Positions 1 to 64,000 of a DNA stretch of 64,000 nt are shown here, piece after piece; within the stretch, counting starts at the first letter, position 1; each line of letters opens with the position of its first letter. The position numbers and the translations under genes were made by a program. The stretch covers positions 221,318 to 285,317 of the forward strand of contig DS990260.1 in assembly GCA_000155435.1 (NCBI GenBank). The letters are read 5' to 3'. Source of the stretch: Clostridiales bacterium 1_7_47FAA. Lineage in GTDB: Bacteria; Bacillota; Clostridia; Lachnospirales; Lachnospiraceae. The notes beneath the pieces are model-generated. The model was not told where the DNA came from. It saw nothing but the letters and a program-made list of their open reading frames with translations, and did no database searches.

Positions 1-200
1 AGTTCCTTTTTTCCCTCTCCCTCCCTCCGGCCCCAGGCAGCCCCGTAACTGCCAAAAAGCCTTTGTTTATGCGGGTTTGCGGCCTTTGTCTCCCCCTTCT
101 TCTCCCTATTATAAACGGCATATAGCCCGGTGCCTGGCTTGACGGCCCATGGCCCCGGTGGGTGCCGGAAACAGGGGGCCCGGGGGTGGTTTTGCGCACG
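1..200 (-). other. Gene-free left edge, possible leader of an out-of-window gene
   Basis: I find no convincing gene here. Read on the minus strand there is a TATAAT at 113-108, but the matching -35 (CAGGCA at 136-131) is poor. A purine-rich stretch at 1-30 could be part of a leader or ribosome binding site for a gene lying off the left edge. In many Firmicutes pyrH and frr follow tsf, so a pyrH leader is a guess only. Short ORFs on the plus strand here have no family resemblance I recognise. Confidence 0.3.
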
Positions 201-243
201 AAAAAAGGACCCAAAGTATGGTTTTACATACCTTAGGTCCTTA
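201..243 (-). terminator. Rho-independent terminator after tsf
   Basis: On the minus strand AAGGACC and GGGTCCTT form the base of a long hairpin, with GGTATG/CATACT pairing further in, followed by a run of six T. It lies about 80 bases past the tsf stop and would end the rpsB-tsf transcript. Confidence 0.85.
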
Positions 244-322
244 TTTTATCCTTTTTTTGCCTCAAAAACGGTCCATTTTGTGGCAGAAAGTGCCTATTTT
301 AGGTGGCAGGATGACAAATCAA

Positions 323-1258
323 TTACATCCCCATCTGCTTCGCTACTTCTGCTGCGAAGTCCTCATTCTTTTTCTCCAGGCCTTCTCCGGTCTCGAAACG
401 GATGAACTTCTTAACCTTGATGTTAGCGCTGTTAGCCTTAGCTACAGAAGCAACATACTGGGATACGCTCTGCTTGCCGTCTTCGGCCTTAACATAAACC
501 TGATCCAGCAGACAGGTCTCTTTCAGCTCTTTGTTGATACGGCCCTTAACCATGCCTTCGATAATCTTGTCATTGGCATCCGGCTTCTCGTTCTTAGCTG
601 CTGCTGTAAGGATTTCAGTCTCTTTTGCAATATATTCATCGCTAACTTCATCCCTGCTGGTGAACATTGGCTTTAATGCAGCTGCCTGCATAGCTACGTT
701 CTTAGACATATCTTTGATTTCGTCATTGATAACGTCTGTCTCAACATCAATCAGAACACCAATCTTACCGCCTGCATGGATGTAGGAAGCAACAAAACCA
801 TTTGCCTCTTCAACCTGCTCAAAGCGGCGGATGTTCATGTTCTCGCCGATAATTGCAATCTGGGATGCCAGGGCTTCCTTCACAGTCAACGTCTCATCCT
901 TAGCCCACTTCTCTTCCAGGAACGCATCCAGGTCCTTAGCGCTTGTAACAAGTGCCTGTGCTGCCACATCAGCAACATAGGTCTGGAACTTCTCATTCTT
1001 AGCAACGAAATCAGTCTCAGCGTTAACTTCAACTACAACTGCTTTCTTATGGTCATCGGTTAATGCGGTAGCCACGATACCTTCAGCCGCAATACGGCCA
1101 GCCTTCTTAGCTGCTCCGGCAAGTCCTTTTTCCCTCAGGAACTCAACGGCCTTATCCATATCGCCGTCAGTAGCTGCAAGTGCCTTCTTGCAGTCCATCA
1201 TTCCGGCACCGGTCATTTCCCTTAAATCTTTTACCATTGCTGCGGTTACTGCTGCCAT
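323..1258 (-). CDS. tsf: Translation elongation factor Ts
   Basis: EF-Ts, the guanine nucleotide exchange factor that recycles EF-Tu in translation. The 311-residue product has the N-terminal UBA-like segment (LREMTGAGMMDCKKAL) and the conserved TDFVAKNE motif near residue 80 that contacts EF-Tu. Length is normal for the family. The ATG at 1258 has a GGAGG about 8 bases upstream; an in-frame TTG five codons earlier lacks that spacing. It follows rpsB by 36 bases, the standard rpsB-tsf operon order, and ends before a strong terminator. Confidence 0.97.
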   Translation of the reverse strand: MAAVTAAMVKDLREMTGAGMMDCKKALAATDGDMDKAVEFLREKGLAGAAKKAGRIAAEGIVATALTDDHKKAVVVEVNAETDFVAKNEKFQTYVADVAAQALVTSAKDLDAFLEEKWAKDETLTVKEALASQIAIIGENMNIRRFEQVEEANGFVASYIHAGGKIGVLIDVETDVINDEIKDMSKNVAMQAAALKPMFTSRDEVSDEYIAKETEILTAAAKNEKPDANDKIIEGMVKGRINKELKETCLLDQVYVKAEDGKQSVSQYVASVAKANSANIKVKKFIRFETGEGLEKKNEDFAAEVAKQMGM

Positions 1259-1294
1259 TTCATTTTCCTCCAATTATAAGTTTTAGTTTTTTAA

Positions 1295-2041
1295 TTAAGC
1301 TTCTGCTGCCTCAAATGCCTCTGCAGAAATCTCAATCTCCATTGCACCTTCTAAAACTTCGCCCTGCTTCGCCTCGATTACAGCGTCAGCCATCTTGGAA
1401 ACAATCAGCTTAACAGCCCTGATGGCATCATCATTGCCAGGGATGACGTAATCCAGTTCTTCCGGATCACAGTTGGTATCAACGATACCGATTAACGGAA
1501 TACCCAGGGTGTGTGCTTCCTGTACGCAGATATGCTCTTTCTTAGGATCTACAACGAAGATAGCATCTGGCAGTTTCTTCATATCCTTGATTCCGCCAAG
1601 GTTTCTCTCTAACTTATCCCACTCTTTTCTTAACTCAATGACTTCCTTCTTCGGAAGGACATCAAAAGTTCCGTCCTCTGACATGGTCTCAATCTGTTTC
1701 AGTCTTGCAATACGGCTCTGGATGGTCTTGAAGTTGGTCAGCATGCCGCCCAGCCATCTCTCATTAACATAGTACATACCGCAACGCTCAGCCTCAGCCT
1801 TGATTGCTTCCTGGGCCTGCTTCTTGGTACCAACAAACAGGATGGTGCCTCCCTCAGCAGCTATATCGGATACTGCCTTGTAAGCCTCGTCTACTTTGCC
1901 CACGGACTTCTGTAAGTCGATGATGTAGATACCGTTTCTCTCGGTATAGATGTATGGAGCCATCTTAGGGTTCCATCTTCTTGTCTGGTGACCGAAATGT
2001 ACACCAGCTTCCAGTAACTGCTTCATTGAAATAACGCTCAT
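1295..2041 (-). CDS. rpsB: 30S ribosomal protein S2
   Basis: Ribosomal protein uS2 of the small subunit. The 248-residue product begins [19 protein letters not shown], the family signature start, and contains [20 protein letters not shown] and [13 protein letters not shown] near its end. The ATG at 2041 is preceded by GGAGG at 7-8 bases. First gene of the rpsB-tsf operon, with a strong promoter about 190 bases upstream. The C-terminal tail is acidic, as usual. Confidence 0.98.
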
Positions 2042-2223
2042 GTTCTTTACCTCCATTTGGTTTTAGCCTGCTACGTTTCACGTAAGTTCAGGCACTTCCG
2101 TCCGCTTCTCATGTTTCCCGGAAGACCTGTCCGGATATTGATTCCCAGTTAAATGATGGTTTCCAATATACTTCAAGGCACCGTCCCGTAGAATCCACAG
2201 ACGTGTTTTTTGTCAGCCTTACC

Positions 2224-2252
2224 AATATATCACAAAAAACAGCAGCTTGCAA
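2224..2252 (-). promoter_or_regulatory. Sigma-A-type promoter of rpsB-tsf
   Basis: On the minus strand, TTGCAA (2252-2247), 17 bases, then TATATT (2229-2224). The leader is about 180 bases, long enough for autoregulation by S2, as known in other bacteria, though I recognise no specific S2 motif. The -35 sits inside the 3' arm of the codY terminator. Confidence 0.75.
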
Positions 2253-2279
2253 GCACTTTTACGTGTTTTTTGCAAACTG
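2234..2279 (-). terminator. Terminator after codY, overlapping the rpsB promoter
   Basis: On the minus strand a 10-base arm at 2279-2270 pairs with the arm at 2252-2243 (one G-T pair) around a loop of about 17 bases, followed by CTGTTTTTT. It lies some 70 bases past the codY stop. The loop is large, so termination may be partial. Confidence 0.6.
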
Positions 2280-2346
2280 CCGTTCTGTTTTGGCTTTTTA
2301 TGTTATATAATGTGGTCTGACCTGACATTACTGTATCATGGGGGTG

Positions 2347-3135
2347 TTATTTCAGATTTGTGTTGGAGGCCTTAATTGCCTTCAATTCGTCAAATACCAC
2401 ATCATTCAGAACCTTGATATATGTTCCCTTCATTCCGGAAGAACGTGACTCAATCACACCGGCACTTTCGAACTTGCGAAGGGCATTCACAATGACGGAA
2501 CGGGTGATTCCCACCCGGTCAGCAATCTTGCTGGCTACCAGGATACCCTCGTTTCCATCCAGTTCCTCAAAAATATGGATGATTGCTTCCAGTTCAGAGA
2601 ATGACAGGGTACTGATGGCTGATTTAACAATCTGCACCTTCCTTGTCTCTTCCGCATTCTCTTCATTCACGGAACGCATCATCTCCAGCCCCACAACCGT
2701 GGTTCCGTATTCGCTTAAGATGATATCATCAATATCATACTGGGAGTCTGACTTGTAAATAAACAGGGTGCCCAGGCGTTCTCCTGCAATATCAATAGGG
2801 GTGATGATGGCCTGATACTTCCTTACATTCTCTTCTGCAAAGCCCAGGGTAGCCAGATTCACATTCTCCTTTGTCGATAACACGCTGAGGAGGCGTTCAT
2901 TCAGCATCTTATCCACGTATCCTCCAACCTGGTCTTCTATCAGTTCCTCTATCTCATCCACATCGGAGTTGATACTTACACCCAGAACCTTTCCCTTCTT
3001 ACTGATAACAAGTATATTGGATAACAATATCTCACTTAAAACCTTACATATATCGTTAAATACCACTTTATGAGAATTGTTGTTATGCAATAGCTTGTTG
3101 ATTTTTCTGGTTTTGTCCAACAATTGAACACTCAT
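2347..3135 (-). CDS. codY: GTP-sensing transcriptional pleiotropic repressor CodY
   Basis: CodY, the global Firmicute regulator that represses starvation and transport genes when GTP and branched-chain amino acids are plentiful. The 262-residue product has the N-terminal GAF-type ligand domain and a C-terminal winged helix-turn-helix near residues 201-222 (ASKIADRVGITRSVIVNALR) that is almost invariant in the family. The ATG at 3135 has GGAGG 9-10 bases upstream; the longer in-frame start at 3174 lacks a site. It stands alone behind its own promoter. Confidence 0.97.
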   Translation of the reverse strand: MSVQLLDKTRKINKLLHNNNSHKVVFNDICKVLSEILLSNILVISKKGKVLGVSINSDVDEIEELIEDQVGGYVDKMLNERLLSVLSTKENVNLATLGFAEENVRKYQAIITPIDIAGERLGTLFIYKSDSQYDIDDIILSEYGTTVVGLEMMRSVNEENAEETRKVQIVKSAISTLSFSELEAIIHIFEELDGNEGILVASKIADRVGITRSVIVNALRKFESAGVIESRSSGMKGTYIKVLNDVVFDELKAIKASNTNLK

Positions 3136-3194
3136 AATCGAAAACCTCCTTATCCAATTTGTATAACGCCCCAAAATACTCTACTAATAATTGA

Positions 3195-3223
3195 ATTTTA
3201 ACACAATTTTTAAGCAATAACAA
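3195..3223 (-). promoter_or_regulatory. Promoter of codY
   Basis: Minus strand TTGTTA (3223-3218), 17-base spacer, TAAAAT (3200-3195), in AT-rich DNA between topA and codY. Transcription would start about 55 bases before the codY ATG. Confidence 0.7.
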
Positions 3224-3289
3224 GAGTTTTTTGAAGTTTTCGATTATTTTAAGATTTTAATAATTTTCGGTTCTGTTTTACAATTTTTT

Positions 3290-5395
3290 CTATTTATCCG
3301 TGCTATCCGGCTGATCCTTCTTATCCGTGCGGTATCCGCAGGTCTCGCTGGAACAGAGCAGTTTATTTCCCTTTTCCACCATGTAGGAACCACAATTGGG
3401 ACACTTCTGGGTGGACGGCTTTTGCCAGGACATGAAATCACATTCCGGATTATCCTCACATCCATAATACAGGCGGCCCTTCTTGGTCTTCTTAAGGACC
3501 ACTTCCTTACCGCACTTGGGACAGAGTACCCCAATCTTTTCGAAGTAGGGCTTTGTATTCTTACAGTCCGGGAAACCGGGGCAGGCAAGGAACTTTCCAT
3601 GGGGACCATACTTTATGACCATCTGGCGGCCGCAGAGGTCGCAGACCTCATCCGATACCTCATCTGCAATCTTGACGGATTCCAGTTCCTGTTCTGCAAT
3701 CTTGACAGCCTCATCCAGGTCCGGATAAAAATTGCTGACCACTGTTTTCCATGCAACGGTCCCGTCTGCCACCTTGTCTAACAGGGATTCCATATTGGCC
3801 GTGAAATTCGGATCCACAATGCTTGGGAAGGAACGTTTCATGATGCGGTTCACCACATCACCAAGTTCCGTGACATAAAGGTTTTTGCTTTCTTTTACAA
3901 CATACCGCCTGGCAATGATGGTGGTGATGGTCGGGGCGTACGTACTTGGACGGCCGATTCCCTGCTCTTCCAGTGCCTTTACCAGGGAAGCCTCCGTATA
4001 GTGGGCAGGGGGCTGGGTAAAATGCTGGCTTGGCTTAAGTTCTTCCAGCTTAAGCATGATTCCTTTTTCCAGGTTACCAAGGACCTGGTTCTTTTCCTCT
4101 TCATCGTCAGCTTCCACATACACTGACATGAATCCTTCAAAAGTCAGTCTGGAAGCAGATGTTGTGAATATGTGGCTGCCTGCCTCAATTTTCACGGAAG
4201 TGGTCTCATATACAGCAGAAGCCATCCTGCTTGCGGTGAAACGTTTCCAAATCAACTGGTACAGGCGGAACAGGTCACGCTGAAGGGATTCCTTAACAAT
4301 GGTAGGTGTCAACGTAATGTCAGTTGGACGGATTGCCTCATGGGCATCCTGTATCTTACCATTTTCCTTCTTCACCTGGTTACCCTGGGCCACGTAGTCC
4401 GCCCCATAATGTCCCTTGACAAATTCCCTTGCGGCCGCATCTGCCTCATCCGCAATACGGGTGGAATCCGTTCGCAGGTATGTGATAAGACCCAGTGTCC
4501 CATGTCCCTTTACCTCAACGCCTTCATAAAGCTGCTGGGCAAGACGCATGGTCTTCTGTGTGGAAAAGTTCAGCGCCTTGGATGCTTCCTGCTGCAGGGT
4601 ACTGGTTGTGAAGGGGATTGGTGCCTTCTTGATACGCTCTCCCTTTTTCACTTCCTCTACCTGATAGGTGCAGCCTTCCAGTTCTTTCAGGATATGGTCC
4701 AGCTCCTCCTTATTGCGGATAGTGGCCTTTCCTCCTTTTGTATCCCTAGAACCATAATACTTGGCTGCCAGAGGCTTCTTGCTTCCCTTCATCAGAAGGT
4801 CGGCCTCCAGGTTCCAGTACTCCTCCGGGATGAATGCGTTAATCTCATCTTCCCGGTCACAGATCATCCTGAGGGCAACAGACTGTACGCGTCCCGCACT
4901 TAAGCCTCTTTTTACCTTTGCCCAAAGCAGGGGACTGATTCTGTAACCAACCATGCGGTCCAGCATCCTTCTGGTCTGCTGTGCATTCACCAGGTTCATA
5001 TCCAGGGTTCTGGGGGTTTTAAAGGAAGCCTTCACCGCATTCTTGGTGATTTCGTTAAAACTGATACGGTAAACATCTTTTCCCTTCTGCTCATCCAGCT
5101 TCAGCGCTTTCATGAGATGCCAGGAAATGGCCTCTCCTTCACGGTCAGGGTCAGTGGCCAGATAAATCTTATCAGCCTTTTTCACTTCCTTGCGCAGCTT
5201 GGCAAGCACATCCCCTTTTCCCCTGATGGTGATATACTTGGGTTCATAGTCATGTTCCGCATCAAATCCAAGCTGGCTTTTGGGAAGGTCCCTTACGTGG
5301 CCTCCGGAGGCATCCACCTCATAGTTATTGCCCAGAAACTTCTTGATGGTCTTTACTTTTGCTGGTGACTCCACAATTACCAGATAATTTGCCAT
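3290..5395 (-). CDS. topA: DNA topoisomerase I (type IA)
   Basis: Relaxes negative supercoils by single-strand passage. The 701-residue product has the TOPRIM domain with DPDREGE at residues 82-88, the core domain with the catalytic tyrosine in LGLITYLRTDSTR (Tyr306), and a C-terminal tail with three Cys4 zinc ribbons, each a pair of Cys-x2-Cys-like motifs. Length and domain order are standard. The ATG at 5395 has AAGGAG upstream; the 27 extra in-frame codons at 5476 have no site and would overlap dprA. It follows comM and dprA, a common Firmicute order. Confidence 0.97.
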   Translation of the reverse strand: MANYLVIVESPAKVKTIKKFLGNNYEVDASGGHVRDLPKSQLGFDAEHDYEPKYITIRGKGDVLAKLRKEVKKADKIYLATDPDREGEAISWHLMKALKLDEQKGKDVYRISFNEITKNAVKASFKTPRTLDMNLVNAQQTRRMLDRMVGYRISPLLWAKVKRGLSAGRVQSVALRMICDREDEINAFIPEEYWNLEADLLMKGSKKPLAAKYYGSRDTKGGKATIRNKEELDHILKELEGCTYQVEEVKKGERIKKAPIPFTTSTLQQEASKALNFSTQKTMRLAQQLYEGVEVKGHGTLGLITYLRTDSTRIADEADAAAREFVKGHYGADYVAQGNQVKKENGKIQDAHEAIRPTDITLTPTIVKESLQRDLFRLYQLIWKRFTASRMASAVYETTSVKIEAGSHIFTTSASRLTFEGFMSVYVEADDEEEKNQVLGNLEKGIMLKLEELKPSQHFTQPPAHYTEASLVKALEEQGIGRPSTYAPTITTIIARRYVVKESKNLYVTELGDVVNRIMKRSFPSIVDPNFTANMESLLDKVADGTVAWKTVVSNFYPDLDEAVKIAEQELESVKIADEVSDEVCDLCGRQMVIKYGPHGKFLACPGFPDCKNTKPYFEKIGVLCPKCGKEVVLKKTKKGRLYYGCEDNPECDFMSWQKPSTQKCPNCGSYMVEKGNKLLCSSETCGYRTDKKDQPDSTDK

Positions 5396-5445
5396 TGTAA
5401 AACTCCTTATTCCCTCTTCATATATTGATAAATACGTAATAATGC

Positions 5446-6600
5446 TTATGGTTGTGTCATCCGCCGGATATAACACTGACCGTTGGTCCGCAGTGCAAAT
5501 CCACCCAGTTCCAGTTCACAAAGCGTGCTCATGCACTGGCTTACAGGAATCCCTGTCTGCATGGCAATCTGTTCCAGGTGCCTGGGTTCGGAATCTAGGC
5601 AACTATACACCATTTTTTCAAACTTGGCAAGTCCCTTATCTGCTTTTTCGTAAGAAAACATTGGTTTTTCGTAAAAAATGCCCATAGATTCCAGCACATC
5701 AACTGGTGATGTGAGTATCCCTGCACCGGCCCTTATCAGATAATTGCAGCCTTCGCTCAGGGCATCGGTTATCCGTCCCGGAAGGGCAAATATCTCTTTT
5801 CCCTGCTCCAGCCCCAGCTGGGCTGTTATCAGTGAACCGCTCTTCTGCCTGGCTTCCATCACAAGGATGACGTCCGACAATCCGCTAATGATCCGGTTCC
5901 TTGCAGGAAAATTACGCGCCCGCGGTTCTTCATCCGGTGGGTATTCAGACAGGATACCTCCATTTTCCAGTATCTGCTCAAATAATCTGTAATTGGTTCT
6001 TGGATAACAGATATTGACGCCGCAGCCCAATACTGCAAATGTCTTTCCCCTGCCTTTTACAGCACCTTCGTGGCCAGCCCCGTCTATCCCCAGTGCCAGC
6101 CCGCTGATAATCTGTACGCCTTGTGCGGCCAGTTCCCTGCCCATGTATTCGGCGGATTGCTTTCCATATGACGTACAGTTCCTTGCTCCTATGACAGCGG
6201 CCGACGGATATCCGTCCCCGGGCAGTTCCCCTTTTACATAGAGTCCCATGGGATAGTCATAGATATGCCGGAGCCGCTCCGGATATTCCGTGTCCAGGGG
6301 TGTAATATACCGGATTCCCTTTTCACCAAGAGTATGATACTCTTGCCGCATTGGCTCCAGCTGTTTCTTCCAGGCATCAAATTCCGGGCATTGTTTTGCA
6401 CTGTAAAGGATTCCCATACGGTATAATTCCATTCCTTCTATATAATATACGGACTCAAAGCTTTCTGCCTGCTTCCATATCTTTTGTACCGTAACCGCGC
6501 CAAAACCAGGGCACCTGGTCAGCCAGTAAAGGAACTCCCTTTCCCTCTCTGTCCTAGCTGCGGTATACTCCATCCCATCCCATCGCTGTGCTATCCCCAT
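5446..6600 (-). CDS. dprA: DNA-processing protein DprA (Smf)
   Basis: DprA loads RecA onto incoming single-stranded DNA during transformation. The 384-residue product has an N-terminal SAM-like/HhH segment (LTRCPGFGAVTVQKIW), the Rossmann-like core (VIGARNCTSYGKQSAEYMG, GLALGIDGAGHEGA, PARNRIISGLSDVILV) and a C-terminal winged helix near residues 325-380. The ATG at 6600 has GGAGG 7 bases upstream and overlaps the comM stop by 10 bases, implying coupling. An ATG nine codons in (6573) is less well placed. Clustering with comM fits a competence/recombination role. Confidence 0.94.
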   Translation of the reverse strand: MGIAQRWDGMEYTAARTEREREFLYWLTRCPGFGAVTVQKIWKQAESFESVYYIEGMELYRMGILYSAKQCPEFDAWKKQLEPMRQEYHTLGEKGIRYITPLDTEYPERLRHIYDYPMGLYVKGELPGDGYPSAAVIGARNCTSYGKQSAEYMGRELAAQGVQIISGLALGIDGAGHEGAVKGRGKTFAVLGCGVNICYPRTNYRLFEQILENGGILSEYPPDEEPRARNFPARNRIISGLSDVILVMEARQKSGSLITAQLGLEQGKEIFALPGRITDALSEGCNYLIRAGAGILTSPVDVLESMGIFYEKPMFSYEKADKGLAKFEKMVYSCLDSEPRHLEQIAMQTGIPVSQCMSTLCELELGGFALRTNGQCYIRRMTQP

Positions 6601-7583
6601 AACCGTTCCTCCAGCATTCCATAGCCCAATGCTTCTGATAAATGTTTCCTGCTGATCAAACCGCATCCATCCAGGTCCGCTATGGTCCTTGCTACCTTTA
6701 ATATCTTGTGGTACCGCCTGGCGCTGAGCTGCTTTGTCTCATAAACCGTTTTCAGGAAAGAACCTTCTTCCTGACCTAATGTACAGTATTCCTGCGTTTC
6801 TTTCATCCCCATCCTGCTGTTAAACCGTATCCTTGTGCCGCTGAACCTCTCTGCCTGGATATTCCTGGCCCTCTCTACCCTGCGCCTGATGGATGCGGAG
6901 TCTTCCCCGGTTCCTCCTGCCCCATTCAACTCCTCATATGTCACAGGCGAGGCATCCACACATATATCAAACCGCTCCAGGACAGGCCTTGGTATATGGT
7001 CCAGATATCTCTGGATCTGCAGTTCTGAGCAGCTGCATCTTGACCTGTCGGGGTAAAAACCGCATGGACACGGATTAGTAGCAGCCACCAGCATAAAGTC
7101 GGCCGGGAACTCATAACTGCCATGGACCCTGGTAACCGTAACCTTATGTTCTTCCAGGGGCTGTCTCAGAATATCAATTGCACCCCTGCTGAAATGCGGA
7201 AGTTCATCCAGGAACAGGATTCCGCCGGATGCAAGGGAAAGCTCCCCTGGACGCGCCTGGGCTCCGCCGCCAGTCAACGCCAGCGGCGTGATGGTATGAT
7301 GGGGACTCCTGAAAGGACGGCGGGATAAAAGCGGCCGGTCAGGAGGAAGAAGGCCGCAGATACTATATATCTTTGATATCTCGATATCTTCCTCCCTGGT
7401 CAGGGAGGGCATGATGGTGGGAAGTCTTTTGGCAACCATGGTCTTACCGGTTCCGGCGCTTCCGTTCATAAGAAGCCCATGCATACCGGCGGCGGCAATT
7501 TCAGCGGCCCGCCTCAGTACCAGCTGGCCTCGTATATCCCTGAAATCCACATCATAAGTCTCTTCCAATACTCCTTCTTCCAT
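6591..7583 (-). CDS. comM: ComM AAA+ half (3' part of an amber-interrupted comM)
   Basis: C-terminal 330 residues of a ComM/YifB-type Mg-chelatase-like AAA+ protein, a helicase-type branch-migration factor in natural transformation. Seen: Walker A GSAGTGKT, RPFRSPHHT, GGGAQARPGELSLA, Walker B ILFLDELPHF, NPCPCG, and a C-terminal Mg_chelatase segment. It is in the same frame as the upstream half; only a TAG at 7614-7616 separates them. The first Met after the stop is 7583, without a clear ribosome binding site, so separate translation is doubtful. Whether this is a pseudogene, a split gene or a read error is open. Confidence 0.85.
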   Translation of the reverse strand: MEEGVLEETYDVDFRDIRGQLVLRRAAEIAAAGMHGLLMNGSAGTGKTMVAKRLPTIMPSLTREEDIEISKIYSICGLLPPDRPLLSRRPFRSPHHTITPLALTGGGAQARPGELSLASGGILFLDELPHFSRGAIDILRQPLEEHKVTVTRVHGSYEFPADFMLVAATNPCPCGFYPDRSRCSCSELQIQRYLDHIPRPVLERFDICVDASPVTYEELNGAGGTGEDSASIRRRVERARNIQAERFSGTRIRFNSRMGMKETQEYCTLGQEEGSFLKTVYETKQLSARRYHKILKVARTIADLDGCGLISRKHLSEALGYGMLEERLWG

Positions 7584-7613
7584 CGATGGTGTGCATTGCC
7601 CTATGGATGACGG

Positions 7614-8120
7614 CTACCTGAGCATGGCGGCCATCTGGCCCAATGATTCCACCCCGATGATTGACATGCCCTCAATCATCATTCCTTCCCTGACATTAGC
7701 CGCGGGCAGGAAGCAGCGTTTCAGCCCATATTCCCTGGCCGCATCCACCAGAGGCAGTACGCCGCTTATAGGTTTCACGCAGCCGTCCAATCCCAGTTCC
7801 CCAATGACCAGGCTGTCCTTAAGTTCCCGGGTGTCAGCCTGTTCAAAAGCGCCCAGTACTGCAATTGCTATGGGCAGGTCATAAGCAGTCCCTCCTTTGT
7901 GTATGCCTGCCGGTGACAGGTTAACCGTTATTTTCTTTGCCTGAAACCGGAACCCGGAATTGCGCAGCGCCGTGCGCACCCTTTCCTGGGATTCCCTTAC
8001 CTCGGAAGCCAGCTGGCCTGAAATGGAAAATCCCGGCAGACCGTTGGAAACGTCCGCTTCCACGGAGACGACATAGCCCCGGACAGCCCGTATGCCTCCG
8101 CTGTTGATTTGTGTAAACAT
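7614..8120 (-). CDS. comM: ComM N-terminal half, ends at premature TAG
   Basis: N-terminal 168 residues of ComM/YifB, the Lon-S16-like (ChlI) domain. It carries GLPGFSISGQ, ESQERVRTALRNSGF, ITVNLSPAGIHKGG and YDLPIAIAVLGA, all family signatures. Family members run about 500 residues; here a TAG stops translation exactly in the linker before the AAA+ domain, and reading on in frame reaches the ATG of the second half after ten sense codons. The ATG at 8120 follows GGGGGC. No other damage is visible in either half. Confidence 0.85.
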   Translation of the reverse strand: MFTQINSGGIRAVRGYVVSVEADVSNGLPGFSISGQLASEVRESQERVRTALRNSGFRFQAKKITVNLSPAGIHKGGTAYDLPIAIAVLGAFEQADTRELKDSLVIGELGLDGCVKPISGVLPLVDAAREYGLKRCFLPAANVREGMMIEGMSIIGVESLGQMAAMLR

Positions 8121-8302
8121 CCATATGCCCCCTTCTCTTTGATTGGTCTTACATACTTACATACAAACAGTTTGGAATGTGGCGTAAATACCCGCCGGAT
8201 GACTTCTGGACAGAACAGGAAGATACCTGTTCCAATGAAATACAGATAGTATTACTATACTAAAAGAACAACAAAAAGACAAGGGGCATAATTGGATTCA
8301 TT

Positions 8303-9088
8303 TTAACGTTCTCTTTGGAACTCTGTCATATAGGCCCTGTAACGCAGAGGCAGGTGGTTTCTCTGGCAGATTGGATTTGTCCTTTCTTTAATTGCAATGG
8401 TATGGAAAAAGGAAATCCACAAATCCTCGTATTCCCGCTCATCCGTTTCCTGCTCCAGGCACAGCTGCCATATATTGTCCCCATCTGGCTGTTCCAATGG
8501 ATGATTAACCAGAATCCACGGTTTTCCCTTGGGGTGGACAGCTGCCTTCTCCCGGTTCACGTCATAAATAATCCAATTTTCTTCCGGCAGCCGGTCTGCA
8601 AAATGAGGCGCAAGAAGGGTCATCACATCATTTTTCGGTCCAATCCTTGACACCAGCACACCGCCCGCTGCCTGGGAAAACCGCAGGAATTCCACCAGAA
8701 GATGGTTCTCATTATAAACATTGCGGCACAGTTCAAATATATCACAGTTCTCAGGAATCTGAAGCTGGTCCAGTATTCCCGGTCCAATGCCGAATGCCTG
8801 TACAAGGAAACGGTATATCTTGTCCGCCCTCTCCGTATCCTGGCTTAAGGATGCAACATATATCTTCTTATATACTTCCTGGGAAAGCTTACTGCACACA
8901 GACTTAATTACCTTATGGGCCTTCTCATGGGTGGATTCCGGCTCCACATACTCGCTGAACAGTTCCAGCTCATGGTACGTCCCCTTTAACTCCAGGCGTA
9001 CATTGTCGTGGCCTTTCCGGCTCATCCATGCATCATATATGCCGCAAAGGATTCCCTCAAAATCCGGCACGCATAAATATATGGTCAT
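8303..9088 (-). CDS. TIGR03915-type DNA metabolism protein (DUF4130)
   Basis: A 261-residue soluble protein resembling the TIGR03915 / DUF4130 family, described only as a probable DNA metabolism protein and regularly paired with the radical-SAM protein found just upstream here. Recognisable parts are the start IYLCVPDFEGILCGIYDAW, a central FGIGPGILDQLQ stretch and the C-terminal W..FF..IAIKERTNP..QR..LP.RY.A region. It begins 19 bases after its partner with a GGGAGGG-like site, so the two form an operon. The exact activity is unknown. Some relatives are fused to uracil-DNA-glycosylase-like domains (recalled family knowledge), absent here. Confidence 0.8.
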   Translation of the reverse strand: MTIYLCVPDFEGILCGIYDAWMSRKGHDNVRLELKGTYHELELFSEYVEPESTHEKAHKVIKSVCSKLSQEVYKKIYVASLSQDTERADKIYRFLVQAFGIGPGILDQLQIPENCDIFELCRNVYNENHLLVEFLRFSQAAGGVLVSRIGPKNDVMTLLAPHFADRLPEENWIIYDVNREKAAVHPKGKPWILVNHPLEQPDGDNIWQLCLEQETDEREYEDLWISFFHTIAIKERTNPICQRNHLPLRYRAYMTEFQRER

Positions 9089-9107
9089 TCCCTATCCCTC
9101 CCTTATG

Positions 9108-10718
9108 CTAAAAATGCCCGGCTGCCGCGGCATAGTGGTCATCTCTGGTTACAGGCATCTCCATATGCATATCGTCAAACAGGGAAAGCTGCCGGAAACT
9201 GTCCCTGTGTTCTATATCCCATCTGGCCCGCTGCTCATCGCCCACAAGGCAATTGGTAATATAATCCTGGTCCAGCCTTGCCCCCTCCATCATGCGCCCG
9301 GAACAGGTAATGAAATATCTGGCCCTCTTCAAGACCACACCCATCTTCTTCAAATCCTCAAACCCAAGTCTTCCGCTTCTTCTGGCAGCAACAATCCTGG
9401 AAGCTGACTTGACCCCCATCCCCGGTATTCTGAGAAGTTCATCATAAGGTGCCAGGTTCACTTCCACCGGAAAGCCTTCCAGATGGCGCAGGGCCCAGTC
9501 ACACTTAGGATCCAGAAATACGTTGAAATTCGGCCTGTCCTCCGACAGCAGTTCCTCAGCCCTGAAGCCGTAAAAACGCAGAAGCCAGTCCGCCTGATAC
9601 AGCCTGTGCTCCCTGAGAAGGGGCGGACCTCCTGGAAGGCTTGGCAGACAGCTGTCCTCATTCACAGGAATATAGGCAGAATAGAACACCCGCTTCAGTC
9701 CAAAGTTCTGGTACAATGCCTGGGTAACCGACATCATCTGATAATCATTCTCCGGCGTGGCTCCCACAATCATCTGGGTACTCTGCCCAGCCGGTACGAA
9801 TGCTGACTTCTTATATTGGGAAGCAGGAAGCACAAGACGGCTTTTAATGCATCCGGGGCGGGCATCCGGTTGGGTGGTATACATATCGTTATGTGAATCT
9901 CCTCCCGGCACGCCCTGGTCCGTTCCTGCCAGTCCTTGGGACTCTCCCTGCCCAGTAACCTTCGCGGATATCTTCCTGTCCAGTGCAGCACCCGGCGCCT
10001 CAGCCAGTTCCGGGCGTATCAGGGCAGCGCCTCCTGCAAAGCCGGCGCGCTCCGTGCTGTAAGGCTTCTTATATCCCCTGTCATATCCCAGCAAATGGCT
10101 GGACACGGAAATCCCCTGCTGAATCTGCCGCATGGGTGCAAGTATCTTATCCCGGGTCTTGCCCGGAGCCAGGTCCTTAAGCCCCTGTGCGGTTGGAAGT
10201 TCCAGATTGATGCTCATCCTGTCTGCCAGGAATCCGGTGCGCTCCACCAGTTCTGCATCCGTTCCCGGTATGGCCTTTACATGGATGTAACCGTTAAAGT
10301 TCCATTGGTTCCGTAGTTTATATAAAGTCTCGTATATCAGTTCCATGGTGTGATTGGCATTATAGAGGATTCCGGAACTTAAGAACAGTCCCTCAATATA
10401 ATTCCTCCTGTAAAACTCAATGGTCAGTTTACACACCTCGTCCGGCGTGAATGCCGTCCTGACCACATCATTGGAACATCGGTTGACACAATACTTGCAG
10501 TCATAGATACACTGATTGGTAAAAAGTATCTTCAGAAGGGATATACATCTCCCATCCGCGGCAAAGCTGTGGCAGATTCCGGCCTCCGATGTATTCCCAA
10601 TGCTTCCCGCCTTTCCCTTCCGCTTCACGCCGCTGGAAGTACAGGCCACATCGTACTTGGCTGCATCTGTAAGTATCTTCAGTTTTTCCTGTATGGACAG
10701 ATTCTCCTGTATTAACAT
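9108..10718 (-). CDS. Putative DNA modification/repair radical SAM protein (TIGR03916-like)
   Basis: A 536-residue radical SAM enzyme. The 4Fe-4S site is Cys70-x3-Cys74-x2-Cys77 (CIYDCKYC). The C-terminal part has a helix-hairpin-helix near residues 435-455 (LLRIPGMGVKSASRIVAARR), typical of DNA-binding repair proteins. Residues about 212-308 are a Gly/Ala/Ser-rich stretch that I do not expect in the family, which I recall as about 420 residues. The ATG at 10718 has AGAGGCGG immediately upstream; earlier in-frame Mets are less well placed. The promoter is flanked by LexA-like boxes, pointing to SOS control. The reaction is unknown. Confidence 0.85.
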   Translation of the reverse strand: MLIQENLSIQEKLKILTDAAKYDVACTSSGVKRKGKAGSIGNTSEAGICHSFAADGRCISLLKILFTNQCIYDCKYCVNRCSNDVVRTAFTPDEVCKLTIEFYRRNYIEGLFLSSGILYNANHTMELIYETLYKLRNQWNFNGYIHVKAIPGTDAELVERTGFLADRMSINLELPTAQGLKDLAPGKTRDKILAPMRQIQQGISVSSHLLGYDRGYKKPYSTERAGFAGGAALIRPELAEAPGAALDRKISAKVTGQGESQGLAGTDQGVPGGDSHNDMYTTQPDARPGCIKSRLVLPASQYKKSAFVPAGQSTQMIVGATPENDYQMMSVTQALYQNFGLKRVFYSAYIPVNEDSCLPSLPGGPPLLREHRLYQADWLLRFYGFRAEELLSEDRPNFNVFLDPKCDWALRHLEGFPVEVNLAPYDELLRIPGMGVKSASRIVAARRSGRLGFEDLKKMGVVLKRARYFITCSGRMMEGARLDQDYITNCLVGDEQRARWDIEHRDSFRQLSLFDDMHMEMPVTRDDHYAAAAGHF

Positions 10719-10732
10719 GGCACCGCCTCTTT

Positions 10733-10746
10733 CGAACATATGTTTG
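10733..10746 (-). promoter_or_regulatory. LexA-like box 1
   Basis: CGAACATATGTTTG differs at one base from the Firmicute SOS box CGAACATATGTTCG. It sits just downstream of the -10 of the radical-SAM operon, where bound LexA would block the start site. A further GTTC at 10746-10749 extends the symmetry. Confidence 0.7.
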
Positions 10747-10753
10747 TTCATAC

Positions 10754-10782
10754 AGTTTACCATATCCGGACACTTAAATCAA
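10754..10782 (-). promoter_or_regulatory. Promoter of the radical-SAM/TIGR03915 operon
   Basis: Minus strand TTGATT (10782-10777), 17 bases, TAAACT (10759-10754). The start site would be about 30 bases before the ATG at 10718. It lies between the two LexA-like boxes. Confidence 0.7.
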
Positions 10783-10792
10783 GGAGAAATCA

Positions 10793-10804
10793 GAACATTT
10801 GTTC
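10793..10804. promoter_or_regulatory. LexA-like box 2
   Basis: GAACATTTGTTC, a GAAC-N4-GTTC palindrome extended by A and T on its flanks. It matches the Gram-positive LexA half-site arrangement and lies directly upstream of the -35 of the radical-SAM operon. Confidence 0.7.
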
Positions 10805-10828
10805 TTTTTGCACAAAATCTTTTTGAAC

Positions 10829-10866
10829 AGAAAGCCTGCGGCCGGAATCATGTTCCAGCCGCAGGC
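10829..10866 (-). terminator. Terminator after galE
   Basis: Minus strand GCCTGCGGC and GCCGCAGGC pair, with GGAA/TTCC continuing the stem, followed by TTTCTGTT and further T-rich bases. It lies 22 bases beyond the galE stop. Confidence 0.8.
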
Positions 10867-10887
10867 CATCCTGTTATCTGTATTTAA

Positions 10888-11904
10888 TTAATCCCTGTAT
10901 CCGTCCGGGTTCATGGACTGCCATTTCCAGGAATCAGCACACATTTCCTCGATTCCCTTTTCAGCAACCCAGCCCAGTTCCTTCTTTGCCTTGGCGCAAT
11001 CAGAGTAACATACGGCCACATCCCCGTCCCTGCGCGGCTTGATTTCATACTTCAGTGTCTTACCGCAGGCTTTCTCATATGCATGAAGCACATCCAGCAC
11101 ACTGTATCCAACGCCTGTTCCCAGGTTGTAGATGCTGACGCCCTCCCTGTCAGTAAGCTTCTTCACAGCCTTTACATGGCCCTTTGCCAGGTCAACCACA
11201 TGGATGTAATCACGCACACCAGTGCCATCGGGGGTATCATAGTCGTTACCGAATACATTCAGGTATTCAAGTTTCCCAACAGCAACCTGCGCAATATAGG
11301 GAACCAGGTTGTTGGGGATTCCCTTGGGGTCTTCCCCAATCAGGCCGCTTTCATGGGCGCCGATGGGATTGAAGTAGCGCAGAAGCACCACATTCCACCC
11401 GGCATCCGCTGTATGTAAGTCCGTAAGGATCTGCTCCAGCATGCCTTTGGTACGTCCGTATGGATTGGTAATCTCACCCTTGGGGCAGTTCTCGGTAATG
11501 GGTATCTCAGCAGGGTCGCCGTATACGGTTGCGGAGGAACTGAACACGATATCCTTTACCCCATGCTTCCTCATCTCATCACAGAGGATCAGGGTTCCTG
11601 TTATATTATTATGATAGTATTCAAGAGGCTTATGCACGGACTCCCCCACTGCCTTAAGTCCTGCAAAATGAATGACGGACTCTATTGTTTCCTTATCAAA
11701 CACGTCCTTTAGCGCAGGCTGGTCTAACAGGTCCACCTCATAGAACTTAACCTTCTTACCTGTAATCTGCTCCACCCTCTGAAGCGCCTTCTCACTGGAA
11801 TTGTAAAGGTTGTCTACTACTACTACATCATAACCTGCATTTAAAAGCTCCACACAGGTGTGGCTTCCGATATAACCGGCGCCTCCAGTCACTAAAATCG
11901 CCAT
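10888..11904 (-). CDS. galE: UDP-glucose 4-epimerase
   Basis: Interconverts UDP-glucose and UDP-galactose (or the GlcNAc/GalNAc pair) for the Leloir pathway and surface polysaccharides. The 338-residue SDR-fold product has the NAD motif GGAGYIGSH at residues 7-15, SSSATVYG, and the catalytic Tyr-x3-Lys in [11 protein letters not shown]. Length is typical. The ATG at 11904 has GGAGG 8 bases upstream. It stands alone between its own promoter and terminator. Confidence 0.96.
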
Positions 11905-11943
11905 TGTTTTTCCTCCTTCATGAACACTTGGTTGCAGCAAGAA

Positions 11944-11977
11944 AGGCAGAACAGGTGCTGAACCGCCGGTTCTGCCT
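11944..11977 (-). other. Hairpin in the galE leader
   Basis: AGGCAGAAC at the start and GTTCTGCCT at the end of this span are perfect complements around a 16-base loop, between the galE promoter and its ribosome binding site. Only TTTCTTG follows, so it is a weak terminator at best; it may stabilise or attenuate the message. Confidence 0.5.
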
Positions 11978-11986
11978 GCTATGAAT

Positions 11987-12015
11987 AGTATAAGGGCATT
12001 GCTTCGATAAAACAA
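11987..12015 (-). promoter_or_regulatory. Promoter of galE
   Basis: Minus strand TTGTTT (12015-12010), 17 bases, TATACT (11992-11987). It sits between the nagZ-like gene and galE, giving galE a leader of about 75 bases. Confidence 0.75.
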
Positions 12016-12035
12016 TGCACAATTCTTCTATCTTT

Positions 12036-13376
12036 TTATAATATTTTTCGAATTTCAGCTTTCAGGCTTAAAATGCGCAGGACCGATGCATCCAGACGAT
12101 CCAGCGGTATTTCCCCATTCCCGGCCCCTTCCACCACAGCTTCGTAGGCAGACGGAAAATCCGCCGGCATCAGAAGCATGTCCACACCAGCCTGCAGCGC
12201 CATCACCGCCGCCTGACCGGAGGGGTAGTGGTCCTCAATGGCCCCCATGTTCAATGCGTCCGTGATGATGATGCCTTCATATCCCATCCTGTCCCTGAGA
12301 TATCCCTGGATTACCTGGCCCGAAAGGGAACAGGGAAGGTCCCCGCCTGTGATTGCAGGCAGCGAGATATGACCTGCCATGATAAAAGGCACCTGGTTCC
12401 CCACCATGGCATAAAATGGTTTCAACTCAGCCTCCTCAAGCTCTTCCCATGTTTTATCCGTATATGCAAACCCTTCATGGCTGTCCCCCTTTGTGGCTCC
12501 ATGTCCAGGAAAATGTTTTGGCGCCCCATAAACCCCCTGTTCCCAAAGCCCCTCAAGGTATGCCAGGGACATCTCTGTAACCAGCTGGGGATTCCGGCCA
12601 AAGGAGCGCGTCTTTACCACTGTATTGTCCGGGTTGGTCAGAACATCCGCGTCCGGTGCAAAATCCAGATTCAATCCATATTCATGAAGATATGCACCAA
12701 TGGTACTGCCCGCCCGATATGCCTGAACACGGTCCCCAGACGCACCGATTACAGCCATGGACGGCACCTGCGCTACCCGGAAGCCATCATGCTTCCCAAT
12801 CCTGGCAATATCCCCTCCCTCTTCATCAATGGAGAGGAACAGCGGTATCCCGATCTCCTCCATAGCCATCTTCTGGGTATCTCCGGTCATTGTCTTTAAC
12901 TGTCCGGCATCCTCCAGATTATTGGAAAAATAGATAAGGCCTCCAACCGGATACTGTCTCAGCGCTTCCCTGGTAACCTCCCCGGCCTGGGTAACCTGGC
13001 CGCAGCCTGTAAGCTGTTCCGGCGTGATGATGAATAGCTGCGCCGCCTTTTCCTCCAGGGACATACCCTCCAGCTGTTTCCTTGCCCATTCCTCCTGGCT
13101 GCTTATTCCGCCTATTCTTATGCCTCTCCCATCATCCCTGTCTCCCATCCCATATTCCCGGTCTTTCTCCTTATCGTTCCCATCTTTTGCCTCATCACTC
13201 CTGGTTTCCACCCCATTTATCCCTGCTTGCGGTCCACGGCTTCCATTTCCCCTGACTGGAAGCCGGTCTGCGGAGTAAAGGGCCGCCACAAGTAACAATG
13301 CAACCGCAGCCATCCCGGCCAGACGGTTTTTCCACACTTTTTTGCTGTCTTTTCTTCCAGAACGCCCTTTTCCCAT
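12036..13376 (-). CDS. Glycoside hydrolase family 3 beta-N-acetylhexosaminidase, NagZ-like
   Basis: A 446-residue GH3 enzyme of the NagZ type that removes N-acetylglucosamine from muropeptides or other glycans. The signature KHFPGHGATKGDSH, LSIDEEGGDIARI and IIITDALNMGAI (nucleophile Asp) are visible. Residues about 18-35 form a hydrophobic signal or anchor segment after a basic stretch, so the enzyme should be membrane-anchored or secreted. Residues about 40-90 are a charged, low-complexity linker. The ATG at 13376 has GGAG 11 bases upstream; a TTG 11 codons earlier is the alternative. Confidence 0.9.
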   Translation of the reverse strand: MGKGRSGRKDSKKVWKNRLAGMAAVALLLVAALYSADRLPVRGNGSRGPQAGINGVETRSDEAKDGNDKEKDREYGMGDRDDGRGIRIGGISSQEEWARKQLEGMSLEEKAAQLFIITPEQLTGCGQVTQAGEVTREALRQYPVGGLIYFSNNLEDAGQLKTMTGDTQKMAMEEIGIPLFLSIDEEGGDIARIGKHDGFRVAQVPSMAVIGASGDRVQAYRAGSTIGAYLHEYGLNLDFAPDADVLTNPDNTVVKTRSFGRNPQLVTEMSLAYLEGLWEQGVYGAPKHFPGHGATKGDSHEGFAYTDKTWEELEEAELKPFYAMVGNQVPFIMAGHISLPAITGGDLPCSLSGQVIQGYLRDRMGYEGIIITDALNMGAIEDHYPSGQAAVMALQAGVDMLLMPADFPSAYEAVVEGAGNGEIPLDRLDASVLRILSLKAEIRKIL

Positions 13377-13485
13377 GAACTGCTTGTCTCCTTTTGCCTT
13401 CTTAATCAAGATGCCGGCTTTATTTTATATAGTATAAATGATTCAGCCCCTCAAGGTAAAGGGGGAATTCACGACAAAAGACAGC

Positions 13486-13523
13486 ATAAAACAGCATCGG
13501 AACCATAATCAGTCCCGATGCTC
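13486..13523 (-). terminator. Terminator after sigK
   Basis: Minus strand AGCATCGG pairs with CCGATGCT across a short AT-rich loop, followed by GTTTTATG. It lies about 23 bases past the sigK stop and separates it from the nagZ-like gene. Confidence 0.75.
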
Positions 13524-13545
13524 CGTATTTTCCAACCTTCATTGC

Positions 13546-14175
13546 TTATCCATGTCTTGAAAACTCCGCCCGTATCTTCTCAATCGCCTTCTTCTCAATC
13601 CGGCTCACATAGGAGCGGGAAATGCCCAGATTGCCTGCAATCTCCCGCTGGGTATGTTCCTTGCCCCTGTACAGCCCGTAACGCATTCCCAATACGGTTT
13701 TTTCTGTCTCCGTCAGACAGGATTCAAAGGCCTCATACAGTTCTTTCACATCCTGCTTCAGTATCATGGTATCCAAAGTTTCTTTATTGTCCATCTCGAT
13801 GACATCTACCAGGCTCACGGTCTCGCCGTCCTTGTCTACCCCGATGGGCTCAAAAAGCGATACTTCTTTGGAAAATTTCTTGCTGGCACGAAGGAGCATC
13901 AGTATTTCATTTTCCACGCATCTGGCTGCATAGGTGGCCAGTCGCGATCCTTTATCGGCATTAAACGTATTCACGGCCTTGATAAGGCCGATGGTCCCAA
14001 CAGACAGCAGGTCCTCCATATCATAATCAGAGCCCTGGTACTTCTTTACCACATGGGCTACCAGACGCATATTATGCTCAATCAGCATATCCCTTGCTGA
14101 CTGGTCGCCCTCTTTGCAGCGCTCCAGATACTCTTTTTCCTCTCCTGCTGATAATGGTTTTGGAAAAGTCTTCAA
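13546..14175 (-). CDS. sigK: RNA polymerase sporulation sigma factor SigK
   Basis: Late mother-cell sigma factor. The 209-residue product contains region 2 (NMRLVAHVVKKY, DLLSVGTIGLIKAV), ATYAARCVENEILM, DPIG-like FEPIGVDKDGE and region 4 (TQREIAGNLGISRSYVSRIE), all close to SigK. It starts with TTG at 14175, preceded by GGGTGG. The sequence begins where mature Bacillus SigK begins, and an in-frame TAA lies just upstream, so no pro-sequence is possible. The gene is uninterrupted, without a skin element. That implies control by transcription rather than by proteolytic activation. Confidence 0.93.
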   Translation of the reverse strand: MKTFPKPLSAGEEKEYLERCKEGDQSARDMLIEHNMRLVAHVVKKYQGSDYDMEDLLSVGTIGLIKAVNTFNADKGSRLATYAARCVENEILMLLRASKKFSKEVSLFEPIGVDKDGETVSLVDVIEMDNKETLDTMILKQDVKELYEAFESCLTETEKTVLGMRYGLYRGKEHTQREIAGNLGISRSYVSRIEKKAIEKIRAEFSRHG

Positions 14176-14258
14176 AGAAAGCCACCCTGCACATTCTTAA
14201 TTTCATTCTATGCGAGGGCAGCTTGCCAAGTGCTTTTACAATTTTTTCGGGGCTTATA

Positions 14259-16118
14259 CTATTTTACGACAAACATGTCTTTATACTTTTTCCGGTCCAG
14301 ACTGTGGTTGTACACCAGCGCTTCATAGTCCAGGACCATGTCCTGGTACGGGCAGCGCTCCGACTCAGCCTTGGGCCAGTAATAATAATTGCCTTCCCTG
14401 TCATAACAGCCAAGGAAATGCACCACTGGCAGGACTTCCTCCAGCTGGAGAAGGAAACGGTTATATGGCGTCATGTCCAGGTTTGCTCTTTTCAATACCT
14501 CCGTGGAAAGGTAGACGGCGCCCAATTTCCCCATGTCCTCAGAAGGCATGTCATAATTGGTCCAGATAATGAAAGGCGTCTCATACCACATCAGACGGTC
14601 CTGGACCGGCACCTGGCTGCTGGGCATGCCCGCGATGGCGTCATAGAACTCATCCTCCACGCTGGGCTGATGGTCGCCAAACATGACAATCATGGTTGGT
14701 TCATCCACCTGGGAAAAATATTCCAGCAGGTACTGGAATGCCTCGTCTGATTTTTTCATCAGGGACAGATACTGGTCCGTCTTGGGGTATTGGCCTTCAT
14801 ATTTACCGGTAAGCCATACCTCCTGTTGGAAATTATCATATTCGCCTTCATAGCCCCCATGGTTCTGCATGGTGACATTGAAGATGAACAGCCTGTCATC
14901 CGGTGATTCCTTGCCCTCCACCACATCAATCAGCCTGTCATAATCCGCCTTATCGCTGACATAATTGCGCAGCTGTTCACTTTCCTCATAAAATTCCTCA
15001 TCCAGGAATTCATCAAATCCCATATTCTGGTAACACTCCACACGATTCCAGTTCTCCCCAGGATAAGGATGCATGGCCACCGCAGAGTAGCCCTGGGACT
15101 TTAATGTGCTTACCAGGGAATAGGTATCAGGCTTTACATTAAATTGGTATGCAATGGAATTGGCAGGCAGAAGGGCCATGGAATCCCCTGTAAGGAACTC
15201 GTACTCCGAATTGCTTGTCATGGAACCGAACACAGGCACGGTCAGGCTGCCCTTCACCGTATTCTCCTTAAGGCTGTTAATGAATGGGAAATACTCCACA
15301 TTCGTGGTAAAATCCCCTGCCGTCCTAAGGTCTGACAGACTTTCATTCATGATACATATCAGGTTCACAGGCGTGATATCCCCGCTATTGTCAGTCTGTA
15401 CATTGTCCAGGGATGCAAGCTGCACCTGCCCTTCTTCCTCCAGACGGCCATGAATCTCCTTCAGCCGCGCGGTGCTGTAGCCATGGGGCGGCTTCTTAAC
15501 CACATACTGCATGGAAACCGCAGTGGACAGCACATATCCATATTCCTTATAGGAGTCATTGACCTCCCACATATTGATGCCCCATCCACGCCCCGGCACC
15601 AGGGAAATAAAAAACCACGCAGCAAAACCGCCTGTGAGGGCAGCCACCGCACCTCCAGCCGCCAGACGCTGTCTCCATCCCCTGACCCGCCGCGGGGCAA
15701 ACCACAGGCCTGCGTTCATCAGCACAACTGCCATGCACGCAAGCTTCATTTCATGCGAAACCACGAAGGCATAATTCCCCGCCACCGTGGCCGCGGTCTT
15801 GAAAGCCATCACATCCCAAAGCATGATGGGCCTTCCCCTGAACTCCACCACAAACGCCTCTGCCATGGATATGATAAGCAGTGCCGCGGAAATAACCGGA
15901 ACAGCAATCCGGCTGGTCCCGCTGACAGCAAAAGCGGCAAGATAAAGCACATACATCCATGCGATATTCCACACCGCCATATCACCTGGAACCGTGGCAA
16001 GATTACCTGTCACATATTCAAACAGGACATACGATACACAGGGTACCAGTATGAGGCACACGGTTCCAAACACATTCCATATGGTTTTTATATATTGTTG
16101 CAGCTTTTCCTTTGTCAC
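14259..16118 (-). CDS. LTA synthase family / sulfatase-type membrane phosphotransferase
   Basis: About 619 residues: five hydrophobic segments in the first 190, then an extracytoplasmic alkaline-phosphatase-fold domain. The pattern NLICIMNESLSD, TSNSEYEFLTG, an AMHPYPGENWNR stretch and the metal-binding FGDHQPS match LtaS/MdoB-like enzymes that transfer glycerol-phosphate to lipid or glycan acceptors. Whether it makes lipoteichoic acid or decorates another polymer cannot be told. Start is GTG at 16118 (TTG at 16121 is equally close to a GAGGG). That GTG overlaps the stop of the upstream repeat ORF as GTGA. Confidence 0.88.
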   Translation of the reverse strand: MTKEKLQQYIKTIWNVFGTVCLILVPCVSYVLFEYVTGNLATVPGDMAVWNIAWMYVLYLAAFAVSGTSRIAVPVISAALLIISMAEAFVVEFRGRPIMLWDVMAFKTAATVAGNYAFVVSHEMKLACMAVVLMNAGLWFAPRRVRGWRQRLAAGGAVAALTGGFAAWFFISLVPGRGWGINMWEVNDSYKEYGYVLSTAVSMQYVVKKPPHGYSTARLKEIHGRLEEEGQVQLASLDNVQTDNSGDITPVNLICIMNESLSDLRTAGDFTTNVEYFPFINSLKENTVKGSLTVPVFGSMTSNSEYEFLTGDSMALLPANSIAYQFNVKPDTYSLVSTLKSQGYSAVAMHPYPGENWNRVECYQNMGFDEFLDEEFYEESEQLRNYVSDKADYDRLIDVVEGKESPDDRLFIFNVTMQNHGGYEGEYDNFQQEVWLTGKYEGQYPKTDQYLSLMKKSDEAFQYLLEYFSQVDEPTMIVMFGDHQPSVEDEFYDAIAGMPSSQVPVQDRLMWYETPFIIWTNYDMPSEDMGKLGAVYLSTEVLKRANLDMTPYNRFLLQLEEVLPVVHFLGCYDREGNYYYWPKAESERCPYQDMVLDYEALVYNHSLDRKKYKDMFVVK

Positions 16119-16447
16119 CAATCCCGTCCCTCTGCAGCGTTTGCCCGATTTTCAGGGCATGTCCCACTCGCTGCATTCCTCTCTGACTGAGTCTTTTTCA
16201 GTGCGGCTCTTTCGGAGGCATCTCTTTCCAACATGCCTCTTTCCAATGCGTTTCTTCCGAACGCATCTCTTCCAAACGCATGTCTTCCAAACACATGTCT
16301 TCCAAGCACATCTCTTCCAAGCACATCTCTTCCAAACACATGTCTTCCAAGCACATCTCTTCCAAGCACATCTCTTCCAAACACATGCCTTCCAAGCACA
16401 TCCCTTCCAAATGCATCCCTTCCCCGCACGTCTTCATTAACAAACAT
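16115..16447 (-). CDS. Candidate ORF encoding five-residue repeats, coupled to the LTA-synthase-like gene
   Basis: A 110-codon ATG-started frame whose centre is about 11 copies of G-R-[DH/N]-[VA]-[LF]. It ends in TGA that shares bases with the GTG start of the next gene (GTGA), a classic coupling arrangement, and is open through the whole gap. Against it: the DNA is a 15-bp tandem repeat, so other frames are open too (for example one coding M-C-L-E-[ED] repeats from 16476); there is no good ribosome binding site before 16447; and the register does not match the A-[DN]-L-x-x pentapeptide-repeat family. Function unknown. Confidence 0.35.
   Translation of the reverse strand: MFVNEDVRGRDAFGRDVLGRHVFGRDVLGRDVLGRHVFGRDVLGRDVLGRHVFGRHAFGRDAFGRNALERGMLERDASERAALKKTQSERNAASGTCPENRANAAEGRDW
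16208..16432. repeat. 15-bp tandem repeat array with a 45-bp higher-order unit
   Basis: Fifteen head-to-tail 15-bp units. The cleanest twelve span 16253-16432, of the form TCTTCCAA[GA]CACAT[CG]. Units alternate in a G-type, G-type, A-type order, so 16298-16342 and 16343-16387 are identical 45-base copies. Units before 16253 are degenerate. It fills the gap between the MATE gene and the LTA-synthase-like gene. Unit length divisible by three keeps reading frames open. Confidence 0.95.
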
Positions 16448-16589
16448 ATCCTAGCACAAACATTTTTCAGGTTCAAGAGACAAATGCTTCCATTGGGGCG
16501 AATTCACAAAAGCTTCACATTTCCAGAACGGTCTTGATACGCCGTAGATGCCCGGCTGAAAATAACAGGACAAAAACAGATGATTCCAA

Positions 16590-17927
16590 CTACAACCGGA
16601 TACAATACTTCCCGGTAACAATCCTCCTGTAAAACACAACCGTCAGCACAGTAGCCGCAATCCATCCAAAAGGCCAGGCCATCCAGATTCCCATGCTGCC
16701 AAAGTATCCGGTGAGGATATTGGCCACGATGATACGCAGGATTAAATCCGGCACCGTGGCCAGCACAAAGTATGCCATTGCCCCGGAACCCCTGATGATC
16801 CCATCCGTCATAAGCTTGATGGATATCATGAAGTACATGGGGCTTACAATGCGCAGGAAGCCCACGCCGGAGCGGATTGCCTCCTCACTCCCGTCCCCCA
16901 GGAACAGTCCCATCATCTGTCTGCTGAAGCCAAAGTACAGGACAAAGAAGGGAATGGTCGCAAGGATGGACAGCCTGACGCCTGTCTTAAAGCCAAGGGA
17001 AAGCCGCTCCTTTTTACCGGCTCCCAGGTTCTGGGCCGTGTAGCTGGACAGGCAGCCGCCTAAGGACATGAAGGCGTTGATTGCAAATGTATTCAGTTTG
17101 ATTGCGCCGGAATAGCCCGCTATGACGGCGGAGCCGTAACGGTTCACGATTTCCTGGACAAACATGTTCCCAACGGAAAGCACGCTCTGCTGCATGATGC
17201 TGGGGACAGCGATGGCAGCAATCTGGGACAGCAGCAGAAGGTCAAAAAGCACCACCTTCCGGCTGTTCTTTATCCCCTTAAGCCTCAGGGCCAGGGTGAC
17301 AAGGGCCAGTCCGGCCGATATGCCCTGGGCAATGAAGGTGGCCCAGGCAACGCCTGCCACGCCCCAGTGGAACCCTGCAACGAACCAGTAATCCAGCAGG
17401 ATATTGCCGATGGACGAGCCGATCAGGAAGTACAGGGGCGTCCTGGAGTCCCCCAAAGCAGTGAAAATCCCGGTACACACATTGTAAAGGAACAGAAAGG
17501 TAAGGCCGAACACATAAATCTTCAGGTACAGTTCCCCATCCCCGAATATATTGGACGGCGTATGTATCAGACGCATCATGCTGCCGCAGTACACATATCC
17601 CAGCGCGGTGAGGATCAGACTCATGACGCCGCAGGCAATGAATGCGGTGTAGACAGCGGATTTCATTTTCCCAATGTCCCTTGCGCCAAAAAGCCGGGAT
17701 ACCACCACGGACGCGCCCAGGTTGCTGCCCACTGCAAATGCCATGAAAATCACCGTGATGGGATAGGAAGCCCCCACGGCCGCCAGCGCGTCCTCTCCGG
17801 CAAACCGTCCGGCAATGCTGCTGTCCGCAATGTTGTAAAGCTGCTGGAACATGACGCTTACAAACATGGGCAGCACAAACCGCCACAATGTATTTTTAGG
17901 ATGTCCCACTGTTAAGTCCGTTATCAT
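16590..17927 (-). CDS. MATE family efflux transporter (first copy)
   Basis: A 445-residue, roughly 12-helix MATE protein, exporting drugs or cationic metabolites in exchange for Na+ or H+. Family marks are LWRFVLPMFVSVMFQQLYNIADS at the start, AVGASYPI and the mirrored second half after AGYSGAIKLNTFAINAF. The ATG at 17927 lies 9 bases after GGAG; earlier in-frame starts (17936, 17948) overlap or precede that site. It is monocistronic; substrate unknown. Confidence 0.92.
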   Translation of the reverse strand: MITDLTVGHPKNTLWRFVLPMFVSVMFQQLYNIADSSIAGRFAGEDALAAVGASYPITVIFMAFAVGSNLGASVVVSRLFGARDIGKMKSAVYTAFIACGVMSLILTALGYVYCGSMMRLIHTPSNIFGDGELYLKIYVFGLTFLFLYNVCTGIFTALGDSRTPLYFLIGSSIGNILLDYWFVAGFHWGVAGVAWATFIAQGISAGLALVTLALRLKGIKNSRKVVLFDLLLLSQIAAIAVPSIMQQSVLSVGNMFVQEIVNRYGSAVIAGYSGAIKLNTFAINAFMSLGGCLSSYTAQNLGAGKKERLSLGFKTGVRLSILATIPFFVLYFGFSRQMMGLFLGDGSEEAIRSGVGFLRIVSPMYFMISIKLMTDGIIRGSGAMAYFVLATVPDLILRIIVANILTGYFGSMGIWMAWPFGWIAATVLTVVFYRRIVTGKYCIRL

Positions 17928-18015
17928 ACAACACATCTCCTCATTCAAGACACTTGCTTCATTATACCCCTGTGCATGGATGAAGGCAACTGTTTTTATA
18001 CAAGGGAAAAGGCAT

Positions 18016-18061
18016 GGAAAAAGGCCGGAAGTCCTGAAACTTAAGCCTTCCCGCCTTTTCC
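18016..18061 (-). terminator. Terminator after the AICAR transformylase gene
   Basis: Minus strand GAAAAGGCGGGAAG pairs with CTTCCGGCCTTTTTC around an AT-rich loop, ending in T residues, about 30 bases past the stop of the purine gene. Confidence 0.85.
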
Positions 18062-18089
18062 CTGTATACCAGGAAATGTCTGTAAACGA

Positions 18090-19268
18090 TTAGTGGTGGA
18101 ACAATCTGATTCCTGTGAATGCCATGACCATGCCGTACTGGTTGCAGGTTTCAATTACCTGGTCATCCCGCACGGAACCTCCTGGCTGGGCCACGTACTT
18201 CACGCCGCTTTTATAAGCCCTGTCAATGTTATCGCCAAATGGGAAGAAAGCGTCCGAGCCAAGGGACACGCCGGACATGGTATCCAGCCAGGCCCTCTTC
18301 TCCTCCCTGGTGAACACAGGCGGTTTTACCTTAAAGGTCTTTTCCCATCTGCCGTCAGCCAGCACATCCATGTAATCCTCACCGATATAGACATCGATTG
18401 CATTGTCCCTGTCCGCGCGTCTGATGCTGTCCACAAAGGGAAGGTTAAGGACCTGTGGGGCCTGGCGCAGATACCAGTTGTCGGCCTTGCTGCCGGCCAG
18501 GCGGGTACAGTGTACCCTGGACTGCTGTCCGGCGCCAATGCCAATGGCCTGTCCGTCTTTTACGTAGCAGACAGAGTTGGACTGGGTGTATTTGAGGGTA
18601 ATCAATGAAATCATAAGGTCAACCTTGGCCTGTTCCGTCAGCTCCCGGTTCTCTGTCACGATATCCTGAAGGAGCTCCTTGTTAATCTCCAGGTTATTGT
18701 GGCCCTGCTCAAAGGTAACGCCGAATATCTGCTTGCGCTCAATGGCAGCCGGTTCATAATCCGGGTCAATCTGGATGACATTATAATTGCCGTTCTTCTT
18801 GGACCTGAGGATTTCCAGGGCTTCCGGCTCATATCCAGGAGCAATGACGCCGTCTGACACCTCCCTCTTGATGATCCTGGCCGTAGCCGTGTCACACACA
18901 TCGGACAGGGAAATGAAATCGCCAAATGAAGACATCCTGTCAGCGCCCCTTGCCCTTGCATAGGCGCTGGCCAGGGGTGACAGTTCCCCCATGTCATCCA
19001 CCCAGTATATTTTCTTCAGTACATCATCCAATGGCAGGCCCACTGCGGCCCCTGCCGGTGAGACATGTTTAAAGGAAGCAGCCGCAGGAAGCCCGGTTGC
19101 CTTCTTAAGTTCCTTCACCAGCTGCCAGCCGTTTAACGCGTCCATGAAGTTGATATAGCCCGGCCTGCCGCTGAGGACAGTGATGGGAAGCTCCTTATCC
19201 CCTTCCATAAAGATTCTGGATGGTTTCTGATTGGGGTTACAGCCATACTTCAGTTCCAGTTCTTTCAT
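18090..19268 (-). CDS. purH: AICAR formyltransferase (stand-alone PurH C-terminal-type domain)
   Basis: Transfers a formyl group from 10-formyl-THF to AICAR, giving FAICAR, the penultimate step of IMP synthesis. The 392-residue product starts MKELELKYGCNPNQKP and has AASFKHVSPAGAAVG, IGIGAGQQSRVHC, SDAFFPFGDNIDRA and VAQPGGSVRD, all AICARFT signatures. There is no N-terminal MGS-like IMP cyclohydrolase domain as in the usual ~510-residue PurH; that activity comes from the gene immediately upstream, 19 bases away. The ATG at 19268 follows GAGGG. Controlled by the ZTP riboswitch at 20045-20165. Confidence 0.93.
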   Translation of the reverse strand: MKELELKYGCNPNQKPSRIFMEGDKELPITVLSGRPGYINFMDALNGWQLVKELKKATGLPAAASFKHVSPAGAAVGLPLDDVLKKIYWVDDMGELSPLASAYARARGADRMSSFGDFISLSDVCDTATARIIKREVSDGVIAPGYEPEALEILRSKKNGNYNVIQIDPDYEPAAIERKQIFGVTFEQGHNNLEINKELLQDIVTENRELTEQAKVDLMISLITLKYTQSNSVCYVKDGQAIGIGAGQQSRVHCTRLAGSKADNWYLRQAPQVLNLPFVDSIRRADRDNAIDVYIGEDYMDVLADGRWEKTFKVKPPVFTREEKRAWLDTMSGVSLGSDAFFPFGDNIDRAYKSGVKYVAQPGGSVRDDQVIETCNQYGMVMAFTGIRLFHH

Positions 19269-19287
19269 AACAAATCCCTCTCTCTTT

Positions 19288-20001
19288 TTATTTGTTCTTA
19301 TTAACAATCCTTGTCTCATAGGTTCCTGACGCAATATCGATGAAACGGACAAACAGGGATACCTTGTTGTCCTCATTCAGGCTGTTCCAAACCATGTCCG
19401 TAAATCCGTCAATGGTGCCGGATATGCCCACCGGCTTTGGTTCGCCCTCAAAACTTGGAAGGGGGGTCCCGTCATGCATATAGGTATGGATGAAACGTCC
19501 TTCCCCCGGAGCCGGGTTCTCATAGGCGTATGTAAAACGCAGGCATGAGTCAGGATTTCCATGATTGCTCTTTAAAATGGACATGGCATAATTATAGCCG
19601 CTGTTTTCAATGTGCATGATACCGGAAATACGCGGTGTGTAATTGGGGGCATCCGGTTCAAACTCCCTGGACCTTAAGGACTGCTCAAAGGTCATCTGAT
19701 GGTCCATCCCTTCGTAGACCGTATCGGTCTGGTCACCGTTGGTCACAATTGTCTTATTGCCAAGAACCCTCACAGGAGCATAAATAATGAGGCTGGGGTC
19801 CTCCAGCTTTGCCGGGTCAAATGCCTGGGTGCGGATGCCCTGTCCGTCCTCCACGAACACGCGGTTGCGGCTGTTGGCGCTCCTTCCCATGATGAAATAG
19901 GCGGTCACTGCCTTGGTCCCGTCCTCAGAACGTCCTATGACAATTCCACGTCCGGGATATGCATTGCTTCTCAATTCCTGTTCCAGTGACATCTGCTTCA
20001 T
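19288..20001 (-). CDS. purO: IMP cyclohydrolase, PurO-like
   Basis: Closes FAICAR to IMP, the last step of purine synthesis. The 237-residue product resembles the PurO/IMP_cyclohyd family best known from archaea (NAYPGRGIVIGRS, AYFIMGRSANSRNR, ALTNGDQTD-like VTNGDQTDTVYEG, RFTYAYENPAPGEGRFIHTY). It has no similarity that I see to the MGS-fold domain of bifunctional PurH. The ATG at 20001 has GGAGG 7 bases upstream. First gene of a two-gene purine operon behind a ZTP riboswitch, which supports the assignment. Confidence 0.9.
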   Translation of the reverse strand: MKQMSLEQELRSNAYPGRGIVIGRSEDGTKAVTAYFIMGRSANSRNRVFVEDGQGIRTQAFDPAKLEDPSLIIYAPVRVLGNKTIVTNGDQTDTVYEGMDHQMTFEQSLRSREFEPDAPNYTPRISGIMHIENSGYNYAMSILKSNHGNPDSCLRFTYAYENPAPGEGRFIHTYMHDGTPLPSFEGEPKPVGISGTIDGFTDMVWNSLNEDNKVSLFVRFIDIASGTYETRIVNKNK

Positions 20002-20044
20002 AGTGTTTCCTCCATTTGCTGTGATTGTTTATTCCTCTGTAAAT

Positions 20045-20165
20045 ATAAAAAGAGCCGGCCCGCCGGGCACGCTAAAAACACACGTGCCCAGGCGGTCGGC
20101 CAAATCTCCGTAATACGGTCCGCGTGCTCCCTGTGGTTCATCCACTATCCGCCAGTCACACGCCC
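20045..20165 (-). ncRNA. ZTP (pfl) riboswitch with terminator
   Basis: On the minus strand GACTGGCGG, an ACCAC-containing stem, GGGAGCAC and the highly conserved CCGCCTGGGCA appear in order, matching the ZTP/pfl aptamer (about 20080-20165). The 3' aptamer bases 20094-20082 can instead pair with 20070-20059 (12 base pairs, one bulge), followed by GGCTCTTTTT, forming a terminator. ZTP binding should therefore favour readthrough into the IMP cyclohydrolase and AICAR transformylase genes, the expected regulon. Confidence 0.92.
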
Positions 20166-20236
20166 TGTTATTACTATATATCATTTATTCTAATATTGCA
20201 ATAGTTTATTAGAAGTTTTACTACTGAATTATCCAA

Positions 20237-21643
20237 TCAGTCATTGCGGATGGCTGCCAGCGGGCTCAGCTTCATAGCCCTCATGGCCGGCATGAATCCT
20301 GCCGCCATGCCCACAAAGATGGCAAACCCAATGGCGGATATGGAAAGCCAGGGCGGAATCCTGGAAAGGTTGCCCACCAGCCCATTGGTTTCTTCCAGAC
20401 TGACAAACTTATTGATGATGCCTGAAATCCCGTAACTCAGGCCGATGCCGATCACGCCTCCCATGAATCCGATAAAACCGGACTCAATAAGGAACATGTT
20501 GCGGATGTTGCCCATGTCGCAGCCCAGGACCTTCATGACGCCGATTTCCTTTGTCCGTTCATAGATGGACATCATCATGGTGTTGGCGATGCCGATGGCC
20601 GCCACAAACAGGGACACGGCGCCGATTCCGCCAAGTACTGCCTGTATCATCTGGGACTGCTGCTTGGAACTTTCCATCCAGTCCATCCTGCTGCTCACCT
20701 GAAAGCCCATATCAGCCACCTGGGCCTGGACATCCTTTACATATTCCATATCGTCCACATAAATCTGCGCCCGGCTGTATACCAGGTAGGGCAGTGCTTT
20801 TCCCTTTTTGTTGGTGGGCTGTCCCGGGATGACGGTTCCCTTCTTGAAGGCCTTGCGGAGCTGTGCCTTCAGTCCGTCTATATCGGTAAACACACCATAG
20901 GAATACGTGCCGTAATCCTGTGGGCCACCCTCCACCAGCCCGATTCCGTCCATCATATACTTCTTGGGAGGCTTGACCCGGGTCTGGCTGTCATCTGAAT
21001 CGCCAAAACTGCCCGAATTGTTCCTGGACTGGAAGTATGCATCCATATCAAAAATTATGAAAAGGGGCTTGTTAAGGAAGTCCACGTCCGGAAGTTCTCC
21101 GGTATCCCAGTATCCCCTTCCGGTCTTGGAATTATAAAAATCCTGCTGTACCGTATTGCCAAAAACCAGCCCGGTCTCCCCCGGTCCTGGCAGGCGTCCT
21201 TCTCCCAGAGGAATCTGTTCCAGGAACTTCTGTCCCACTCCCCTCAGGGTCATGTACTGCGCCTCATAGGCGCCCTGGCGGATGACCACATTCATGTCCA
21301 GGATGGGCGAGACACCGGACACATGGTTCAGGCGGCCGAATTTCTCCATCACCTCATCCGTAATATAGGTTGGGTCTGATGACTTGCCGCTGCCGCCGCC
21401 TCCCACCATGACGGCCCCGCCGCCGTAATATGAACCGCCGGAACCGCCATACACATCAATGGTGGTCAGGCTTCCCCAGGAGGACAGCTGCTCCATGAAC
21501 ATCTGGTCCAGGCCGATTCCCAGGGATACCATTACCACGATGGAGGCAGTGCCGATGATGACCCCCAGCACGGTAAGGACCGTCCTGAGTTTCCTCCGCC
21601 TTAAATTGTTAATGCTCATGATCAGAAGATCAGGAAATCTCAT
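20237..21643 (-). CDS. MacB/FtsX-type ABC transporter permease
   Basis: A 468-residue permease with one N-terminal and three C-terminal membrane helices around a large extracytoplasmic domain, the MacB/LolC layout. Seen: SINNLRRRKLRTVLTVLGVIIGTASIV at the start and GIANTMMMSIYERTKEIGVMKVLGC near the end, the coupling helix that meets the ATPase. Residues 65-90 are a striking Gly/Ser/Tyr-rich insert. The ATG at 21643 follows GAGG by 9 bases and overlaps the previous gene by 14 bases. Last of a three-gene operon; probably exports a peptide or lipoprotein or transmits force to the envelope. Confidence 0.9.
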   Translation of the reverse strand: MRFPDLLIMSINNLRRRKLRTVLTVLGVIIGTASIVVMVSLGIGLDQMFMEQLSSWGSLTTIDVYGGSGGSYYGGGAVMVGGGGSGKSSDPTYITDEVMEKFGRLNHVSGVSPILDMNVVIRQGAYEAQYMTLRGVGQKFLEQIPLGEGRLPGPGETGLVFGNTVQQDFYNSKTGRGYWDTGELPDVDFLNKPLFIIFDMDAYFQSRNNSGSFGDSDDSQTRVKPPKKYMMDGIGLVEGGPQDYGTYSYGVFTDIDGLKAQLRKAFKKGTVIPGQPTNKKGKALPYLVYSRAQIYVDDMEYVKDVQAQVADMGFQVSSRMDWMESSKQQSQMIQAVLGGIGAVSLFVAAIGIANTMMMSIYERTKEIGVMKVLGCDMGNIRNMFLIESGFIGFMGGVIGIGLSYGISGIINKFVSLEETNGLVGNLSRIPPWLSISAIGFAIFVGMAAGFMPAMRAMKLSPLAAIRND

Positions 21644-23468
21644 CGTCCACATCCTCTTCCCTGGCTGCCTTGCGTTTCTTCTTAATAACCATGGCAACAG
21701 CTGCAATAACAGCCACTGCCGCCACTGCTCCGGCAATCACCAGAACTTTATACTTGCCCCAGAAGGAAGGCGGCTCTGCCTCCACGTCCATGGCGCCCGC
21801 CTCCATACCGGCATCCATGCCAAAGGGATCTTCCATCTCCTCTGTCACAAAGAGGGTCAGTTCCTTTTCCACAGGCTCTGCGGCCACGCCGTTTTCATCT
21901 TCATAGGTAATCGTTATCTTTATGGTCCCGTCATCCATGGTGGGTGCCACGCCCGTTAGCATGATGTCCACATTGCCCGTGTCGCCCGGTTTGATATTGC
22001 CCACATAAGCATCCGTGGTTTTAATGGAATCCCCTTCAAATGCAGCCGTCACATTATAAAGGATGACTTTTCCCGTGTTATTAATGCCAAACATCACATT
22101 GGACTCAGAGCCAACCGTCATGCTGTCCGGCATCACGTCTATGGTACTGGTGCTCAGCTTGGCGTACTGCTTCACCGGGATGTCCACCACGATACTTTCT
22201 TCCGCGTTCTTAAACTCAGGGCTGTCATATTTTTCCTTGATGGTGATTGCATAGGAGCGCTGGTCCACGCCTGCCCGGGCCGTGAACCTGACCCGCACCT
22301 CCGTGCTCTGCCCCGAACCCAGGTCATTGACCACCATGGAGGAGGACCCTGACTTGGTTGTGAATACCGCGCTGTCCGATACCTTTTCAGATTCCAGGTT
22401 AAACAGGATATTGCTGGCAGGAACCGAGGTGGACGCATTCTTCATGTTCAGCACCAGTTCGAATTCATTGCCGGCATAGACCTGCTCAGGAACCGTATAA
22501 TAGCTGTCCACGATGAGTCTTGCCCTGGTCCTGTCATTAGCGTCAAAATCGCCCAGATTGTCCTCTTTGTCCTTGGACACGATATGTACGTAAAAGGTCC
22601 CCTCTTCCGTGTGCAGGTCGCCTTCCGAACTCAGGCGGAAGGTAATGGTATACTTTATGGGATAATAGCCGGTATAGGAGTCCTTGCGTATAGCCATGCT
22701 GTACGGGGCCGAAACGGTTTCACCTGACTGCACCCGCTCAAAGGTCCTGTCATAGTTGCCGTCATTGATTTCAAATGGGAACTTGGTGTCATCTTCTGAC
22801 AATTGCATGCTGATGGTTACATCCTGGGCCGTGGTATTGCGCTTGTTGCGGAAATTAACCGTATAGTCCATCACATTGGGATAAACGCCCCGGGGGGTTG
22901 CCTGATTCTCTCCGATGACAAAGTAATTGCCTTCTTTTTTATCCTCCTCATCGTCTGTCCCGGATGATGTGTCCGTTGAAATCCAGATATTGATATAGTC
23001 GATATCCGTACCGCCGTCCCACTCCAGAAGTATGGGGATGCTGTAATAGCCCTGCTGTGCGTCCCTGCGCACATTGGCCGACAGGGATACGCTCTTAATA
23101 TTGCCCTTCTTGATATTGCCCACATTCTTAGCCAGGAACGTGGTTTCCATGATTTCAAAGGGATAGTAGTCAACCGTATAATCCCCGTTGCCCCGCTCTT
23201 CAATCTGCTGGAAGTCATTGGTCTGAAGAAGGCTTATCTTCAGGTTGTCCATATCCTCATCCGTGGCCCTTACCCGGAAGGAAATGGACATGGACTTGCC
23301 AATCCTTCCCCTTGGCGCCTTGGTTGTGGAAATATAATCATTGTCACTGGCGTTGGTGTTATAGCCCAGCTGATAGCTGCTGGCCATCACGCCAGCCGGA
23401 CGTGCCCCGGCCATCAGGAATACCATTGATACCAGTATAAGACCTTTACGAATTTTCATTGGTTTCAT
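21630..23468 (-). CDS. Surface-anchored COG1361-like protein with Ig-type (CARDB-like) domains
   Basis: About 612 residues: an N-terminal signal peptide (GLILVSMVFLMAG then an Ala-rich cleavage region), several beta-sandwich segments with repeated NxG/DLGSGQ-type and GDTGNVDI patterns like those of COG1361/NPCBM- and CARDB-type proteins, then a single C-terminal helix (VLVIAGAVAAVAVIAAVAMVI) followed by a basic KKKRKAAREE tail. So most of it is outside the cell. It lies between the ATPase and permease genes and overlaps both, so it is presumably the adaptor or substrate-capture subunit. Start ATG 23468 follows GGAG by 9 bases. Confidence 0.75.
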   Translation of the reverse strand: MKPMKIRKGLILVSMVFLMAGARPAGVMASSYQLGYNTNASDNDYISTTKAPRGRIGKSMSISFRVRATDEDMDNLKISLLQTNDFQQIEERGNGDYTVDYYPFEIMETTFLAKNVGNIKKGNIKSVSLSANVRRDAQQGYYSIPILLEWDGGTDIDYINIWISTDTSSGTDDEEDKKEGNYFVIGENQATPRGVYPNVMDYTVNFRNKRNTTAQDVTISMQLSEDDTKFPFEINDGNYDRTFERVQSGETVSAPYSMAIRKDSYTGYYPIKYTITFRLSSEGDLHTEEGTFYVHIVSKDKEDNLGDFDANDRTRARLIVDSYYTVPEQVYAGNEFELVLNMKNASTSVPASNILFNLESEKVSDSAVFTTKSGSSSMVVNDLGSGQSTEVRVRFTARAGVDQRSYAITIKEKYDSPEFKNAEESIVVDIPVKQYAKLSTSTIDVMPDSMTVGSESNVMFGINNTGKVILYNVTAAFEGDSIKTTDAYVGNIKPGDTGNVDIMLTGVAPTMDDGTIKITITYEDENGVAAEPVEKELTLFVTEEMEDPFGMDAGMEAGAMDVEAEPPSFWGKYKVLVIAGAVAAVAVIAAVAMVIKKKRKAAREEDVDDEIS

Positions 23469-24315
23469 TCTCACATACTCCCTTTTCTATATGGGTCTCC
23501 TCAGCCAGCCTGCCGCCGGTCTCTATGCCCACGATTTTCCCATCCACGATCCGGATCCTCCGGTCCGCATAGGAAGCCAGGTTGTTGTCATGTGTAACCA
23601 TGACCAGCGTCTGCCCCTGCTCCCTGACAATCTTCTGCATCAGCCGCAGCACCTCCATGGTGGTCCTGGAATCCAGGTTTCCCGTTGGCTCGTCCGCAAA
23701 TATGATCTGCGGGTTCACCACCAGGGCCCTTGCTATACCCACCCTCTGCTGCTGTCCGCCTGACATCTGGTTTGGCATATGCCTTGCCTGGTCCCCCACG
23801 CCTACCAGGTCCATGAACTTCCTGGCCTGCTTCAGCCTGTTCCGTTTTGACACACCCCTAAACGAAAGGGGAAGGGCCACATTCTCAACTGCATTCATGG
23901 TGTTCAGCAGATTGTAGGACTGGAAAATGAATCCTACCTTTTCACGGCGGAAGGTCACCAGCTGCTTTTCCGTCATCTTTTCTATATGAGTGCTGCCTAT
24001 CTCTATCTCGCCCCTGGTGGGCTTCTCAAGACCGGCCAGCATGTTTAAAAGTGTCGACTTGCCAGATCCGGAGGTTCCCACAATCGCCACGAACTCCCCC
24101 TTATATATCTCAAAATCCACACCGTCAAGGGCACGGACCTTCATCTCACCCACACGGTAAATCTTGTACAGGTTCTTCACGCTTATGGCCACTTTCCTGC
24201 TGTCCGCTGCCGTCAATGCCTCTGCCGCCTCCTGCTTTCCCGTCACCGGCAGTTCCCTTTTATCCGCTTCTGCCGTACCTGTCTGTCCTGCCAAAGCAAT
24301 GCTCCTTTCCTGCAT
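23446..24315 (-). CDS. ABC transporter ATP-binding protein (LolD/MacB type)
   Basis: A 289-residue ATPase: Walker A GTSGSGKST, Q-loop FQSYNLL, signature LSGG-like MSGGQQQRVGIARAL, Walker B IIFADEPTGNLDS and H-loop VTHD. It belongs to the LolD/MacB/YknY family that works with FtsX-like permeases. Residues 1-40 are an extra hydrophilic lead not normal for the family, so a later start is possible, though 24315 is the first ATG of the frame. First gene of the ATPase-adaptor-permease operon. Confidence 0.93.
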   Translation of the reverse strand: MQERSIALAGQTGTAEADKRELPVTGKQEAAEALTAADSRKVAISVKNLYKIYRVGEMKVRALDGVDFEIYKGEFVAIVGTSGSGKSTLLNMLAGLEKPTRGEIEIGSTHIEKMTEKQLVTFRREKVGFIFQSYNLLNTMNAVENVALPLSFRGVSKRNRLKQARKFMDLVGVGDQARHMPNQMSGGQQQRVGIARALVVNPQIIFADEPTGNLDSRTTMEVLRLMQKIVREQGQTLVMVTHDNNLASYADRRIRIVDGKIVGIETGGRLAEETHIEKGVCENETNENS

Positions 24316-24661
24316 ATTCCTGTGCTATAGTGTACATTTTCCTATTTTTGTACAGTATAGCACAGGCTCAAGTTCCTGTTCTTCTGTATTTTCCTTAAAG
24401 TTCCTTAATAATTCCTTACACGGGCCCATGTCCCCATGCCTCCCGGTCACATTTCCATGGAATTCCCTGCTGTGACAGTATATCATAAAATTTTAAAAAA
24501 GCCACGAAAAATTACTTGACTTATATTGCATTCTATGTAAGAATATGACGAGGCACAAATCAGTGCCATATCTGGCAGGTTCCGGCTATCGCACTGGTAG
24601 GGTGCGAAGTATTTCCCAAAATCAAGATTTTAATAAATTCATAAAGGCAAAGGAGAATCCC
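24316..24661. other. Intergenic region with divergent control of the ABC trio and pyrBI
   Basis: No gene. The plus-strand half holds the pyrB promoter (TTGACT at 24516) and a leader of about 110 bases with two perfect small hairpins: GGCAC/GTGCC at 24552-24567 and TCGCAC/GTGCGA at 24589-24607. Neither is followed by a T run and I find no PyrR binding-loop consensus. The left half (24316-24480) is AT/CT-rich without a feature I recognise beyond the presumed promoter for the minus-strand ABC operon. Confidence 0.5.
24516..24544 (+). promoter_or_regulatory. Promoter of pyrBI
   Basis: TTGACT at 24516-24521 and AAGAAT at 24539-24544, 17 bases apart, with TATGT just before the -10 region. It drives pyrB, whose ATG is about 110 bases downstream. 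Confidence 0.65.
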
Positions 24662-25585
24662 ATGAGACATTTATTGAATCCCTTAGACTTCTCTGTGGAA
24701 GAAATCGATGACCTTCTGGCTCTTGCAAGGGACATTGAGCAGAATCTTCCCCAGTACGCCCATGTGTGTGACGGCAAGAAACTGGCCACCCTTTTTTATG
24801 AGCCAAGCACAAGGACACGTTTAAGCTTTGAGGCTGCCATGCTGAATCTGGGCGGCAATGTATTAGGCTTTTCATCCGCCAATTCCAGTTCTGCTGCCAA
24901 GGGCGAAAGTGTTGCCGATACCATCCGCATGATTTCCTGCTATTCCGATATCTGTGCCATGCGTCATCCAAAGGAAGGCGCTGCATTCGTGGCAGCACAG
25001 AAGGCCCAGATTCCTGTCATCAACGCAGGCGACGGCGGCCATCAGCATCCTACCCAGACCTTAACCGATCTTATGACAATCCGTTCCATGAAGGGACGCC
25101 TTGACAACCTGACCATCGGCCTTTGCGGCGACCTGAAATTCGGACGCACCGTACACTCCCTCATCAACGCCATGGTCCGATACCCCAACATCAAATTCAT
25201 CCTTATATCCCCGCCTGAGCTTCGTATCCCGGATAATATCCGCGAGGACGTGCTCACTGCCAACAACGTGGAATTCGAGGAAGTAGGCAACCTGGACGAA
25301 GCCATCGGCAAGCTGGACATCCTTTACATGACACGTGTGCAGAAGGAGCGTTTCTTCAACGAGGAAGATTATATCCGTTTAAAAGACTGCTATATCCTGG
25401 ACAAGAAAAAGATGAAACTGGCCAAGGAAGACATGTATGTACTCCATCCCCTCCCAAGGGTAAATGAGATTTCCGTGGAAGTGGACGACGACCCAAGGGC
25501 CGCTTACTTTAAGCAGGCACAGTATGGGGTATATGTGCGTATGGCCTTAATCATGAGATTACTGGAGGTGGAAAAGCCATGTTAA
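24662..25585 (+). CDS. pyrB: Aspartate carbamoyltransferase catalytic subunit
   Basis: Makes N-carbamoyl-aspartate, the committed pyrimidine step. The 307-residue product has the carbamoyl-phosphate motif STRTR at residues 49-53, [21 protein letters not shown] and HPLPRVNEI. The ATG at 24662 follows GGAG by 6 bases; an in-frame ATG at 24545 lies in the promoter and is rejected. Its 3' end overlaps pyrI by 7 bases, giving the two-subunit (PyrBI) holoenzyme as in enteric bacteria. Confidence 0.97.
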
Positions 25586-26010
25586 ATATCAGCGGATTAA
25601 AGGAAGGCATTGTTTTAGACCACATCGAGGCAGGAAAAAGCCTGGATATCTATTATCACCTGGGCCTGGACAAGCTGGAATGCCAGGTGGCCATCATCAA
25701 GAATGCGCGCAGCAACAAGATGGGCCGCAAGGATATCATCAAGATTGAAGGCGGGCTGGATACCCTGGACCTTAAGGTCCTTGGCTACATCGACCACACC
25801 ATCACGGTCAACATCATTAAGAATGACAAGATTGTTGAAAAGCGCTTATTAAAGCTTCCTAAAAAGATTACCAATGTAATCCAGTGCAAGAACCCGCGCT
25901 GCATTACTTCCATCGAGCAGGAGCTTCCCCATATATTCTATCTGGCTGACGAGAAGACCGAGACATACAGGTGCCAGTACTGCGAGGAAAAGTACAGCGA
26001 ATTTAAGTAG
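25579..26010 (+). CDS. pyrI: Aspartate carbamoyltransferase regulatory subunit
   Basis: Allosteric subunit that binds ATP/CTP and clamps PyrB trimers through a zinc domain. The 143-residue product has the N-terminal nucleotide-binding domain ([19 protein letters not shown]) and C-terminal zinc cysteines: CKNPRC and CQYC. Its start overlaps pyrB by 7 bases, so translation is coupled and stoichiometry fixed. A bidirectional terminator follows. Confidence 0.95.
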
Positions 26011-26086
26011 GATACTGGCTTTAGAAGGATACGGCTTCAGCAAATATAAGGCTTTAAAAGTATAAGGCTTTAAAAAAGATAAGAAG

Positions 26087-26130
26087 AAAGCCCGCCGGGA
26101 TACATGGATATGTATTCCGATGGGCTTTTC
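26087..26130. terminator. Bidirectional terminator between pyrI and the GNAT gene
   Basis: AAAGCCC and GGGCTTT close a long stem with ATACAT/ATGTAT inside. On plus it is followed by TCTATT; on minus by CTTCTTATCTTTTTT. On minus it is directly preceded by TGGTACCGCG (26138-26147), the core of the T-box antiterminator motif, so it may derive from a decayed T-box leader. Confidence 0.8.
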
Positions 26131-26166
26131 TATTACGCGGTACCACGGCAGGCAGATACAGGACAA

Positions 26167-26610
26167 TCACGCCCTTCTCCTCATATGGAGGATGGGGAAC
26201 GGGTTCCCCTGCCCGTCCAGTCCATCCCTTTTATAGACCTGGAATCCCATATGTTCATAGAATCCCCTGGCGCCGGGATTCTGCTCATTCACGCAGACCT
26301 CTGTCACGGAAAAATCCCTGAACATGGATTGGACCATTGCCTTGCCAATTCCCTGATTCCTGAAGTCAGGCGAGATAAACAGCATTTCCAGCTGCTCCTT
26401 GTCAATACCTGCAAACCCGGTGATGACACCCTGATCCTCCGCCACCAAGAGCACCGGGATGCTTCTGAGCGCATCGGGAACATAGGCTGCAATCATGTCG
26501 ATGTCTGCCGGCGTCAGGAATGTGTGGGTGGCTGAAACGGAATCCCTCCAGATACGCATCAGCACGCTGATCATCTCCGGGCTACGCTCCGTACATATTC
26601 TTATCTCCAT
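26167..26610 (-). CDS. GNAT family N-acetyltransferase
   Basis: A 147-residue acetyl-CoA-dependent acetyltransferase. The acetyl-CoA site is the motif-A region FISPDFRNQGIGKAMVQ, followed by EVCVNEQNPGARGFYEHMGFQ, as in RimI/PhnO-like enzymes. Acceptor unknown. The ATG at 26610 has AGGGA upstream; 26 extra in-frame codons overlap the upstream gene and are rejected. It follows the DUF5684-like gene within 12 bases, likely one operon. Confidence 0.88.
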   Translation of the reverse strand: MEIRICTERSPEMISVLMRIWRDSVSATHTFLTPADIDMIAAYVPDALRSIPVLLVAEDQGVITGFAGIDKEQLEMLFISPDFRNQGIGKAMVQSMFRDFSVTEVCVNEQNPGARGFYEHMGFQVYKRDGLDGQGNPFPILHMRRRA

Positions 26611-26620
26611 GTCATATTCC

Positions 26621-27082
26621 CTAATCCCATCCCTGTCCCACTGACTGCGGGCGCTTTCCCTCCGGCCCGATGTAGGTGGAGCCGTCAAAGGCCAGAATCA
26701 GCAGGAAGATGGGATTCAGCAGGATAAGGCCGATTGCGAATCCTGCTCCGTGTCCAAAGGACATGGACATCTTGACACAGGCAATGATGTTCATCACAAT
26801 CGTCCCGATGGATGCGGCATAATACAGGAACAGCATCCCGCCCACATTCTCAAGGATGGCCGTGACAACGGCAAATGCCATGAACACGGCAAACATCTTC
26901 GTATTCCAGACCAGCTTATATTCGGTATAGGTGCTGTAGATGGGAATCAAGGCTTTCCAGCCCGGCTCCCCTGCCTTGTTGAATATCATCCAGTAGGCAA
27001 GGATGTAGATGATGAGCAGGACCACACCTATAAAGAACAGTAAAACCCCAAAACCCAGAAGCAGCATGACCAGTTCTTCCAT
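26621..27082 (-). CDS. DUF5684-like small membrane protein
   Basis: A 153-residue protein with about four hydrophobic segments (residues 5-32, 60-83, 85-105 and 115-130). The segment IFNKAGEPGWKALIPIYSTYTEYKLVW is the hallmark of the DUF5684 family, often seen near signal-peptidase-like genes. Function unknown. It sits between a VOC protein (12-base gap) and the GNAT gene, in one probable operon. Confidence 0.8.
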   Translation of the reverse strand: MEELVMLLLGFGVLLFFIGVVLLIIYILAYWMIFNKAGEPGWKALIPIYSTYTEYKLVWNTKMFAVFMAFAVVTAILENVGGMLFLYYAASIGTIVMNIIACVKMSMSFGHGAGFAIGLILLNPIFLLILAFDGSTYIGPEGKRPQSVGQGWD

Positions 27083-27093
27083 TGTATCTCCTC

Positions 27094-27462
27094 CTATCCT
27101 CTGGCTGGGACAATCTCAAGCCAGTAGCCGTCTGGATCCGTGATGAAATAAATACCCATGCCAGGGTTTTCATAGCAGATGCATCCCATCTCTTCATGAT
27201 GCTTGTGGATATCATCAAAGTCATCCACGTGGAACGCCAGATGGAATTCACATTCCCCCAGGTTGTAGGCTTCGGTCCTGTCCCTTAACCAGGTCAGTTC
27301 AAGGGTGAAGTCAGTTTTACCGTCACCCAGGTACACCAGCTTAAAGGATCCGTCAGAAGCTTCTTTTTCCCTTACCGGCACCAGTCCCAGGGCTTCCTTA
27401 TAAAAAGCAAGGCTCTTATCCAGGTTCAGTACATTAAAATTAAAATGGTTAAATGTTATCAT
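27094..27462 (-). CDS. VOC family protein, lactoylglutathione-lyase-like
   Basis: A 122-residue single vicinal-oxygen-chelate domain pair: FNHFNFNVLNLDKSLAFYKEALGL, then HLAFHVDDFDDIHKHHEEMG and FITDPDGYWLEI. The likely metal ligands (His near residue 6, Glu in LTLELTW-like strand, His in HLAFHVDD, Glu in WLEI) are present, so it may be a glyoxalase I. Firmicutes without glutathione may use another thiol. First gene of a small three-gene run. Confidence 0.87.
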   Translation of the reverse strand: MITFNHFNFNVLNLDKSLAFYKEALGLVPVREKEASDGSFKLVYLGDGKTDFTLELTWLRDRTEAYNLGECEFHLAFHVDDFDDIHKHHEEMGCICYENPGMGIYFITDPDGYWLEIVPARG

Positions 27463-27545
27463 AGAATTCCCTCCTTATCGTGAAATAGTAAATCCGCATT
27501 GACACGTTGTTATTATAGCACATGGTTACCTGAATTACCATATGC

Positions 27546-27584
27546 AGGAAAAAAGCAGACCGGCTCCACATATATGGGCCGGTC
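27546..27584 (-). terminator. Terminator after serS
   Basis: Minus strand GACCGGC and GCCGGTC pair around ATATATG, followed by TGCTTTTTTCC. It lies about 40 bases beyond the serS stop. Confidence 0.85.
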
Positions 27585-27624
27585 AGGCTGGTTCATATGA
27601 AATCCGTCAGGCGGAAACCACCCA

Positions 27625-28914
27625 TCACTTCTTTGGGACCATGACTTCCATTCCGCCCATGTAGGGACGCAGCGCCTCCGGAATCTTCACGCTGCCGTCA
27701 GCCTGCAGGTTGTTCTCCAGGAAGGCAATCAGCATACGCGGCGGTGCAACCACGGTATTGTTCAGGGTGTGGGCCAGGTACTTGCTTCCATCCTCTCCCT
27801 GTACACGGATCTTCAGGCGGCGGGCCTGGGCATCCCCAAGGTTGGAACAGCTTCCCACCTCAAAGTACTTCTTCTGTCTCGGGGACCATGCCTCCACGTC
27901 CACGGACTTAACCTTAAGGTCGGCCAGGTCGCCGGAACAGCACTCCAGGGTACGTACCGGGATATCCAGGGTCCGGAACAGGTCAACGGTGTTCTGCCAC
28001 AGCCTGTCGTACCACATGGGGCTTTCCTCCGGCTTGCAGACAACAATCATCTCCTGCTTCTCAAACTGATGGATACGGTAAACGCCCCTCTCCTCAATGC
28101 CATGGGCACCCTTCTCCTTGCGGAAGCATGGGGAGTAGCTGGTCAGGGTCTGGGGAAGCTGGGCTTCCGGCGTGATTGTATCGATGAATTTACCAATCAT
28201 GGAGTGTTCGCTGGTACCAATCAGATACAGGTCCTCACCCTCAATCTTGTACATCATGGCGTCCATCTCCGCAAAGCTCATGACGCCGGTCACAACGTTG
28301 CTGCGGATCATGAAAGGCGGCACACAGTAGGTGAATCCACGGTTAATCATGAAATCCCTTGCATAGGAAATGACAGAGGAATGAAGCCGTGCAATATCGC
28401 CCATCAGATAATAGAATCCGTTGCCTGCAACCCTTCTTGCAGCGTCCAGGTCAATGCCCTCAAAGCGCTCCATGATCTCGGTGTGGTATGGGATCTCAAA
28501 ATCAGGAACCGCTGGTTCCCCAAAACGCTCCACCTCCACGTTCTCGCTGTCATCCTTTCCAATGGGGACGCTGGGGTCGATGATGTTGGGGATGGTCATC
28601 ATGATCTTCATGATTTTCTCAGACAGTTCCCCTTCCTTTGCCTCCAGTTCGGCCAGACGGGTGGAGTTGGCGCTTACCTGGGCCTTGACGGACTCAGCCT
28701 CCTCCTTCTTCCCCTGTGCCATCAGCTTCCCAATCTCCTTGGACAGTTTGTTACGGCTGGCACGCAGGTCGTCTGCTTCCTTCTGGGTGACGCGGTTTTC
28801 TGCATCCAATGCAATCACTTCGTCCACCAGCGCCAATTTGCCCTCCTGGAATTTATTTTTAATGTTCTGTTTGACGATGTCCGGGTTTTCTCTTACAAAC
28901 TTCAAATCTAACAT
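27625..28914 (-). CDS. serS: Serine--tRNA ligase
   Basis: Charges tRNA-Ser (and the Sec tRNA where present). The 429-residue class II synthetase has the N-terminal coiled-coil tRNA-binding arm (about residues 30-105), motif 2 (SPCFRKEKGAHGIEERGVYRIHQFEKQEM region) and motif 3 (LNNTVVAPPRMLIAFLENN). Length is normal and the ATG at 28914 follows AGGAGG. It stands alone. No T-box is visible in the short leader, unlike many Firmicute synthetase genes. Confidence 0.97.
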   Translation of the reverse strand: MLDLKFVRENPDIVKQNIKNKFQEGKLALVDEVIALDAENRVTQKEADDLRASRNKLSKEIGKLMAQGKKEEAESVKAQVSANSTRLAELEAKEGELSEKIMKIMMTIPNIIDPSVPIGKDDSENVEVERFGEPAVPDFEIPYHTEIMERFEGIDLDAARRVAGNGFYYLMGDIARLHSSVISYARDFMINRGFTYCVPPFMIRSNVVTGVMSFAEMDAMMYKIEGEDLYLIGTSEHSMIGKFIDTITPEAQLPQTLTSYSPCFRKEKGAHGIEERGVYRIHQFEKQEMIVVCKPEESPMWYDRLWQNTVDLFRTLDIPVRTLECCSGDLADLKVKSVDVEAWSPRQKKYFEVGSCSNLGDAQARRLKIRVQGEDGSKYLAHTLNNTVVAPPRMLIAFLENNLQADGSVKIPEALRPYMGGMEVMVPKK

Positions 28915-28993
28915 GGTATTCCTCCTGGGTTTCCTTGATGTAATGCCTCTTATTGCCTTCCATTAAAAGACAGGCATTCCTGTACTGTTACAA

Positions 28994-29022
28994 AGTATAT
29001 AACATTTTCCAGGGAAATAAAA
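28994..29022 (-). promoter_or_regulatory. Possible promoter of serS
   Basis: Minus strand TATACT (28999-28994) is a good -10, but the -35 at 17 bases, TTTTAT, is poor. The roughly 75-base leader contains AATGCCT/AGGCATT able to pair. Confidence 0.4.
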
Positions 29023-29058
29023 GCCCCTTTTTACTGATTTTTAGTGCATCCCATGACA

Positions 29059-30681
29059 TCAGCCCTGTTTCGCATAACAGCATACGCCGTCCACATAGGT
29101 GGCCTCCACCTGAATCCGGGCCAGTTCATTGGCAGGCACATCAAAGGGGTTAGCGTCCAGTACCACGAAGTCCGCGGCCAAGCCCGGCGCAATCCGGCCT
29201 TTTTCATTTTCCTCAAAGGAAGCATGGGCGCCTTCGATTGTAAAAGAATCAAGGGCCTGCTTAACGCTCATGGCCTGTTCCATGAGATACGGTCCCACAT
29301 GGTCCTTTACCGTTGTCCTGGTCACCGCACACTGGATGCCCTTCATCACATCCGGCAGTTCCACCGGACAGTCGGAGCCATTGGATGCATGGGTTGTCTC
29401 ATACAGGGTCTTAAAGTTATAGCTGGATGCGGCCCTCTCCTTCCCGATGCGCTCTTCCACGATATGGATATCGTAATCCAGGAAAATGGACTGGATATAG
29501 GCGTGCAGGGACAGCTCCTCAAATTTCCTTAACTGGTCCGGCCTTGTTATCTGACAGTGGACGATACCGTGGCGGTGGTCCGGCCTTGGGCACTCTGAAA
29601 GGGCTTTTTCGTATGCAGCCAGTATGTCATCCAGTATCCCGTCGCCGATGGCATGGATGGCCACCTGCATCCCATGGGAGTTGGCATACCCGGCCATCTC
29701 CTCAAACTGTTCCCTGGTAAATATAGGGATACCGCAGGTAGACGGGTCATCGGTATAGGGGCTGCTTAAGTATGCGCTCCTGGCGCCCAATGAGCCGTCC
29801 CCCAGCATTTTTAATGGTCCAATCTTAAACCACGGGGTTCCCCATCCGGTATTATACCCTTTTTCCAGAAATCCTTTCAGGTCTTTTAAGGTTGTGAACT
29901 GGGACTGCTCATATACCCTGACCGTCATGCGGCCTTCTGCCTCCAGTTCCCTGTATGCTTCCAATACCCGCTCATAGGGCACATTGTTAAAGGCCAGCAG
30001 GTCATCGGTCTGGGAAGAAGTGACCCCGTAGCGGTTCAGGGCGCGGGATGCGGCGAGGATCATTTCCTTGATATCCTCCTTGTCCGGCTCCGGCAGGCGG
30101 CTGTATATCAGATCCATTGCGTTCTCACGGAAAATGCCGTTTGGTCCTCCATCCGCATCCACCTCGAACCGTCCGCCATCCACCTGGGGCGTGTCCTTTG
30201 TGATTCCGGTAAGTTCCAGGGCCTTGGTGTTGACCACGCATGCATGGCCGCAGGTCCTGGTCAGGCAGATGGGGTGGTCCTCTGATATTTCATCCAGGTC
30301 ATGACGGTCTGGGAAACGCCTGCCGTCCTCAAAGTAATCATGGTTCCATCCCCGGCCCTTGACCCAGGTTCCCGGCCTGATGTTATTTTCAAGGATGAAA
30401 TCCTTCATATATTCCTTCATGGCGCCCATGGATGAAGTGTGGGCAGACAGATCCGCCATGCGCAGCGCATTGCCGTAGTTCAGGAGATGCATGTGGGAAT
30501 CATTGAATCCGGCGCAGACAAAACGGCCGTCCAGCTCCCTTACCTCATCCCCTTCCTCCTTAAAGGCCATGGCGCCTTCATTGGTCCCGGCGTATACGAA
30601 CCGGTTCCCTTCTGTCACAAAGGCCTCACACAGGGGAAGTTCCCCTGTGTACACGGCCCCGTTCCGGTATATTATCCTCAT
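29059..30681 (-). CDS. YtcJ-like metal-dependent amidohydrolase
   Basis: A 540-residue amidohydrolase of the COG1574/YtcJ family: N-terminal and C-terminal beta-sandwich strands around a TIM barrel, with the metal-binding His-x-His in FNDSHMHLLN, QVAIHAIGDG, HCQI and SNGSDCPV. Members hydrolyse amide or formamide bonds, and most substrates are unknown. It starts 11 bases after the AGCS symporter stop and so lies under the lysine riboswitch. That suggests a lysine-related substrate, for example an acyl-lysine or lactam; this is inference. Confidence 0.88.
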   Translation of the reverse strand: MRIIYRNGAVYTGELPLCEAFVTEGNRFVYAGTNEGAMAFKEEGDEVRELDGRFVCAGFNDSHMHLLNYGNALRMADLSAHTSSMGAMKEYMKDFILENNIRPGTWVKGRGWNHDYFEDGRRFPDRHDLDEISEDHPICLTRTCGHACVVNTKALELTGITKDTPQVDGGRFEVDADGGPNGIFRENAMDLIYSRLPEPDKEDIKEMILAASRALNRYGVTSSQTDDLLAFNNVPYERVLEAYRELEAEGRMTVRVYEQSQFTTLKDLKGFLEKGYNTGWGTPWFKIGPLKMLGDGSLGARSAYLSSPYTDDPSTCGIPIFTREQFEEMAGYANSHGMQVAIHAIGDGILDDILAAYEKALSECPRPDHRHGIVHCQITRPDQLRKFEELSLHAYIQSIFLDYDIHIVEERIGKERAASSYNFKTLYETTHASNGSDCPVELPDVMKGIQCAVTRTTVKDHVGPYLMEQAMSVKQALDSFTIEGAHASFEENEKGRIAPGLAADFVVLDANPFDVPANELARIQVEATYVDGVCCYAKQG

Positions 30682-30692
30682 TATGTGTCTCC

Positions 30693-32156
30693 TTATTCTG
30701 TCTTTTCCAGTTTCTTCTTATCCTCATAGAACAGGGGGATATCCTCATCCAGGGTTCCGATGCCCATGTAGCGGGCCTTATAATCCTTTAACAGCTTGAA
30801 GTAGGTGCCGGACAGGATCAGCACGACAAACACGTTGATAAAGGTAGGGATGCCGCTTGTGATATCCACCAGGGTCCAGATGCTCAGGTCCCCGACGTTA
30901 ATCAGGTACAGGGTAAGGAGGAACGGCGGCAGGGCGTAAAAATACTTGAACAGCATAAGCAGCCATTTCTTCAGCACCGGATGGTCCTTGGCCAGGTGGC
31001 GCAGGGTAACCTCATAGTACACATACCAGCCCCCGGAAGTGGTAACGGAGAAAATGACCATGGTGGCTGTCATGAACACGGTCCCGAATGTTCCCAGGCT
31101 GTGCTGGAACACATTGAGGGCCAGGGTCGCATTGGTTGCGCCGGAGGTCCATTCCCCTGTGATCAGTACGCTGAGGGCCGTGATGGTACATACGATGAAG
31201 GTATCCACAAAAACCTCAAAGGAACCCCAAAGCCCCTGCTCCACCGGATGCCTGGTCTTGCTGGAAGCGTGTACCATGGGGCTGGTACCCCAGCCGGCTT
31301 CGTTGGAGTATACGCTTCTCTGCATGCCTGTGGCAATGGCCTTTGACACGGTAACGCCTGCAAATCCGCCCATGGCAGCGGTTCCTGTAAAGGCATTGGT
31401 GAAAATGGAGGCAATGGTGGGAACCAGGTTCCCGATGTTAAGGATGATGATTAAGATACCGAACAGCATGTAGCCAAGGCTCATCACAGGCACCAGCTTG
31501 ACGAAGATCTTGCTCAGGTTCTTAACGCCCCTCCAGATCAGGGCATAGATGAAAATGACCAGCATCAGGGAGGCCAGCTCCTGCTTTACCCCGAAGGACT
31601 GCGCCAGCACCTCGGAGGTGGTAAAATTAGATGCGCTGATGAAAAAGGTGGAAAAGATGCCAAGGCCGAATATAAATGCCAGCGGAAGCCACTTCTTTCC
31701 CCAATGGCGCTCCTCCCCAAGCCCGTACTCCATATAGTAGGTGGGTCCGCCGTAAGGGTTGCCCTCCTCGTCGGTGCGGCGGTAATAAACAGCCAGGGTA
31801 ACCTCAACCTGCTTAATCAGCATGCCCATGAAGGCGGTAAGCCACATCCACAGCACGGCGCCCGGTCCGCCGGTGGTGACAGCGGTTGCCACGCCTGCAA
31901 TGTTGCCAAAGCCCACGGAACCGCCTACCGCGGTGGCAATGGCCTCATAAGGGCTTAAAAGTCCCTTATCGTTTTCATCCTGCACATGGTCCTTGCGCAG
32001 GATGCAGCCCAGGGTGCGCTTAAAGATGTAACCCAGATGGCACACCTGGAAAAACCTGGACCGCACCGTGACGTAAACACCGGTAATGATAATCAGTGCG
32101 ATTAATGGCGGCCCCCATATGATCTCACCGTTGAGCCAGTTTAAAAAATCTGTCAT
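30693..32156 (-). CDS. AGCS family sodium:amino acid symporter, probably for lysine
   Basis: A 487-residue transporter of the alanine/glycine:cation symporter family, with about 11 membrane helices. Marks are GSVGFGNIAGVATAVTTGGPGAVLWMW, GGPTYYMEYGL and SNEAGWGTSPMVHA. The start MTDFLNWLNGEIIWGPP and GGGGG-containing ribosome binding site fix the ATG at 32156. The family name implies alanine or glycine, but the leader is an L-box (lysine) riboswitch with a terminator, so lysine is the more likely substrate. The amidohydrolase follows 11 bases downstream. Confidence 0.93.
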   Translation of the reverse strand: MTDFLNWLNGEIIWGPPLIALIIITGVYVTVRSRFFQVCHLGYIFKRTLGCILRKDHVQDENDKGLLSPYEAIATAVGGSVGFGNIAGVATAVTTGGPGAVLWMWLTAFMGMLIKQVEVTLAVYYRRTDEEGNPYGGPTYYMEYGLGEERHWGKKWLPLAFIFGLGIFSTFFISASNFTTSEVLAQSFGVKQELASLMLVIFIYALIWRGVKNLSKIFVKLVPVMSLGYMLFGILIIILNIGNLVPTIASIFTNAFTGTAAMGGFAGVTVSKAIATGMQRSVYSNEAGWGTSPMVHASSKTRHPVEQGLWGSFEVFVDTFIVCTITALSVLITGEWTSGATNATLALNVFQHSLGTFGTVFMTATMVIFSVTTSGGWYVYYEVTLRHLAKDHPVLKKWLLMLFKYFYALPPFLLTLYLINVGDLSIWTLVDITSGIPTFINVFVVLILSGTYFKLLKDYKARYMGIGTLDEDIPLFYEDKKKLEKTE

Positions 32157-32208
32157 TTGTTGAATCCCCCTTGTCTTTAGTCTGGATGCTGATGTGGATT
32201 TTCGGCAA

Positions 32209-32237
32209 AGAAAAAGCAACAGCCAAGGCCATTGCTT
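32209..32237 (-). terminator. Riboswitch terminator before the AGCS gene
   Basis: Minus strand AGCAATGGCC and GGCTGTTGCT form a 10-pair stem with two G-T pairs and a two-base loop, followed by TTTTTC. It lies about 50 bases before the AGCS start, downstream of the lysine aptamer, as in transcription-attenuating riboswitches. Confidence 0.85.
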
Positions 32238-32265
32238 CCATATCCGGTATCCTCTGACGGAACCA

Positions 32266-32468
32266 ACCAATAGCGCCACCACTTTGATTAAGTGAGAGTA
32301 CACAGCCTGTTAGACTGTATCCCAACACATCCCGCCGGCAGACGGAACCTGTTTCGGCGGAAAACCCTTTTCCCGTACGCCCGGCCTGCCGGCCGTGGAA
32401 CGTATGCATACGCTCCTGACTTATGTCGTGTACAGGTACTGATGTTTACCGCGCCTCTATCGCATCCT
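32266..32468 (-). ncRNA. Lysine riboswitch (L-box)
   Basis: Minus strand, in order: GATAGAGGCGCG at the 5' side, an AGTA turn, a long stem, CCGCCGAAACAGG, a GCCGG arm, ACTCTCAC and a closing GGTGGCGCTATT that pairs with the start to make P1. These match the L-box core (AGAGGtGCG, GCCGAA, ACTGTCA, GAGTGCTA), with one change in the ACTGTCA element. Lysine binding should promote the terminator at 32209-32237 and shut off the AGCS-amidohydrolase operon. Confidence 0.83.
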
Positions 32469-32490
32469 ATTTTATTAACGATTCATTAAC

Positions 32491-32519
32491 ATCATACTAT
32501 CAGAAGCCGGAACTGTCAA
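32491..32519 (-). promoter_or_regulatory. Promoter of the lysine-riboswitch operon
   Basis: Minus strand TTGACA (32519-32514), exactly 17 bases, TATGAT (32496-32491): a near-consensus promoter starting transcription about 20 bases before the aptamer. It overlaps the end of the pyridoxal kinase gene by a few bases. Confidence 0.85.
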
Positions 32520-33382
32520 CATTTTTCGCTTTCATGTCTGCTGCTGACCGCATGTATCAGCACATCCATCACTTCCTCAAAGCACACCCCGTTGGCCGTG
32601 GGAATGTTTAATTCCTCGGAACGCCTGATGCACTGCTTGACAAAGGAGGCTGCCAGACGTACCCCTTCCTCAAGCTTCCATCCCCTGACGGCTGCCGCTG
32701 CCACCACGGAGGAAAACACATCCCCGGTTCCCGGCCTTTCCTGGCCCACCCGGATTGTCTTTGGGAATGAAATCTCCCGTTCCCCTTCCGCCACCACATT
32801 CACAAGATAGCCGCCCTGGTTCACGCCGGTTATGACCACGGAGCCTGGTCCCATGGCCTGGATATCCCTTGCCATCTCCTTTAGTTCCTCCCTTGTCCAG
32901 CCCTTTTTGCGGAAGGGCCTGTCCGTCAGGATACAGGCTTCGGTCAGGTTGGGGGTGACGATGCTCCCCATGGATACCAGGGCCTTCATGCGCCTGCACA
33001 TGGCCTGGGTATAGGTGGCATAGGTCTCCCCGTGGTCGCCCATGATGGGGTCGATGATGATTTTTGTGTCCTCATGGCCAAAATCACGGATCATATCCAT
33101 CACTATCCCAATCTGGTCCTCCGAGCCCAGGAACCCGCTGACAATCCCGTCAAAGGACAGATCCAGCTCTTTCCATTTTTCAATATATGCCGGCATCTTC
33201 CCGGTATAATCGTCAAAGAAATAGACCGGGAAACCGGTATGGTTGGAAAGGATGGAGGTGGGGATGGGACAGCACTGCACCTTCATGGCGGATATGATGG
33301 GGATAGCCACTGTCAGGGAACAGCGGCCATATCCGGATAAATCGTTTATCATTGCAATCTTCTTTTGACGGTATCCACTCAT
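32516..33382 (-). CDS. Pyridoxal/pyridoxine kinase
   Basis: Phosphorylates vitamin B6 vitamers in the salvage route to PLP. The 288-residue ribokinase-fold product has INDLSGYGRCSLTVAIPIISAM, the lid DDYTG, DPIMGDHG, TPNLTEA and the catalytic GTGDVFSS near residue 220. Length and order match PdxY/PdxK-type enzymes. It follows an ECF transporter S component by 13 bases, which fits B6 uptake and trapping. Confidence 0.9.
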   Translation of the reverse strand: MSGYRQKKIAMINDLSGYGRCSLTVAIPIISAMKVQCCPIPTSILSNHTGFPVYFFDDYTGKMPAYIEKWKELDLSFDGIVSGFLGSEDQIGIVMDMIRDFGHEDTKIIIDPIMGDHGETYATYTQAMCRRMKALVSMGSIVTPNLTEACILTDRPFRKKGWTREELKEMARDIQAMGPGSVVITGVNQGGYLVNVVAEGEREISFPKTIRVGQERPGTGDVFSSVVAAAAVRGWKLEEGVRLAASFVKQCIRRSEELNIPTANGVCFEEVMDVLIHAVSSRHESEKC

Positions 33383-33395
33383 ATATATCTCCTAA

Positions 33396-34016
33396 CTATC
33401 GTAGCCTGTCAAACAGTCCGGCCCGTATGAGGGCGCTGCGAAGGGGCATGTAGATTGCCACGGAAACAAGGGTGGAGGTCACGGCATTGATGGAGGTGCT
33501 GGTAATGTTCCATGCCAGCACCAGCTGGGCCGCGGGCTTCCCCAGTATCAGCAGCTTGTAAAAATATCCCACCATGGGGTCAAATACCACGTTGAACAGC
33601 AGTCCGCACACAGCCGCAGCCAGTACATAGCGGAATACCTTCTTCTTATCACTGATTTCGTTAATCCTGCCAAGCTTGTGGGCCACCAGGCCGGTTATCA
33701 GGCCGATGCACAGCTTGAGGATGAATGTCTTGGGCGCATATACCACATAGACCGGGTCAAACAGGTCACCGATGGTCATGCCGATGGCTCCGCCCAGGCC
33801 GCCGTAAAAACCGCCTAACACAAGGGCGCCCAGCACACACACCGCATTGCCCAGATGAATGGACGTGGCGTCCCCGCCCGGAAGGGTAATCTTAATCTGC
33901 AAAAAGGTAAATACAACATAGGACATGGCTGCAAACAGCCCTGTCAGCGCCAGCTTATATAGATGCTTATCCTCCGCCCCCGCATATCCCCTGGCTGTTA
34001 TCTGGTTCACTTTCAT
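33396..34016 (-). CDS. ECF transporter S component, probable vitamin B6-type
   Basis: A 206-residue membrane protein with about six helices. The motif KLALTGLFAAMSYVVFTFLQIKI, the Gly-rich LGGFYGGLGGAIGMTIGDLFDP and a basic amphipathic C-terminus are typical of S components that capture a vitamin for a shared EcfAAT module. No T or A subunits are nearby, consistent with group II ECF systems. Pairing with pyridoxal kinase suggests a B6 vitamer (a PdxU-like role); this is context inference. Confidence 0.85.
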   Translation of the reverse strand: MKVNQITARGYAGAEDKHLYKLALTGLFAAMSYVVFTFLQIKITLPGGDATSIHLGNAVCVLGALVLGGFYGGLGGAIGMTIGDLFDPVYVVYAPKTFILKLCIGLITGLVAHKLGRINEISDKKKVFRYVLAAAVCGLLFNVVFDPMVGYFYKLLILGKPAAQLVLAWNITSTSINAVTSTLVSVAIYMPLRSALIRAGLFDRLR

Positions 34017-34171
34017 ACTCTTTCACTCCTTGGACCGCACTGCGGTTTATTTTTATGATGATTCAATCCATGGACTTCATGGTCCATATCTTATCACCGG
34101 AGTGGAGTGTTATAAATATCCAGTTTTATGCTTTTTAACCAGTCCAGTTCTGTCAGGGCATGGATACCGTC

Positions 34172-34822
34172 TCAGTCATGGGATTCCACCACAATCAGCA
34201 CGCCGTCCGTAAAGCTGATGGTGCCTTCCTCCCCGGTCAGCTCATTGCTGATGCACAGGCTGGTACCGATTTCAATATCCTTGTCGGAAAGAGGATATTT
34301 GAATCCGGTCAGCGTGATGCCGTCCACATGTTCGGTCAACGGAAGGAAGGAAACGTATCTGCCCCACAGCCCGCTGCTCCTGAAGGTATGATAACCATCA
34401 ATCAGGTATATCCGGTTCTGGCTGTCCAGGATATAGGCCTCTATCCCTTTCTGGAGGCAGGGGAACAGCAGGTGGATATTGCCCAGCATGTGGTCCATGC
34501 GCCCGCCTGTGGCCCCCAGTATCACTATCTGGGTACAGCCCGTGGCCTGGGCCTTCAAAAGCGCCAGTTCGGTGTCGGTCTCGTCCTTTTCCGGCTGGTG
34601 GGTATCCCAGATAATGTGTTCCTTCTGTCTGTAATATTCAAGTATACCGGGCTTCACCGTGTCAAAGTCCCCGACAATCATGTCCGGTTCCAGCCCCAGG
34701 GCCTTTACGGCCTCCAGCCCGGCGTCCACCGCGATTATTTTATCAAAATGTTCCTGTTCCAAAAAAGAGCCGGCGAAAGCCAGGTCCAGTTTTCCGCCGG
34801 TAATGATCAGACATCGTTTCAT
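34172..34822 (-). CDS. thiN: Thiamine pyrophosphokinase
   Basis: Converts thiamine to TPP with ATP. The 216-residue product has IAVDAGLEAVKALGLEPDMIVGDFDTV, ELALLKA in the DETDTELALLKA segment, LGATGGRMDHMLGN and a C-terminal beta domain that includes GYTLTGFKYPL-like ITLTGFKYPLSD. Length is normal. Last gene of the priA-to-thiN operon, 64 bases after rpe, an order conserved in many Firmicutes. Confidence 0.94.
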   Translation of the reverse strand: MKRCLIITGGKLDLAFAGSFLEQEHFDKIIAVDAGLEAVKALGLEPDMIVGDFDTVKPGILEYYRQKEHIIWDTHQPEKDETDTELALLKAQATGCTQIVILGATGGRMDHMLGNIHLLFPCLQKGIEAYILDSQNRIYLIDGYHTFRSSGLWGRYVSFLPLTEHVDGITLTGFKYPLSDKDIEIGTSLCISNELTGEEGTISFTDGVLIVVESHD

Positions 34823-34886
34823 ATCACTTATTCCTTACTTGGTCAATCATACTTGATTCATCCATTGTCCGGGTTCCTGCAAAGGC

Positions 34887-35549
34887 TCATTCCATGGAGC
34901 TGAATATCTCCAGGAACTCCTTTGTCCTTGCAGCCGCATCACCGCCAAACACAGCGGAACCAGCCACAAACACATTGGCGCCCGCATCCATGATTTCCTT
35001 CACATTGCGGGCGCTGACGCCTCCGTCCACCTGGATATCCACAGGAAGTCCCAGCTGGTCAATCCTGGCCCTGAGCCCCCTTACCTTGTCAAGGGTGTAG
35101 GGAATGAATTTCTGGCCGCCAAAGCCCGGGTTCACGGTCATGATAAGCACCATGTCCAGCTGGTCAAGGATACAGTCCAGCGCCTGGATGGGCGTGGCAG
35201 GGTTCAGGGCAACGCCTGCCTTTAAGCCCAGCTCCTTAATCTGGTTCACCACACGGTCCAGATGGGTACAGGCCTCGGCATGGACCGTGATGATATCCGC
35301 CCCGCAGGCCTTCATATCCTCCACATACCGTCCCGGCTCCTCAACCATCATATGGACGTCAAAAACAGCGTCCGTGCAGGAACGCAGGCTCTTGATGACC
35401 GGCATCCCAAAGGAAATGCTGGGCACAAAAGCCCCGTCCATCACATCCAGATGGATGTATTCGGCCCCTGCCTGGGCCACGGTCCTGACCTGGGCGCCCA
35501 GGTTGCCAAAATCAGCCGCCAGGATTGACGGCGCCAATTTATAGTACAT
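34887..35549 (-). CDS. rpe: Ribulose-phosphate 3-epimerase
   Basis: Interconverts ribulose-5-P and xylulose-5-P in the pentose phosphate pathway. The 220-residue TIM-barrel product has LAPSILAADFGNLG, HLDVMDGAFVPSISFG, DVHMMVEEPGRY, MTVNPGFGGQKF and QVDGGV, with the metal ligands His, Asp and His. It starts 2 bases after rsgA, so it is tightly coupled. Confidence 0.97.
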   Translation of the reverse strand: MYYKLAPSILAADFGNLGAQVRTVAQAGAEYIHLDVMDGAFVPSISFGMPVIKSLRSCTDAVFDVHMMVEEPGRYVEDMKACGADIITVHAEACTHLDRVVNQIKELGLKAGVALNPATPIQALDCILDQLDMVLIMTVNPGFGGQKFIPYTLDKVRGLRARIDQLGLPVDIQVDGGVSARNVKEIMDAGANVFVAGSAVFGGDAAARTKEFLEIFSSME

Positions 35550-35551
35550 TG

Positions 35552-36430
35552 TTAATACCTCCTCTTTTTCTTAAGCTCATCATACATCAGAAGATAATTC
35601 CCATAGCGGCTCCGGCTCAGCCTGCCGTCCTTTAGCGCTTCCTTTACCCCGCACACCTTCTCGCCCACATGGACGCACCCAAGGAACCTGCAGTCTTCCT
35701 CATACTGGGCAAACTCGGGAAAATAATCCTTCAGTTCCCCTTCTTCCAGATCCGGGGTGAACATGGAACTGAATCCCGGGGTGTCCATCATATACGTATT
35801 TTCCTCCACATAGAACAGCTGGGAGTGGCGGGTGGTATGCTTTCCCCGCTCAATCTTGTGGCTGATATCCCCTGTCTCCATGGCTGCCCGGGGCTGGATG
35901 CAGTTGGTCAGTGAGGATTTTCCCACACCCGAAGGACCTGCCAGGACTGAGGTTTTTCCTCTGAGGATTTTCCTCACTTCTTCCACACCTGTCTCGTCAA
36001 TGGCGCTGATGAATTTCACCTCATATCCAGCTGCCTCATAGATGCTTCTGTAGGTCCCCATCAGCTCATCATCCCCTAAATCCATCTTGTTGAAACAGAT
36101 GATGACCGGAACCTGCTGGATTTCCATCATGACCAGGAAACGGTCCAGCAGGTTCAGGTTGGGGGACGGGTGGGTCAGGGAGAAGACCACCAGGGCCTGG
36201 TCTATATTGGCCACTGCCGGGCGCACCAGGGCATTGGCCCTGGGAAGGATGGCGTCAATATTGCCCTCCCCCTCTGTCTCATCCAGTACCGAGAACTCCA
36301 CATTATCCCCTACCAGGGGCTTTATCTTTTTATTCCTGAAAACTCCTTTTGCCTTACACTCATAAATCCGGTCCTTACCATCATGCACATAATAAAAACC
36401 TGCAATTCCCTTAATTATCTTACCAGTCAT
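35552..36430 (-). CDS. rsgA: Ribosome small subunit-dependent GTPase A
   Basis: Circularly permuted GTPase acting late in 30S assembly. The 292-residue product has an N-terminal OB fold, G4 NKMD first, then G1 GPSGVGKSSL and G3 DTPGFS, and a C-terminal zinc site (C-x4-C-x-H-x5-C in CRFLGCVHVGEKVC). This permuted order is diagnostic. It follows prkC by 9 bases within the operon, next to the Stk/Stp pair as usual. Confidence 0.96.
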   Translation of the reverse strand: MTGKIIKGIAGFYYVHDGKDRIYECKAKGVFRNKKIKPLVGDNVEFSVLDETEGEGNIDAILPRANALVRPAVANIDQALVVFSLTHPSPNLNLLDRFLVMMEIQQVPVIICFNKMDLGDDELMGTYRSIYEAAGYEVKFISAIDETGVEEVRKILRGKTSVLAGPSGVGKSSLTNCIQPRAAMETGDISHKIERGKHTTRHSQLFYVEENTYMMDTPGFSSMFTPDLEEGELKDYFPEFAQYEEDCRFLGCVHVGEKVCGVKEALKDGRLSRSRYGNYLLMYDELKKKRRY

Positions 36431-36439
36431 AAACTCCTC

Positions 36440-38599
36440 TTATCCCACCGGGAAAAATGTTACCGGATAGGATGCTATTACAGTCAGGTCCGCACTTCCT
36501 GCGTCCACCACTTCCACGGTACCGCTGTCCACGCCATAGGCGCCCTTAATCCTGGGAATCACCACAGGTATGGTCTGCGCCCCTACTACAAGCCTTTCCT
36601 TCATGAGCGGTGTGTATACCACATCCCCGTTAACCGTCTGTTTCAGCCGGATCATCACCCGGACGCTGCTGGTCTGGGATGCCGGGCCTATATAATTGTT
36701 CAGGGAACAGGTGGTGTCGATGGAGCTGAGATAGTACTGGGACGCCTCTGTCTCCGATGCGTCCGGTTCCCCGCTTATCACATAATCCACAGGAGTGCCC
36801 GGGGCCAGCATGGTATCCGGCAGCGGCACCTGGTTGATGACCAGTCCTTCCGCCACCGTATCGCTGCGCTCCGTTGTCACATTGCCGGTCACAAGCCCTG
36901 AACCAGCCAGGAGGGCGTCCGCCGAAACCCGGTCCTGTCCTATGAGGTTGGGCACCCTGCCCTGCTCATTCTCCACTCCCTTGCTGACAAAAAGGGTCAC
37001 ACGCTCCCCTATCTTGGCAGTCTCCGGGCTGAAGCGCAGGATAGTTCCCGCTGCCGCCGTATTGCTGAATTCTTCCTTTACATCCACCACAAGCCCCTTT
37101 TCCTCCAGAAGCCTGGATGCATCCAGGACAGTCAGCACCGTAAGGTTCAGTGTGCCAAGGTTTACTTTATCGCTCCCCTTGCTTAAGGTGACCCCCACCG
37201 TGCTTCCTTTATCCACAACCGTATCCTGGACAATGGTCTGGGCCATGACCTGGCCTTCCGCATAATTATCCGAATAATCACTGCCCGTCACTTCCAGCTT
37301 CAGATCCACCTGTGCCAGCTCTTCCCTGGCCTGCTGTTCCGTCATGCTGAGGATATAGGGCACATAGGTCTGGTTATCCGTAATGTTGACCTCCAGGCTG
37401 GCAGTCTCCGCTTCCGTGCTTACAGCCACCGTGGGTTTTTCGCTGGTTCCCGCCCGGAACAGGCCTGTGAGCCTTGAAAACACGAACAGGACCACGGCCA
37501 CGATGATGATGGCCGCCACAATGCCGATGGCAGTGACAATGCGCTCAAACTGCGTGCTGACGTCCTTGTCCTTCTGTCTGGATGTCAGGTGGGAAGGGCC
37601 TTTGCGTTCCCTGCGGTTTCTGGATGAAGGATCGGGGTGGTCATCCCTCAGTTCCTCCTCGCCAAGGCTTCCCCTGGCCGGTTTCCTGCTTTCCTGAAGG
37701 TTTAGCAGTTCTTCCCTGGATATGGACCTGGTCCTGCCAAACTCATCCTCCTCCTCTTCCTGTGCGTAGATATCGCAGTCAGGCTCCATCAGCGCCTTCC
37801 TTAAGTCGGCTATGACATCCGTTACATTTGAATAGCGGCGCTCCGGTCGCTTCTGGGTGCATTTGAGGATGATCTGTTCCAGGGCATGGGACACCTCGGG
37901 CACATATACCCTTGGGGGCGTCACCGGTTCCTCCAGATGGGCCAATGCCACGGTAATCGTGTTGTCGCCCTCAAACGGGACCTTTCCCGTCACCATCTCA
38001 TACATGGTAATGCCAAAGGAGTAAATATCACTGCGCTCATCGCAGTAGCCGCCCTTGGCCTGTTCCGGGGATATATAATGGACCGATCCGACGGCAGTGG
38101 CGTTCATGGTCTGGGTGGAAACGGCCCTGGCAATCCCGAAATCCGCCACCTTAACCTTGCCGTCCCTGGATATGATCATATTCTGGGGCTTGATATCCCG
38201 GTGTATGATATGCTGCTCATGGGCAGCCCCGATTCCCTGGGCAACCTGGATGGCAATGCCGATGGCTTCCTTACTCTCCAGATGTCCCTTCTTCTCAATG
38301 TAATTCTTAAGGGTAATGCCCTCAATCAGTTCCATGACAATATAGTGCAGCACATCCTCATCCACAACGTCATAAACACTGACAATATTAGGATGGGACA
38401 GGCGCGCCGCTGCCTGGGCCTCCATCTTAAACTTGCTGACAAAATTCTCGTCAAAGGCAAATTCTTCCTTTAAGACCTTGATGGCAACCAGACGGTTTAA
38501 TGTATGGCACTGGGCCTTATACACAACAGACATCCCGCCTGAACCGATGCGCTCCAATATCTCGTACCTGTTCTGCAGGTATGTTCCGGGGTTCAGCAT
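36440..38599 (-). CDS. prkC: PASTA-domain serine/threonine kinase PrkC
   Basis: Membrane receptor kinase that senses muropeptides or lipid II and controls growth, germination and cell-wall metabolism. The 719-residue product has an N-terminal kinase domain (GSGGMSVVYKA, HRDIKPQN, DFGIAR, SPEQA), a basic juxtamembrane linker, one membrane helix (about residues 348-370) and three extracellular PASTA repeats followed by a C-terminal beta domain. Start overlaps the prpC stop by 7 bases, so kinase and phosphatase are co-translated. Confidence 0.96.
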   Translation of the reverse strand: MLNPGTYLQNRYEILERIGSGGMSVVYKAQCHTLNRLVAIKVLKEEFAFDENFVSKFKMEAQAAARLSHPNIVSVYDVVDEDVLHYIVMELIEGITLKNYIEKKGHLESKEAIGIAIQVAQGIGAAHEQHIIHRDIKPQNMIISRDGKVKVADFGIARAVSTQTMNATAVGSVHYISPEQAKGGYCDERSDIYSFGITMYEMVTGKVPFEGDNTITVALAHLEEPVTPPRVYVPEVSHALEQIILKCTQKRPERRYSNVTDVIADLRKALMEPDCDIYAQEEEEDEFGRTRSISREELLNLQESRKPARGSLGEEELRDDHPDPSSRNRRERKGPSHLTSRQKDKDVSTQFERIVTAIGIVAAIIIVAVVLFVFSRLTGLFRAGTSEKPTVAVSTEAETASLEVNITDNQTYVPYILSMTEQQAREELAQVDLKLEVTGSDYSDNYAEGQVMAQTIVQDTVVDKGSTVGVTLSKGSDKVNLGTLNLTVLTVLDASRLLEEKGLVVDVKEEFSNTAAAGTILRFSPETAKIGERVTLFVSKGVENEQGRVPNLIGQDRVSADALLAGSGLVTGNVTTERSDTVAEGLVINQVPLPDTMLAPGTPVDYVISGEPDASETEASQYYLSSIDTTCSLNNYIGPASQTSSVRVMIRLKQTVNGDVVYTPLMKERLVVGAQTIPVVIPRIKGAYGVDSGTVEVVDAGSADLTVIASYPVTFFPVG

Positions 38600-39339
38600 A
38601 AGCCATCCTCCCTTCCCAGCGGATTCACAAGCACCACCGCAATATTATCAATGCCGCCCTGGCGGTTGGCCTCCTGAATCAGGCGCGACGCCTTTTCCTT
38701 AAGGCTGCCCTCTCCTGTTATGATCCTGCGTATGGACTCGTCATCCACCATGTTGCTCAGTCCGTCCGAACAGAGAAGGATGTAATCCCCCTCTTCCAGG
38801 TCCACCTCAAAGAAATCCGGCTCCACATCCCTGCCGATGCCCATGGCCCTTGTAATGATGTTCTTGCGGCTGTTGTAATCCGCGCTGCCCCGGCGCATCT
38901 GCCCCATGGCAACCATTTCCTCCACATAGGAGTGGTCCTTCGTGACCTGTCGGATGGTTTTGTTATGTATCAGGTACAGGCGGCTATCCCCCACATTGGC
39001 AACATAGAGCAGGTTATCCTCCACCACCCCTGCCACCAGGGTGCAGCCCATGCCTTTCAGTTCTTCCCTGAGGAGGGATTCCTCATACAGCTGTTCATTC
39101 ACGATTCCTATCCCTGTCTTCAGCTGCATCACAGGGGAGCCTTTTCCTTCCCTGTTAATATAGATTACCAGGTTCTCAACCGCAAACCGGGAAGCATAGT
39201 CCCCGGCCTGGTGGCCTCCCATCCCGTCCGCCACCAAAAACAGGTTAGGCAGGGAGCCAACCCTCTCCGGCGACGAGTAGATATAATCCTGATTCATGGA
39301 TCTGACCTGGCCTATGTCTGTCAACGCATATGCTTCCAT
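38593..39339 (-). CDS. prpC: PP2C-type Ser/Thr phosphatase PrpC/Stp
   Basis: Reverses PrkC phosphorylation. The 248-residue PPM-family product has LTDIGQVRSMNQD, the metal-binding VADGMGGHQAGDYAS, NVGDSRLYLI, CSDGLSNMVDDE and GGIDNIAVVLV. Start at 39339 is 2 bases after the rlmN stop, and its end overlaps prkC. Confidence 0.96.
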   Translation of the reverse strand: MEAYALTDIGQVRSMNQDYIYSSPERVGSLPNLFLVADGMGGHQAGDYASRFAVENLVIYINREGKGSPVMQLKTGIGIVNEQLYEESLLREELKGMGCTLVAGVVEDNLLYVANVGDSRLYLIHNKTIRQVTKDHSYVEEMVAMGQMRRGSADYNSRKNIITRAMGIGRDVEPDFFEVDLEEGDYILLCSDGLSNMVDDESIRRIITGEGSLKEKASRLIQEANRQGGIDNIAVVLVNPLGREDGLC

Positions 39340-39341
39340 GC

Positions 39342-40406
39342 TTACTCCGCCCCCTTTTCCATATAGCTCTTTCGCAGCTGGCCGCAGGCTCCGCCTATAT
39401 CCCGGCCCATTTCTCTTCTGATTGTAACATTTATACCGTTTTTTTCAAGCAGGTCCTTAAAATCTGCAATGGCCTTCCTGCCTGACTGCACGTAATCCCG
39501 TTCCTTGATGGGATTCACCGGGATCAGGTTCACATGGCCATGCTGGTCCTTAATCAGGCGGCTCAGCGCCCTGGCCTCATCCAGATTGTCATTGACCCCC
39601 TGGACCAGGCTGTATTCAAAGGTAAGCCTGCGCCCTGTCTTCTCATAATAGTAATGGCAGGCCTCCAGCACATCCTTTAACTTATAACGGTTGGCAATGG
39701 GCATCAGCGTCTTGCGCACCTCATCATTGGGGGCGTGGAGGGACAGTGCAAGGGTGACGGCCAGACCTTCCTGGGCGAACTGCAGTATGCCCGGCACAAT
39801 GCCGCAGGTGGAGACGGTCAGGTTCCTCTGGCTGATATTAAGCCCTTTTTCGTGGGAAATCAGGCGCAGGAAACGGATTACATTGTCGTAGTTGTCAAAG
39901 GGTTCTCCTGAACCCATCACCACCACATTGGAAACCCGCTGGCCTGTGTGGGCCTGTATCCGGTAAATCTGGTCCAGCATTTCCGAAGGCCTCAGATTCC
40001 GCTCCAGACCATCCAGGGTGGATGCGCAGAAACGGCAGCCCATCCTGCACCCCACCTGGGAAGAGATGCATACGGAATTCCCATGATGATACTGCATCCA
40101 CACACTTTCTATGATATTGCCGTCCTCCAGGCAAAAGAGATACTTCCTGGTCCCGTCAACCTGGGATATACGTTCCTCCGTGATGGAAAGGCATGTAAGG
40201 CTGTAATTGTCCTTCAGTTTCTGCCTCAGTTCCTTGGACAGGCTTGACATGCCGTCAAAGCTTCCAGCCAGCTTCACATGTATCCAGTCGTAAATCTGTT
40301 TTGCCCTGAAGGGTTTCTCCCCCAGGGCCGCCATCTCCTCTGTCACTTCTTCCAGTGTCATGGATTTTATATCCTTACGGCCTTTGTTATCCGTCAAATC
40401 CAACAT
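39342..40406 (-). CDS. rlmN: 23S rRNA/tRNA (adenine-C2)-methyltransferase RlmN
   Basis: Radical SAM methyltransferase acting on A2503 of 23S rRNA and A37 of some tRNAs. The 354-residue product has the Cys-x3-Cys-x2-Cys cluster motif (CRMGCRFC), SSQVGCRMGC, VVMGSGEPFDNYDNV, the Cys-containing GIVPGILQFA region and IRREMGRDIGGACGQL at the end. The ATG at 40406 has AGGAG 7 bases upstream; the longer frame is not supported. Confidence 0.96.
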   Translation of the reverse strand: MLDLTDNKGRKDIKSMTLEEVTEEMAALGEKPFRAKQIYDWIHVKLAGSFDGMSSLSKELRQKLKDNYSLTCLSITEERISQVDGTRKYLFCLEDGNIIESVWMQYHHGNSVCISSQVGCRMGCRFCASTLDGLERNLRPSEMLDQIYRIQAHTGQRVSNVVVMGSGEPFDNYDNVIRFLRLISHEKGLNISQRNLTVSTCGIVPGILQFAQEGLAVTLALSLHAPNDEVRKTLMPIANRYKLKDVLEACHYYYEKTGRRLTFEYSLVQGVNDNLDEARALSRLIKDQHGHVNLIPVNPIKERDYVQSGRKAIADFKDLLEKNGINVTIRREMGRDIGGACGQLRKSYMEKGAE

Positions 40407-40484
40407 AGCATAACTCCTGTTTCTTTCATTATCATCCATCTGTCCCGGACCCATTCACGGTTCAGCCCGCAGGACCCACGGTTC

Positions 40485-41825
40485 TCAGACCCGCCTGAAC
40501 ACACTGATGAAAAAGCCGTCAAAGGGGTGGATTCCAGGCAGGAACTGTATCCGTCCATCCTTAAGGGATGGTTCATCAAAATCCTCCCCCAGCCTGCCGG
40601 ATAAGTCCACTGGCTCAAGGGGGAAATTTTCTGACAGCCACATGGCATTCCCTTCATTTTCCATAGGATCGATGGTGCAGGTGCTGTACACCAGGGTTCC
40701 TCCGGGCTTCACATACTGCCATACCACGGAGAGGATATCCCGCTGAAGCCTGGAAAGCTCCCTCATCTTATCCATGGTCATATTGTACTTGATGTCCGGC
40801 TTTTTGCCGATGATCCCAAGTCCGGAACAGGGCAGGTCCGCAATCACGATGTCCGCCTTTTCCCTGGCATCCTCATCAGGCACAAGGGCATCCCAGACCA
40901 CCGCCTTGATATTGGCAGCGCCGGAACGGGCCACGTTTTCCTCAATCAGGGCTGTCTTCTGGTAACTTAAATCCCTCGCCTCCACCATTCCCGTGCCCTT
41001 CATCTTATCTGCCAGGTGCAGGCTTTTGCCTCCGGGGGCAGCGCATACATCGATGATGTAATCCCCCTCCTTCGGGTCTGCCAGTTCCCCCACAAAGGCG
41101 GAGGTGGCATCCTGCACCTGGATCCATCCGTTTTGGAAGCATTCCAGTCCTTCCATATAATCATAGCCTGAAATTGCCAGCACGGAGGGCAGACAGTCAA
41201 GTTCCTTCACCATTACCCCCTGGGAATCCAGGGACTTAAGGATTGCCTCCCTTAAAGCCCTGCTGAGGTTGCAGCGCACCCACGTGGGCCTGTCTTCAAG
41301 AAAAGAGGCGGCAATCATCTCCGCCTTTGCGCTGCCATATTCTTTTTCCCACATATCGTACATCCACTGGGGAATGCTGTAGGCCAGGGAGGGGGAATCA
41401 AACACCAGGGAAGCCTTTTCCCTGGATATGGTCCTTAACACCCCGTTCACAAAACCCTTAAGCCCGGTGAAACGGCGTTTCACCGCCAGCTTCACGGCTT
41501 CGTTGCAGACCGCGGAATCCGGCACCCTGTCCATGTATAAAATCTGATACACGCTCATCCGCAGAAGGTTGCGGATAAGCGGTTTCATCTTGTCTGTCTT
41601 TGTCCTTGAATACTTGTTGATGATATGATCAATCTGCAGGAGATATTCCAGGGTCCCTTCTGTCACCCGGGTAATGAACGCCCTGTCCGACTTGTCCAGG
41701 TACTGGTACTTCTGAAGGGCCTGGTTCAGTACCAGATGGACAAAACTGCCTTTATCCAGCACTTCCGACAGTATATCCAGCACAATCCCACGGTTTTCCA
41801 TTCCCCTGTCCGGATTCCCAGCCAT
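40485..41825 (-). CDS. rsmB: 16S rRNA (cytosine(967)-C5)-methyltransferase RsmB
   Basis: Methylates C967 of 16S rRNA. The 446-residue product has the N-terminal NusB-like domain (about residues 10-140) and a C-terminal SAM domain: DVCAAPGGKSLHLA, ADLPCSGLG (one active Cys), VYSTCTIDPMEN (second Cys) and a C-terminal PFDGFFISVFRR. The start overlaps the peptidase stop as ATGA; an ATG eight codons in is the alternative. Confidence 0.95.
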   Translation of the reverse strand: MAGNPDRGMENRGIVLDILSEVLDKGSFVHLVLNQALQKYQYLDKSDRAFITRVTEGTLEYLLQIDHIINKYSRTKTDKMKPLIRNLLRMSVYQILYMDRVPDSAVCNEAVKLAVKRRFTGLKGFVNGVLRTISREKASLVFDSPSLAYSIPQWMYDMWEKEYGSAKAEMIAASFLEDRPTWVRCNLSRALREAILKSLDSQGVMVKELDCLPSVLAISGYDYMEGLECFQNGWIQVQDATSAFVGELADPKEGDYIIDVCAAPGGKSLHLADKMKGTGMVEARDLSYQKTALIEENVARSGAANIKAVVWDALVPDEDAREKADIVIADLPCSGLGIIGKKPDIKYNMTMDKMRELSRLQRDILSVVWQYVKPGGTLVYSTCTIDPMENEGNAMWLSENFPLEPVDLSGRLGEDFDEPSLKDGRIQFLPGIHPFDGFFISVFRRV

Positions 41826-42520
41826 CAGTCCCTCCTTCTGTTGAAAATCATCAGCAGGCGCAGAAGCTGGAGGATGGAGGCCGCTGCCGCCGCCACATAG
41901 GTAAGGGCCGCTGCATTCAGCACGCTTCTGGTCTGGCCCACTTCCTGTCCTGCCAGGATTCCCGTGGAATCAAGAAGGGTAACCGCCCTGTGGCTTGCGT
42001 TATATTCCACAGGCAGGGTCACCAGCTGGAACAGGACCGCCAGTGAAAACAGTACGATACCCGCCATGGCAAGGCCGGAACCGCCGCTTCCAAGGAGCAG
42101 GCCTATGAGGATCAGGGGCCATGCCAGCTGGGAACCAAGATTGGCGGCAGGCACCAGGGCTGCGCGGATTCTTAAGGGTGAATAGTCCGTTGCGTCCTGC
42201 ATGGCGTGACCGCACTCATGGGCAGCCACACCGATGGCGGCAATGGACGTGGAGCCATATACCGCGTCTGACAGGTTGACTGTCTTAGACCTGGGGTCAT
42301 AATGGTCGGTCAGGTTCCCCGGCACGCGTCGTATGGTCACATCATAGATGCCCTGGGAATTCAGCAGCCGCTTGGCCGCCTCGGCCCCCGTCATGCCGCA
42401 CATGCTCCTGACAGCCGAATAGCGCTGGTATGTGGCATTCAGTTTGGCGGACGCCATCATGGATACGATGACGCCAATCAGTACCAGTATATAGGTTGAA
42501 TCATAAAATGGATAAAACAT
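41825..42520 (-). CDS. YugP-like zinc membrane metallopeptidase
   Basis: A 231-residue membrane-bound peptidase of the DUF2268/YugP type. It has a short N-terminal helix, the zinc site VAAHECGHAMQDA (HExxH), two central helices around LGSQLAWPLILIGLLL and LFQLVTLPVEYNASHRA, the family hallmark. It is commonly found between fmt and rsmB in Firmicutes. Substrate unknown. Confidence 0.92.
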   Translation of the reverse strand: MFYPFYDSTYILVLIGVIVSMMASAKLNATYQRYSAVRSMCGMTGAEAAKRLLNSQGIYDVTIRRVPGNLTDHYDPRSKTVNLSDAVYGSTSIAAIGVAAHECGHAMQDATDYSPLRIRAALVPAANLGSQLAWPLILIGLLLGSGGSGLAMAGIVLFSLAVLFQLVTLPVEYNASHRAVTLLDSTGILAGQEVGQTRSVLNAAALTYVAAAAASILQLLRLLMIFNRRRD

Positions 42521-42552
42521 GGTTATTCATCACTCTCTTTCATTATGCAAAG

Positions 42553-43506
42553 TTACTGTTGTGTCCTGTTCACAAACACATCCCCGGCCGGTATGGGATA
42601 TCCGCGCAGGAATGCCTCTATATCCATGCGCTTCTTTCCTTCCATCTGGAGTTCTTTGATGGAAAGGAGGCCGTCTCCTGTCCTGACTGCCAGGCAATGC
42701 CTGTCAGACAGAGCCACCCCTCCGCAGGGCAGGCCGTTTGCAGGGGCCTCATCCTTAATGACATCCGCGGCCCAGATCTTGATGGTCTTTCCGTTCCACA
42801 TTGTGTAGGCGCTTGGCCACGGATTAAGGCCCCGTATCAGGCGTTCGATGGATACGGCGTCCTGATTCCAGTCAATGTCCCCAAGGGACTTGGTCAGCAT
42901 CTTCGCATAGCAGGTCCCCTCCTCTGTCTGGGGCGTGCGCACGGCCGTACCCTCCTCCAGTTTCCTGAGTGTGGAGAGAATCAGGCTTCCCCCTGCCAGG
43001 CTCAGCTTGTCGTGAAGGCTTCCCCCTGTCTCCTTTTCATCGATGGGTATGACCACCTTCTCCAGCATGTCGCCGGTATCCAGGCCCACATCCATCATCA
43101 TGGTGGTTATGCCTGTCTCTTTCTCGCCGTCAATGACACACCACTGGATGGGAGCCGCCCCCCTGTACTTTGGCAGCAGGGATGCATGGATGTTGACGCA
43201 GCCATACCTGGGAAGTTCCAGCACGGCCTTGGGAAGGATCTGGCCAAAGGCAATCACGACAAACGCATCCGCCTCCAGCTCCCGCAGCACCTCTATGAAC
43301 GCCTGGTCCCTTACCTTCACCGGCTGGTATACGGGTATCTTATATTCCAGCGCCTGGACCTTCACAGGCGTCATCTGCATCTCTTTGCCCCTGCCCTTTG
43401 GTTTGTCCGGCTGGGTTACCACGGCAGCCACATCATGTCCTGCTTCCACCAGCGCCTTAAGCGTGGGTACGGAAAAATCCGGTGTTCCCATAAATACAAT
43501 ACGCAT
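42553..43506 (-). CDS. fmt: Methionyl-tRNA formyltransferase
   Basis: Formylates initiator Met-tRNA. The 317-residue product has MRIVFMGTPDFSVP at the start, FGQILPKAVL, the catalytic NIHASLLPKYRGAAPIQW and GDTGDML, then the C-terminal OB-like domain (LRGLNPWPSAYT). The ATG at 43506 follows AGGAG by 7 bases; seven more in-frame codons upstream are rejected. Partner of def directly upstream. Confidence 0.96.
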   Translation of the reverse strand: MRIVFMGTPDFSVPTLKALVEAGHDVAAVVTQPDKPKGRGKEMQMTPVKVQALEYKIPVYQPVKVRDQAFIEVLRELEADAFVVIAFGQILPKAVLELPRYGCVNIHASLLPKYRGAAPIQWCVIDGEKETGITTMMMDVGLDTGDMLEKVVIPIDEKETGGSLHDKLSLAGGSLILSTLRKLEEGTAVRTPQTEEGTCYAKMLTKSLGDIDWNQDAVSIERLIRGLNPWPSAYTMWNGKTIKIWAADVIKDEAPANGLPCGGVALSDRHCLAVRTGDGLLSIKELQMEGKKRMDIEAFLRGYPIPAGDVFVNRTQQ

Positions 43507-43558
43507 GTCCACACTCCTGTTCCTCAATCATATCTGTAAAACCCTGCAATATACGTTC

Positions 43559-44047
43559 CTATTCAGCAATCTCTTCCTCAGGCTCAGCGCCGGCGTCCAC
43601 CAGCTCACCTTCCACCAGTTCCACATACATCTGGCCTTCCAGATGGGCAACTTCATGGCAGATGGCCCTTGCCAGAAGTCCCTCGCCCTCCAGCTCAAAA
43701 GGCTCCATATTCTCATCCAGGGCCTTAACCTTCACGTAGTTAGGACGTGTCACGATACCGGATTTGCCCGGAAGGCTTAAGCACCCCTCATATCCGGTCT
43801 GGCTGCCGTCCTGAGCGATGATCTCTGGGTTGATCAGCACATACTGGTTGCCGTCGTCCACATCAATGGTCACAATCTGCTTCAGCACTCCAACCTGCGG
43901 GGCGGCCAGGCCGCAGCCATTGGCCTCATACATGGTTTCAAACATATCTTCAATCAATTCCATGGTCCGCCTGGTCATCTCCTTCACAGGCTTGCACTTC
44001 TTTGTTAAAATATCATCTCCCATAATCCTTATCTGTCGAACTGCCAT
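43559..44047 (-). CDS. def: Peptide deformylase
   Basis: Removes the N-formyl group from nascent proteins. The 162-residue metalloenzyme has all three motifs: GLAAPQVG, EGCLSLPG and HEVAHLEG (HExxH, with the Cys as third ligand). The short C-terminus is acidic. It lies between priA (20 bases) and fmt (52 bases). Confidence 0.97.
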   Translation of the reverse strand: MAVRQIRIMGDDILTKKCKPVKEMTRRTMELIEDMFETMYEANGCGLAAPQVGVLKQIVTIDVDDGNQYVLINPEIIAQDGSQTGYEGCLSLPGKSGIVTRPNYVKVKALDENMEPFELEGEGLLARAICHEVAHLEGQMYVELVEGELVDAGAEPEEEIAE

Positions 44048-44067
44048 TTTCTACCAATCTCCTTTTG

Positions 44068-46380
44068 TCATGTTAAATCATACTGTATTGTCAGGCCAAA
44101 ACGGCCCTCGGCCTCCTTAAGGCGGAGTTCTGCCATTTTCCTAATCTGTATCAGTATATCATAATTTTCATGCTTTATATATAAAATTTTTCTATAAATA
44201 TCATTAACTTTGTAAACAGGCGCATTCACGGGACCGATTAACTTAAGGTCCCTGCCGGGTCCATTCCTGTCCTGTCCGGCCTTCCATCCTTCCACCCATC
44301 CGGCGGTGCGGCCGGCCGCCTGTTCCACCACGTCCTCCCTGGGACATGCCATCTGGATGGTTAAGAGTCCCACGGCCGGGGGATAGCCAAGGAGGCGCCT
44401 GTAGGCCGTCTCCTGGCCGTAAAATGCCTCGTAATCCTGCCTTGCGGCTGCCTGGATACAGTAGTGGTCCGGCTGGTAGGTCTGGATGACCACATTGCCC
44501 TCCAGTTCCCCTCTCCCGGCCCTGCCCGCGGCCTGGGTCAGAAGGGCAAATGTCTGCTCCCCGCACCGGTAGTCCGATGCGAAAAGGGAAAGGTCCGCCG
44601 CTAAGGCGCCCACCAGGGTGACCTTGGGGAAATCATGCCCCTTCACAATCATCTGGGTCCCGATAAGGATATCCGCCTCCCCCCTTGCAAAGGCGGATAG
44701 TATCTCCTGATGGCCTCCCTTCCTGGACGTGGTGTCCAGGTCCATCCGCAGGATCCCTGCATCCGGGAACAGCCCGGCCGCCATGGCTTCAATCTTCTGG
44801 GTCCCTGTCCCGAAGGGGGCGATATACCGGGAGCCGCAGGAAGGACATACCTTTGGCTGTTCCATGGAGTAGCCGCAGTAATGGCACATCATGCGGCCGT
44901 TCCTGTGAAGGGTCAGTGTCACATCACAGTGGGGGCATTTGATGGCCTCCCCGCAGGAACGGCAGGATACAAAGTTCGCATATCCCCTGCGGTTGATGAA
45001 GAGCATGATCTGTTCCTTTTTTGCAAGCCTGTCCTCCATCAGTTCCTGAAGGCGGCGGCTGAAGATGGAACGGTTGCCCGCCCTCAGTTCCTCCCGCAGG
45101 TCCACGATTTCCACCTTGGCAAGGCTGGCATCTGCCTTCGCCCTCTCCTTCATGGTAAACAGGCCGTATTCCCCCCTCAGCGCCTTTGTATAGGACTCCA
45201 AGGACGGGGTGGCCGAACCGAGGATCAGGGACGCATGGTTCGCCTCCGCCCGCACGGCGGCAGCCTCCCTGGCGTCATACCGCGGGGAAAGCTCGCTTTT
45301 GTAGGCATTTTCATGCTCCTCATCTATAATGATGAGGCCAAGGTTTGAAAACGGGGCAAAGAGGGCGGACCGGGGACCGATTATGATATCAATATCCCCG
45401 GTCCTGGCCCTTTCATACTGGTCATAGCGTTCCCCGGCGGACATCCTGGAATTCATCACGGACACCCGGTTGCCGAAACGTGTGTAAAACCGCATCACGG
45501 TCTGCCATGTAAGGGATATCTCAGGAATCAGGACAATCACCTGGCGCCCCGCCTGGAGCACATGGGCAATCAGCTCCATGTAGACCTCCGTCTTGCCGCT
45601 GCCCGTGATTCCATGGATCAGATAGGTCCTTCGGATCCCCTCCCCATAGTCACGGAGAATGGAATCTGCAATCTCCTGCTGGGCCTGGTTCAGGGCCGGG
45701 AAGGTGCCAGGGTTCCCAGCGGTGCCTCCGCCAGCAAAGGTGGTCCCTTCCCGGGGCATGCCGGCCAGCCGCTGCATCTCCAGCAGCGGATTCCGGTACC
45801 GCTCCACCACCTCCACCTTAAGGACGCCGCCCTCCTCCAGCGGCTTAACCACTGCCGCCGTCAGGCTTAAACGGTTCATGGCTTCCTCATACGGAATCAC
45901 CGGCGCCAGGAGAAATGCCTCCAGAAGCCGGAGCCTTGCCTTATGGTTCTTCCTCCTGGCCTCCTCCACGGCCCGTAGCAGCCCCTCCTGGTCCAGAAGA
46001 CACTTCAACTGCCGCTTTGGCGCCTCCTTTACCTTCTGCTTCACTGGAAGCACTGTCTTTAATGCCTGGTTCATGGTGGATCCATACCGCTCCTTCATCC
46101 ACCATGCAAGCCAAATAAGCTGGGACTCTGCAGTCACGCTTCCCTGCACAATCCCAGCCACATCTTTTATCTTATTCTCGTCTATCTCCGCCTGGTCAGT
46201 CAGCCCCACCACATAACCTTTGCGCTGCCGGTTGCCCTGACCGAAGGGGATATAGACCTGCTGCCCCGCATGAATGCTCCCGGACAGGTGTTCCGGTATC
46301 CTGTACTGGAATGTCCTGTCCACGCTTTCATGGGAAATATCTATGATAATATTGGCATATTCCTGCCCCACCTGCGTCAC
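44068..46380 (-). CDS. priA: Primosomal replication protein N' (PriA helicase)
   Basis: Restarts stalled forks. The 770-residue product has the N-terminal 3'-DNA-binding domain (YRIPEHL, PFGQGNRQRKGYVVG), Walker A GITGSGKT, DEEH, the two-zinc Cys cluster (CRSCGEAIKCPHC ... CHYCG ... CPSCG), RAGRGELEG-type motif and a C-terminal domain. Start GTG at 46380 is 28 bases from the predicted start of transcription; a second GTG at 46371 is better spaced from an AGGTG. First gene of an eleven-gene operon. Confidence 0.95.
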   Translation of the reverse strand: MTQVGQEYANIIIDISHESVDRTFQYRIPEHLSGSIHAGQQVYIPFGQGNRQRKGYVVGLTDQAEIDENKIKDVAGIVQGSVTAESQLIWLAWWMKERYGSTMNQALKTVLPVKQKVKEAPKRQLKCLLDQEGLLRAVEEARRKNHKARLRLLEAFLLAPVIPYEEAMNRLSLTAAVVKPLEEGGVLKVEVVERYRNPLLEMQRLAGMPREGTTFAGGGTAGNPGTFPALNQAQQEIADSILRDYGEGIRRTYLIHGITGSGKTEVYMELIAHVLQAGRQVIVLIPEISLTWQTVMRFYTRFGNRVSVMNSRMSAGERYDQYERARTGDIDIIIGPRSALFAPFSNLGLIIIDEEHENAYKSELSPRYDAREAAAVRAEANHASLILGSATPSLESYTKALRGEYGLFTMKERAKADASLAKVEIVDLREELRAGNRSIFSRRLQELMEDRLAKKEQIMLFINRRGYANFVSCRSCGEAIKCPHCDVTLTLHRNGRMMCHYCGYSMEQPKVCPSCGSRYIAPFGTGTQKIEAMAAGLFPDAGILRMDLDTTSRKGGHQEILSAFARGEADILIGTQMIVKGHDFPKVTLVGALAADLSLFASDYRCGEQTFALLTQAAGRAGRGELEGNVVIQTYQPDHYCIQAAARQDYEAFYGQETAYRRLLGYPPAVGLLTIQMACPREDVVEQAAGRTAGWVEGWKAGQDRNGPGRDLKLIGPVNAPVYKVNDIYRKILYIKHENYDILIQIRKMAELRLKEAEGRFGLTIQYDLT

Positions 46381-46413
46381 CTGTCAATCTGAATCCATTA
46401 TAAGTTCCTGACT

Positions 46414-46442
46414 ATTATACATGACATCAGCTAAAAATGCAA
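46414..46442 (-). promoter_or_regulatory. Promoter of the priA-to-thiN operon
   Basis: Minus strand TTGCAT (46442-46437), 17 bases, TATAAT (46419-46414). It lies in the 80-base gap before priA and appears to serve priA, def, fmt, the peptidase, rsmB, rlmN, prpC, prkC, rsgA, rpe and thiN. Confidence 0.85.
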
Positions 46443-46460
46443 ATTACGGGGGAATACACA

Positions 46461-48485
46461 TCAGGCCAGACACTTTTCCAGCACGTCAAAAAGCCGTTCA
46501 TAGTCAATGGGTTTGGCAACATGGTCATTCATTCCGGCGGCCAGCGCTTTGGCAATATCCTCTGCAAACGCATTGGCCGTCAGGGCAACCACCGGGATGT
46601 CCGCCGCCTGCGGGTGGGTGCTTTCCCTGATTTTCCGGGCCGCCGTATACCCGTCCATCACAGGCATCTGCAGGTCCATTAAGATGGCCTGATAATACCC
46701 GTCCCCCGATGCCTGGAATGCGTTTAATGCCTCCTGTCCGTTGAAGGCGCCTTCCGTACTGATTCCCGCCTCCCCAAGGATGGTCCTGACAATCTCCATG
46801 TTGAGTTCATTGTCCTCCGCCACCAGCACCCTGATGGCCCTGCCGGAAAATGCATCCCTGCGCCTGCCCACGTCCACGATTTTCCCGGACGCTTCCTCTT
46901 CCTTCTGTTCTTCTTCATCCAGTTTCAGGCTCAGCGTCACGGTAAAACGGCTTCCCCTGCCAGGTTCGCTCTCCACCTGGATGCTGCCCTGCATGGCGTT
47001 TATGATGCCCTGGGTAATGGGCATGCCAAGCCCCGTGCCCTGAATGTGTGTTTCCCTCACCTTTTCCTCCCGGAGAAAGGGCACGAAAATATACTTCCTG
47101 AACTCTTCTGTCATGCCGATCCCGCTGTCTTCCACGATGAACACGAAATTGCCGAAGCCGGCAACCCTCTGGGCCACTTCTTTTACGGTCAGTTTCACGG
47201 TCCCGTTCCCAGGCGTATATTTCACGGAATTGGACATGAGGTTTAAAAGTACCTGGCGCAGGCGCCCGCTGTCCCCTATGAGGCGGCGGTGCTTAAGGTC
47301 TGCCGTATCCACCTTCAGGGAATGGCCTCTTTCCTCCGCCGATGGACGGATGATGGTAACCACCTCATCTACCAGCTTATCCATGCAGAAAGGCGCGTCC
47401 ATAAGCTGCATCTTCCCCTTTTCAATCCTTGACATGTCAAGGACATCATCAATGAGGGCCAGCAGATGGCTGCTGGACATATTGATTTTCTCCAGGCAGT
47501 CCTCCACCCGCTCCGGCTCATGGCTGTGGGACATGGCAATGGCTGTCATTCCTATGATTGCGTTCATGGGGGTGCGGATATCATGGGACATCTGGGCCAG
47601 GAAACTGCTCTTTGCCTCGCTGGCCTCCTTGGCCGTCTCATAGGCGGTCATCAGCGCCTTCCTGTTTTCCTCTTCCTGCTGCATCTCATTTATCTTCTGC
47701 TGGTGGATGTTCATATTGGCAAATACCACCTTTGACACACTGCCGTCCTTCATCTGGGCCACACTGAACCGGGAGCGCACCCACTGGACACGGTCCGGGT
47801 ACTGGCGCCTGAAGTCAATGTCATACACGGGCCGTTCCTCGGACAGGATCTGCTTTAAGAATCCGGGACTCCCTGCCCGGCGCATCTTCTCCTGGTCCTG
47901 GGGACATACATGTTCCCGGATGAACTTTTCATAATATACCTTCAGGCTCCCCTTGGGAAATGCCCCTGTCTTCTCTATGTAATCCTCCTGCCATACAGCC
48001 TCCTCCACGTCATTGTCCAGGTCAAACAGATAGATGGAATAATAGCACTGGCACAGGTTGGAAAGCACATTGTCCCTGAGCCGGGCCTTCTCCCTGAGCA
48101 TGATGGTATCGGTGATGTTCTGGTGATATCCCCTAAGGCATATCCCATCTTCCTGGCTTTCATCCCGGACGCCCCCGCAGCGCACATAGATGGTCCCCCA
48201 CAGGGGATGTTCCCATGGATACTGGACTTCCGCCCGCTTATTGCGGATCATCTCATCCACCCCTGTCTCTATCATGGGATAAAAATCATGGTCAATCCGG
48301 TCATACCATACCCGGTAGCATTCCTCCGGGGACGGCATCCCATCCAGGCCAAGAAGCTCCATCATGGCCTTATCCCCGTACATCCTGGGTTCCTTCCCCT
48401 CCTCCAGTTCAATTGTCCATAACCCGGTGCGGGCCATGCGCAGAAGTTCCTGCATACTGGCCATATCCATAAAATGCTCCTGCAT
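46461..48485 (-). CDS. Cytosolic PAS hybrid sensor histidine kinase
   Basis: A 674-residue two-component hybrid kinase without any membrane helix. Two PAS-like sensor segments (about residues 8-125 and 130-265), a dimerisation helix with the phospho-His in SFLAQMSHDIRTPMN, the ATPase domain (NLMSNSVKYT, EDSGIGM, GTGLGM) and a C-terminal receiver whose phospho-Asp is in ILMDLQMPVMDG. No output domain or response regulator is adjacent, so phosphate must go elsewhere. The ATG at 48485 follows AGGAGG by 9 bases. Signal unknown. Confidence 0.92.
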   Translation of the reverse strand: MQEHFMDMASMQELLRMARTGLWTIELEEGKEPRMYGDKAMMELLGLDGMPSPEECYRVWYDRIDHDFYPMIETGVDEMIRNKRAEVQYPWEHPLWGTIYVRCGGVRDESQEDGICLRGYHQNITDTIMLREKARLRDNVLSNLCQCYYSIYLFDLDNDVEEAVWQEDYIEKTGAFPKGSLKVYYEKFIREHVCPQDQEKMRRAGSPGFLKQILSEERPVYDIDFRRQYPDRVQWVRSRFSVAQMKDGSVSKVVFANMNIHQQKINEMQQEEENRKALMTAYETAKEASEAKSSFLAQMSHDIRTPMNAIIGMTAIAMSHSHEPERVEDCLEKINMSSSHLLALIDDVLDMSRIEKGKMQLMDAPFCMDKLVDEVVTIIRPSAEERGHSLKVDTADLKHRRLIGDSGRLRQVLLNLMSNSVKYTPGNGTVKLTVKEVAQRVAGFGNFVFIVEDSGIGMTEEFRKYIFVPFLREEKVRETHIQGTGLGMPITQGIINAMQGSIQVESEPGRGSRFTVTLSLKLDEEEQKEEEASGKIVDVGRRRDAFSGRAIRVLVAEDNELNMEIVRTILGEAGISTEGAFNGQEALNAFQASGDGYYQAILMDLQMPVMDGYTAARKIRESTHPQAADIPVVALTANAFAEDIAKALAAGMNDHVAKPIDYERLFDVLEKCLA

Positions 48486-48517
48486 ACACACCTGCCTCCT
48501 CCTATGTTTATTATCAA

Positions 48518-49837
48518 TCAGACCGATATTGCCCGTTTTTCAAATCCCTTGAACCTCAGGGAGAACACAACTGCCCTGAAAATCCAGTCTATGAACATCC
48601 CATACCAGATTCCCATCACCCCAAGCTTAAATATGTACACGAACAGGTATGCGAACCCGATGCGGAAAGCCCACATGGAAAATACGGACACGGCCATGGT
48701 AAACCTGGCATCCAGGGACGCCCTCAGGGTATGGGGAATGGTAAATGCCAGAGGCCATACAAGCATGGCGATGCTGTGGGCCGTAATCAGGTCCCGGGAC
48801 AGCCGGGACGCCTGCCCCGACAGCTGGTAAATCCCCACCAGTTCCCCTGAAAACAGCACCATGGAGGAGCTGAGCACCAGCAGGATGGCGTAATTCACCC
48901 CTATGAGGGACTTGGCATAATGCTTTGCCTCAGAGAGCCTTCCTGCCCCCACGCACTGTCCCACAATGGTGATAAGGCCCAGCCCGATGGCGGTTCCGGG
49001 CAGGTACAGGATGGTGACCAGGTTGCTGGCAACCGCATAGCCTGCAATGGAGGCAGTGCCCAGGGAGGACACAAGGCTCTGCAGGAATATCTTGCCGAAC
49101 TGGAACATACCGCTCTCCAGCCCGCCCGGTATGCCGATGGAAAGGATGTTCTTAATCATGCCCATATCCGGCACCAGTGACTTCATGCTGTTCAGGCGGA
49201 TGGAATTATGGCGGTTCTGTATGAGGACAAACATCATGGCCGCCGCAATGATGCGGCTGAACAGGGTTGGATATGCCACCCCTGCCACCCCCATCTTAAG
49301 GCCGAACACGCAGATGGCATTGCCCACGATATTGATGATGTTCATCACCAGGGATGTCATCATGGACACCTTGGAATTACCCATGGAACGGAACAGGGCC
49401 GCACATGCGTTATACAGCCCGATAAAGGGATATGACAGCGCCGTTATCCAGAAATAGGTTTGTGCATTGTCCATCACGGACAGTTCCACCTTGCCGAATA
49501 TGGCGCCCAGGAGATGGCGGTTGCCTATGATTGCAATAAGGGTCACTATCAAGGACAGGGTCAGGGTAACGCTGACCAGCTGTCCCGCCGCCTTGCGGGC
49601 GTCCCTGGGCTGTTCCTTTCCAAGATACTGGGCGGAAATCACCGCGCCTCCCGTTGCCAGGGCGCCCATGATCTGTATGATCAGGACGCTGATGGAGTCC
49701 ACCAGGGATACCCCGGACACGGCGGCCTCGCCCACGGCCGCCACCATCACCACGTCCACCATACCAACCAGCACCGCCATGATCTGTTCCACAATCAGGG
49801 GGGCCAGCAGTTTTATCAGTTGTTTTTTGGAAAACAT
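48518..49837 (-). CDS. MATE family efflux transporter (second copy)
   Basis: A 439-residue, about 12-helix MATE transporter starting MFSKKQLIKLLAPLIVEQIMAVLVGMVDVVM. The two halves are visible, with AQYLGKEQPRDARKAAGQ and VGQCVGAGRLSEAKHYAK at equivalent places. It is clearly a different branch from the copy at 16590-17927. It lies 12 bases after the M18 aminopeptidase and 32 bases before the kinase, probably one operon. Confidence 0.92.
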   Translation of the reverse strand: MFSKKQLIKLLAPLIVEQIMAVLVGMVDVVMVAAVGEAAVSGVSLVDSISVLIIQIMGALATGGAVISAQYLGKEQPRDARKAAGQLVSVTLTLSLIVTLIAIIGNRHLLGAIFGKVELSVMDNAQTYFWITALSYPFIGLYNACAALFRSMGNSKVSMMTSLVMNIINIVGNAICVFGLKMGVAGVAYPTLFSRIIAAAMMFVLIQNRHNSIRLNSMKSLVPDMGMIKNILSIGIPGGLESGMFQFGKIFLQSLVSSLGTASIAGYAVASNLVTILYLPGTAIGLGLITIVGQCVGAGRLSEAKHYAKSLIGVNYAILLVLSSSMVLFSGELVGIYQLSGQASRLSRDLITAHSIAMLVWPLAFTIPHTLRASLDARFTMAVSVFSMWAFRIGFAYLFVYIFKLGVMGIWYGMFIDWIFRAVVFSLRFKGFEKRAISV

Positions 49838-49849
49838 ATTACGCCTTTC

Positions 49850-51178
49850 TTATACTATCTCATAACATCCGCCCTCCCCTGCCCTGATACAGGCAGAGTA
49901 AAAGTGTGCGGCTGCCTCCGTAAGATAGCATGTATCCTTTATGCCGGCCGTCTCATAGGGTGAATGCATGGACAGCTGGGGAAGGCCGATGTCCACCGTG
50001 TTCAGGGACACATGGGCATTGCTTATATTGCCAAGGGTAGAGCCTCCCGGCATGTCCGAACGGTTGGCAAAGGTCTGGAAGGGCACCCCGGCCCTTTGGC
50101 ACAGGGCTTTGAACATGGCTGCGGACACCGCGTCCGTGGTGTACTTCTGGTTGGCATTGTACTTGATCACAATCCCCTGGTTCATATAAGGACGGTTGGT
50201 GGGGTCTGCCCGGTCCGGCAGGTTTGGATGGACCGCATGGGCATTATCCGCCGATATCATGAAACTGGATGCCAGCGCCATCAGGTATGCCTCCTCATCC
50301 CTGCCAAGCCCGGTGTTGATCCGCCTCAGGGTATCCTCAAGGAATGTGGAATCCGCTCCCTGCTTGGTCCCGCTGCCCACTTCCTCATTGTCGAACACGG
50401 CATGGACCGCAATCCCCTCCGCGGGTTCACCCTCCAGGAATCCCTTAAGGGACGCAAATGCGCACTGCAGGTCGTCAATCCGCCCGCAGGAGAAGAACTC
50501 GCCTTCAGCCCCCCATATGGTTCCCGGCATCCTGCTGTACAGGAACAGGTCGTGGCCCAGGATGTCCTCCTCATGGACACCTGCAGCTTCAGCCACAAGC
50601 TTCATGAACGTCCCCTTGGAGCCGTCGCCGCCAAACAGGGGAATCATATCCACCTGTGGGTTATACTTGTATCCATCGTTGACCTGACGGTTAAAATGGA
50701 TGGCCAGGTTGGGAATCATCAAAAGGTCACGGTCCACCTTCACAAGCTTTGATACCAGACAGTTCCCTGTCTTCACCACCAGACGCCCTGCCACGGACAG
50801 GGGCCGGTCAAACCACGGCGCGCACAGCATGCCGCCATACTTTTCCACATTCAGCCTGATATAATGGCCTTCGGATTCCATCTCCGGGTTTTCCTTAATC
50901 TTAAAGGACGGGGAATCACTGTGGCTGGCCATGATCTGGTAGCCCGAACAGGTTCCGGCCGGTATCCTGAACGATATGATGGAGGACTGGTTCCTGGTCA
51001 CGAAGTAGGATCCCTTCTTTTTCAATTCCCACTTCTCACCTTCATGAAGCTCTGTAAACCCTGCTTCCCTGAGGATTCCTGCTATATTTGCCACTGCATG
51101 GAAGCTGGTGGGGCTGTCCTCCAGGAAACGTATCAGTCCTTTGGTCAGCTGGATGCATTCTGCCTTCTCTATACTCAT
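49850..51178 (-). CDS. apeB: M18 family aminopeptidase
   Basis: A 442-residue dinuclear zinc aminopeptidase, cytosolic and usually dodecameric, removing acidic or other N-terminal residues. Seen: SPTSFHAVANIAGILREAGFTEL, MASHSDSPSFKIK (His and Asp ligands), VFDNEEVGSGTKQGADS (catalytic Glu pair), DNAHAVHPN and DIGLPQLSMHS. ATG at 51178 is 7 bases from GGAG; the ATG one codon earlier is closer. First of a probable M18-MATE-kinase operon. Confidence 0.93.
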   Translation of the reverse strand: MSIEKAECIQLTKGLIRFLEDSPTSFHAVANIAGILREAGFTELHEGEKWELKKKGSYFVTRNQSSIISFRIPAGTCSGYQIMASHSDSPSFKIKENPEMESEGHYIRLNVEKYGGMLCAPWFDRPLSVAGRLVVKTGNCLVSKLVKVDRDLLMIPNLAIHFNRQVNDGYKYNPQVDMIPLFGGDGSKGTFMKLVAEAAGVHEEDILGHDLFLYSRMPGTIWGAEGEFFSCGRIDDLQCAFASLKGFLEGEPAEGIAVHAVFDNEEVGSGTKQGADSTFLEDTLRRINTGLGRDEEAYLMALASSFMISADNAHAVHPNLPDRADPTNRPYMNQGIVIKYNANQKYTTDAVSAAMFKALCQRAGVPFQTFANRSDMPGGSTLGNISNAHVSLNTVDIGLPQLSMHSPYETAGIKDTCYLTEAAAHFYSACIRAGEGGCYEIV

Positions 51179-51257
51179 CATGTATCTCCTTTGTCAATCA
51201 TTTCCTTTTTATACCATCTACTGTACCACAAACCGGTCCATCAGGCAATAGAGCCGT

Positions 51258-52661
51258 TTAATTCTCCCTGGCAGCCAGCCAGGGCAGGATGAACCCAAGC
51301 CCCACCAGCACAAATGGGGTTACGATGTTGAGCACCAGCTGGAACAGGTCATCGGAATAGATACCTGTGATACAGGCAAATGCCGTAAAGCCGAAACACC
51401 AGATTCCCACCAGGGTACCGGCTGTCCTGCCCTTTAAGAACCGGTACTGGGCGTGGAAGGCATCCCCCGCCCTCTTAAGCGCTATATAGGCCACGAATAC
51501 CCACAGGTAACGAAGGGGCATGCAGACCGAGTTGACCTTTACCAGCCAGCGCACCAGCACGTCCACATTCCGGATGCCGAAGGCAGGCACGATGATCAGG
51601 ACGCAGACAATGAGCATCACCAGCCTGTGTCCGTTTACATAGGTGCCGTGTTCATTTTTCTCAAACATCTTCCTGGGTATGAAGCGCGTATCCGCGCTGT
51701 CAAGGAGCATGCGCAGGGGGGCGTCCACGGACAGCACCATAACGGAAAACTGGCCGATCAGGTTGGTGAGGGCGTATACAATCACAAAGAAATTACCCAT
51801 ATGATAGTACTCCCCAAGCCTCTGGAAGGCGTAATAGGCGCCGTTTGTCATCAGGTCCGCCGGGATATGGTCTGAATCAAACATCATCCCAAGGGCAATG
51901 GTGCCAAGTATGGCGGTCACTGCCACCATAAGGGCCAGGGCCGCCATTCCCTTGGAGAAATCCCTGGATGGGTCCTTCATCTTGTTGACATAGGGGGATA
52001 TTTTCTCGCATCCCCCCACTGCGAAGACCAGGATGGAAAGTCCCATGAAGAAGCTTAAGTCAAAGCTAGGGATGAATGTCCTCCATGACCAGTCAATCGA
52101 CATGAAGGTTCCTCCTGTCAATGCCGGGGCAGCCACCATCATTGCAATGAACAGCATGGACATGATGAACATGGTGGAACCGGCCAGGGCGGACAGGCGC
52201 TTAAGCACGCCCATGCCCTTGCTGGACAGGTACATGGCAAACAGGAATATGACCAGACAGATTAACTGCATGACCGTGGTATCCATACTGCTGGCCCTCT
52301 TGTCCTGGAACAGCGCCCAGCTGGCCGCAATCACCGTGGAATTGGGCTTCTGGGAAATATATGGCATGTGCACCACCCAATAGGTCCAGCCAGCATAGTA
52401 CGCCATCCTGGGACCTATGGTTTCCTGAATCCAGGAACTGACGCCACCGCCCGCATCCTTGAAGGTGGAGCCAAGCTCGCCTACCATCAGGGCATACGGC
52501 ACAAAATAGATGGCAAATATCAGGATCCAGGACACAATCGCCCTGAGGCCCCCGTATTCCGAAAACCCGTTGATGACATTCCCAAAGCCCCAGACCGTGG
52601 AAAATGCCATGAATGCAAGGGTATGCCATAAAATCTTTTTATCGTTGTCCCTCTGTCCCAT
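51258..52661 (-). CDS. APC-superfamily amino acid permease
   Basis: A 467-residue transporter with about 12 helices. It resembles the glutamate:GABA-antiporter / YjeM-like branch of the APC family (GFGNVINGFSEYGGLRAIVSWILIF, VGELGSTFKDAGGGVSSWIQETIG, FAVGGCEKISPYVNKMKDPSRDF). Substrate cannot be read from sequence. It is monocistronic, separated from the upstream catabolic operon by a terminator, with a GGAG 10 bases before the ATG at 52661. Confidence 0.9.
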   Translation of the reverse strand: MGQRDNDKKILWHTLAFMAFSTVWGFGNVINGFSEYGGLRAIVSWILIFAIYFVPYALMVGELGSTFKDAGGGVSSWIQETIGPRMAYYAGWTYWVVHMPYISQKPNSTVIAASWALFQDKRASSMDTTVMQLICLVIFLFAMYLSSKGMGVLKRLSALAGSTMFIMSMLFIAMMVAAPALTGGTFMSIDWSWRTFIPSFDLSFFMGLSILVFAVGGCEKISPYVNKMKDPSRDFSKGMAALALMVAVTAILGTIALGMMFDSDHIPADLMTNGAYYAFQRLGEYYHMGNFFVIVYALTNLIGQFSVMVLSVDAPLRMLLDSADTRFIPRKMFEKNEHGTYVNGHRLVMLIVCVLIIVPAFGIRNVDVLVRWLVKVNSVCMPLRYLWVFVAYIALKRAGDAFHAQYRFLKGRTAGTLVGIWCFGFTAFACITGIYSDDLFQLVLNIVTPFVLVGLGFILPWLAAREN

Positions 52662-52772
52662 ATAAGTAGTTCTCCTTTTCCGGTTAAATTGTCTCCCTGA
52701 AGGATTATTCTTACCAGAAATATGAAAGATATGAGCCGGATACCTGTTTTTTCATTCTTTGGGAACCGGCTG

Positions 52773-52824
52773 AAAAAGGCAGCACCGGACCGGTGTCATG
52801 TGACGCCGGCCTGAAGCTGCCTTT
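52773..52824 (-). terminator. Terminator ending the PrpD/molybdoenzyme operon
   Basis: Minus strand AAAGGCAGC and GCTGCCTTT close a stem with a GC-rich inner part, followed by TTC. It lies within 10 bases of the last gene's stop and ends the eight-gene operon. Confidence 0.85.
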
Positions 52825-52831
52825 ACCAGAC

Positions 52832-53809
52832 CTAAAAAACCATCTTCTGTCCAATCCCCATTTCCAGCGCCCGCTCATAGACGGTCATGGCGCAGTTCAC
52901 ATCGTGGGCCCCCATGCCCATATGCGTGGAAACTATGATTTCATCCTCCCGTTCCCGGCCAGGTACCTTTCCGGTGAGAAGTTCCGTCATATCGCCGGAT
53001 ACGTCCCCTTCTTTCAGCAATCCGCCTGGATTCAGCCGTGGTGACCGTAAAATATGGGCGTCCGGCCTGCGGTATCCCAGGTACCATTTGTCTGCCCTTT
53101 TTCCAATCTGCGGGTCCAGGTCCCGGAATCCCTCGATTCCAATCACGGTTGCGCCGGGCTTTAGCATATCCCAGGTAACAAGGGGTGTCTGTGCGCCGGA
53201 TGCCATAAGGATTAAATTGCTTCCGGTTACTGCCTTTAAAGGACTGTCACAGGGTATCACCTCCACCCTGTCCTTCAGTTCCTCCCTTACAGCCTCTATT
53301 GGCCCGGTACTCCGGCTGAAGATACGGACCTGCCTGATACAGGGGAACTGGGTAAGCATCCCCTTGATGCCGGACCTGGCCTGGGCACCGCATCCGCAGA
53401 CCGAGAGGACCTTTGGCCCTGGCAGGCACAGGTGCCTGGCCTGTACCACGCCATGGCCTCCGGCCGTGCGCATGGCAGTGATGTTCATGGCCCCTACAAG
53501 GGCTATGGGGGACCCGCTTTTTGTATCACTTAAGATAACCAGGGTTCCGTGACAGAATGGATAGCCGGGCAGCGGGTCCACATACGTGCTGATCCATTTA
53601 ACCCCTGCCGCGTTTCTGTAGTGGAGGATGGCCGGCATGGAATGAAAATTGTTCATTTTCGCTTCATCCACATACATGAGCGCCATATCCCCCACCGTGA
53701 TGTCCCCCAGGCCGATATGGAGGAAGGTGTCCTCTGCTGCTGCAATCGCATCAGCCGGGGTCAGCAGGGAACACACATCTTCCTCATTTAAAAATAGTAT
53801 ATGATTCAT
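52832..53809 (-). CDS. Ornithine cyclodeaminase / mu-crystallin family protein
   Basis: About 325 residues. Family members reduce imines or dehydrogenate amino acids with NAD(P) (ornithine cyclodeaminase, alanine dehydrogenase, ketimine reductases). Seen: ILFLNEEDVCSLLTPADAI, GVKWISTYVDP with the active-site Lys, TAMRTAGG and the nucleotide motif CGCGAQARSG. ATG 53809 has GGTAGGAAA upstream; an ATG at 53845 shares bases with the preceding stop (TGATG) and may be used instead. Last gene of the operon. It suggests an imino or amino intermediate, but the substrate is unknown. Confidence 0.85.
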   Translation of the reverse strand: MNHILFLNEEDVCSLLTPADAIAAAEDTFLHIGLGDITVGDMALMYVDEAKMNNFHSMPAILHYRNAAGVKWISTYVDPLPGYPFCHGTLVILSDTKSGSPIALVGAMNITAMRTAGGHGVVQARHLCLPGPKVLSVCGCGAQARSGIKGMLTQFPCIRQVRIFSRSTGPIEAVREELKDRVEVIPCDSPLKAVTGSNLILMASGAQTPLVTWDMLKPGATVIGIEGFRDLDPQIGKRADKWYLGYRRPDAHILRSPRLNPGGLLKEGDVSGDMTELLTGKVPGREREDEIIVSTHMGMGAHDVNCAMTVYERALEMGIGQKMVF

Positions 53810-53844
53810 TTTCCTACCCCCGCTTCCTACATCTGTAATTAACA

Positions 53845-54366
53845 TCAGGTCCGCTTCCTTATGGATTGGATCAGTAGGTTGCATGCCCTGTCACTTCCGC
53901 TGTCCCGGTACTCCTCCTCAGTCACACAGGTCAACGCCTCAAAGGAACAGGCCCTTACACAGGCCGGCTGCAGCCCATGCTTCACCCGCTCATTGCAGCC
54001 GTCGCACTTGACCATCTTCCCATCCGTGACACGGTATCTGGGGGCGCCGAAGGGGCAGGCCATGGCGCAGCTTTTACAGCCGATGCAGTTGGTGTTATCA
54101 TAAACAGTAAAACCTGTTTCCGGGTCCTTGCCCAGGCATCCTGCCGGACAGGCATCCACACAGGGAGCATCCGTACAGTGCATGCAGGCCGCGGACAGGT
54201 AGGCGCAGGTATTGCTGCCGTCCGCCTCCTCTATCTCCTGGTCAAAGGTTTTACGGTAACAGGTATCGCCTGCCGTCAGGTCAATATCATTCTGGTCCAT
54301 GCAGCCCATCATACAGGCAGAGCAGGCACAGCACTTATCCGGATTAAAAACAAAAACATGTTTCAT
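53845..54366 (-). CDS. DmsB/NrfC-type four-cluster ferredoxin subunit
   Basis: A 173-residue iron-sulfur protein with 16 cysteines in four ferredoxin-like motifs: CCACSACMMGC, CMHCTDAPCVDACPAGC, CIGCKSCAMACPFGAP and CDGCNERVKHGLQPACVRAC. This is the electron-transfer subunit normally paired with a DMSO-reductase-family catalytic subunit. Its start overlaps the molybdoenzyme stop by one base (TAATG). No membrane anchor subunit and no signal peptide are present, so the complex should be soluble and cytoplasmic. Confidence 0.94.
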   Translation of the reverse strand: MKHVFVFNPDKCCACSACMMGCMDQNDIDLTAGDTCYRKTFDQEIEEADGSNTCAYLSAACMHCTDAPCVDACPAGCLGKDPETGFTVYDNTNCIGCKSCAMACPFGAPRYRVTDGKMVKCDGCNERVKHGLQPACVRACSFEALTCVTEEEYRDSGSDRACNLLIQSIRKRT

Positions 54367-56522
54367 TATTCAACCTCCTGGCATTTGCGGATATTACAGC
54401 GCATTCCCTTGAATCCGGGAAAACCGGAATAGGGATCCACATGATTGCGTCCTATCAGTTCGTTTACATTGGCCTCCGTATAACCGTGGAGCGTCAGGAT
54501 GACACCCGGCTTTATCTTTCCCGTGACCTTGGCCTTCATGAAAATCTCGCCGTAAGGACTTGATAATGCAACCCTGTCCCCTTCCCTGATTCCCAGCCTC
54601 CTGGCATCCTCCCTGTGAATCTCACAGGTGGGGTCGGGCCGGATACTGCGCAGCCACGGGGTCTCATGTGCCCTGGAATGGATGGCATGGGCCAGCCTTG
54701 CGCCGGTGCATAGATAGAATGGATATTTCTCCTTTGTCCCAGGGTCATTCTGATCTTCCAGTGAATCCCGGTAATCCGGCAGCGGATTCAGGCCAAAGGC
54801 AGGGTCTATGGATGCAATGGCAGTGGAATAAAACTCAAACTTCCCTGTGGCGGTCTTAAATCCATTCTCCAGGCACGTTCCCGGCTTCACAGGCCACTTG
54901 GCGGCAGGGACCTTCACCGGCAGGCTGCTTGCCTTTAAATCCGCAACCGTCAGTCCGCAGCCCTCAATCATCCAGTCCGCCGACGCCTCATAACCGGCCT
55001 TCAGGTACGGGTCATCCAGGTCCATGATGCGGGCCAGGCCGCACAGGATATCCACATCGGATTTAGACTCATAAAGGGGCGGGATTACCGGTTTTGTAAA
55101 GGTCAGGTAACCGCCCTGATACGCCTTTAATTCCCCCCTCTCAACCGAGGAGCAGGCCGGCAGGACAATATCCGCATACTTGGCTGTCATGGTCATGAAC
55201 ATGTCCGTGTCCACAAAGAAATCCAGCTTATCCTTCATGGCAGAGAGAAGCTTATCTGTCTCAGGAAACATTTTGGCGTTCATTCCCAGCGCAAAGATGG
55301 CCTTTACCGGATAGGGTGTGCCCTCCTCCAGCTGGCGGAGCAGGTCCATTGCCTGGAATTCATCAAACTGGGCATTCCACAGGGGGAACCGCCCCGCCCC
55401 GATACGCTCCCCGTCCTTGGGATAACGGTCGGACCTGAACTCATGCTCCCTGACCTTAAAGCCGGCGGGCTTATGCAGGTAGGTCGGCGGATTGGGGACA
55501 TTGCCGCCCGCCCTGTCAAAATTGCCGGTAAGGGCGGACAGGCACAGGATGGCCCTGTGGGAGTTAAACCCGTTAATGTGATGGACCAGGGCGGAGGCGG
55601 AAAAGTTGGTACAGGCCGGCCCGTTTGTGGCATAGAGCTTTGCCGCCTCATAAATCAGATTGGGTTCAAGACCTGTGATGCCGCTTACCCTGTCCAGGGG
55701 ATACTGGTCCACCATTTCCTTATACTGGTCAAAACCGTATGTATATTTTTCAATGTATTCCCGGTCCGCCCAGCCATTGTCAATGATCAGCTTTGCCATC
55801 CCTAAGGCCAGCGCCCCGTCGGTACCCGGATTGATTTTCAGGAAGATATCAGCCAGGTTCCTGGATGCCGGGGTATCCCGTATGTCGATGATGATGACCT
55901 TCCCTCCTCTCTCCCTCAGTTTCTGCACGCCTGCCACGGAGAGATGGGCGGAATAATAGCCATCGTAATTCCAGCCTAAAAATGTATTGGCATGGCCCAT
56001 GTCAGGTCCTGCGCCGCATCCTGCGGTCACCTTGTCCGCAATTACCTTTGAGGCGCTGCAGGTACTGTCATCCGTGCCAAAATTCACGCTTCCGAACACA
56101 TGGGCAAAGCGGTGGAAAATAGGGCGGTACCACTTGCAGTAACCGCTGAAGAAGGCCACGGAATGAGGGGAATAGGTTTCCTTGACCTGATTCAGCTTTT
56201 CTGCAATGATCCGGTAAGCCTCATCCCAGCTGATCGGTTCGAACCTGCCTTCCCCCCTTTCCCCTATGCGCTTTAAGGGCGTCCTGATGCGGTCCTCCCT
56301 GTAAATGTAGTTTCTAAGCGCGGAACCTTTCGTGCAAAGCCTGCCATGGTTATAGGGATGCTCCGGCGTACCCTCCACCCGGATGATTTCCCCGTCTTTC
56401 ACATAGCAGTCCACACCGCAGTGATGGCCCGGACTGCAGATTGCGCACAGGGAATGTCTTATTTCAATTCCGGTATCATCACCCGGAATCTTTGCCTTTA
56501 TTTTTTTCTCAAGTTCAGTCAA
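54366..56522 (-). CDS. Molybdopterin (bis-MGD, Mo or W) oxidoreductase, DMSO-reductase family
   Basis: A 718-residue catalytic subunit. N-terminal 4Fe-4S site: Cys26-x2-Cys29-x5-Cys35-x27-Cys63 (or Cys39 as third ligand), a wider spacing than the common x2-x3-x27. LCTKG follows, then probable metal ligand Cys155 in DDSTCSAS, GWNYDG, IDIRDTPAS and the C-terminal pterin domain (LCTGARLAHAIHSRAHETPWL). No Tat signal, so it is cytoplasmic. Nearest recalled relatives are thiosulfate-reductase/acetylene-hydratase-like members; substrate unknown. TTG start at 56522 follows AGGAGG by 8 bases. Confidence 0.93.
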   Translation of the reverse strand: MTELEKKIKAKIPGDDTGIEIRHSLCAICSPGHHCGVDCYVKDGEIIRVEGTPEHPYNHGRLCTKGSALRNYIYREDRIRTPLKRIGERGEGRFEPISWDEAYRIIAEKLNQVKETYSPHSVAFFSGYCKWYRPIFHRFAHVFGSVNFGTDDSTCSASKVIADKVTAGCGAGPDMGHANTFLGWNYDGYYSAHLSVAGVQKLRERGGKVIIIDIRDTPASRNLADIFLKINPGTDGALALGMAKLIIDNGWADREYIEKYTYGFDQYKEMVDQYPLDRVSGITGLEPNLIYEAAKLYATNGPACTNFSASALVHHINGFNSHRAILCLSALTGNFDRAGGNVPNPPTYLHKPAGFKVREHEFRSDRYPKDGERIGAGRFPLWNAQFDEFQAMDLLRQLEEGTPYPVKAIFALGMNAKMFPETDKLLSAMKDKLDFFVDTDMFMTMTAKYADIVLPACSSVERGELKAYQGGYLTFTKPVIPPLYESKSDVDILCGLARIMDLDDPYLKAGYEASADWMIEGCGLTVADLKASSLPVKVPAAKWPVKPGTCLENGFKTATGKFEFYSTAIASIDPAFGLNPLPDYRDSLEDQNDPGTKEKYPFYLCTGARLAHAIHSRAHETPWLRSIRPDPTCEIHREDARRLGIREGDRVALSSPYGEIFMKAKVTGKIKPGVILTLHGYTEANVNELIGRNHVDPYSGFPGFKGMRCNIRKCQEVE

Positions 56523-57792
56523 CGGATTTTCCTCCTAAAAATTCTATAAAGCCTGCCGGAAAGCCCTTATCCATCAGATAACAGATGCTCTGGACATCCA
56601 GACCGGCATCCGGGCTTTTCAGTGATTTGATGAAAATGCTTTTTAACAGGCCATTGCTGTCCGAAGAGTTAATGACATTGATACACTGGATCCTGCCCTT
56701 GTTTTTCGTCCCGCGGATATAATATGTTTCATCCTCATATTCATAAACCAGGTCCTCCGGGCCGCAGGCGCTGATATCCCCGATGCTGATAAAATCATAG
56801 TCCAGATAATGGGCCAGGTTCACAAGCACATTGGCGTCAAATTCCATCGGCACACCAGCCATGTTCGCCCCGGCTGTCCGTCCCTGTTTGACGGCATTCA
56901 GCCATACCCCTATGTTCCTGGTTTTCCCGCTTTGGGTGTCAATGGCCTCGCAGCAGTCCCCGGCCGCATAAATCCCCTCATAATTGGTCCGCATCCTGGA
57001 ATCCACCACAATTGCCCGTCCCATTGCGAGTCCGCTGTCCCGTACAAATGCAGTATTGGTCCGCACGCCCACGCAGACCGCAATCAGGTCGGCCGTAAAC
57101 CGTTTTCCGCTTTCCATGACGGCTGACAGGCGTCCATCCTCCTCCTGCTCAATGGCCGAGAGCATCTGGCCGCAGGATACGGCCACCCCCTTTTGTTCCA
57201 GGTCTGCCTGGACCCTTTGGGCGGTTTCCTCAAATGCAGCGGTATAAAACATCCAGGGCGCCCCGTCCACCAGGGTGCAGGGAATGTTCCTGGACCTCAG
57301 GTCCTCCACCACCTTGATTCCCACCCAGGATGCGCCTATCACCACACAGCTGCGCACCTTTCCCGAGTCCAGCTTCTGCTTAAGATCCACGGCGTCCTCC
57401 GGGGTCCTCATCTTAAATACGCCGGGCATCTGGATTCCGGGGACAGGAGGCATGACGGCAGACGCCCCGGTGCTGATTAATATTTGATCATAAACCTTCC
57501 GGCTGCCGTCTGAAAGTATTATCTTCCGCTCACCGGGAACCAGTCCTGCCACCGGCGTCCGGCAGTTCACATTCAAATCAAGGGTTCCCGCAATCTCCTC
57601 AAGGGTCCCGAAGGGAAACATCCCCTCATAGGAAAGGGAGTCCTTCACATAATAGGTTGTGAGCATGGGATTGCACGGCCCTGTATCCGTATCCGAATAC
57701 ACATCAATGACAGCCTGCGGATCCAGTCTGCGTATTTCCCTGGCAGCGCTGTAACCAGCGCCGCCAAAACCGATAATGGCTATTCTTTTCAT
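56515..57792 (-). CDS. FAD-dependent NAD(P)/disulfide oxidoreductase (NADH oxidase / CoA-disulfide reductase-like)
   Basis: A 425-residue flavoprotein: N-terminal FAD motif GFGGAGYSAAREI, Cys40 in TGPCNPMLTTYYV where CoA-disulfide reductases keep their redox Cys, NAD motif VVIGASWVGIKV, and GVRTNTAFVRDSG plus YAAGDCCEA. It starts 12 bases after the PrpD gene and its end overlaps the molybdoenzyme start by 8 bases. It is probably the NAD(P)H module feeding or draining electrons through the ferredoxin subunit; that is context inference. Confidence 0.9.
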   Translation of the reverse strand: MKRIAIIGFGGAGYSAAREIRRLDPQAVIDVYSDTDTGPCNPMLTTYYVKDSLSYEGMFPFGTLEEIAGTLDLNVNCRTPVAGLVPGERKIILSDGSRKVYDQILISTGASAVMPPVPGIQMPGVFKMRTPEDAVDLKQKLDSGKVRSCVVIGASWVGIKVVEDLRSRNIPCTLVDGAPWMFYTAAFEETAQRVQADLEQKGVAVSCGQMLSAIEQEEDGRLSAVMESGKRFTADLIAVCVGVRTNTAFVRDSGLAMGRAIVVDSRMRTNYEGIYAAGDCCEAIDTQSGKTRNIGVWLNAVKQGRTAGANMAGVPMEFDANVLVNLAHYLDYDFISIGDISACGPEDLVYEYEDETYYIRGTKNKGRIQCINVINSSDSNGLLKSIFIKSLKSPDAGLDVQSICYLMDKGFPAGFIEFLGGKSVD

Positions 57793-57804
57793 AAAGTCCT
57801 CCGC

Positions 57805-59277
57805 TTAGGCAAGCATTCCGCTAACAGAAGCAATATCGTCCACATGTTCAATATTGCAGATTGTCTCAATGACCTGCTCCAGCTTTTCTCCCTGCAGCAC
57901 AGGGGATGCCTGGATACGGAACCTGCTTACAAACTCGCCGCGTTCCATCATATTGGCCGGATGGCCCGGATGGCAGTCCATGGAGCCGGTAAAGGTCCGT
58001 CCGTCCTTTAACGTTACCGTGATTGTCTTCATGGGATAAGAACCGTTCCGGAACTGCTTAAAGCCCGTCATAGGCGAATCCTCGGGAGAGGTTCCCGGCT
58101 TCACCTTCTTAGCCAGTGCAATGACCTCCCTGTCCTTCATCATCTCCGGCGTATACCAGTAGGCGCCGGGATTGGGATGCAGCAGCATGGTGGCGATTAC
58201 ATAGGGGGCGGAGAACTGGGCATGGGTTACGGAGGTAAAGCCTTCATCCGGAGCCCACATGCGGTTGCGGATAGGCGGGTCCAGGATGATTTCCTCAATG
58301 TCATCCGGTCCGAATCCGTGTTCCTTTGCCATGCCGTTCACCAGTTCCACCGGGGTCTGCACCCACATATTGGCGGGCCAGTGCTTAAGCAGGGTATCCA
58401 TGATCAGATACCGCTCCCCCAGCTCCCTGGTAAGCCAGGACAGGTCCGCTTCCCCGGATCTGATTGTGGTATCGGCTGAACCGTTGGAGCCGTCATCCCC
58501 GCAGATGACGCCGGTGTAGCATCTGGGCTCATCCAGGGCATCCCTCTGGTTATGGATTCCTTTCTCCACGGACTTGGCAATCAGGAAGCCGTCCCTGGCC
58601 CGGTAACCGTGCTCATAGTGATAGAAATCCGACATGGTAGTTGCATGGTAGGCAACCGGAAGGGTGCTGCACTCACAGCCCATTCCGATGGCCTGGTTGA
58701 TCTTCCTGGCATCCAGTCCGTAAATCTTGACAACCGGCAGGATGCAGGCAAATATCTGCCAGCTGGTCAATCCCCAGCCCTTTGTCTTCCACCGTTCGTC
58801 CGATGGCTGGACCGCCATGGCAATGCGCTGGTATACCTCGTACCCGGCCACGATGGCCGTAATCAGGTCCTTGCCGCTTTTATGCTTTTCCTCTGCCGCC
58901 AGCCATGCGCAGGGAATCACGCCTGCCGCCGGATGACCGGTCCAGGAACAGTCCTCCCAGTCCAGGGCATCGCTGATGGTACCCAGGACAAGGGCCGCAT
59001 TGACCGCAGCCATTTTCCCATCCATGCCCCAGACCGTTGTAGGGCCGCCGGGGCCGCCGTTGGCCTCCCTGGCCATTTTCCCTGCTTTTTCTGCAATGGG
59101 GGTTCCCTTGGCAGCCAGGGCCGCGCCAATGGTCTGAAGCAGGATCATCTTGGCCCGCTCCACCACCTCCGGCGGGATGTCCTCATAGGATAATTGTTCC
59201 GCATACTCCGACAGTTCCTGGGTATATGTAGTTGGAGTAAGGAAATCATTGTCTTTATATAACCGGTTATACCGCAT
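57805..59277 (-). CDS. MmgE/PrpD family protein (copy 1)
   Basis: A 490-residue member of the MmgE/PrpD family, which includes 2-methylcitrate dehydratase, cis-aconitate decarboxylase and iminodisuccinate epimerase. The core reads ISDALDWEDCSWTGHPAAGVIP, with the acidic and His positions used by the family, then AGYEVYQRIA and KHWPANMWVQTPVEL. It has an extra Trp/Ser-rich stretch (SDERWKTKGWGLTSWQ) absent from copy 2. ATG 59277 follows GAGGAGG. Substrate unknown; it is cytosolic. Confidence 0.9.
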   Translation of the reverse strand: MRYNRLYKDNDFLTPTTYTQELSEYAEQLSYEDIPPEVVERAKMILLQTIGAALAAKGTPIAEKAGKMAREANGGPGGPTTVWGMDGKMAAVNAALVLGTISDALDWEDCSWTGHPAAGVIPCAWLAAEEKHKSGKDLITAIVAGYEVYQRIAMAVQPSDERWKTKGWGLTSWQIFACILPVVKIYGLDARKINQAIGMGCECSTLPVAYHATTMSDFYHYEHGYRARDGFLIAKSVEKGIHNQRDALDEPRCYTGVICGDDGSNGSADTTIRSGEADLSWLTRELGERYLIMDTLLKHWPANMWVQTPVELVNGMAKEHGFGPDDIEEIILDPPIRNRMWAPDEGFTSVTHAQFSAPYVIATMLLHPNPGAYWYTPEMMKDREVIALAKKVKPGTSPEDSPMTGFKQFRNGSYPMKTITVTLKDGRTFTGSMDCHPGHPANMMERGEFVSRFRIQASPVLQGEKLEQVIETICNIEHVDDIASVSGMLA

Positions 59278-59279
59278 AC

Positions 59280-59350
59280 TTGTACCTCCTCGTCATGAGC
59301 ACTCAGCGCCTGTCTTTTAGGCGCTTACGGCGCCTGTTTTTGCGCTGATG
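59280..59350 (-). other. Hairpin-bearing gap between the two PrpD genes
   Basis: In the 154-base gap, minus strand AGGCGC-CGTAA-GCGCCT is a perfect hairpin flanked by a second GACAGGCGC copy and CAGCGC, so several alternative pairings exist. It is followed by AAAAGACAGG rather than a T run, so it is not a clear terminator. It may process or stabilise the polycistronic message. Confidence 0.55.
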
Positions 59351-59431
59351 TGCAATACATTCCACTGATATGGAGCCGGGTCTTTTACCAGCTTCCCGCA
59401 GTGGCTGAATGATAAAAAATGGAACGCCGGA

Positions 59432-60811
59432 TTAATGGAAGAAACCGGGAAGCACGGACGCATCCGGGCATTCCTCCAAATGACAGATGCACTCGATGGC
59501 GCCTTCTGTTTTCTCCTTGGACAGGATATTTTTTGTTTCCAGGCGGAAACGTTCCTTAAATTCATCCCTTGTCAGCATGTAGCGCGGGTGGCCCGGATGG
59601 GTGAAGGCACTCTCCGTATACTCGGTCCCATCCTTTAAACGGACAATCATGAACTTCTCCGGATGCTTGCCGTCAATCAGGTCCTTAATGAATTTCATCC
59701 CCGACATTTTCACAAATCCATCTGCCTTTACCTTGTTCATCAGGGCGATGATCCGCGCATCCTTCATGGTTTCGGGCTGATACCACAGCGCTCCCGGCTC
59801 CGGATGATACATGGCGCAGGCCGTCACATACGGAATGGAGAACTGGGCCTGTGTCAGGGACTCATATCCTGTCTCACTGTACCAGTGGCGGAAGGCAACG
59901 GACGGGCGTATGATGATTTCGTCCACCTCATCCGGGTTAAAACAATATCTGGTCACCAGACGGGAAGCCAGCTCCGCATAGGTCTGGACAAATACATTGG
60001 CAGGCCAGTGCTTTACCAGAAGCATATCCATCATCATCCAGTGGGTCCCCAGTTCCTTTGTGAGCCATTCCGGTTCCTGATATCCGCAGTGGGCCAGATA
60101 TGCGGTGGGGTCGTCAAAGGCGTCCTCCATGTTCTCGATACCATTTAAGGCGGTCTTAATCATGGTCACGCAGTTCTCCATGCGGTAGCCGTACAGGTAA
60201 TTCAGGGAATCCGACATGGTGATTTCGTGGACATTGGCCGGTATGATGGCACAGGCGGTTCCCACGCCAAAGGCCTGGTTCATCTTCTCTTCAGGAAGGT
60301 CCAGGAGCTTCATCAGCACCGGCAGGATCCCAAAGATATTGTAGCTGGCAATGCTGCTCCTCCCCGCCAGCGCCACCCTCTGGTACACCTCGTATCCAGC
60401 CACCACGGCGGTCAGGAGTTCCTTCCCGCTCCGGTGCAGCACCTCCGAGGCAATCACGGCTGCCGGGATCACACCTGCGGACGGATGCCCTGTCACGGAA
60501 CAATCCTCCCAGTCCAGGGCGTCCCCCATTGTGCCTGCCGTAAAAGCAGCAGCCTCCCAGCTTACCTTCTTACCGTCCGCCCAAAGGGTAGCGCAGCCCT
60601 CTTCCCCCGGGCTCATTTCCTTGGAGATTTCCATTGCATCCCTGACCTGCTTTAGCTGTGCGCTGCACAGGCTGACGCCGCAGGTCTGCATCACCATCAT
60701 TTTCGCCTGCTCAATGACTGCAGGCGGAATATCCTCATACTTCAGTGTCTTTATAAAATGACACAGCTGTTTCGTCATATCCGTTGTTATTTCATGAACA
60801 TTAAAACCCAT
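59432..60811 (-). CDS. MmgE/PrpD family protein (copy 2)
   Basis: A 459-residue paralogue of the next gene, sharing long blocks (GDALDWEDCSVTGHPSAGVIPAA, AGYEVYQRVALAG, KHWPANVFVQTYAELA) but clearly diverged. The family's barrel and helical domains are complete. Possibly the two copies form a heteromer or act on successive isomers. ATG 60811 has GGAGG 7 bases upstream and is 19 bases after the racemase-like gene. Function beyond family is unknown. Confidence 0.9.
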   Translation of the reverse strand: MGFNVHEITTDMTKQLCHFIKTLKYEDIPPAVIEQAKMMVMQTCGVSLCSAQLKQVRDAMEISKEMSPGEEGCATLWADGKKVSWEAAAFTAGTMGDALDWEDCSVTGHPSAGVIPAAVIASEVLHRSGKELLTAVVAGYEVYQRVALAGRSSIASYNIFGILPVLMKLLDLPEEKMNQAFGVGTACAIIPANVHEITMSDSLNYLYGYRMENCVTMIKTALNGIENMEDAFDDPTAYLAHCGYQEPEWLTKELGTHWMMMDMLLVKHWPANVFVQTYAELASRLVTRYCFNPDEVDEIIIRPSVAFRHWYSETGYESLTQAQFSIPYVTACAMYHPEPGALWYQPETMKDARIIALMNKVKADGFVKMSGMKFIKDLIDGKHPEKFMIVRLKDGTEYTESAFTHPGHPRYMLTRDEFKERFRLETKNILSKEKTEGAIECICHLEECPDASVLPGFFH

Positions 60812-60830
60812 TTTCCATCCTCCTTGTTAC

Positions 60831-61538
60831 CTAAATTGTGAACAGCCTGCCCAGCCCGTCAATCTTATCATTCACCCTGCAGTGGCGCAGGCAGGACCAC
60901 AAGCTGGCCTGATGGCTGGTAATGACCGGCATCCCAAGATCCTCCTCCAGGATTTCTACCAGCTCCATGGTGGCCAGTCCCATACAGCTTAAGAAAAACA
61001 CCTCGGCCCCTTCTGTTTTCAGTTTCTTGGCCTGGCGGTATAAAAAGGCCTTGCCCGGATGGGAGTATTCACCCACCCGGTTGAATCCCACTCCGGTAAT
61101 GGAGGTGACCGTGATTCCATTGTCCTCCAGGAACTTTTTCTCAGCCTGGTTGGTTTCTTCCGGATAAGGGGTCATGACCACGGTCCTGTTAAGCCCCAGG
61201 GCCCTAAACGCCTCTAACACCGCCGTGCTGGTGGTCAGCCCCGGCCATCCGCAGGCCCTCTCAATCCGTTCAATACATTCCTTATCGAATCCATAACCTT
61301 TGATGCAGCTGCCTGAGGTACAGCCGAAAAGCACCACATCATGACGCTTTTTCTTATACATCCTGGCGGCTTCCTCCAGCTGGTCCGACAGATAAATCAA
61401 CCCCTCCGGCGTCGGGCCGGGGAAGGAAAGCCGGGTACTGTCAAAGGAGACCCCTTCCGGGGCATATTTATTAAATGCATATTCCACCTGATCGTCCAAG
61501 GGGGCGATCACACCGATTCTTGCCCGTAAACTATACAT
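60831..61538 (-). CDS. Asp/Glu racemase superfamily, maleate-isomerase-like (copy 1)
   Basis: A 235-residue two-lobed protein of the Asp/Glu/hydantoin racemase superfamily. Cys73 in FGCTSGSCIKG and Cys185 in FFLSCMGLAT sit where the two catalytic cysteines of maleate cis-trans isomerases and racemases occur. SFPGPTPEGLIYLSDQLEEAA, STAVLEAFRALG and HQASLWSCLRHC are also characteristic. ATG 61538 follows GGAGG by 8 bases; a TTG six codons earlier overlaps the previous gene. Likely isomerises or decarboxylates the operon's acid substrate. Confidence 0.86.
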   Translation of the reverse strand: MYSLRARIGVIAPLDDQVEYAFNKYAPEGVSFDSTRLSFPGPTPEGLIYLSDQLEEAARMYKKKRHDVVLFGCTSGSCIKGYGFDKECIERIERACGWPGLTTSTAVLEAFRALGLNRTVVMTPYPEETNQAEKKFLEDNGITVTSITGVGFNRVGEYSHPGKAFLYRQAKKLKTEGAEVFFLSCMGLATMELVEILEEDLGMPVITSHQASLWSCLRHCRVNDKIDGLGRLFTI

Positions 61539-61552
61539 GTCCCATTCCTCCT

Positions 61553-62272
61553 TCAAAGCGTAAACAGTCTGCCCATTTTAGGAAGCTTTGCCCCTACCCG
61601 GCAGTGGCGCAGCGCGCTCCATAAAGTTGCCTGATGACTGGTGACCACGGGTATCTTAAGGGCAGTCTCCAGATCATCGATGATTTCCATGGTAGTCAGG
61701 CCCATACAGCTTAAGAAAAAGGTATCTGCCCCCTTTAAATCCATGTTGATGGCATTGCGGTAGAGGAAATATTCATCCGCCTCCTCAAGCTTATGTCCGT
61801 CCCGGCGTATAGAGCTTACGTCCATGCCGATGATGCTTGTAACCTCATATCCATTGTCCTCTAAAAACTTCTTTTCCGCCTCATTGGTTGCCTCCGGATA
61901 AGGGGTTAATACAGCCGCCTTCTTTGTTCCCAGCGCCTGAAAAGCCTCCAATACCGCGGTGCTGGTGGTAAGGCCCGGTATATTGCAGGCATTTTCTATC
62001 CTGCGGATGCATTCCTTATCCCAGTTGGCGCCCTTGATGCAGCTGCCGGATGTGCAGCCGAACACCACCAGGTCCACATCATATCCTTTATACCTGGCAG
62101 CCGTCTCCTCCAGCTGGTCCGTTAAGATCATAAGTCCTTCCGGGGTCGGCCCCGGAAAGTTGATTTTCATTGATGCAAAGGAAACTCCTTCCGGTGCATA
62201 AATGTGAAACGCATGCTCGGCATTTTCACTCATTGGGGTAATCAGCCCGATTTTCGCTCTCCAACCATACAT
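61553..62272 (-). CDS. Asp/Glu racemase superfamily, maleate-isomerase-like (copy 2)
   Basis: A 239-residue paralogue of the next gene with the same paired cysteines (Cys73 in FGCTSGSCIK, Cys189 in FFLSCMGL) and the same FPGPTPEGL and STAVLEAFQALG blocks. It is the first gene of the eight-gene operon, with GGGAG 9 bases before the ATG at 62272. In-frame codons continue up to 62389 but have no ribosome site, so the short start is preferred. The 170-base leader is long. Confidence 0.86.
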   Translation of the reverse strand: MYGWRAKIGLITPMSENAEHAFHIYAPEGVSFASMKINFPGPTPEGLMILTDQLEETAARYKGYDVDLVVFGCTSGSCIKGANWDKECIRRIENACNIPGLTTSTAVLEAFQALGTKKAAVLTPYPEATNEAEKKFLEDNGYEVTSIIGMDVSSIRRDGHKLEEADEYFLYRNAINMDLKGADTFFLSCMGLTTMEIIDDLETALKIPVVTSHQATLWSALRHCRVGAKLPKMGRLFTL

Positions 62273-62441
62273 AATTCGCTTCTCCCATTCCTTTCCTGTA
62301 GTCATGCCCCTGACCCTGTCTGCTCCTGCCATCATTCTAGCAACCCTTGGCATCTTTTGCCATCCGATATTTTTGGTATCCATTAGCAAAGAAACGTGCA
62401 GGCAGATTCTTTGGAATGTCTTTTATTTTTCCGCACAGATG

Positions 62442-62470
62442 ATATAATAGCCCCAACCTGCTCCTTGCAA
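62442..62470 (-). promoter_or_regulatory. Promoter of the catabolic operon
   Basis: Minus strand TTGCAA (62470-62465), 17 bases, TTATAT (62447-62442). CCTTGCA is repeated 14 bases apart at 62463 and 62477, overlapping the -35, a possible activator site. The -10 is shared with a plus-strand TATAAT at 62443-62448. Confidence 0.65.
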
Positions 62471-62515
62471 CATTGTCCTTGCACCCTGCCCCGGGCGCCG
62501 GACAAATTAACCGGC
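62443..62515 (+). promoter_or_regulatory. Divergent promoter and operator-like repeats before the permease
   Basis: Plus-strand TATAAT at 62443-62448 is a perfect -10 but its -35 (TTTTAT near 62421) is poor, suggesting need for an activator. GCCGG (62497-62501) and CCGGC (62511-62515) form an inverted repeat with a 9-base gap between this -10 and the permease start, resembling an operator. No regulator gene is visible in the window. Confidence 0.45.
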
Positions 62516-62562
62516 AGATTAATGCTTCATCTAGTGATACAAAGAATAAGGAGAAGATTGGT

Positions 62563-64000
62563 ATGAAGAAAGGTTATTCACCTATGATGTATGTGCACAT
62601 CATCATCACGCTGTTTCTTATGTTCGGCTTTGGTTTCATTCCGCCCTTTGCCACCCTTACCCCCATGGGTATGAGGCTGTTAGGCACGTTCCTGGGCGTT
62701 ATTTACGGATATTCCACCTGCGAGATCATCTGGCCCTCCCTTTTCGCCTTCATCGCTTACGGCTTAAGCGGGTTCCCGGGCAGCATGAACGCGGGTATAT
62801 CCGCCACCATGGGAAGTTCTACCGTGTTCCAGATCATCACCCAGTACTTTACCGCAGGGGCCATTGTAATATATGGTTTTGGGAAATGGTTCATCCGCTG
62901 GTCCCTGTCCCAGAAGGCATTTAAGGGAAAACCGCTGTTTTACACATGGTGCTTCATGTTCATCTTCATGTGGTCCGCCATTGTATTGAGCCAGATAGCC
63001 ATGGCCCTGCTGCTCTACGCCATCTGGACGGATATCGCTGATTCCTGCGGCTATGACAAGGACAGCACGTTCCGCTATTACGGCTTTGGCGGCATCCTTT
63101 TGTCCATGGTCATGGGCGGAGGGATGATTCCCTATAAGAGCTGGATGCTGGGCCTTGCAACGACCTGGGCCGATGTTACCGGGGAAATCGTCAACCTGGG
63201 ATTCATGTTCCTTCTCACCGGGCTGGTGGGGACCATCGTGATGACGGCTTACGTCATCCTGGGCGCCAAACTTTTCAAGGTGGATTTCAGCATCATGAAG
63301 GGCTTTGACGTGGAAAAAATGGGTGAGGACAGTAAGCATTTAAGGCCCAGGGCCAAACGCATCATCATTGTTTATGTCATCATCATGCTGCTATCCATTT
63401 TTGCCGGGACCTTTACCAAAAACCCGGTTTCCAATTTCGTCAACAATACCCTGACCGTGGGCGGTCTGTACTGCCTGTGCTCCGCCATCCTGATGGTCCT
63501 TCCCAGCGGCGAGGGGGACAAAAAGGCAGCCATTGTGTTTAATGACATCAAGCACTCTGACGCAGCGGTCAGCTGGCCCGTCATCATGATGTGCGCAATC
63601 ACCATCCCCCTGGCCACTGCCATGACCAACGAGGCAACCGGGATCCTTCCTTGGCTTACGGGAATATTCGAACCCTTATTTGCCGGAAGGGGTCCGCTGT
63701 TTATCTTAATCTTCACCATTATCGTGATGATGATCCTTACCAACATCGGGTCCAATATTGCCTTCGGAGGGGCCATGATTCCCGTGGTCAGTCCCTTTGT
63801 AATGGCCGCGGGCATGAACCCGGTCATAGCGGGCGCTGCCCTGATCTGGATTGCCAACATCGGGATTGTCCTTCCCGGCGCATCCGCCCCGGCCTCCATT
63901 TTCCATGGGCGGAGCGAGATACCGGATGCCGCCATGCGTACCAAGGTGGTCTGCTTCGGCGCGCTGCTCATCCTTATAACAACTACCGTTGTATTCTCCA
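62563..64000 (+). CDS. SLC13/DASS-like anion permease (partial, runs off the window)
   Basis: 479 codons are visible and the frame is open at the right edge, so the gene is 3'-truncated by the window. ATG 62563 has AAGGAG 9 bases upstream. About 11 hydrophobic segments are present. The motif LTNIGSNIAFGGAMIPVVSPF and the earlier GGGMIPYKSWM and MTNEATG segments resemble the ion-transporter superfamily (SLC13/DASS, citrate/dicarboxylate carriers). Divergent from the catabolic operon and sharing its promoter region, it is probably the uptake system for the acid processed there. Confidence 0.82.
   Translation, partial: MKKGYSPMMYVHIIITLFLMFGFGFIPPFATLTPMGMRLLGTFLGVIYGYSTCEIIWPSLFAFIAYGLSGFPGSMNAGISATMGSSTVFQIITQYFTAGAIVIYGFGKWFIRWSLSQKAFKGKPLFYTWCFMFIFMWSAIVLSQIAMALLLYAIWTDIADSCGYDKDSTFRYYGFGGILLSMVMGGGMIPYKSWMLGLATTWADVTGEIVNLGFMFLLTGLVGTIVMTAYVILGAKLFKVDFSIMKGFDVEKMGEDSKHLRPRAKRIIIVYVIIMLLSIFAGTFTKNPVSNFVNNTLTVGGLYCLCSAILMVLPSGEGDKKAAIVFNDIKHSDAAVSWPVIMMCAITIPLATAMTNEATGILPWLTGIFEPLFAGRGPLFILIFTIIVMMILTNIGSNIAFGGAMIPVVSPFVMAAGMNPVIAGAALIWIANIGIVLPGASAPASIFHGRSEIPDAAMRTKVVCFGALLILITTTVVFS

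Follow-up and report, generated by a model that had tools for sequence, protein, structure and literature searches.

A gene cassette inserted in the genome of an Enterocloster relative, with a possible role in the catabolism of opine-like iminodicarboxylic acids

Introduction

The last part of a 64,000-nucleotide stretch of DNA from Clostridiales bacterium 1_7_47FAA (hereafter the window, meaning the whole stretch analysed) carries eight minus-strand genes ended by a strong terminator, with a permease gene facing them on the opposite strand (ORF and family scans of the window). The parts are familiar, and their combination seems undescribed: we found no description of this gene combination in the literature searched, in agreement with an earlier note on this DNA, which knew of no named pathway with it. 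On which compound, then, does such a cluster act? The earlier note proposed a catabolic cluster for unsaturated or imino di/tricarboxylic acids. The best explanation we can offer, held tentatively, is that of a horizontally transferred, probably LysR-regulated catabolic cassette, of which the substrate is an opine-like iminodicarboxylic acid (i.e., a secondary amine linking two carboxylated carbons) or a close relative.

Results

Organization of the locus

The features of the locus are listed in Table 1. The eight operon genes and the divergent permease lie at the positions given in the earlier note, and a Pfam scan placed the eight in the families named there. The clear terminator claimed there was confirmed by folding (-40.4 kcal/mol, z -6.9; none of 200 shuffles was equally stable), and a T run follows the hairpin. 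Folding was used instead of a simple terminator scan, which found 12 sites in 14 kb versus 13.3 expected (i.e., no excess over shuffles) and caught only the inner part of this terminator. Judging from where the orthologue matches begin, OCD probably starts at ~53809, not 53884, and AmH at ~62272, not 62389. The spacings from AmH to OCD are then -4, 19, 154, 12, -8, -1 and 35; the apparent FeS/OCD overlap disappears with the OCD start that was probably placed too far upstream.

Table 1. Features of the cassette in the window, with the evidence for each
Feature	Position	Strand	Description	Evidence
Terminator	52775..52824	-	Intrinsic terminator of the operon	Folding, T run
OCD	52832..53809	-	Ornithine cyclodeaminase/mu-crystallin family NAD(P)-dependent imino/amino acid dehydrogenase	PF02423 5e-39
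FeS	53845..54366	-	Four-cluster ferredoxin subunit, DmsB type	Fer4_11; four Cys motifs in sequence
Mo	54366..56522	-	bis-MGD oxidoreductase catalytic subunit	PF00384/PF01568/PF04879
FAD	56515..57792	-	NAD(P)H-type flavoprotein, Pyr_redox_2	PF07992 4e-50
PrpD1	57805..59277	-	Divergent MmgE/PrpD protein	PF03972/PF19305
PrpD2	59432..60811	-	Divergent MmgE/PrpD protein	PF03972/PF19305
AmG	60831..61556	-	Predicted two-cysteine AMDase/EutA-branch racemase or isomerase	PF17645 2e-34
AmH	61553..62272	-	Second predicted two-cysteine AMDase/EutA-branch racemase or isomerase	PF17645 9e-33
Promoter region	62273..62562		Divergent promoter region, operon versus permease	Sequence
Perm	62563..64000 in window, runs to ~64023	+	Distantly DASS/SLC13-like anion permease	Homologue profile

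Past the window edge, a family scan identified an octopine/opine-dehydrogenase-family gene followed by two LysR genes, and orthologous loci demonstrate that the dehydrogenase gene belongs to the cluster. The gene set first given was correct within the window, from which this extension could not be seen. LysR regulation of the divergent promoter is expected from the adjoining LysR genes alone; an alignment of eight divergent intergenic stretches gave no convincing conserved motif for a shared LysR box.

Insertion and conservation of the cassette

The eight operon genes, the permease, the opine-dehydrogenase homologue and the two LysR genes make up a precise insert of ~14.5 kb in this Enterocloster relative: the probed flanking genes lie 15.9 kb apart here versus 1.55-2.03 kb in five of six genus mates. 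The order of ten cassette genes (the eight operon genes, the permease and the dehydrogenase) is repeated in Flavonifractor and Pseudoflavonifractor, in a Clostridiales and a rumen Lachnospiraceae bacterium, and in one genome from outside the class, at 57-91% protein identity across families and the class border. As the LysR pair is absent from some relatives, we count twelve genes for the window locus and ten for the relatives. Orthologous loci were read by tblastn and codon-scored gene calling, since longest-ORF picking gave shadow genes in GC-rich loci. The recurrence of this order in other families and another class rules out a chance grouping. The earlier note had named a lack of co-conservation in other genomes as grounds for refuting its claim, and this check did not refute it. 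Horizontal transfer of the cassette forms part of the explanation that we tentatively prefer.

The divergent PrpD subfamily, recognized by its signature, and the opine-dehydrogenase homologue occur together in all 19 evaluable loci, among them L094, from another class, and L090 and L095, in which no Mo module was seen in the stretch read. Likewise, no AMDase-family gene was seen in the stretch read of L027, L045, L090 or L095 (the last a 7.8 kb contig). Variant loci carry extra genes: a weakly aspartate-dehydrogenase-like gene in L069, OCD and EamA-like transporter genes in L065, a fumarate-reductase-type flavoprotein gene in L090, and M20 amidohydrolase genes in L065 and L090 (250 and 277 bits, respectively, with the DoeB2 model, of which the curated cut-off is 550).

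The two dehydrogenases

From its sequence, the cassette dehydrogenase is a member of the opine-dehydrogenase family. The NAD-binding and octopine-dehydrogenase helical domains cover its full length (PF02317, 2e-20), and it aligns with CENDH (1bg6) over residues 5-343 of 355 (2e-31). His202, Arg292 and Asp297 of CENDH, which we take to be the catalytic residues, are kept in all 22 rows of opine-dehydrogenase homologues (19 distinct, that of the window genome included). The N-terminal domain also matches ketopantoate reductase models.

The best PDB match of OCD is 4m54 (6e-26), annotated as 'putative ornithine cyclodeaminase' and presumably SbnB. Its top NCBIfam models are alanine dehydrogenase and SbnB, both far under their cut-offs, and we rejected SbnB (120.6 bits versus 327), archaeal alanine dehydrogenase (121 versus 409) and BhcD iminosuccinate reductase (49 versus 500) on the equivalog cut-offs, as well as EutC (73 versus 472).

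The racemase-like and PrpD pairs

Cys79 and Cys191 of AmG align with what we take to be positions 74 and 188 of AMDase, AmH likewise keeps both cysteines, and the two residues are present in 27 of 27 AmG/AmH rows (24 distinct). The retention of both catalytic cysteines leads us to predict a racemase or isomerase, not a decarboxylase; cysteine at the position of AMDase Gly74 is presumably as in racemases and maleate isomerases. Arylmalonate decarboxylase was rejected for the pair (111.5 and 112.9 bits against 225; Cys in place of Gly74), and so was EutA (116 and 101 bits against an equivalog cut-off of 318). The 'maleate-isomerase-like' label of the earlier note was right as to the Amdase/Asp-Glu racemase family, but Pfam, NCBIfam and PDB comparison put the pair nearer the arylmalonate decarboxylase/EutA branch.

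PrpD1 and PrpD2 (43% identity) both contain the N and C domains of MmgE/PrpD (Pfam). According to PMC12290011, iminodisuccinate (IDS) epimerase has six key residues (His85, Asp88, His99, His150, Lys198 and Lys266), and a 1,4-dicarboxylate is common to the characterised MmgE/PrpD substrates. The window PrpDs keep three of the six (the equivalents of Asp88, His99 and Lys266) and were rejected as IDS epimerases; the equivalents of His85, His150 and Lys198 are replaced or missing, and three of six are likewise replaced or missing in all 18 aligned linked PrpDs. The absence is weaker evidence than it appears, since E. coli PrpD also lacks several of the six in the same alignment. Invariant Asp103 and Asp217 occupy the His85 and Lys198 positions; a substrate bearing a cationic group would agree with this. 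PrpD1 scores higher with cis-aconitate decarboxylase (70 bits, its best PDB match) than with IDS epimerase 2hp0 (39 bits). 2-Methylcitrate dehydratase PrpD was rejected on two NCBIfam equivalog models (47/950 and 18.5/575 bits for PrpD1, 25/950 and 26/575 for PrpD2). Whatever the substrate, the PrpDs of the cassette mark out a divergent clade that goes with the opine-dehydrogenase homologue.

The permease

The window copy of the permease alone had no Pfam or NCBIfam match up to E = 1. A profile of 12 homologues matched SLC13A5/VcINDY at ~1e-6 over the C-terminal third (140-160 positions), and TIGR00785 and CitMHS were found in three and one of the 12 members, respectively. The SLC13 likeness in the earlier note thus appears as a distant one; the match may fit a di-anion substrate.

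The FAD-FeS-Mo module

Mo belongs to the DMSO reductase superfamily (bis-MGD), with three Pfam domains and a predicted Mo/W protein ligand, Cys155, which is conserved in all 30 homologues aligned (the window copy included). In acetylene hydratase 2e7z, the best PDB match, Cys155 aligns with a cysteine that we take to be a metal ligand. Formate dehydrogenase alpha (311/666 bits), DmsA (249/778) and PhsA (259/694) were rejected on family cut-offs; FeS (TIGR02951, 121 bits against 214) and FAD (best NCBIfam, PadH-like, 180 against 475) were also under theirs. No twin-arginine N-terminus was seen on Mo and the operon holds no membrane-anchor gene, in line with the soluble flavin-ferredoxin-molybdoenzyme chain read from the sequence earlier.

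Five loci in the genome of the window carry the FAD-FeS-Mo trio. Relatives of the Mo module adjoin PatB-family C-S lyase, tryptophanase-like, UbiD-like or sugar-acid-dehydratase-like genes. All six PatB-family partners tested score over the curated cut-off, replacing an 'aminotransferase' label, and three of the six loci also carry amino acid permeases. A tree of 35 Mo rows separates the pathways well but imperfectly: the six PatB-linked rows group together (100/98), as do 16 of the 17 PrpD-linked rows (89/74) in a clade that also contains L043, but L069 branches next to the PatB lineage (93/85). As its relatives have such varied partners, the Mo module itself is no pointer to opines. The trio represents a clostridial family of bis-MGD trios, of which Enterocloster genomes carry several each; neither for these trios nor for the divergent PrpD clade did we find a function named in the literature searched.

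Discussion

The catabolic look and the SLC13-like transport proposed earlier are supported, the latter as a distant likeness, and of the earlier substrate ideas the imino one (iminodisuccinate-like) gains, because the cassette holds an opine-dehydrogenase homologue with the His/Arg/Asp set of CENDH, while aconitate and maleate lose ground through the PrpD residues and the AMDase/EutA branch. We infer the substrate class, the direction, the molybdoenzyme reaction and the order of steps as follows. The DASS-like permease would import a di-acid; PrpD1/PrpD2 and AmG/AmH would act on its alpha-carbon centres by inversion or isomerisation; oxidation of the C-N bond by the opine-dehydrogenase homologue and/or OCD would yield an amino acid, a 2-oxo acid and NAD(P)H; and the FAD-FeS-bis-MGD set, in the simplest case an electron sink, would link NAD(P)(H) to a two-electron conversion of this compound or one derived from it. 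The constant pairing of the PrpD signature with the opine dehydrogenase, even where no Mo module was seen, speaks for an opine-like substrate, as do the closeness of OCD to 4m54 and the alanine dehydrogenase/SbnB models, the aspartate-dehydrogenase-like, OCD or M20 genes added in variant loci, both cysteines of AmG/AmH, the permease, and Asp103/Asp217. This reading is weakened by the distance of the cassette proteins from any characterised member, the ketopantoate reductase matches, the low OCD scores (121 bits versus cut-offs of 327-409), the nearness of PrpD1 to cis-aconitate decarboxylase, the various partners of the Mo module, the four loci in which no AMDase-family gene was seen, and the distant permease match.

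An overlapping possibility, which we consider unlikely, is a reductive electron sink: the bis-MGD enzyme would use NADH to strip oxygen (an S-oxide, N-oxide or alpha-hydroxyl) from a nitrogen-containing acid whose skeleton the remaining genes would prepare or dispose of; the Actinobacterial catechol dehydroxylases would be the model. The flavin-FeS-Mo chain with its conserved Cys ligand suits such a reduction, and so does the radiation of the trio with other partners (six of them PatB lyases) and in five loci of the window's genome. The reductive direction is, however, our inference, and the best PDB match, acetylene hydratase, is not a net redox enzyme; moreover, the PrpD-opine dehydrogenase core, which L090 and L095 have with no Mo module in view, suggests no oxygenated substrate.

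Quite unlikely, in our judgement, is the aconitate/maleate idea of the earlier note, with a di/tricarboxylic acid substrate that is branched, unsaturated or hydroxylated. The PrpDs would then dehydrate or isomerise, the AMDase-like proteins isomerise the double bond and the bis-MGD chain reduce it, while the opine-dehydrogenase homologue would serve as a dehydrogenase of the 2-hydroxy acid or ketopantoate-reductase-like kind. The best PDB match of PrpD1, the DASS-like permease, a regulator with a sugar-diacid recognition domain adjoining the type B locus, the fumarate-reductase-type flavoprotein of L090, in which no Mo module was seen, and the 1,4-dicarboxylate shared by known MmgE/PrpD substrates (PMC12290011) all agree with it. 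Yet of the six residues with which IDS epimerase binds or converts the dicarboxylate, three are replaced or missing in all 18 linked PrpDs aligned, OCD and opine-dehydrogenase-like genes would be unexpected, and the opine-type His/Arg/Asp set is invariant.

A biosynthetic cassette, e.g., for an opine-type metallophore or an osmolyte, is highly improbable. Opine dehydrogenases do produce metallophores, staphylopine among them, a D-amino acid could come from the two racemases, and L065 has its EamA-like transporter gene, but neither a nicotianamine synthase nor an exporter or metal transporter turned up in family scans of the window cassette, the divergently paired DASS-like permease does not suit it, and the PrpDs and Mo module would be left unexplained. 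Degradation of ectoine or a cyclic imino acid by EutA/EutC-like enzymes is likewise highly improbable, as the EutA, EutC and DoeB2 scores that suggest it are all far under the curated cut-offs (318, 472 and 550) and these scans gave no further gene for ectoine.

If the cassette does act on opine-like iminodicarboxylic acids, the fate of such compounds in the gut could be tied to known genes and to a substrate class open to testing; seafood opines and Maillard-type carboxyalkyl amino acids are candidates; in the literature searched, we found no anaerobic gut pathway described for them. It is conceivable, albeit doubtful, that gut Clostridia here possess a new anaerobic route for iminodicarboxylic acids of the opine type, balanced in its redox internally because a soluble bis-MGD reductase consumes the NADH from the opine dehydrogenase/OCD. 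This reductase would then belong to a clostridial radiation of NAD(P)-linked bis-MGD enzymes, other branches of which work with PatB C-S lyases on other amino acid derivatives, and would be a clostridial counterpart of the catechol dehydroxylases.

Comparison with known systems

Among characterised enzymes, CENDH (N-(1-D-carboxylethyl)-L-norvaline dehydrogenase) resembles the cassette homologue in near-full-length alignment and in the His202/Arg292/Asp297 set, whereas octopine dehydrogenase (3c7a) aligns over the first 130 residues only (E = 6e-6). Iminodisuccinate epimerase (2hp0/2hp3) and (S)-(R)-methylsuccinate isomerase share the MmgE/PrpD domains with the window PrpDs, which differ from the epimerase at His85, His150 and Lys198 and have the new invariant Asp103 and Asp217. 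Arylmalonate decarboxylase, EutA and maleate isomerase share the Amdase domain and the Cys at 188 with AmG/AmH, but the decarboxylase has Gly74 and a single catalytic Cys, in contrast to the Cys at that position in the pair. The catechol dehydroxylases of Eggerthella/Gordonibacter, members of the DMSO reductase family, likewise combine a bis-MGD alpha with a four-cluster FeS subunit (PMC11574389), a likeness of architecture; those of Eggerthella have a membrane anchor as the third member, whereas the cassette has a flavoprotein gene and no twin-arginine signal was seen. Finally, PMC12771579 describes the urolithin C dehydroxylase Ucdh of Enterocloster bolteae, of the same genus, as an NADH-using cytoplasmic molybdoenzyme; Ucdh belongs to the xanthine oxidase family and has different genes, whereas the cassette enzyme is of the bis-MGD type.

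Structure and insertion of the cassette

The eight-gene minus-strand operon with a terminator and a divergent permease, as described in the earlier note, was borne out by our analysis. The genes are transcribed in the order AmH, AmG, PrpD2, PrpD1 (both MmgE/PrpD family), FAD, Mo, FeS and OCD (ornithine cyclodeaminase/mu-crystallin family). The start codons of AmH and OCD are best shifted inward, and the intergenic spacings are then -4, 19, 154, 12, -8, -1 and 35 bases. The remainder of the window appeared by eye, without database search, to carry mostly housekeeping genes.

Features of the cassette (window-equivalent coordinates are positions in the locus L009 plus 61682; the overlap of L009 with the window was checked)
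Feature	Coordinates	Placement	Assignment
AmH, AmG		first two operon genes	AMDase/Asp-Glu racemase superfamily
FAD		operon member	flavoprotein
Mo		operon member	bis-MGD
FeS		operon member	four clusters
Strong terminator	52775-52824	after OCD, operon end
Permease		divergent from operon
ODH	~64059-65126 (window-equivalent)	past window edge, divergent side, after permease	octopine-dehydrogenase family
Two LysR genes	reaching ~67131 (window-equivalent)	after ODH

The cassette is an insert. We probed its flanks in six genus mates, taking the amino acid permease beside the terminator as the left probe and the second gene of a Mur ligase pair as the right one. The distance between the probes, which includes the first Mur ligase (~1.46 kb), was 15.9 kb in the window genome, against ~1.55 kb in four genus mates (G296, G299, G306, G309), 2.03 kb in G305 and 6.96 kb in G308. 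DNA alignment of the window region to G305 and G299 located the breakpoints at about 52.64 and 67.12 kb; the insert is thus ~14.5 kb long and comprises the operon, the permease, ODH and both LysR genes, with no further genes called inside it. Its GC content (0.535) is close to those of the flanks (0.543 and 0.549). The site may be an insertion hot spot, because G308 carries a different insert there (G308:C1:3622500-3634000), whose genes resemble, by eye, those for a transposase, a MerR regulator and a reductase of the old-yellow-enzyme type. The YjeM/GadC-like amino acid permease adjoining the terminator (window 51258-52661) lies outside the cassette and is a conserved flank in all six genus mates examined.

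Conservation in other genomes

Scanning genome contigs with the Mo query, with genes assigned by tblastn and codon-scored gene calling, yielded 13 loci, six of which (L035, L036, L038, L040, L041 and L044) carry the full ordered operon with the divergent permease and ODH. LysR follows ODH in all of these six except L035, with 30-51% identity to the window LysR over the pieces seen. L037, L039, L042 and L045 are rearranged variants; L046 lacks OCD and the permease but retains the rest of the operon, ODH and a pair of LysR genes; L043 has only Mo and FeS; and the contig of L034 ends within PrpD1. The OCD homologue of Flavonifractor An306 (L036:12707-13704) is split across two frames, by either sequencing error or decay.

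A draw of 398 genomes across the phylum, searched with PrpD1, gave three positives, namely the own genome, G1407 and G1385. G1407 belongs to another class, and its locus L094 holds all ten genes in the same order (57-84% identity), together with two LysR genes (34-37%) and a MoeA-like gene adjoining OCD. The co-occurrence that the earlier note had proposed to check is therefore real: ten genes stand in order in the six full loci and L094. The 7.8 kb contig of G1385 (L095) carries PrpD (30%), ODH (35%) and, by eye, a symporter-like gene. The cassette is rare, as PrpD1 was matched at 1e-40 in only one of 295 genomes of the order draw.

Ten places in the own genome match PrpD_N; five match PrpD1 at 1e-40, and all five adjoin a FAD-Mo-FeS set (window, L015 and L027). 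A divergent PrpD with its own residue set, looser in L095, occurs together with ODH in 19/19 evaluable distinct loci (window, L015, L027, the eight from L035 to L042, L044, L045, L046, L065, L069, L090, L094 and L095). This count leaves out the incomplete L034 as well as L030, L016 and L064, repeats of L045, L027 and L046, respectively; the PrpD1 matches in G585 and G511 belong to L041 and L064. Most of the loci were found via the Mo query, the only ones obtained independently being L090, L094 and L095. Of the 19, 15 carry AMDase-family genes, none being seen in L027, L045, L090 or L095. A second, shortened PrpD-like gene adjoins the full-length one at L037:5403-6401 and L039:5400-6398, and the L037 copy misses part of the catalytic motifs in the alignment.

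In the family draw of 397 genomes, six had PrpD1 (E up to 1e-50), 13 had Mo (E up to 1e-170) and five had both (hypergeometric p ~1e-7, or 2e-6 leaving out the own genome), values that assume an identical genome set for both draws and are indicative only, given shared ancestry. The sole PrpD1 genome without a shared Mo match is G509. Its PrpD and ODH genes (L090:206-12363) are accompanied by those for a peptide-type ABC transporter, a flavoprotein of the fumarate-reductase/AprA type, an M20 amidohydrolase and a SnoaL-like protein; the Mo trio was absent from the 20 kb read.

Other partners of the FAD-Mo-FeS trio

Of six own-genome matches to the Mo query at 1e-100, five have at least 50% identity, and each of these belongs to a FAD-Mo-FeS set. 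PrpD and ODH accompany the sets of the window, L015 and L027; those of L028 and L029 have different partners. A PatB-family C-S lyase partner scored over the curated cut-off in all six trios tested (L029 in the own genome; L031, L032, L066, L067 and L068 in others), accompanied in L029, L031 and L066 by an amino acid permease. This linkage suggests that the molybdoenzymes of these trios act on cysteines substituted at sulfur, possibly on S-oxides. In L028 (positions 5081-13753, own genome, C105), the trio adjoins genes for a nickel-pincer isomerase (group 22, over the cut-off) and a sugar-acid-dehydratase-like protein of the enolase family, along with GntR and a transporter of the amino acid permease family. 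The trio of L077 has a tryptophanase-like partner; UbiD occurs in L032, and UbiD-like genes, by BLAST only, in L077 and L071. Given such varied partners, the trio forms a radiation, with one redox module serving different pathways, and the partner genes, not the trio, should indicate the substrate.

Putative function and comparison with known enzymes

Judged by title and abstract start, no paper found in the open-access literature searched deals with this gene combination; the cassette is "undescribed" within that scope. Tentatively, we read it as serving the catabolism of an opine-like iminodicarboxylic acid, with which ODH, OCD, the racemase pair and the putative di-anion permease are consistent, as are variant loci with an OCD gene or one weakly resembling aspartate dehydrogenase. 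Opine catabolism alone leaves the need for a bis-MGD enzyme unexplained; as a guess, this enzyme could be the electron sink of the pathway. We consider it rather unlikely that the cassette encodes an electron-sink pathway that deoxygenates a nitrogen compound, a reading that overlaps with opine catabolism, and unlikelier still that it serves a nitrogen-free di/tricarboxylate.

PMC12290011 gives a 1,4-dicarboxylate as common to known MmgE/PrpD substrates and lists His85, Asp88, His99, His150, Lys198 and Lys266 for iminodisuccinate epimerase. In a MAFFT alignment, the window PrpDs keep equivalents of Asp88, His99 and Lys266, have Asp in place of His85 and Lys198, and are devoid of His150. Across 18 linked PrpDs, both Asp replacements and the missing His150 are universal, His99 is kept in 18, Lys266 in 17 and Asp88 in 16, with L015 D1 and L037 C2 as exceptions. 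This argument is limited, by alignment error or real variation, because E. coli PrpD also misses several of the epimerase residues in the same alignment.

ODH aligns with CENDH (1bg6) across residues 5-343 (2e-31), and its His201, Arg288 and Asp293 match CENDH positions 202, 292 and 297, which we take to be the catalytic His, Arg and Asp; the set is kept in 22/22 rows (19 distinct). AmG and AmH have Cys at both AMDase positions 74 and 188 in 27/27 rows (24 distinct), presumably the racemase/isomerase arrangement. The best PDB match of Mo is acetylene hydratase, and Cys155 of Mo, invariant in 30/30, pairs with a cysteine of that enzyme in the alignment.
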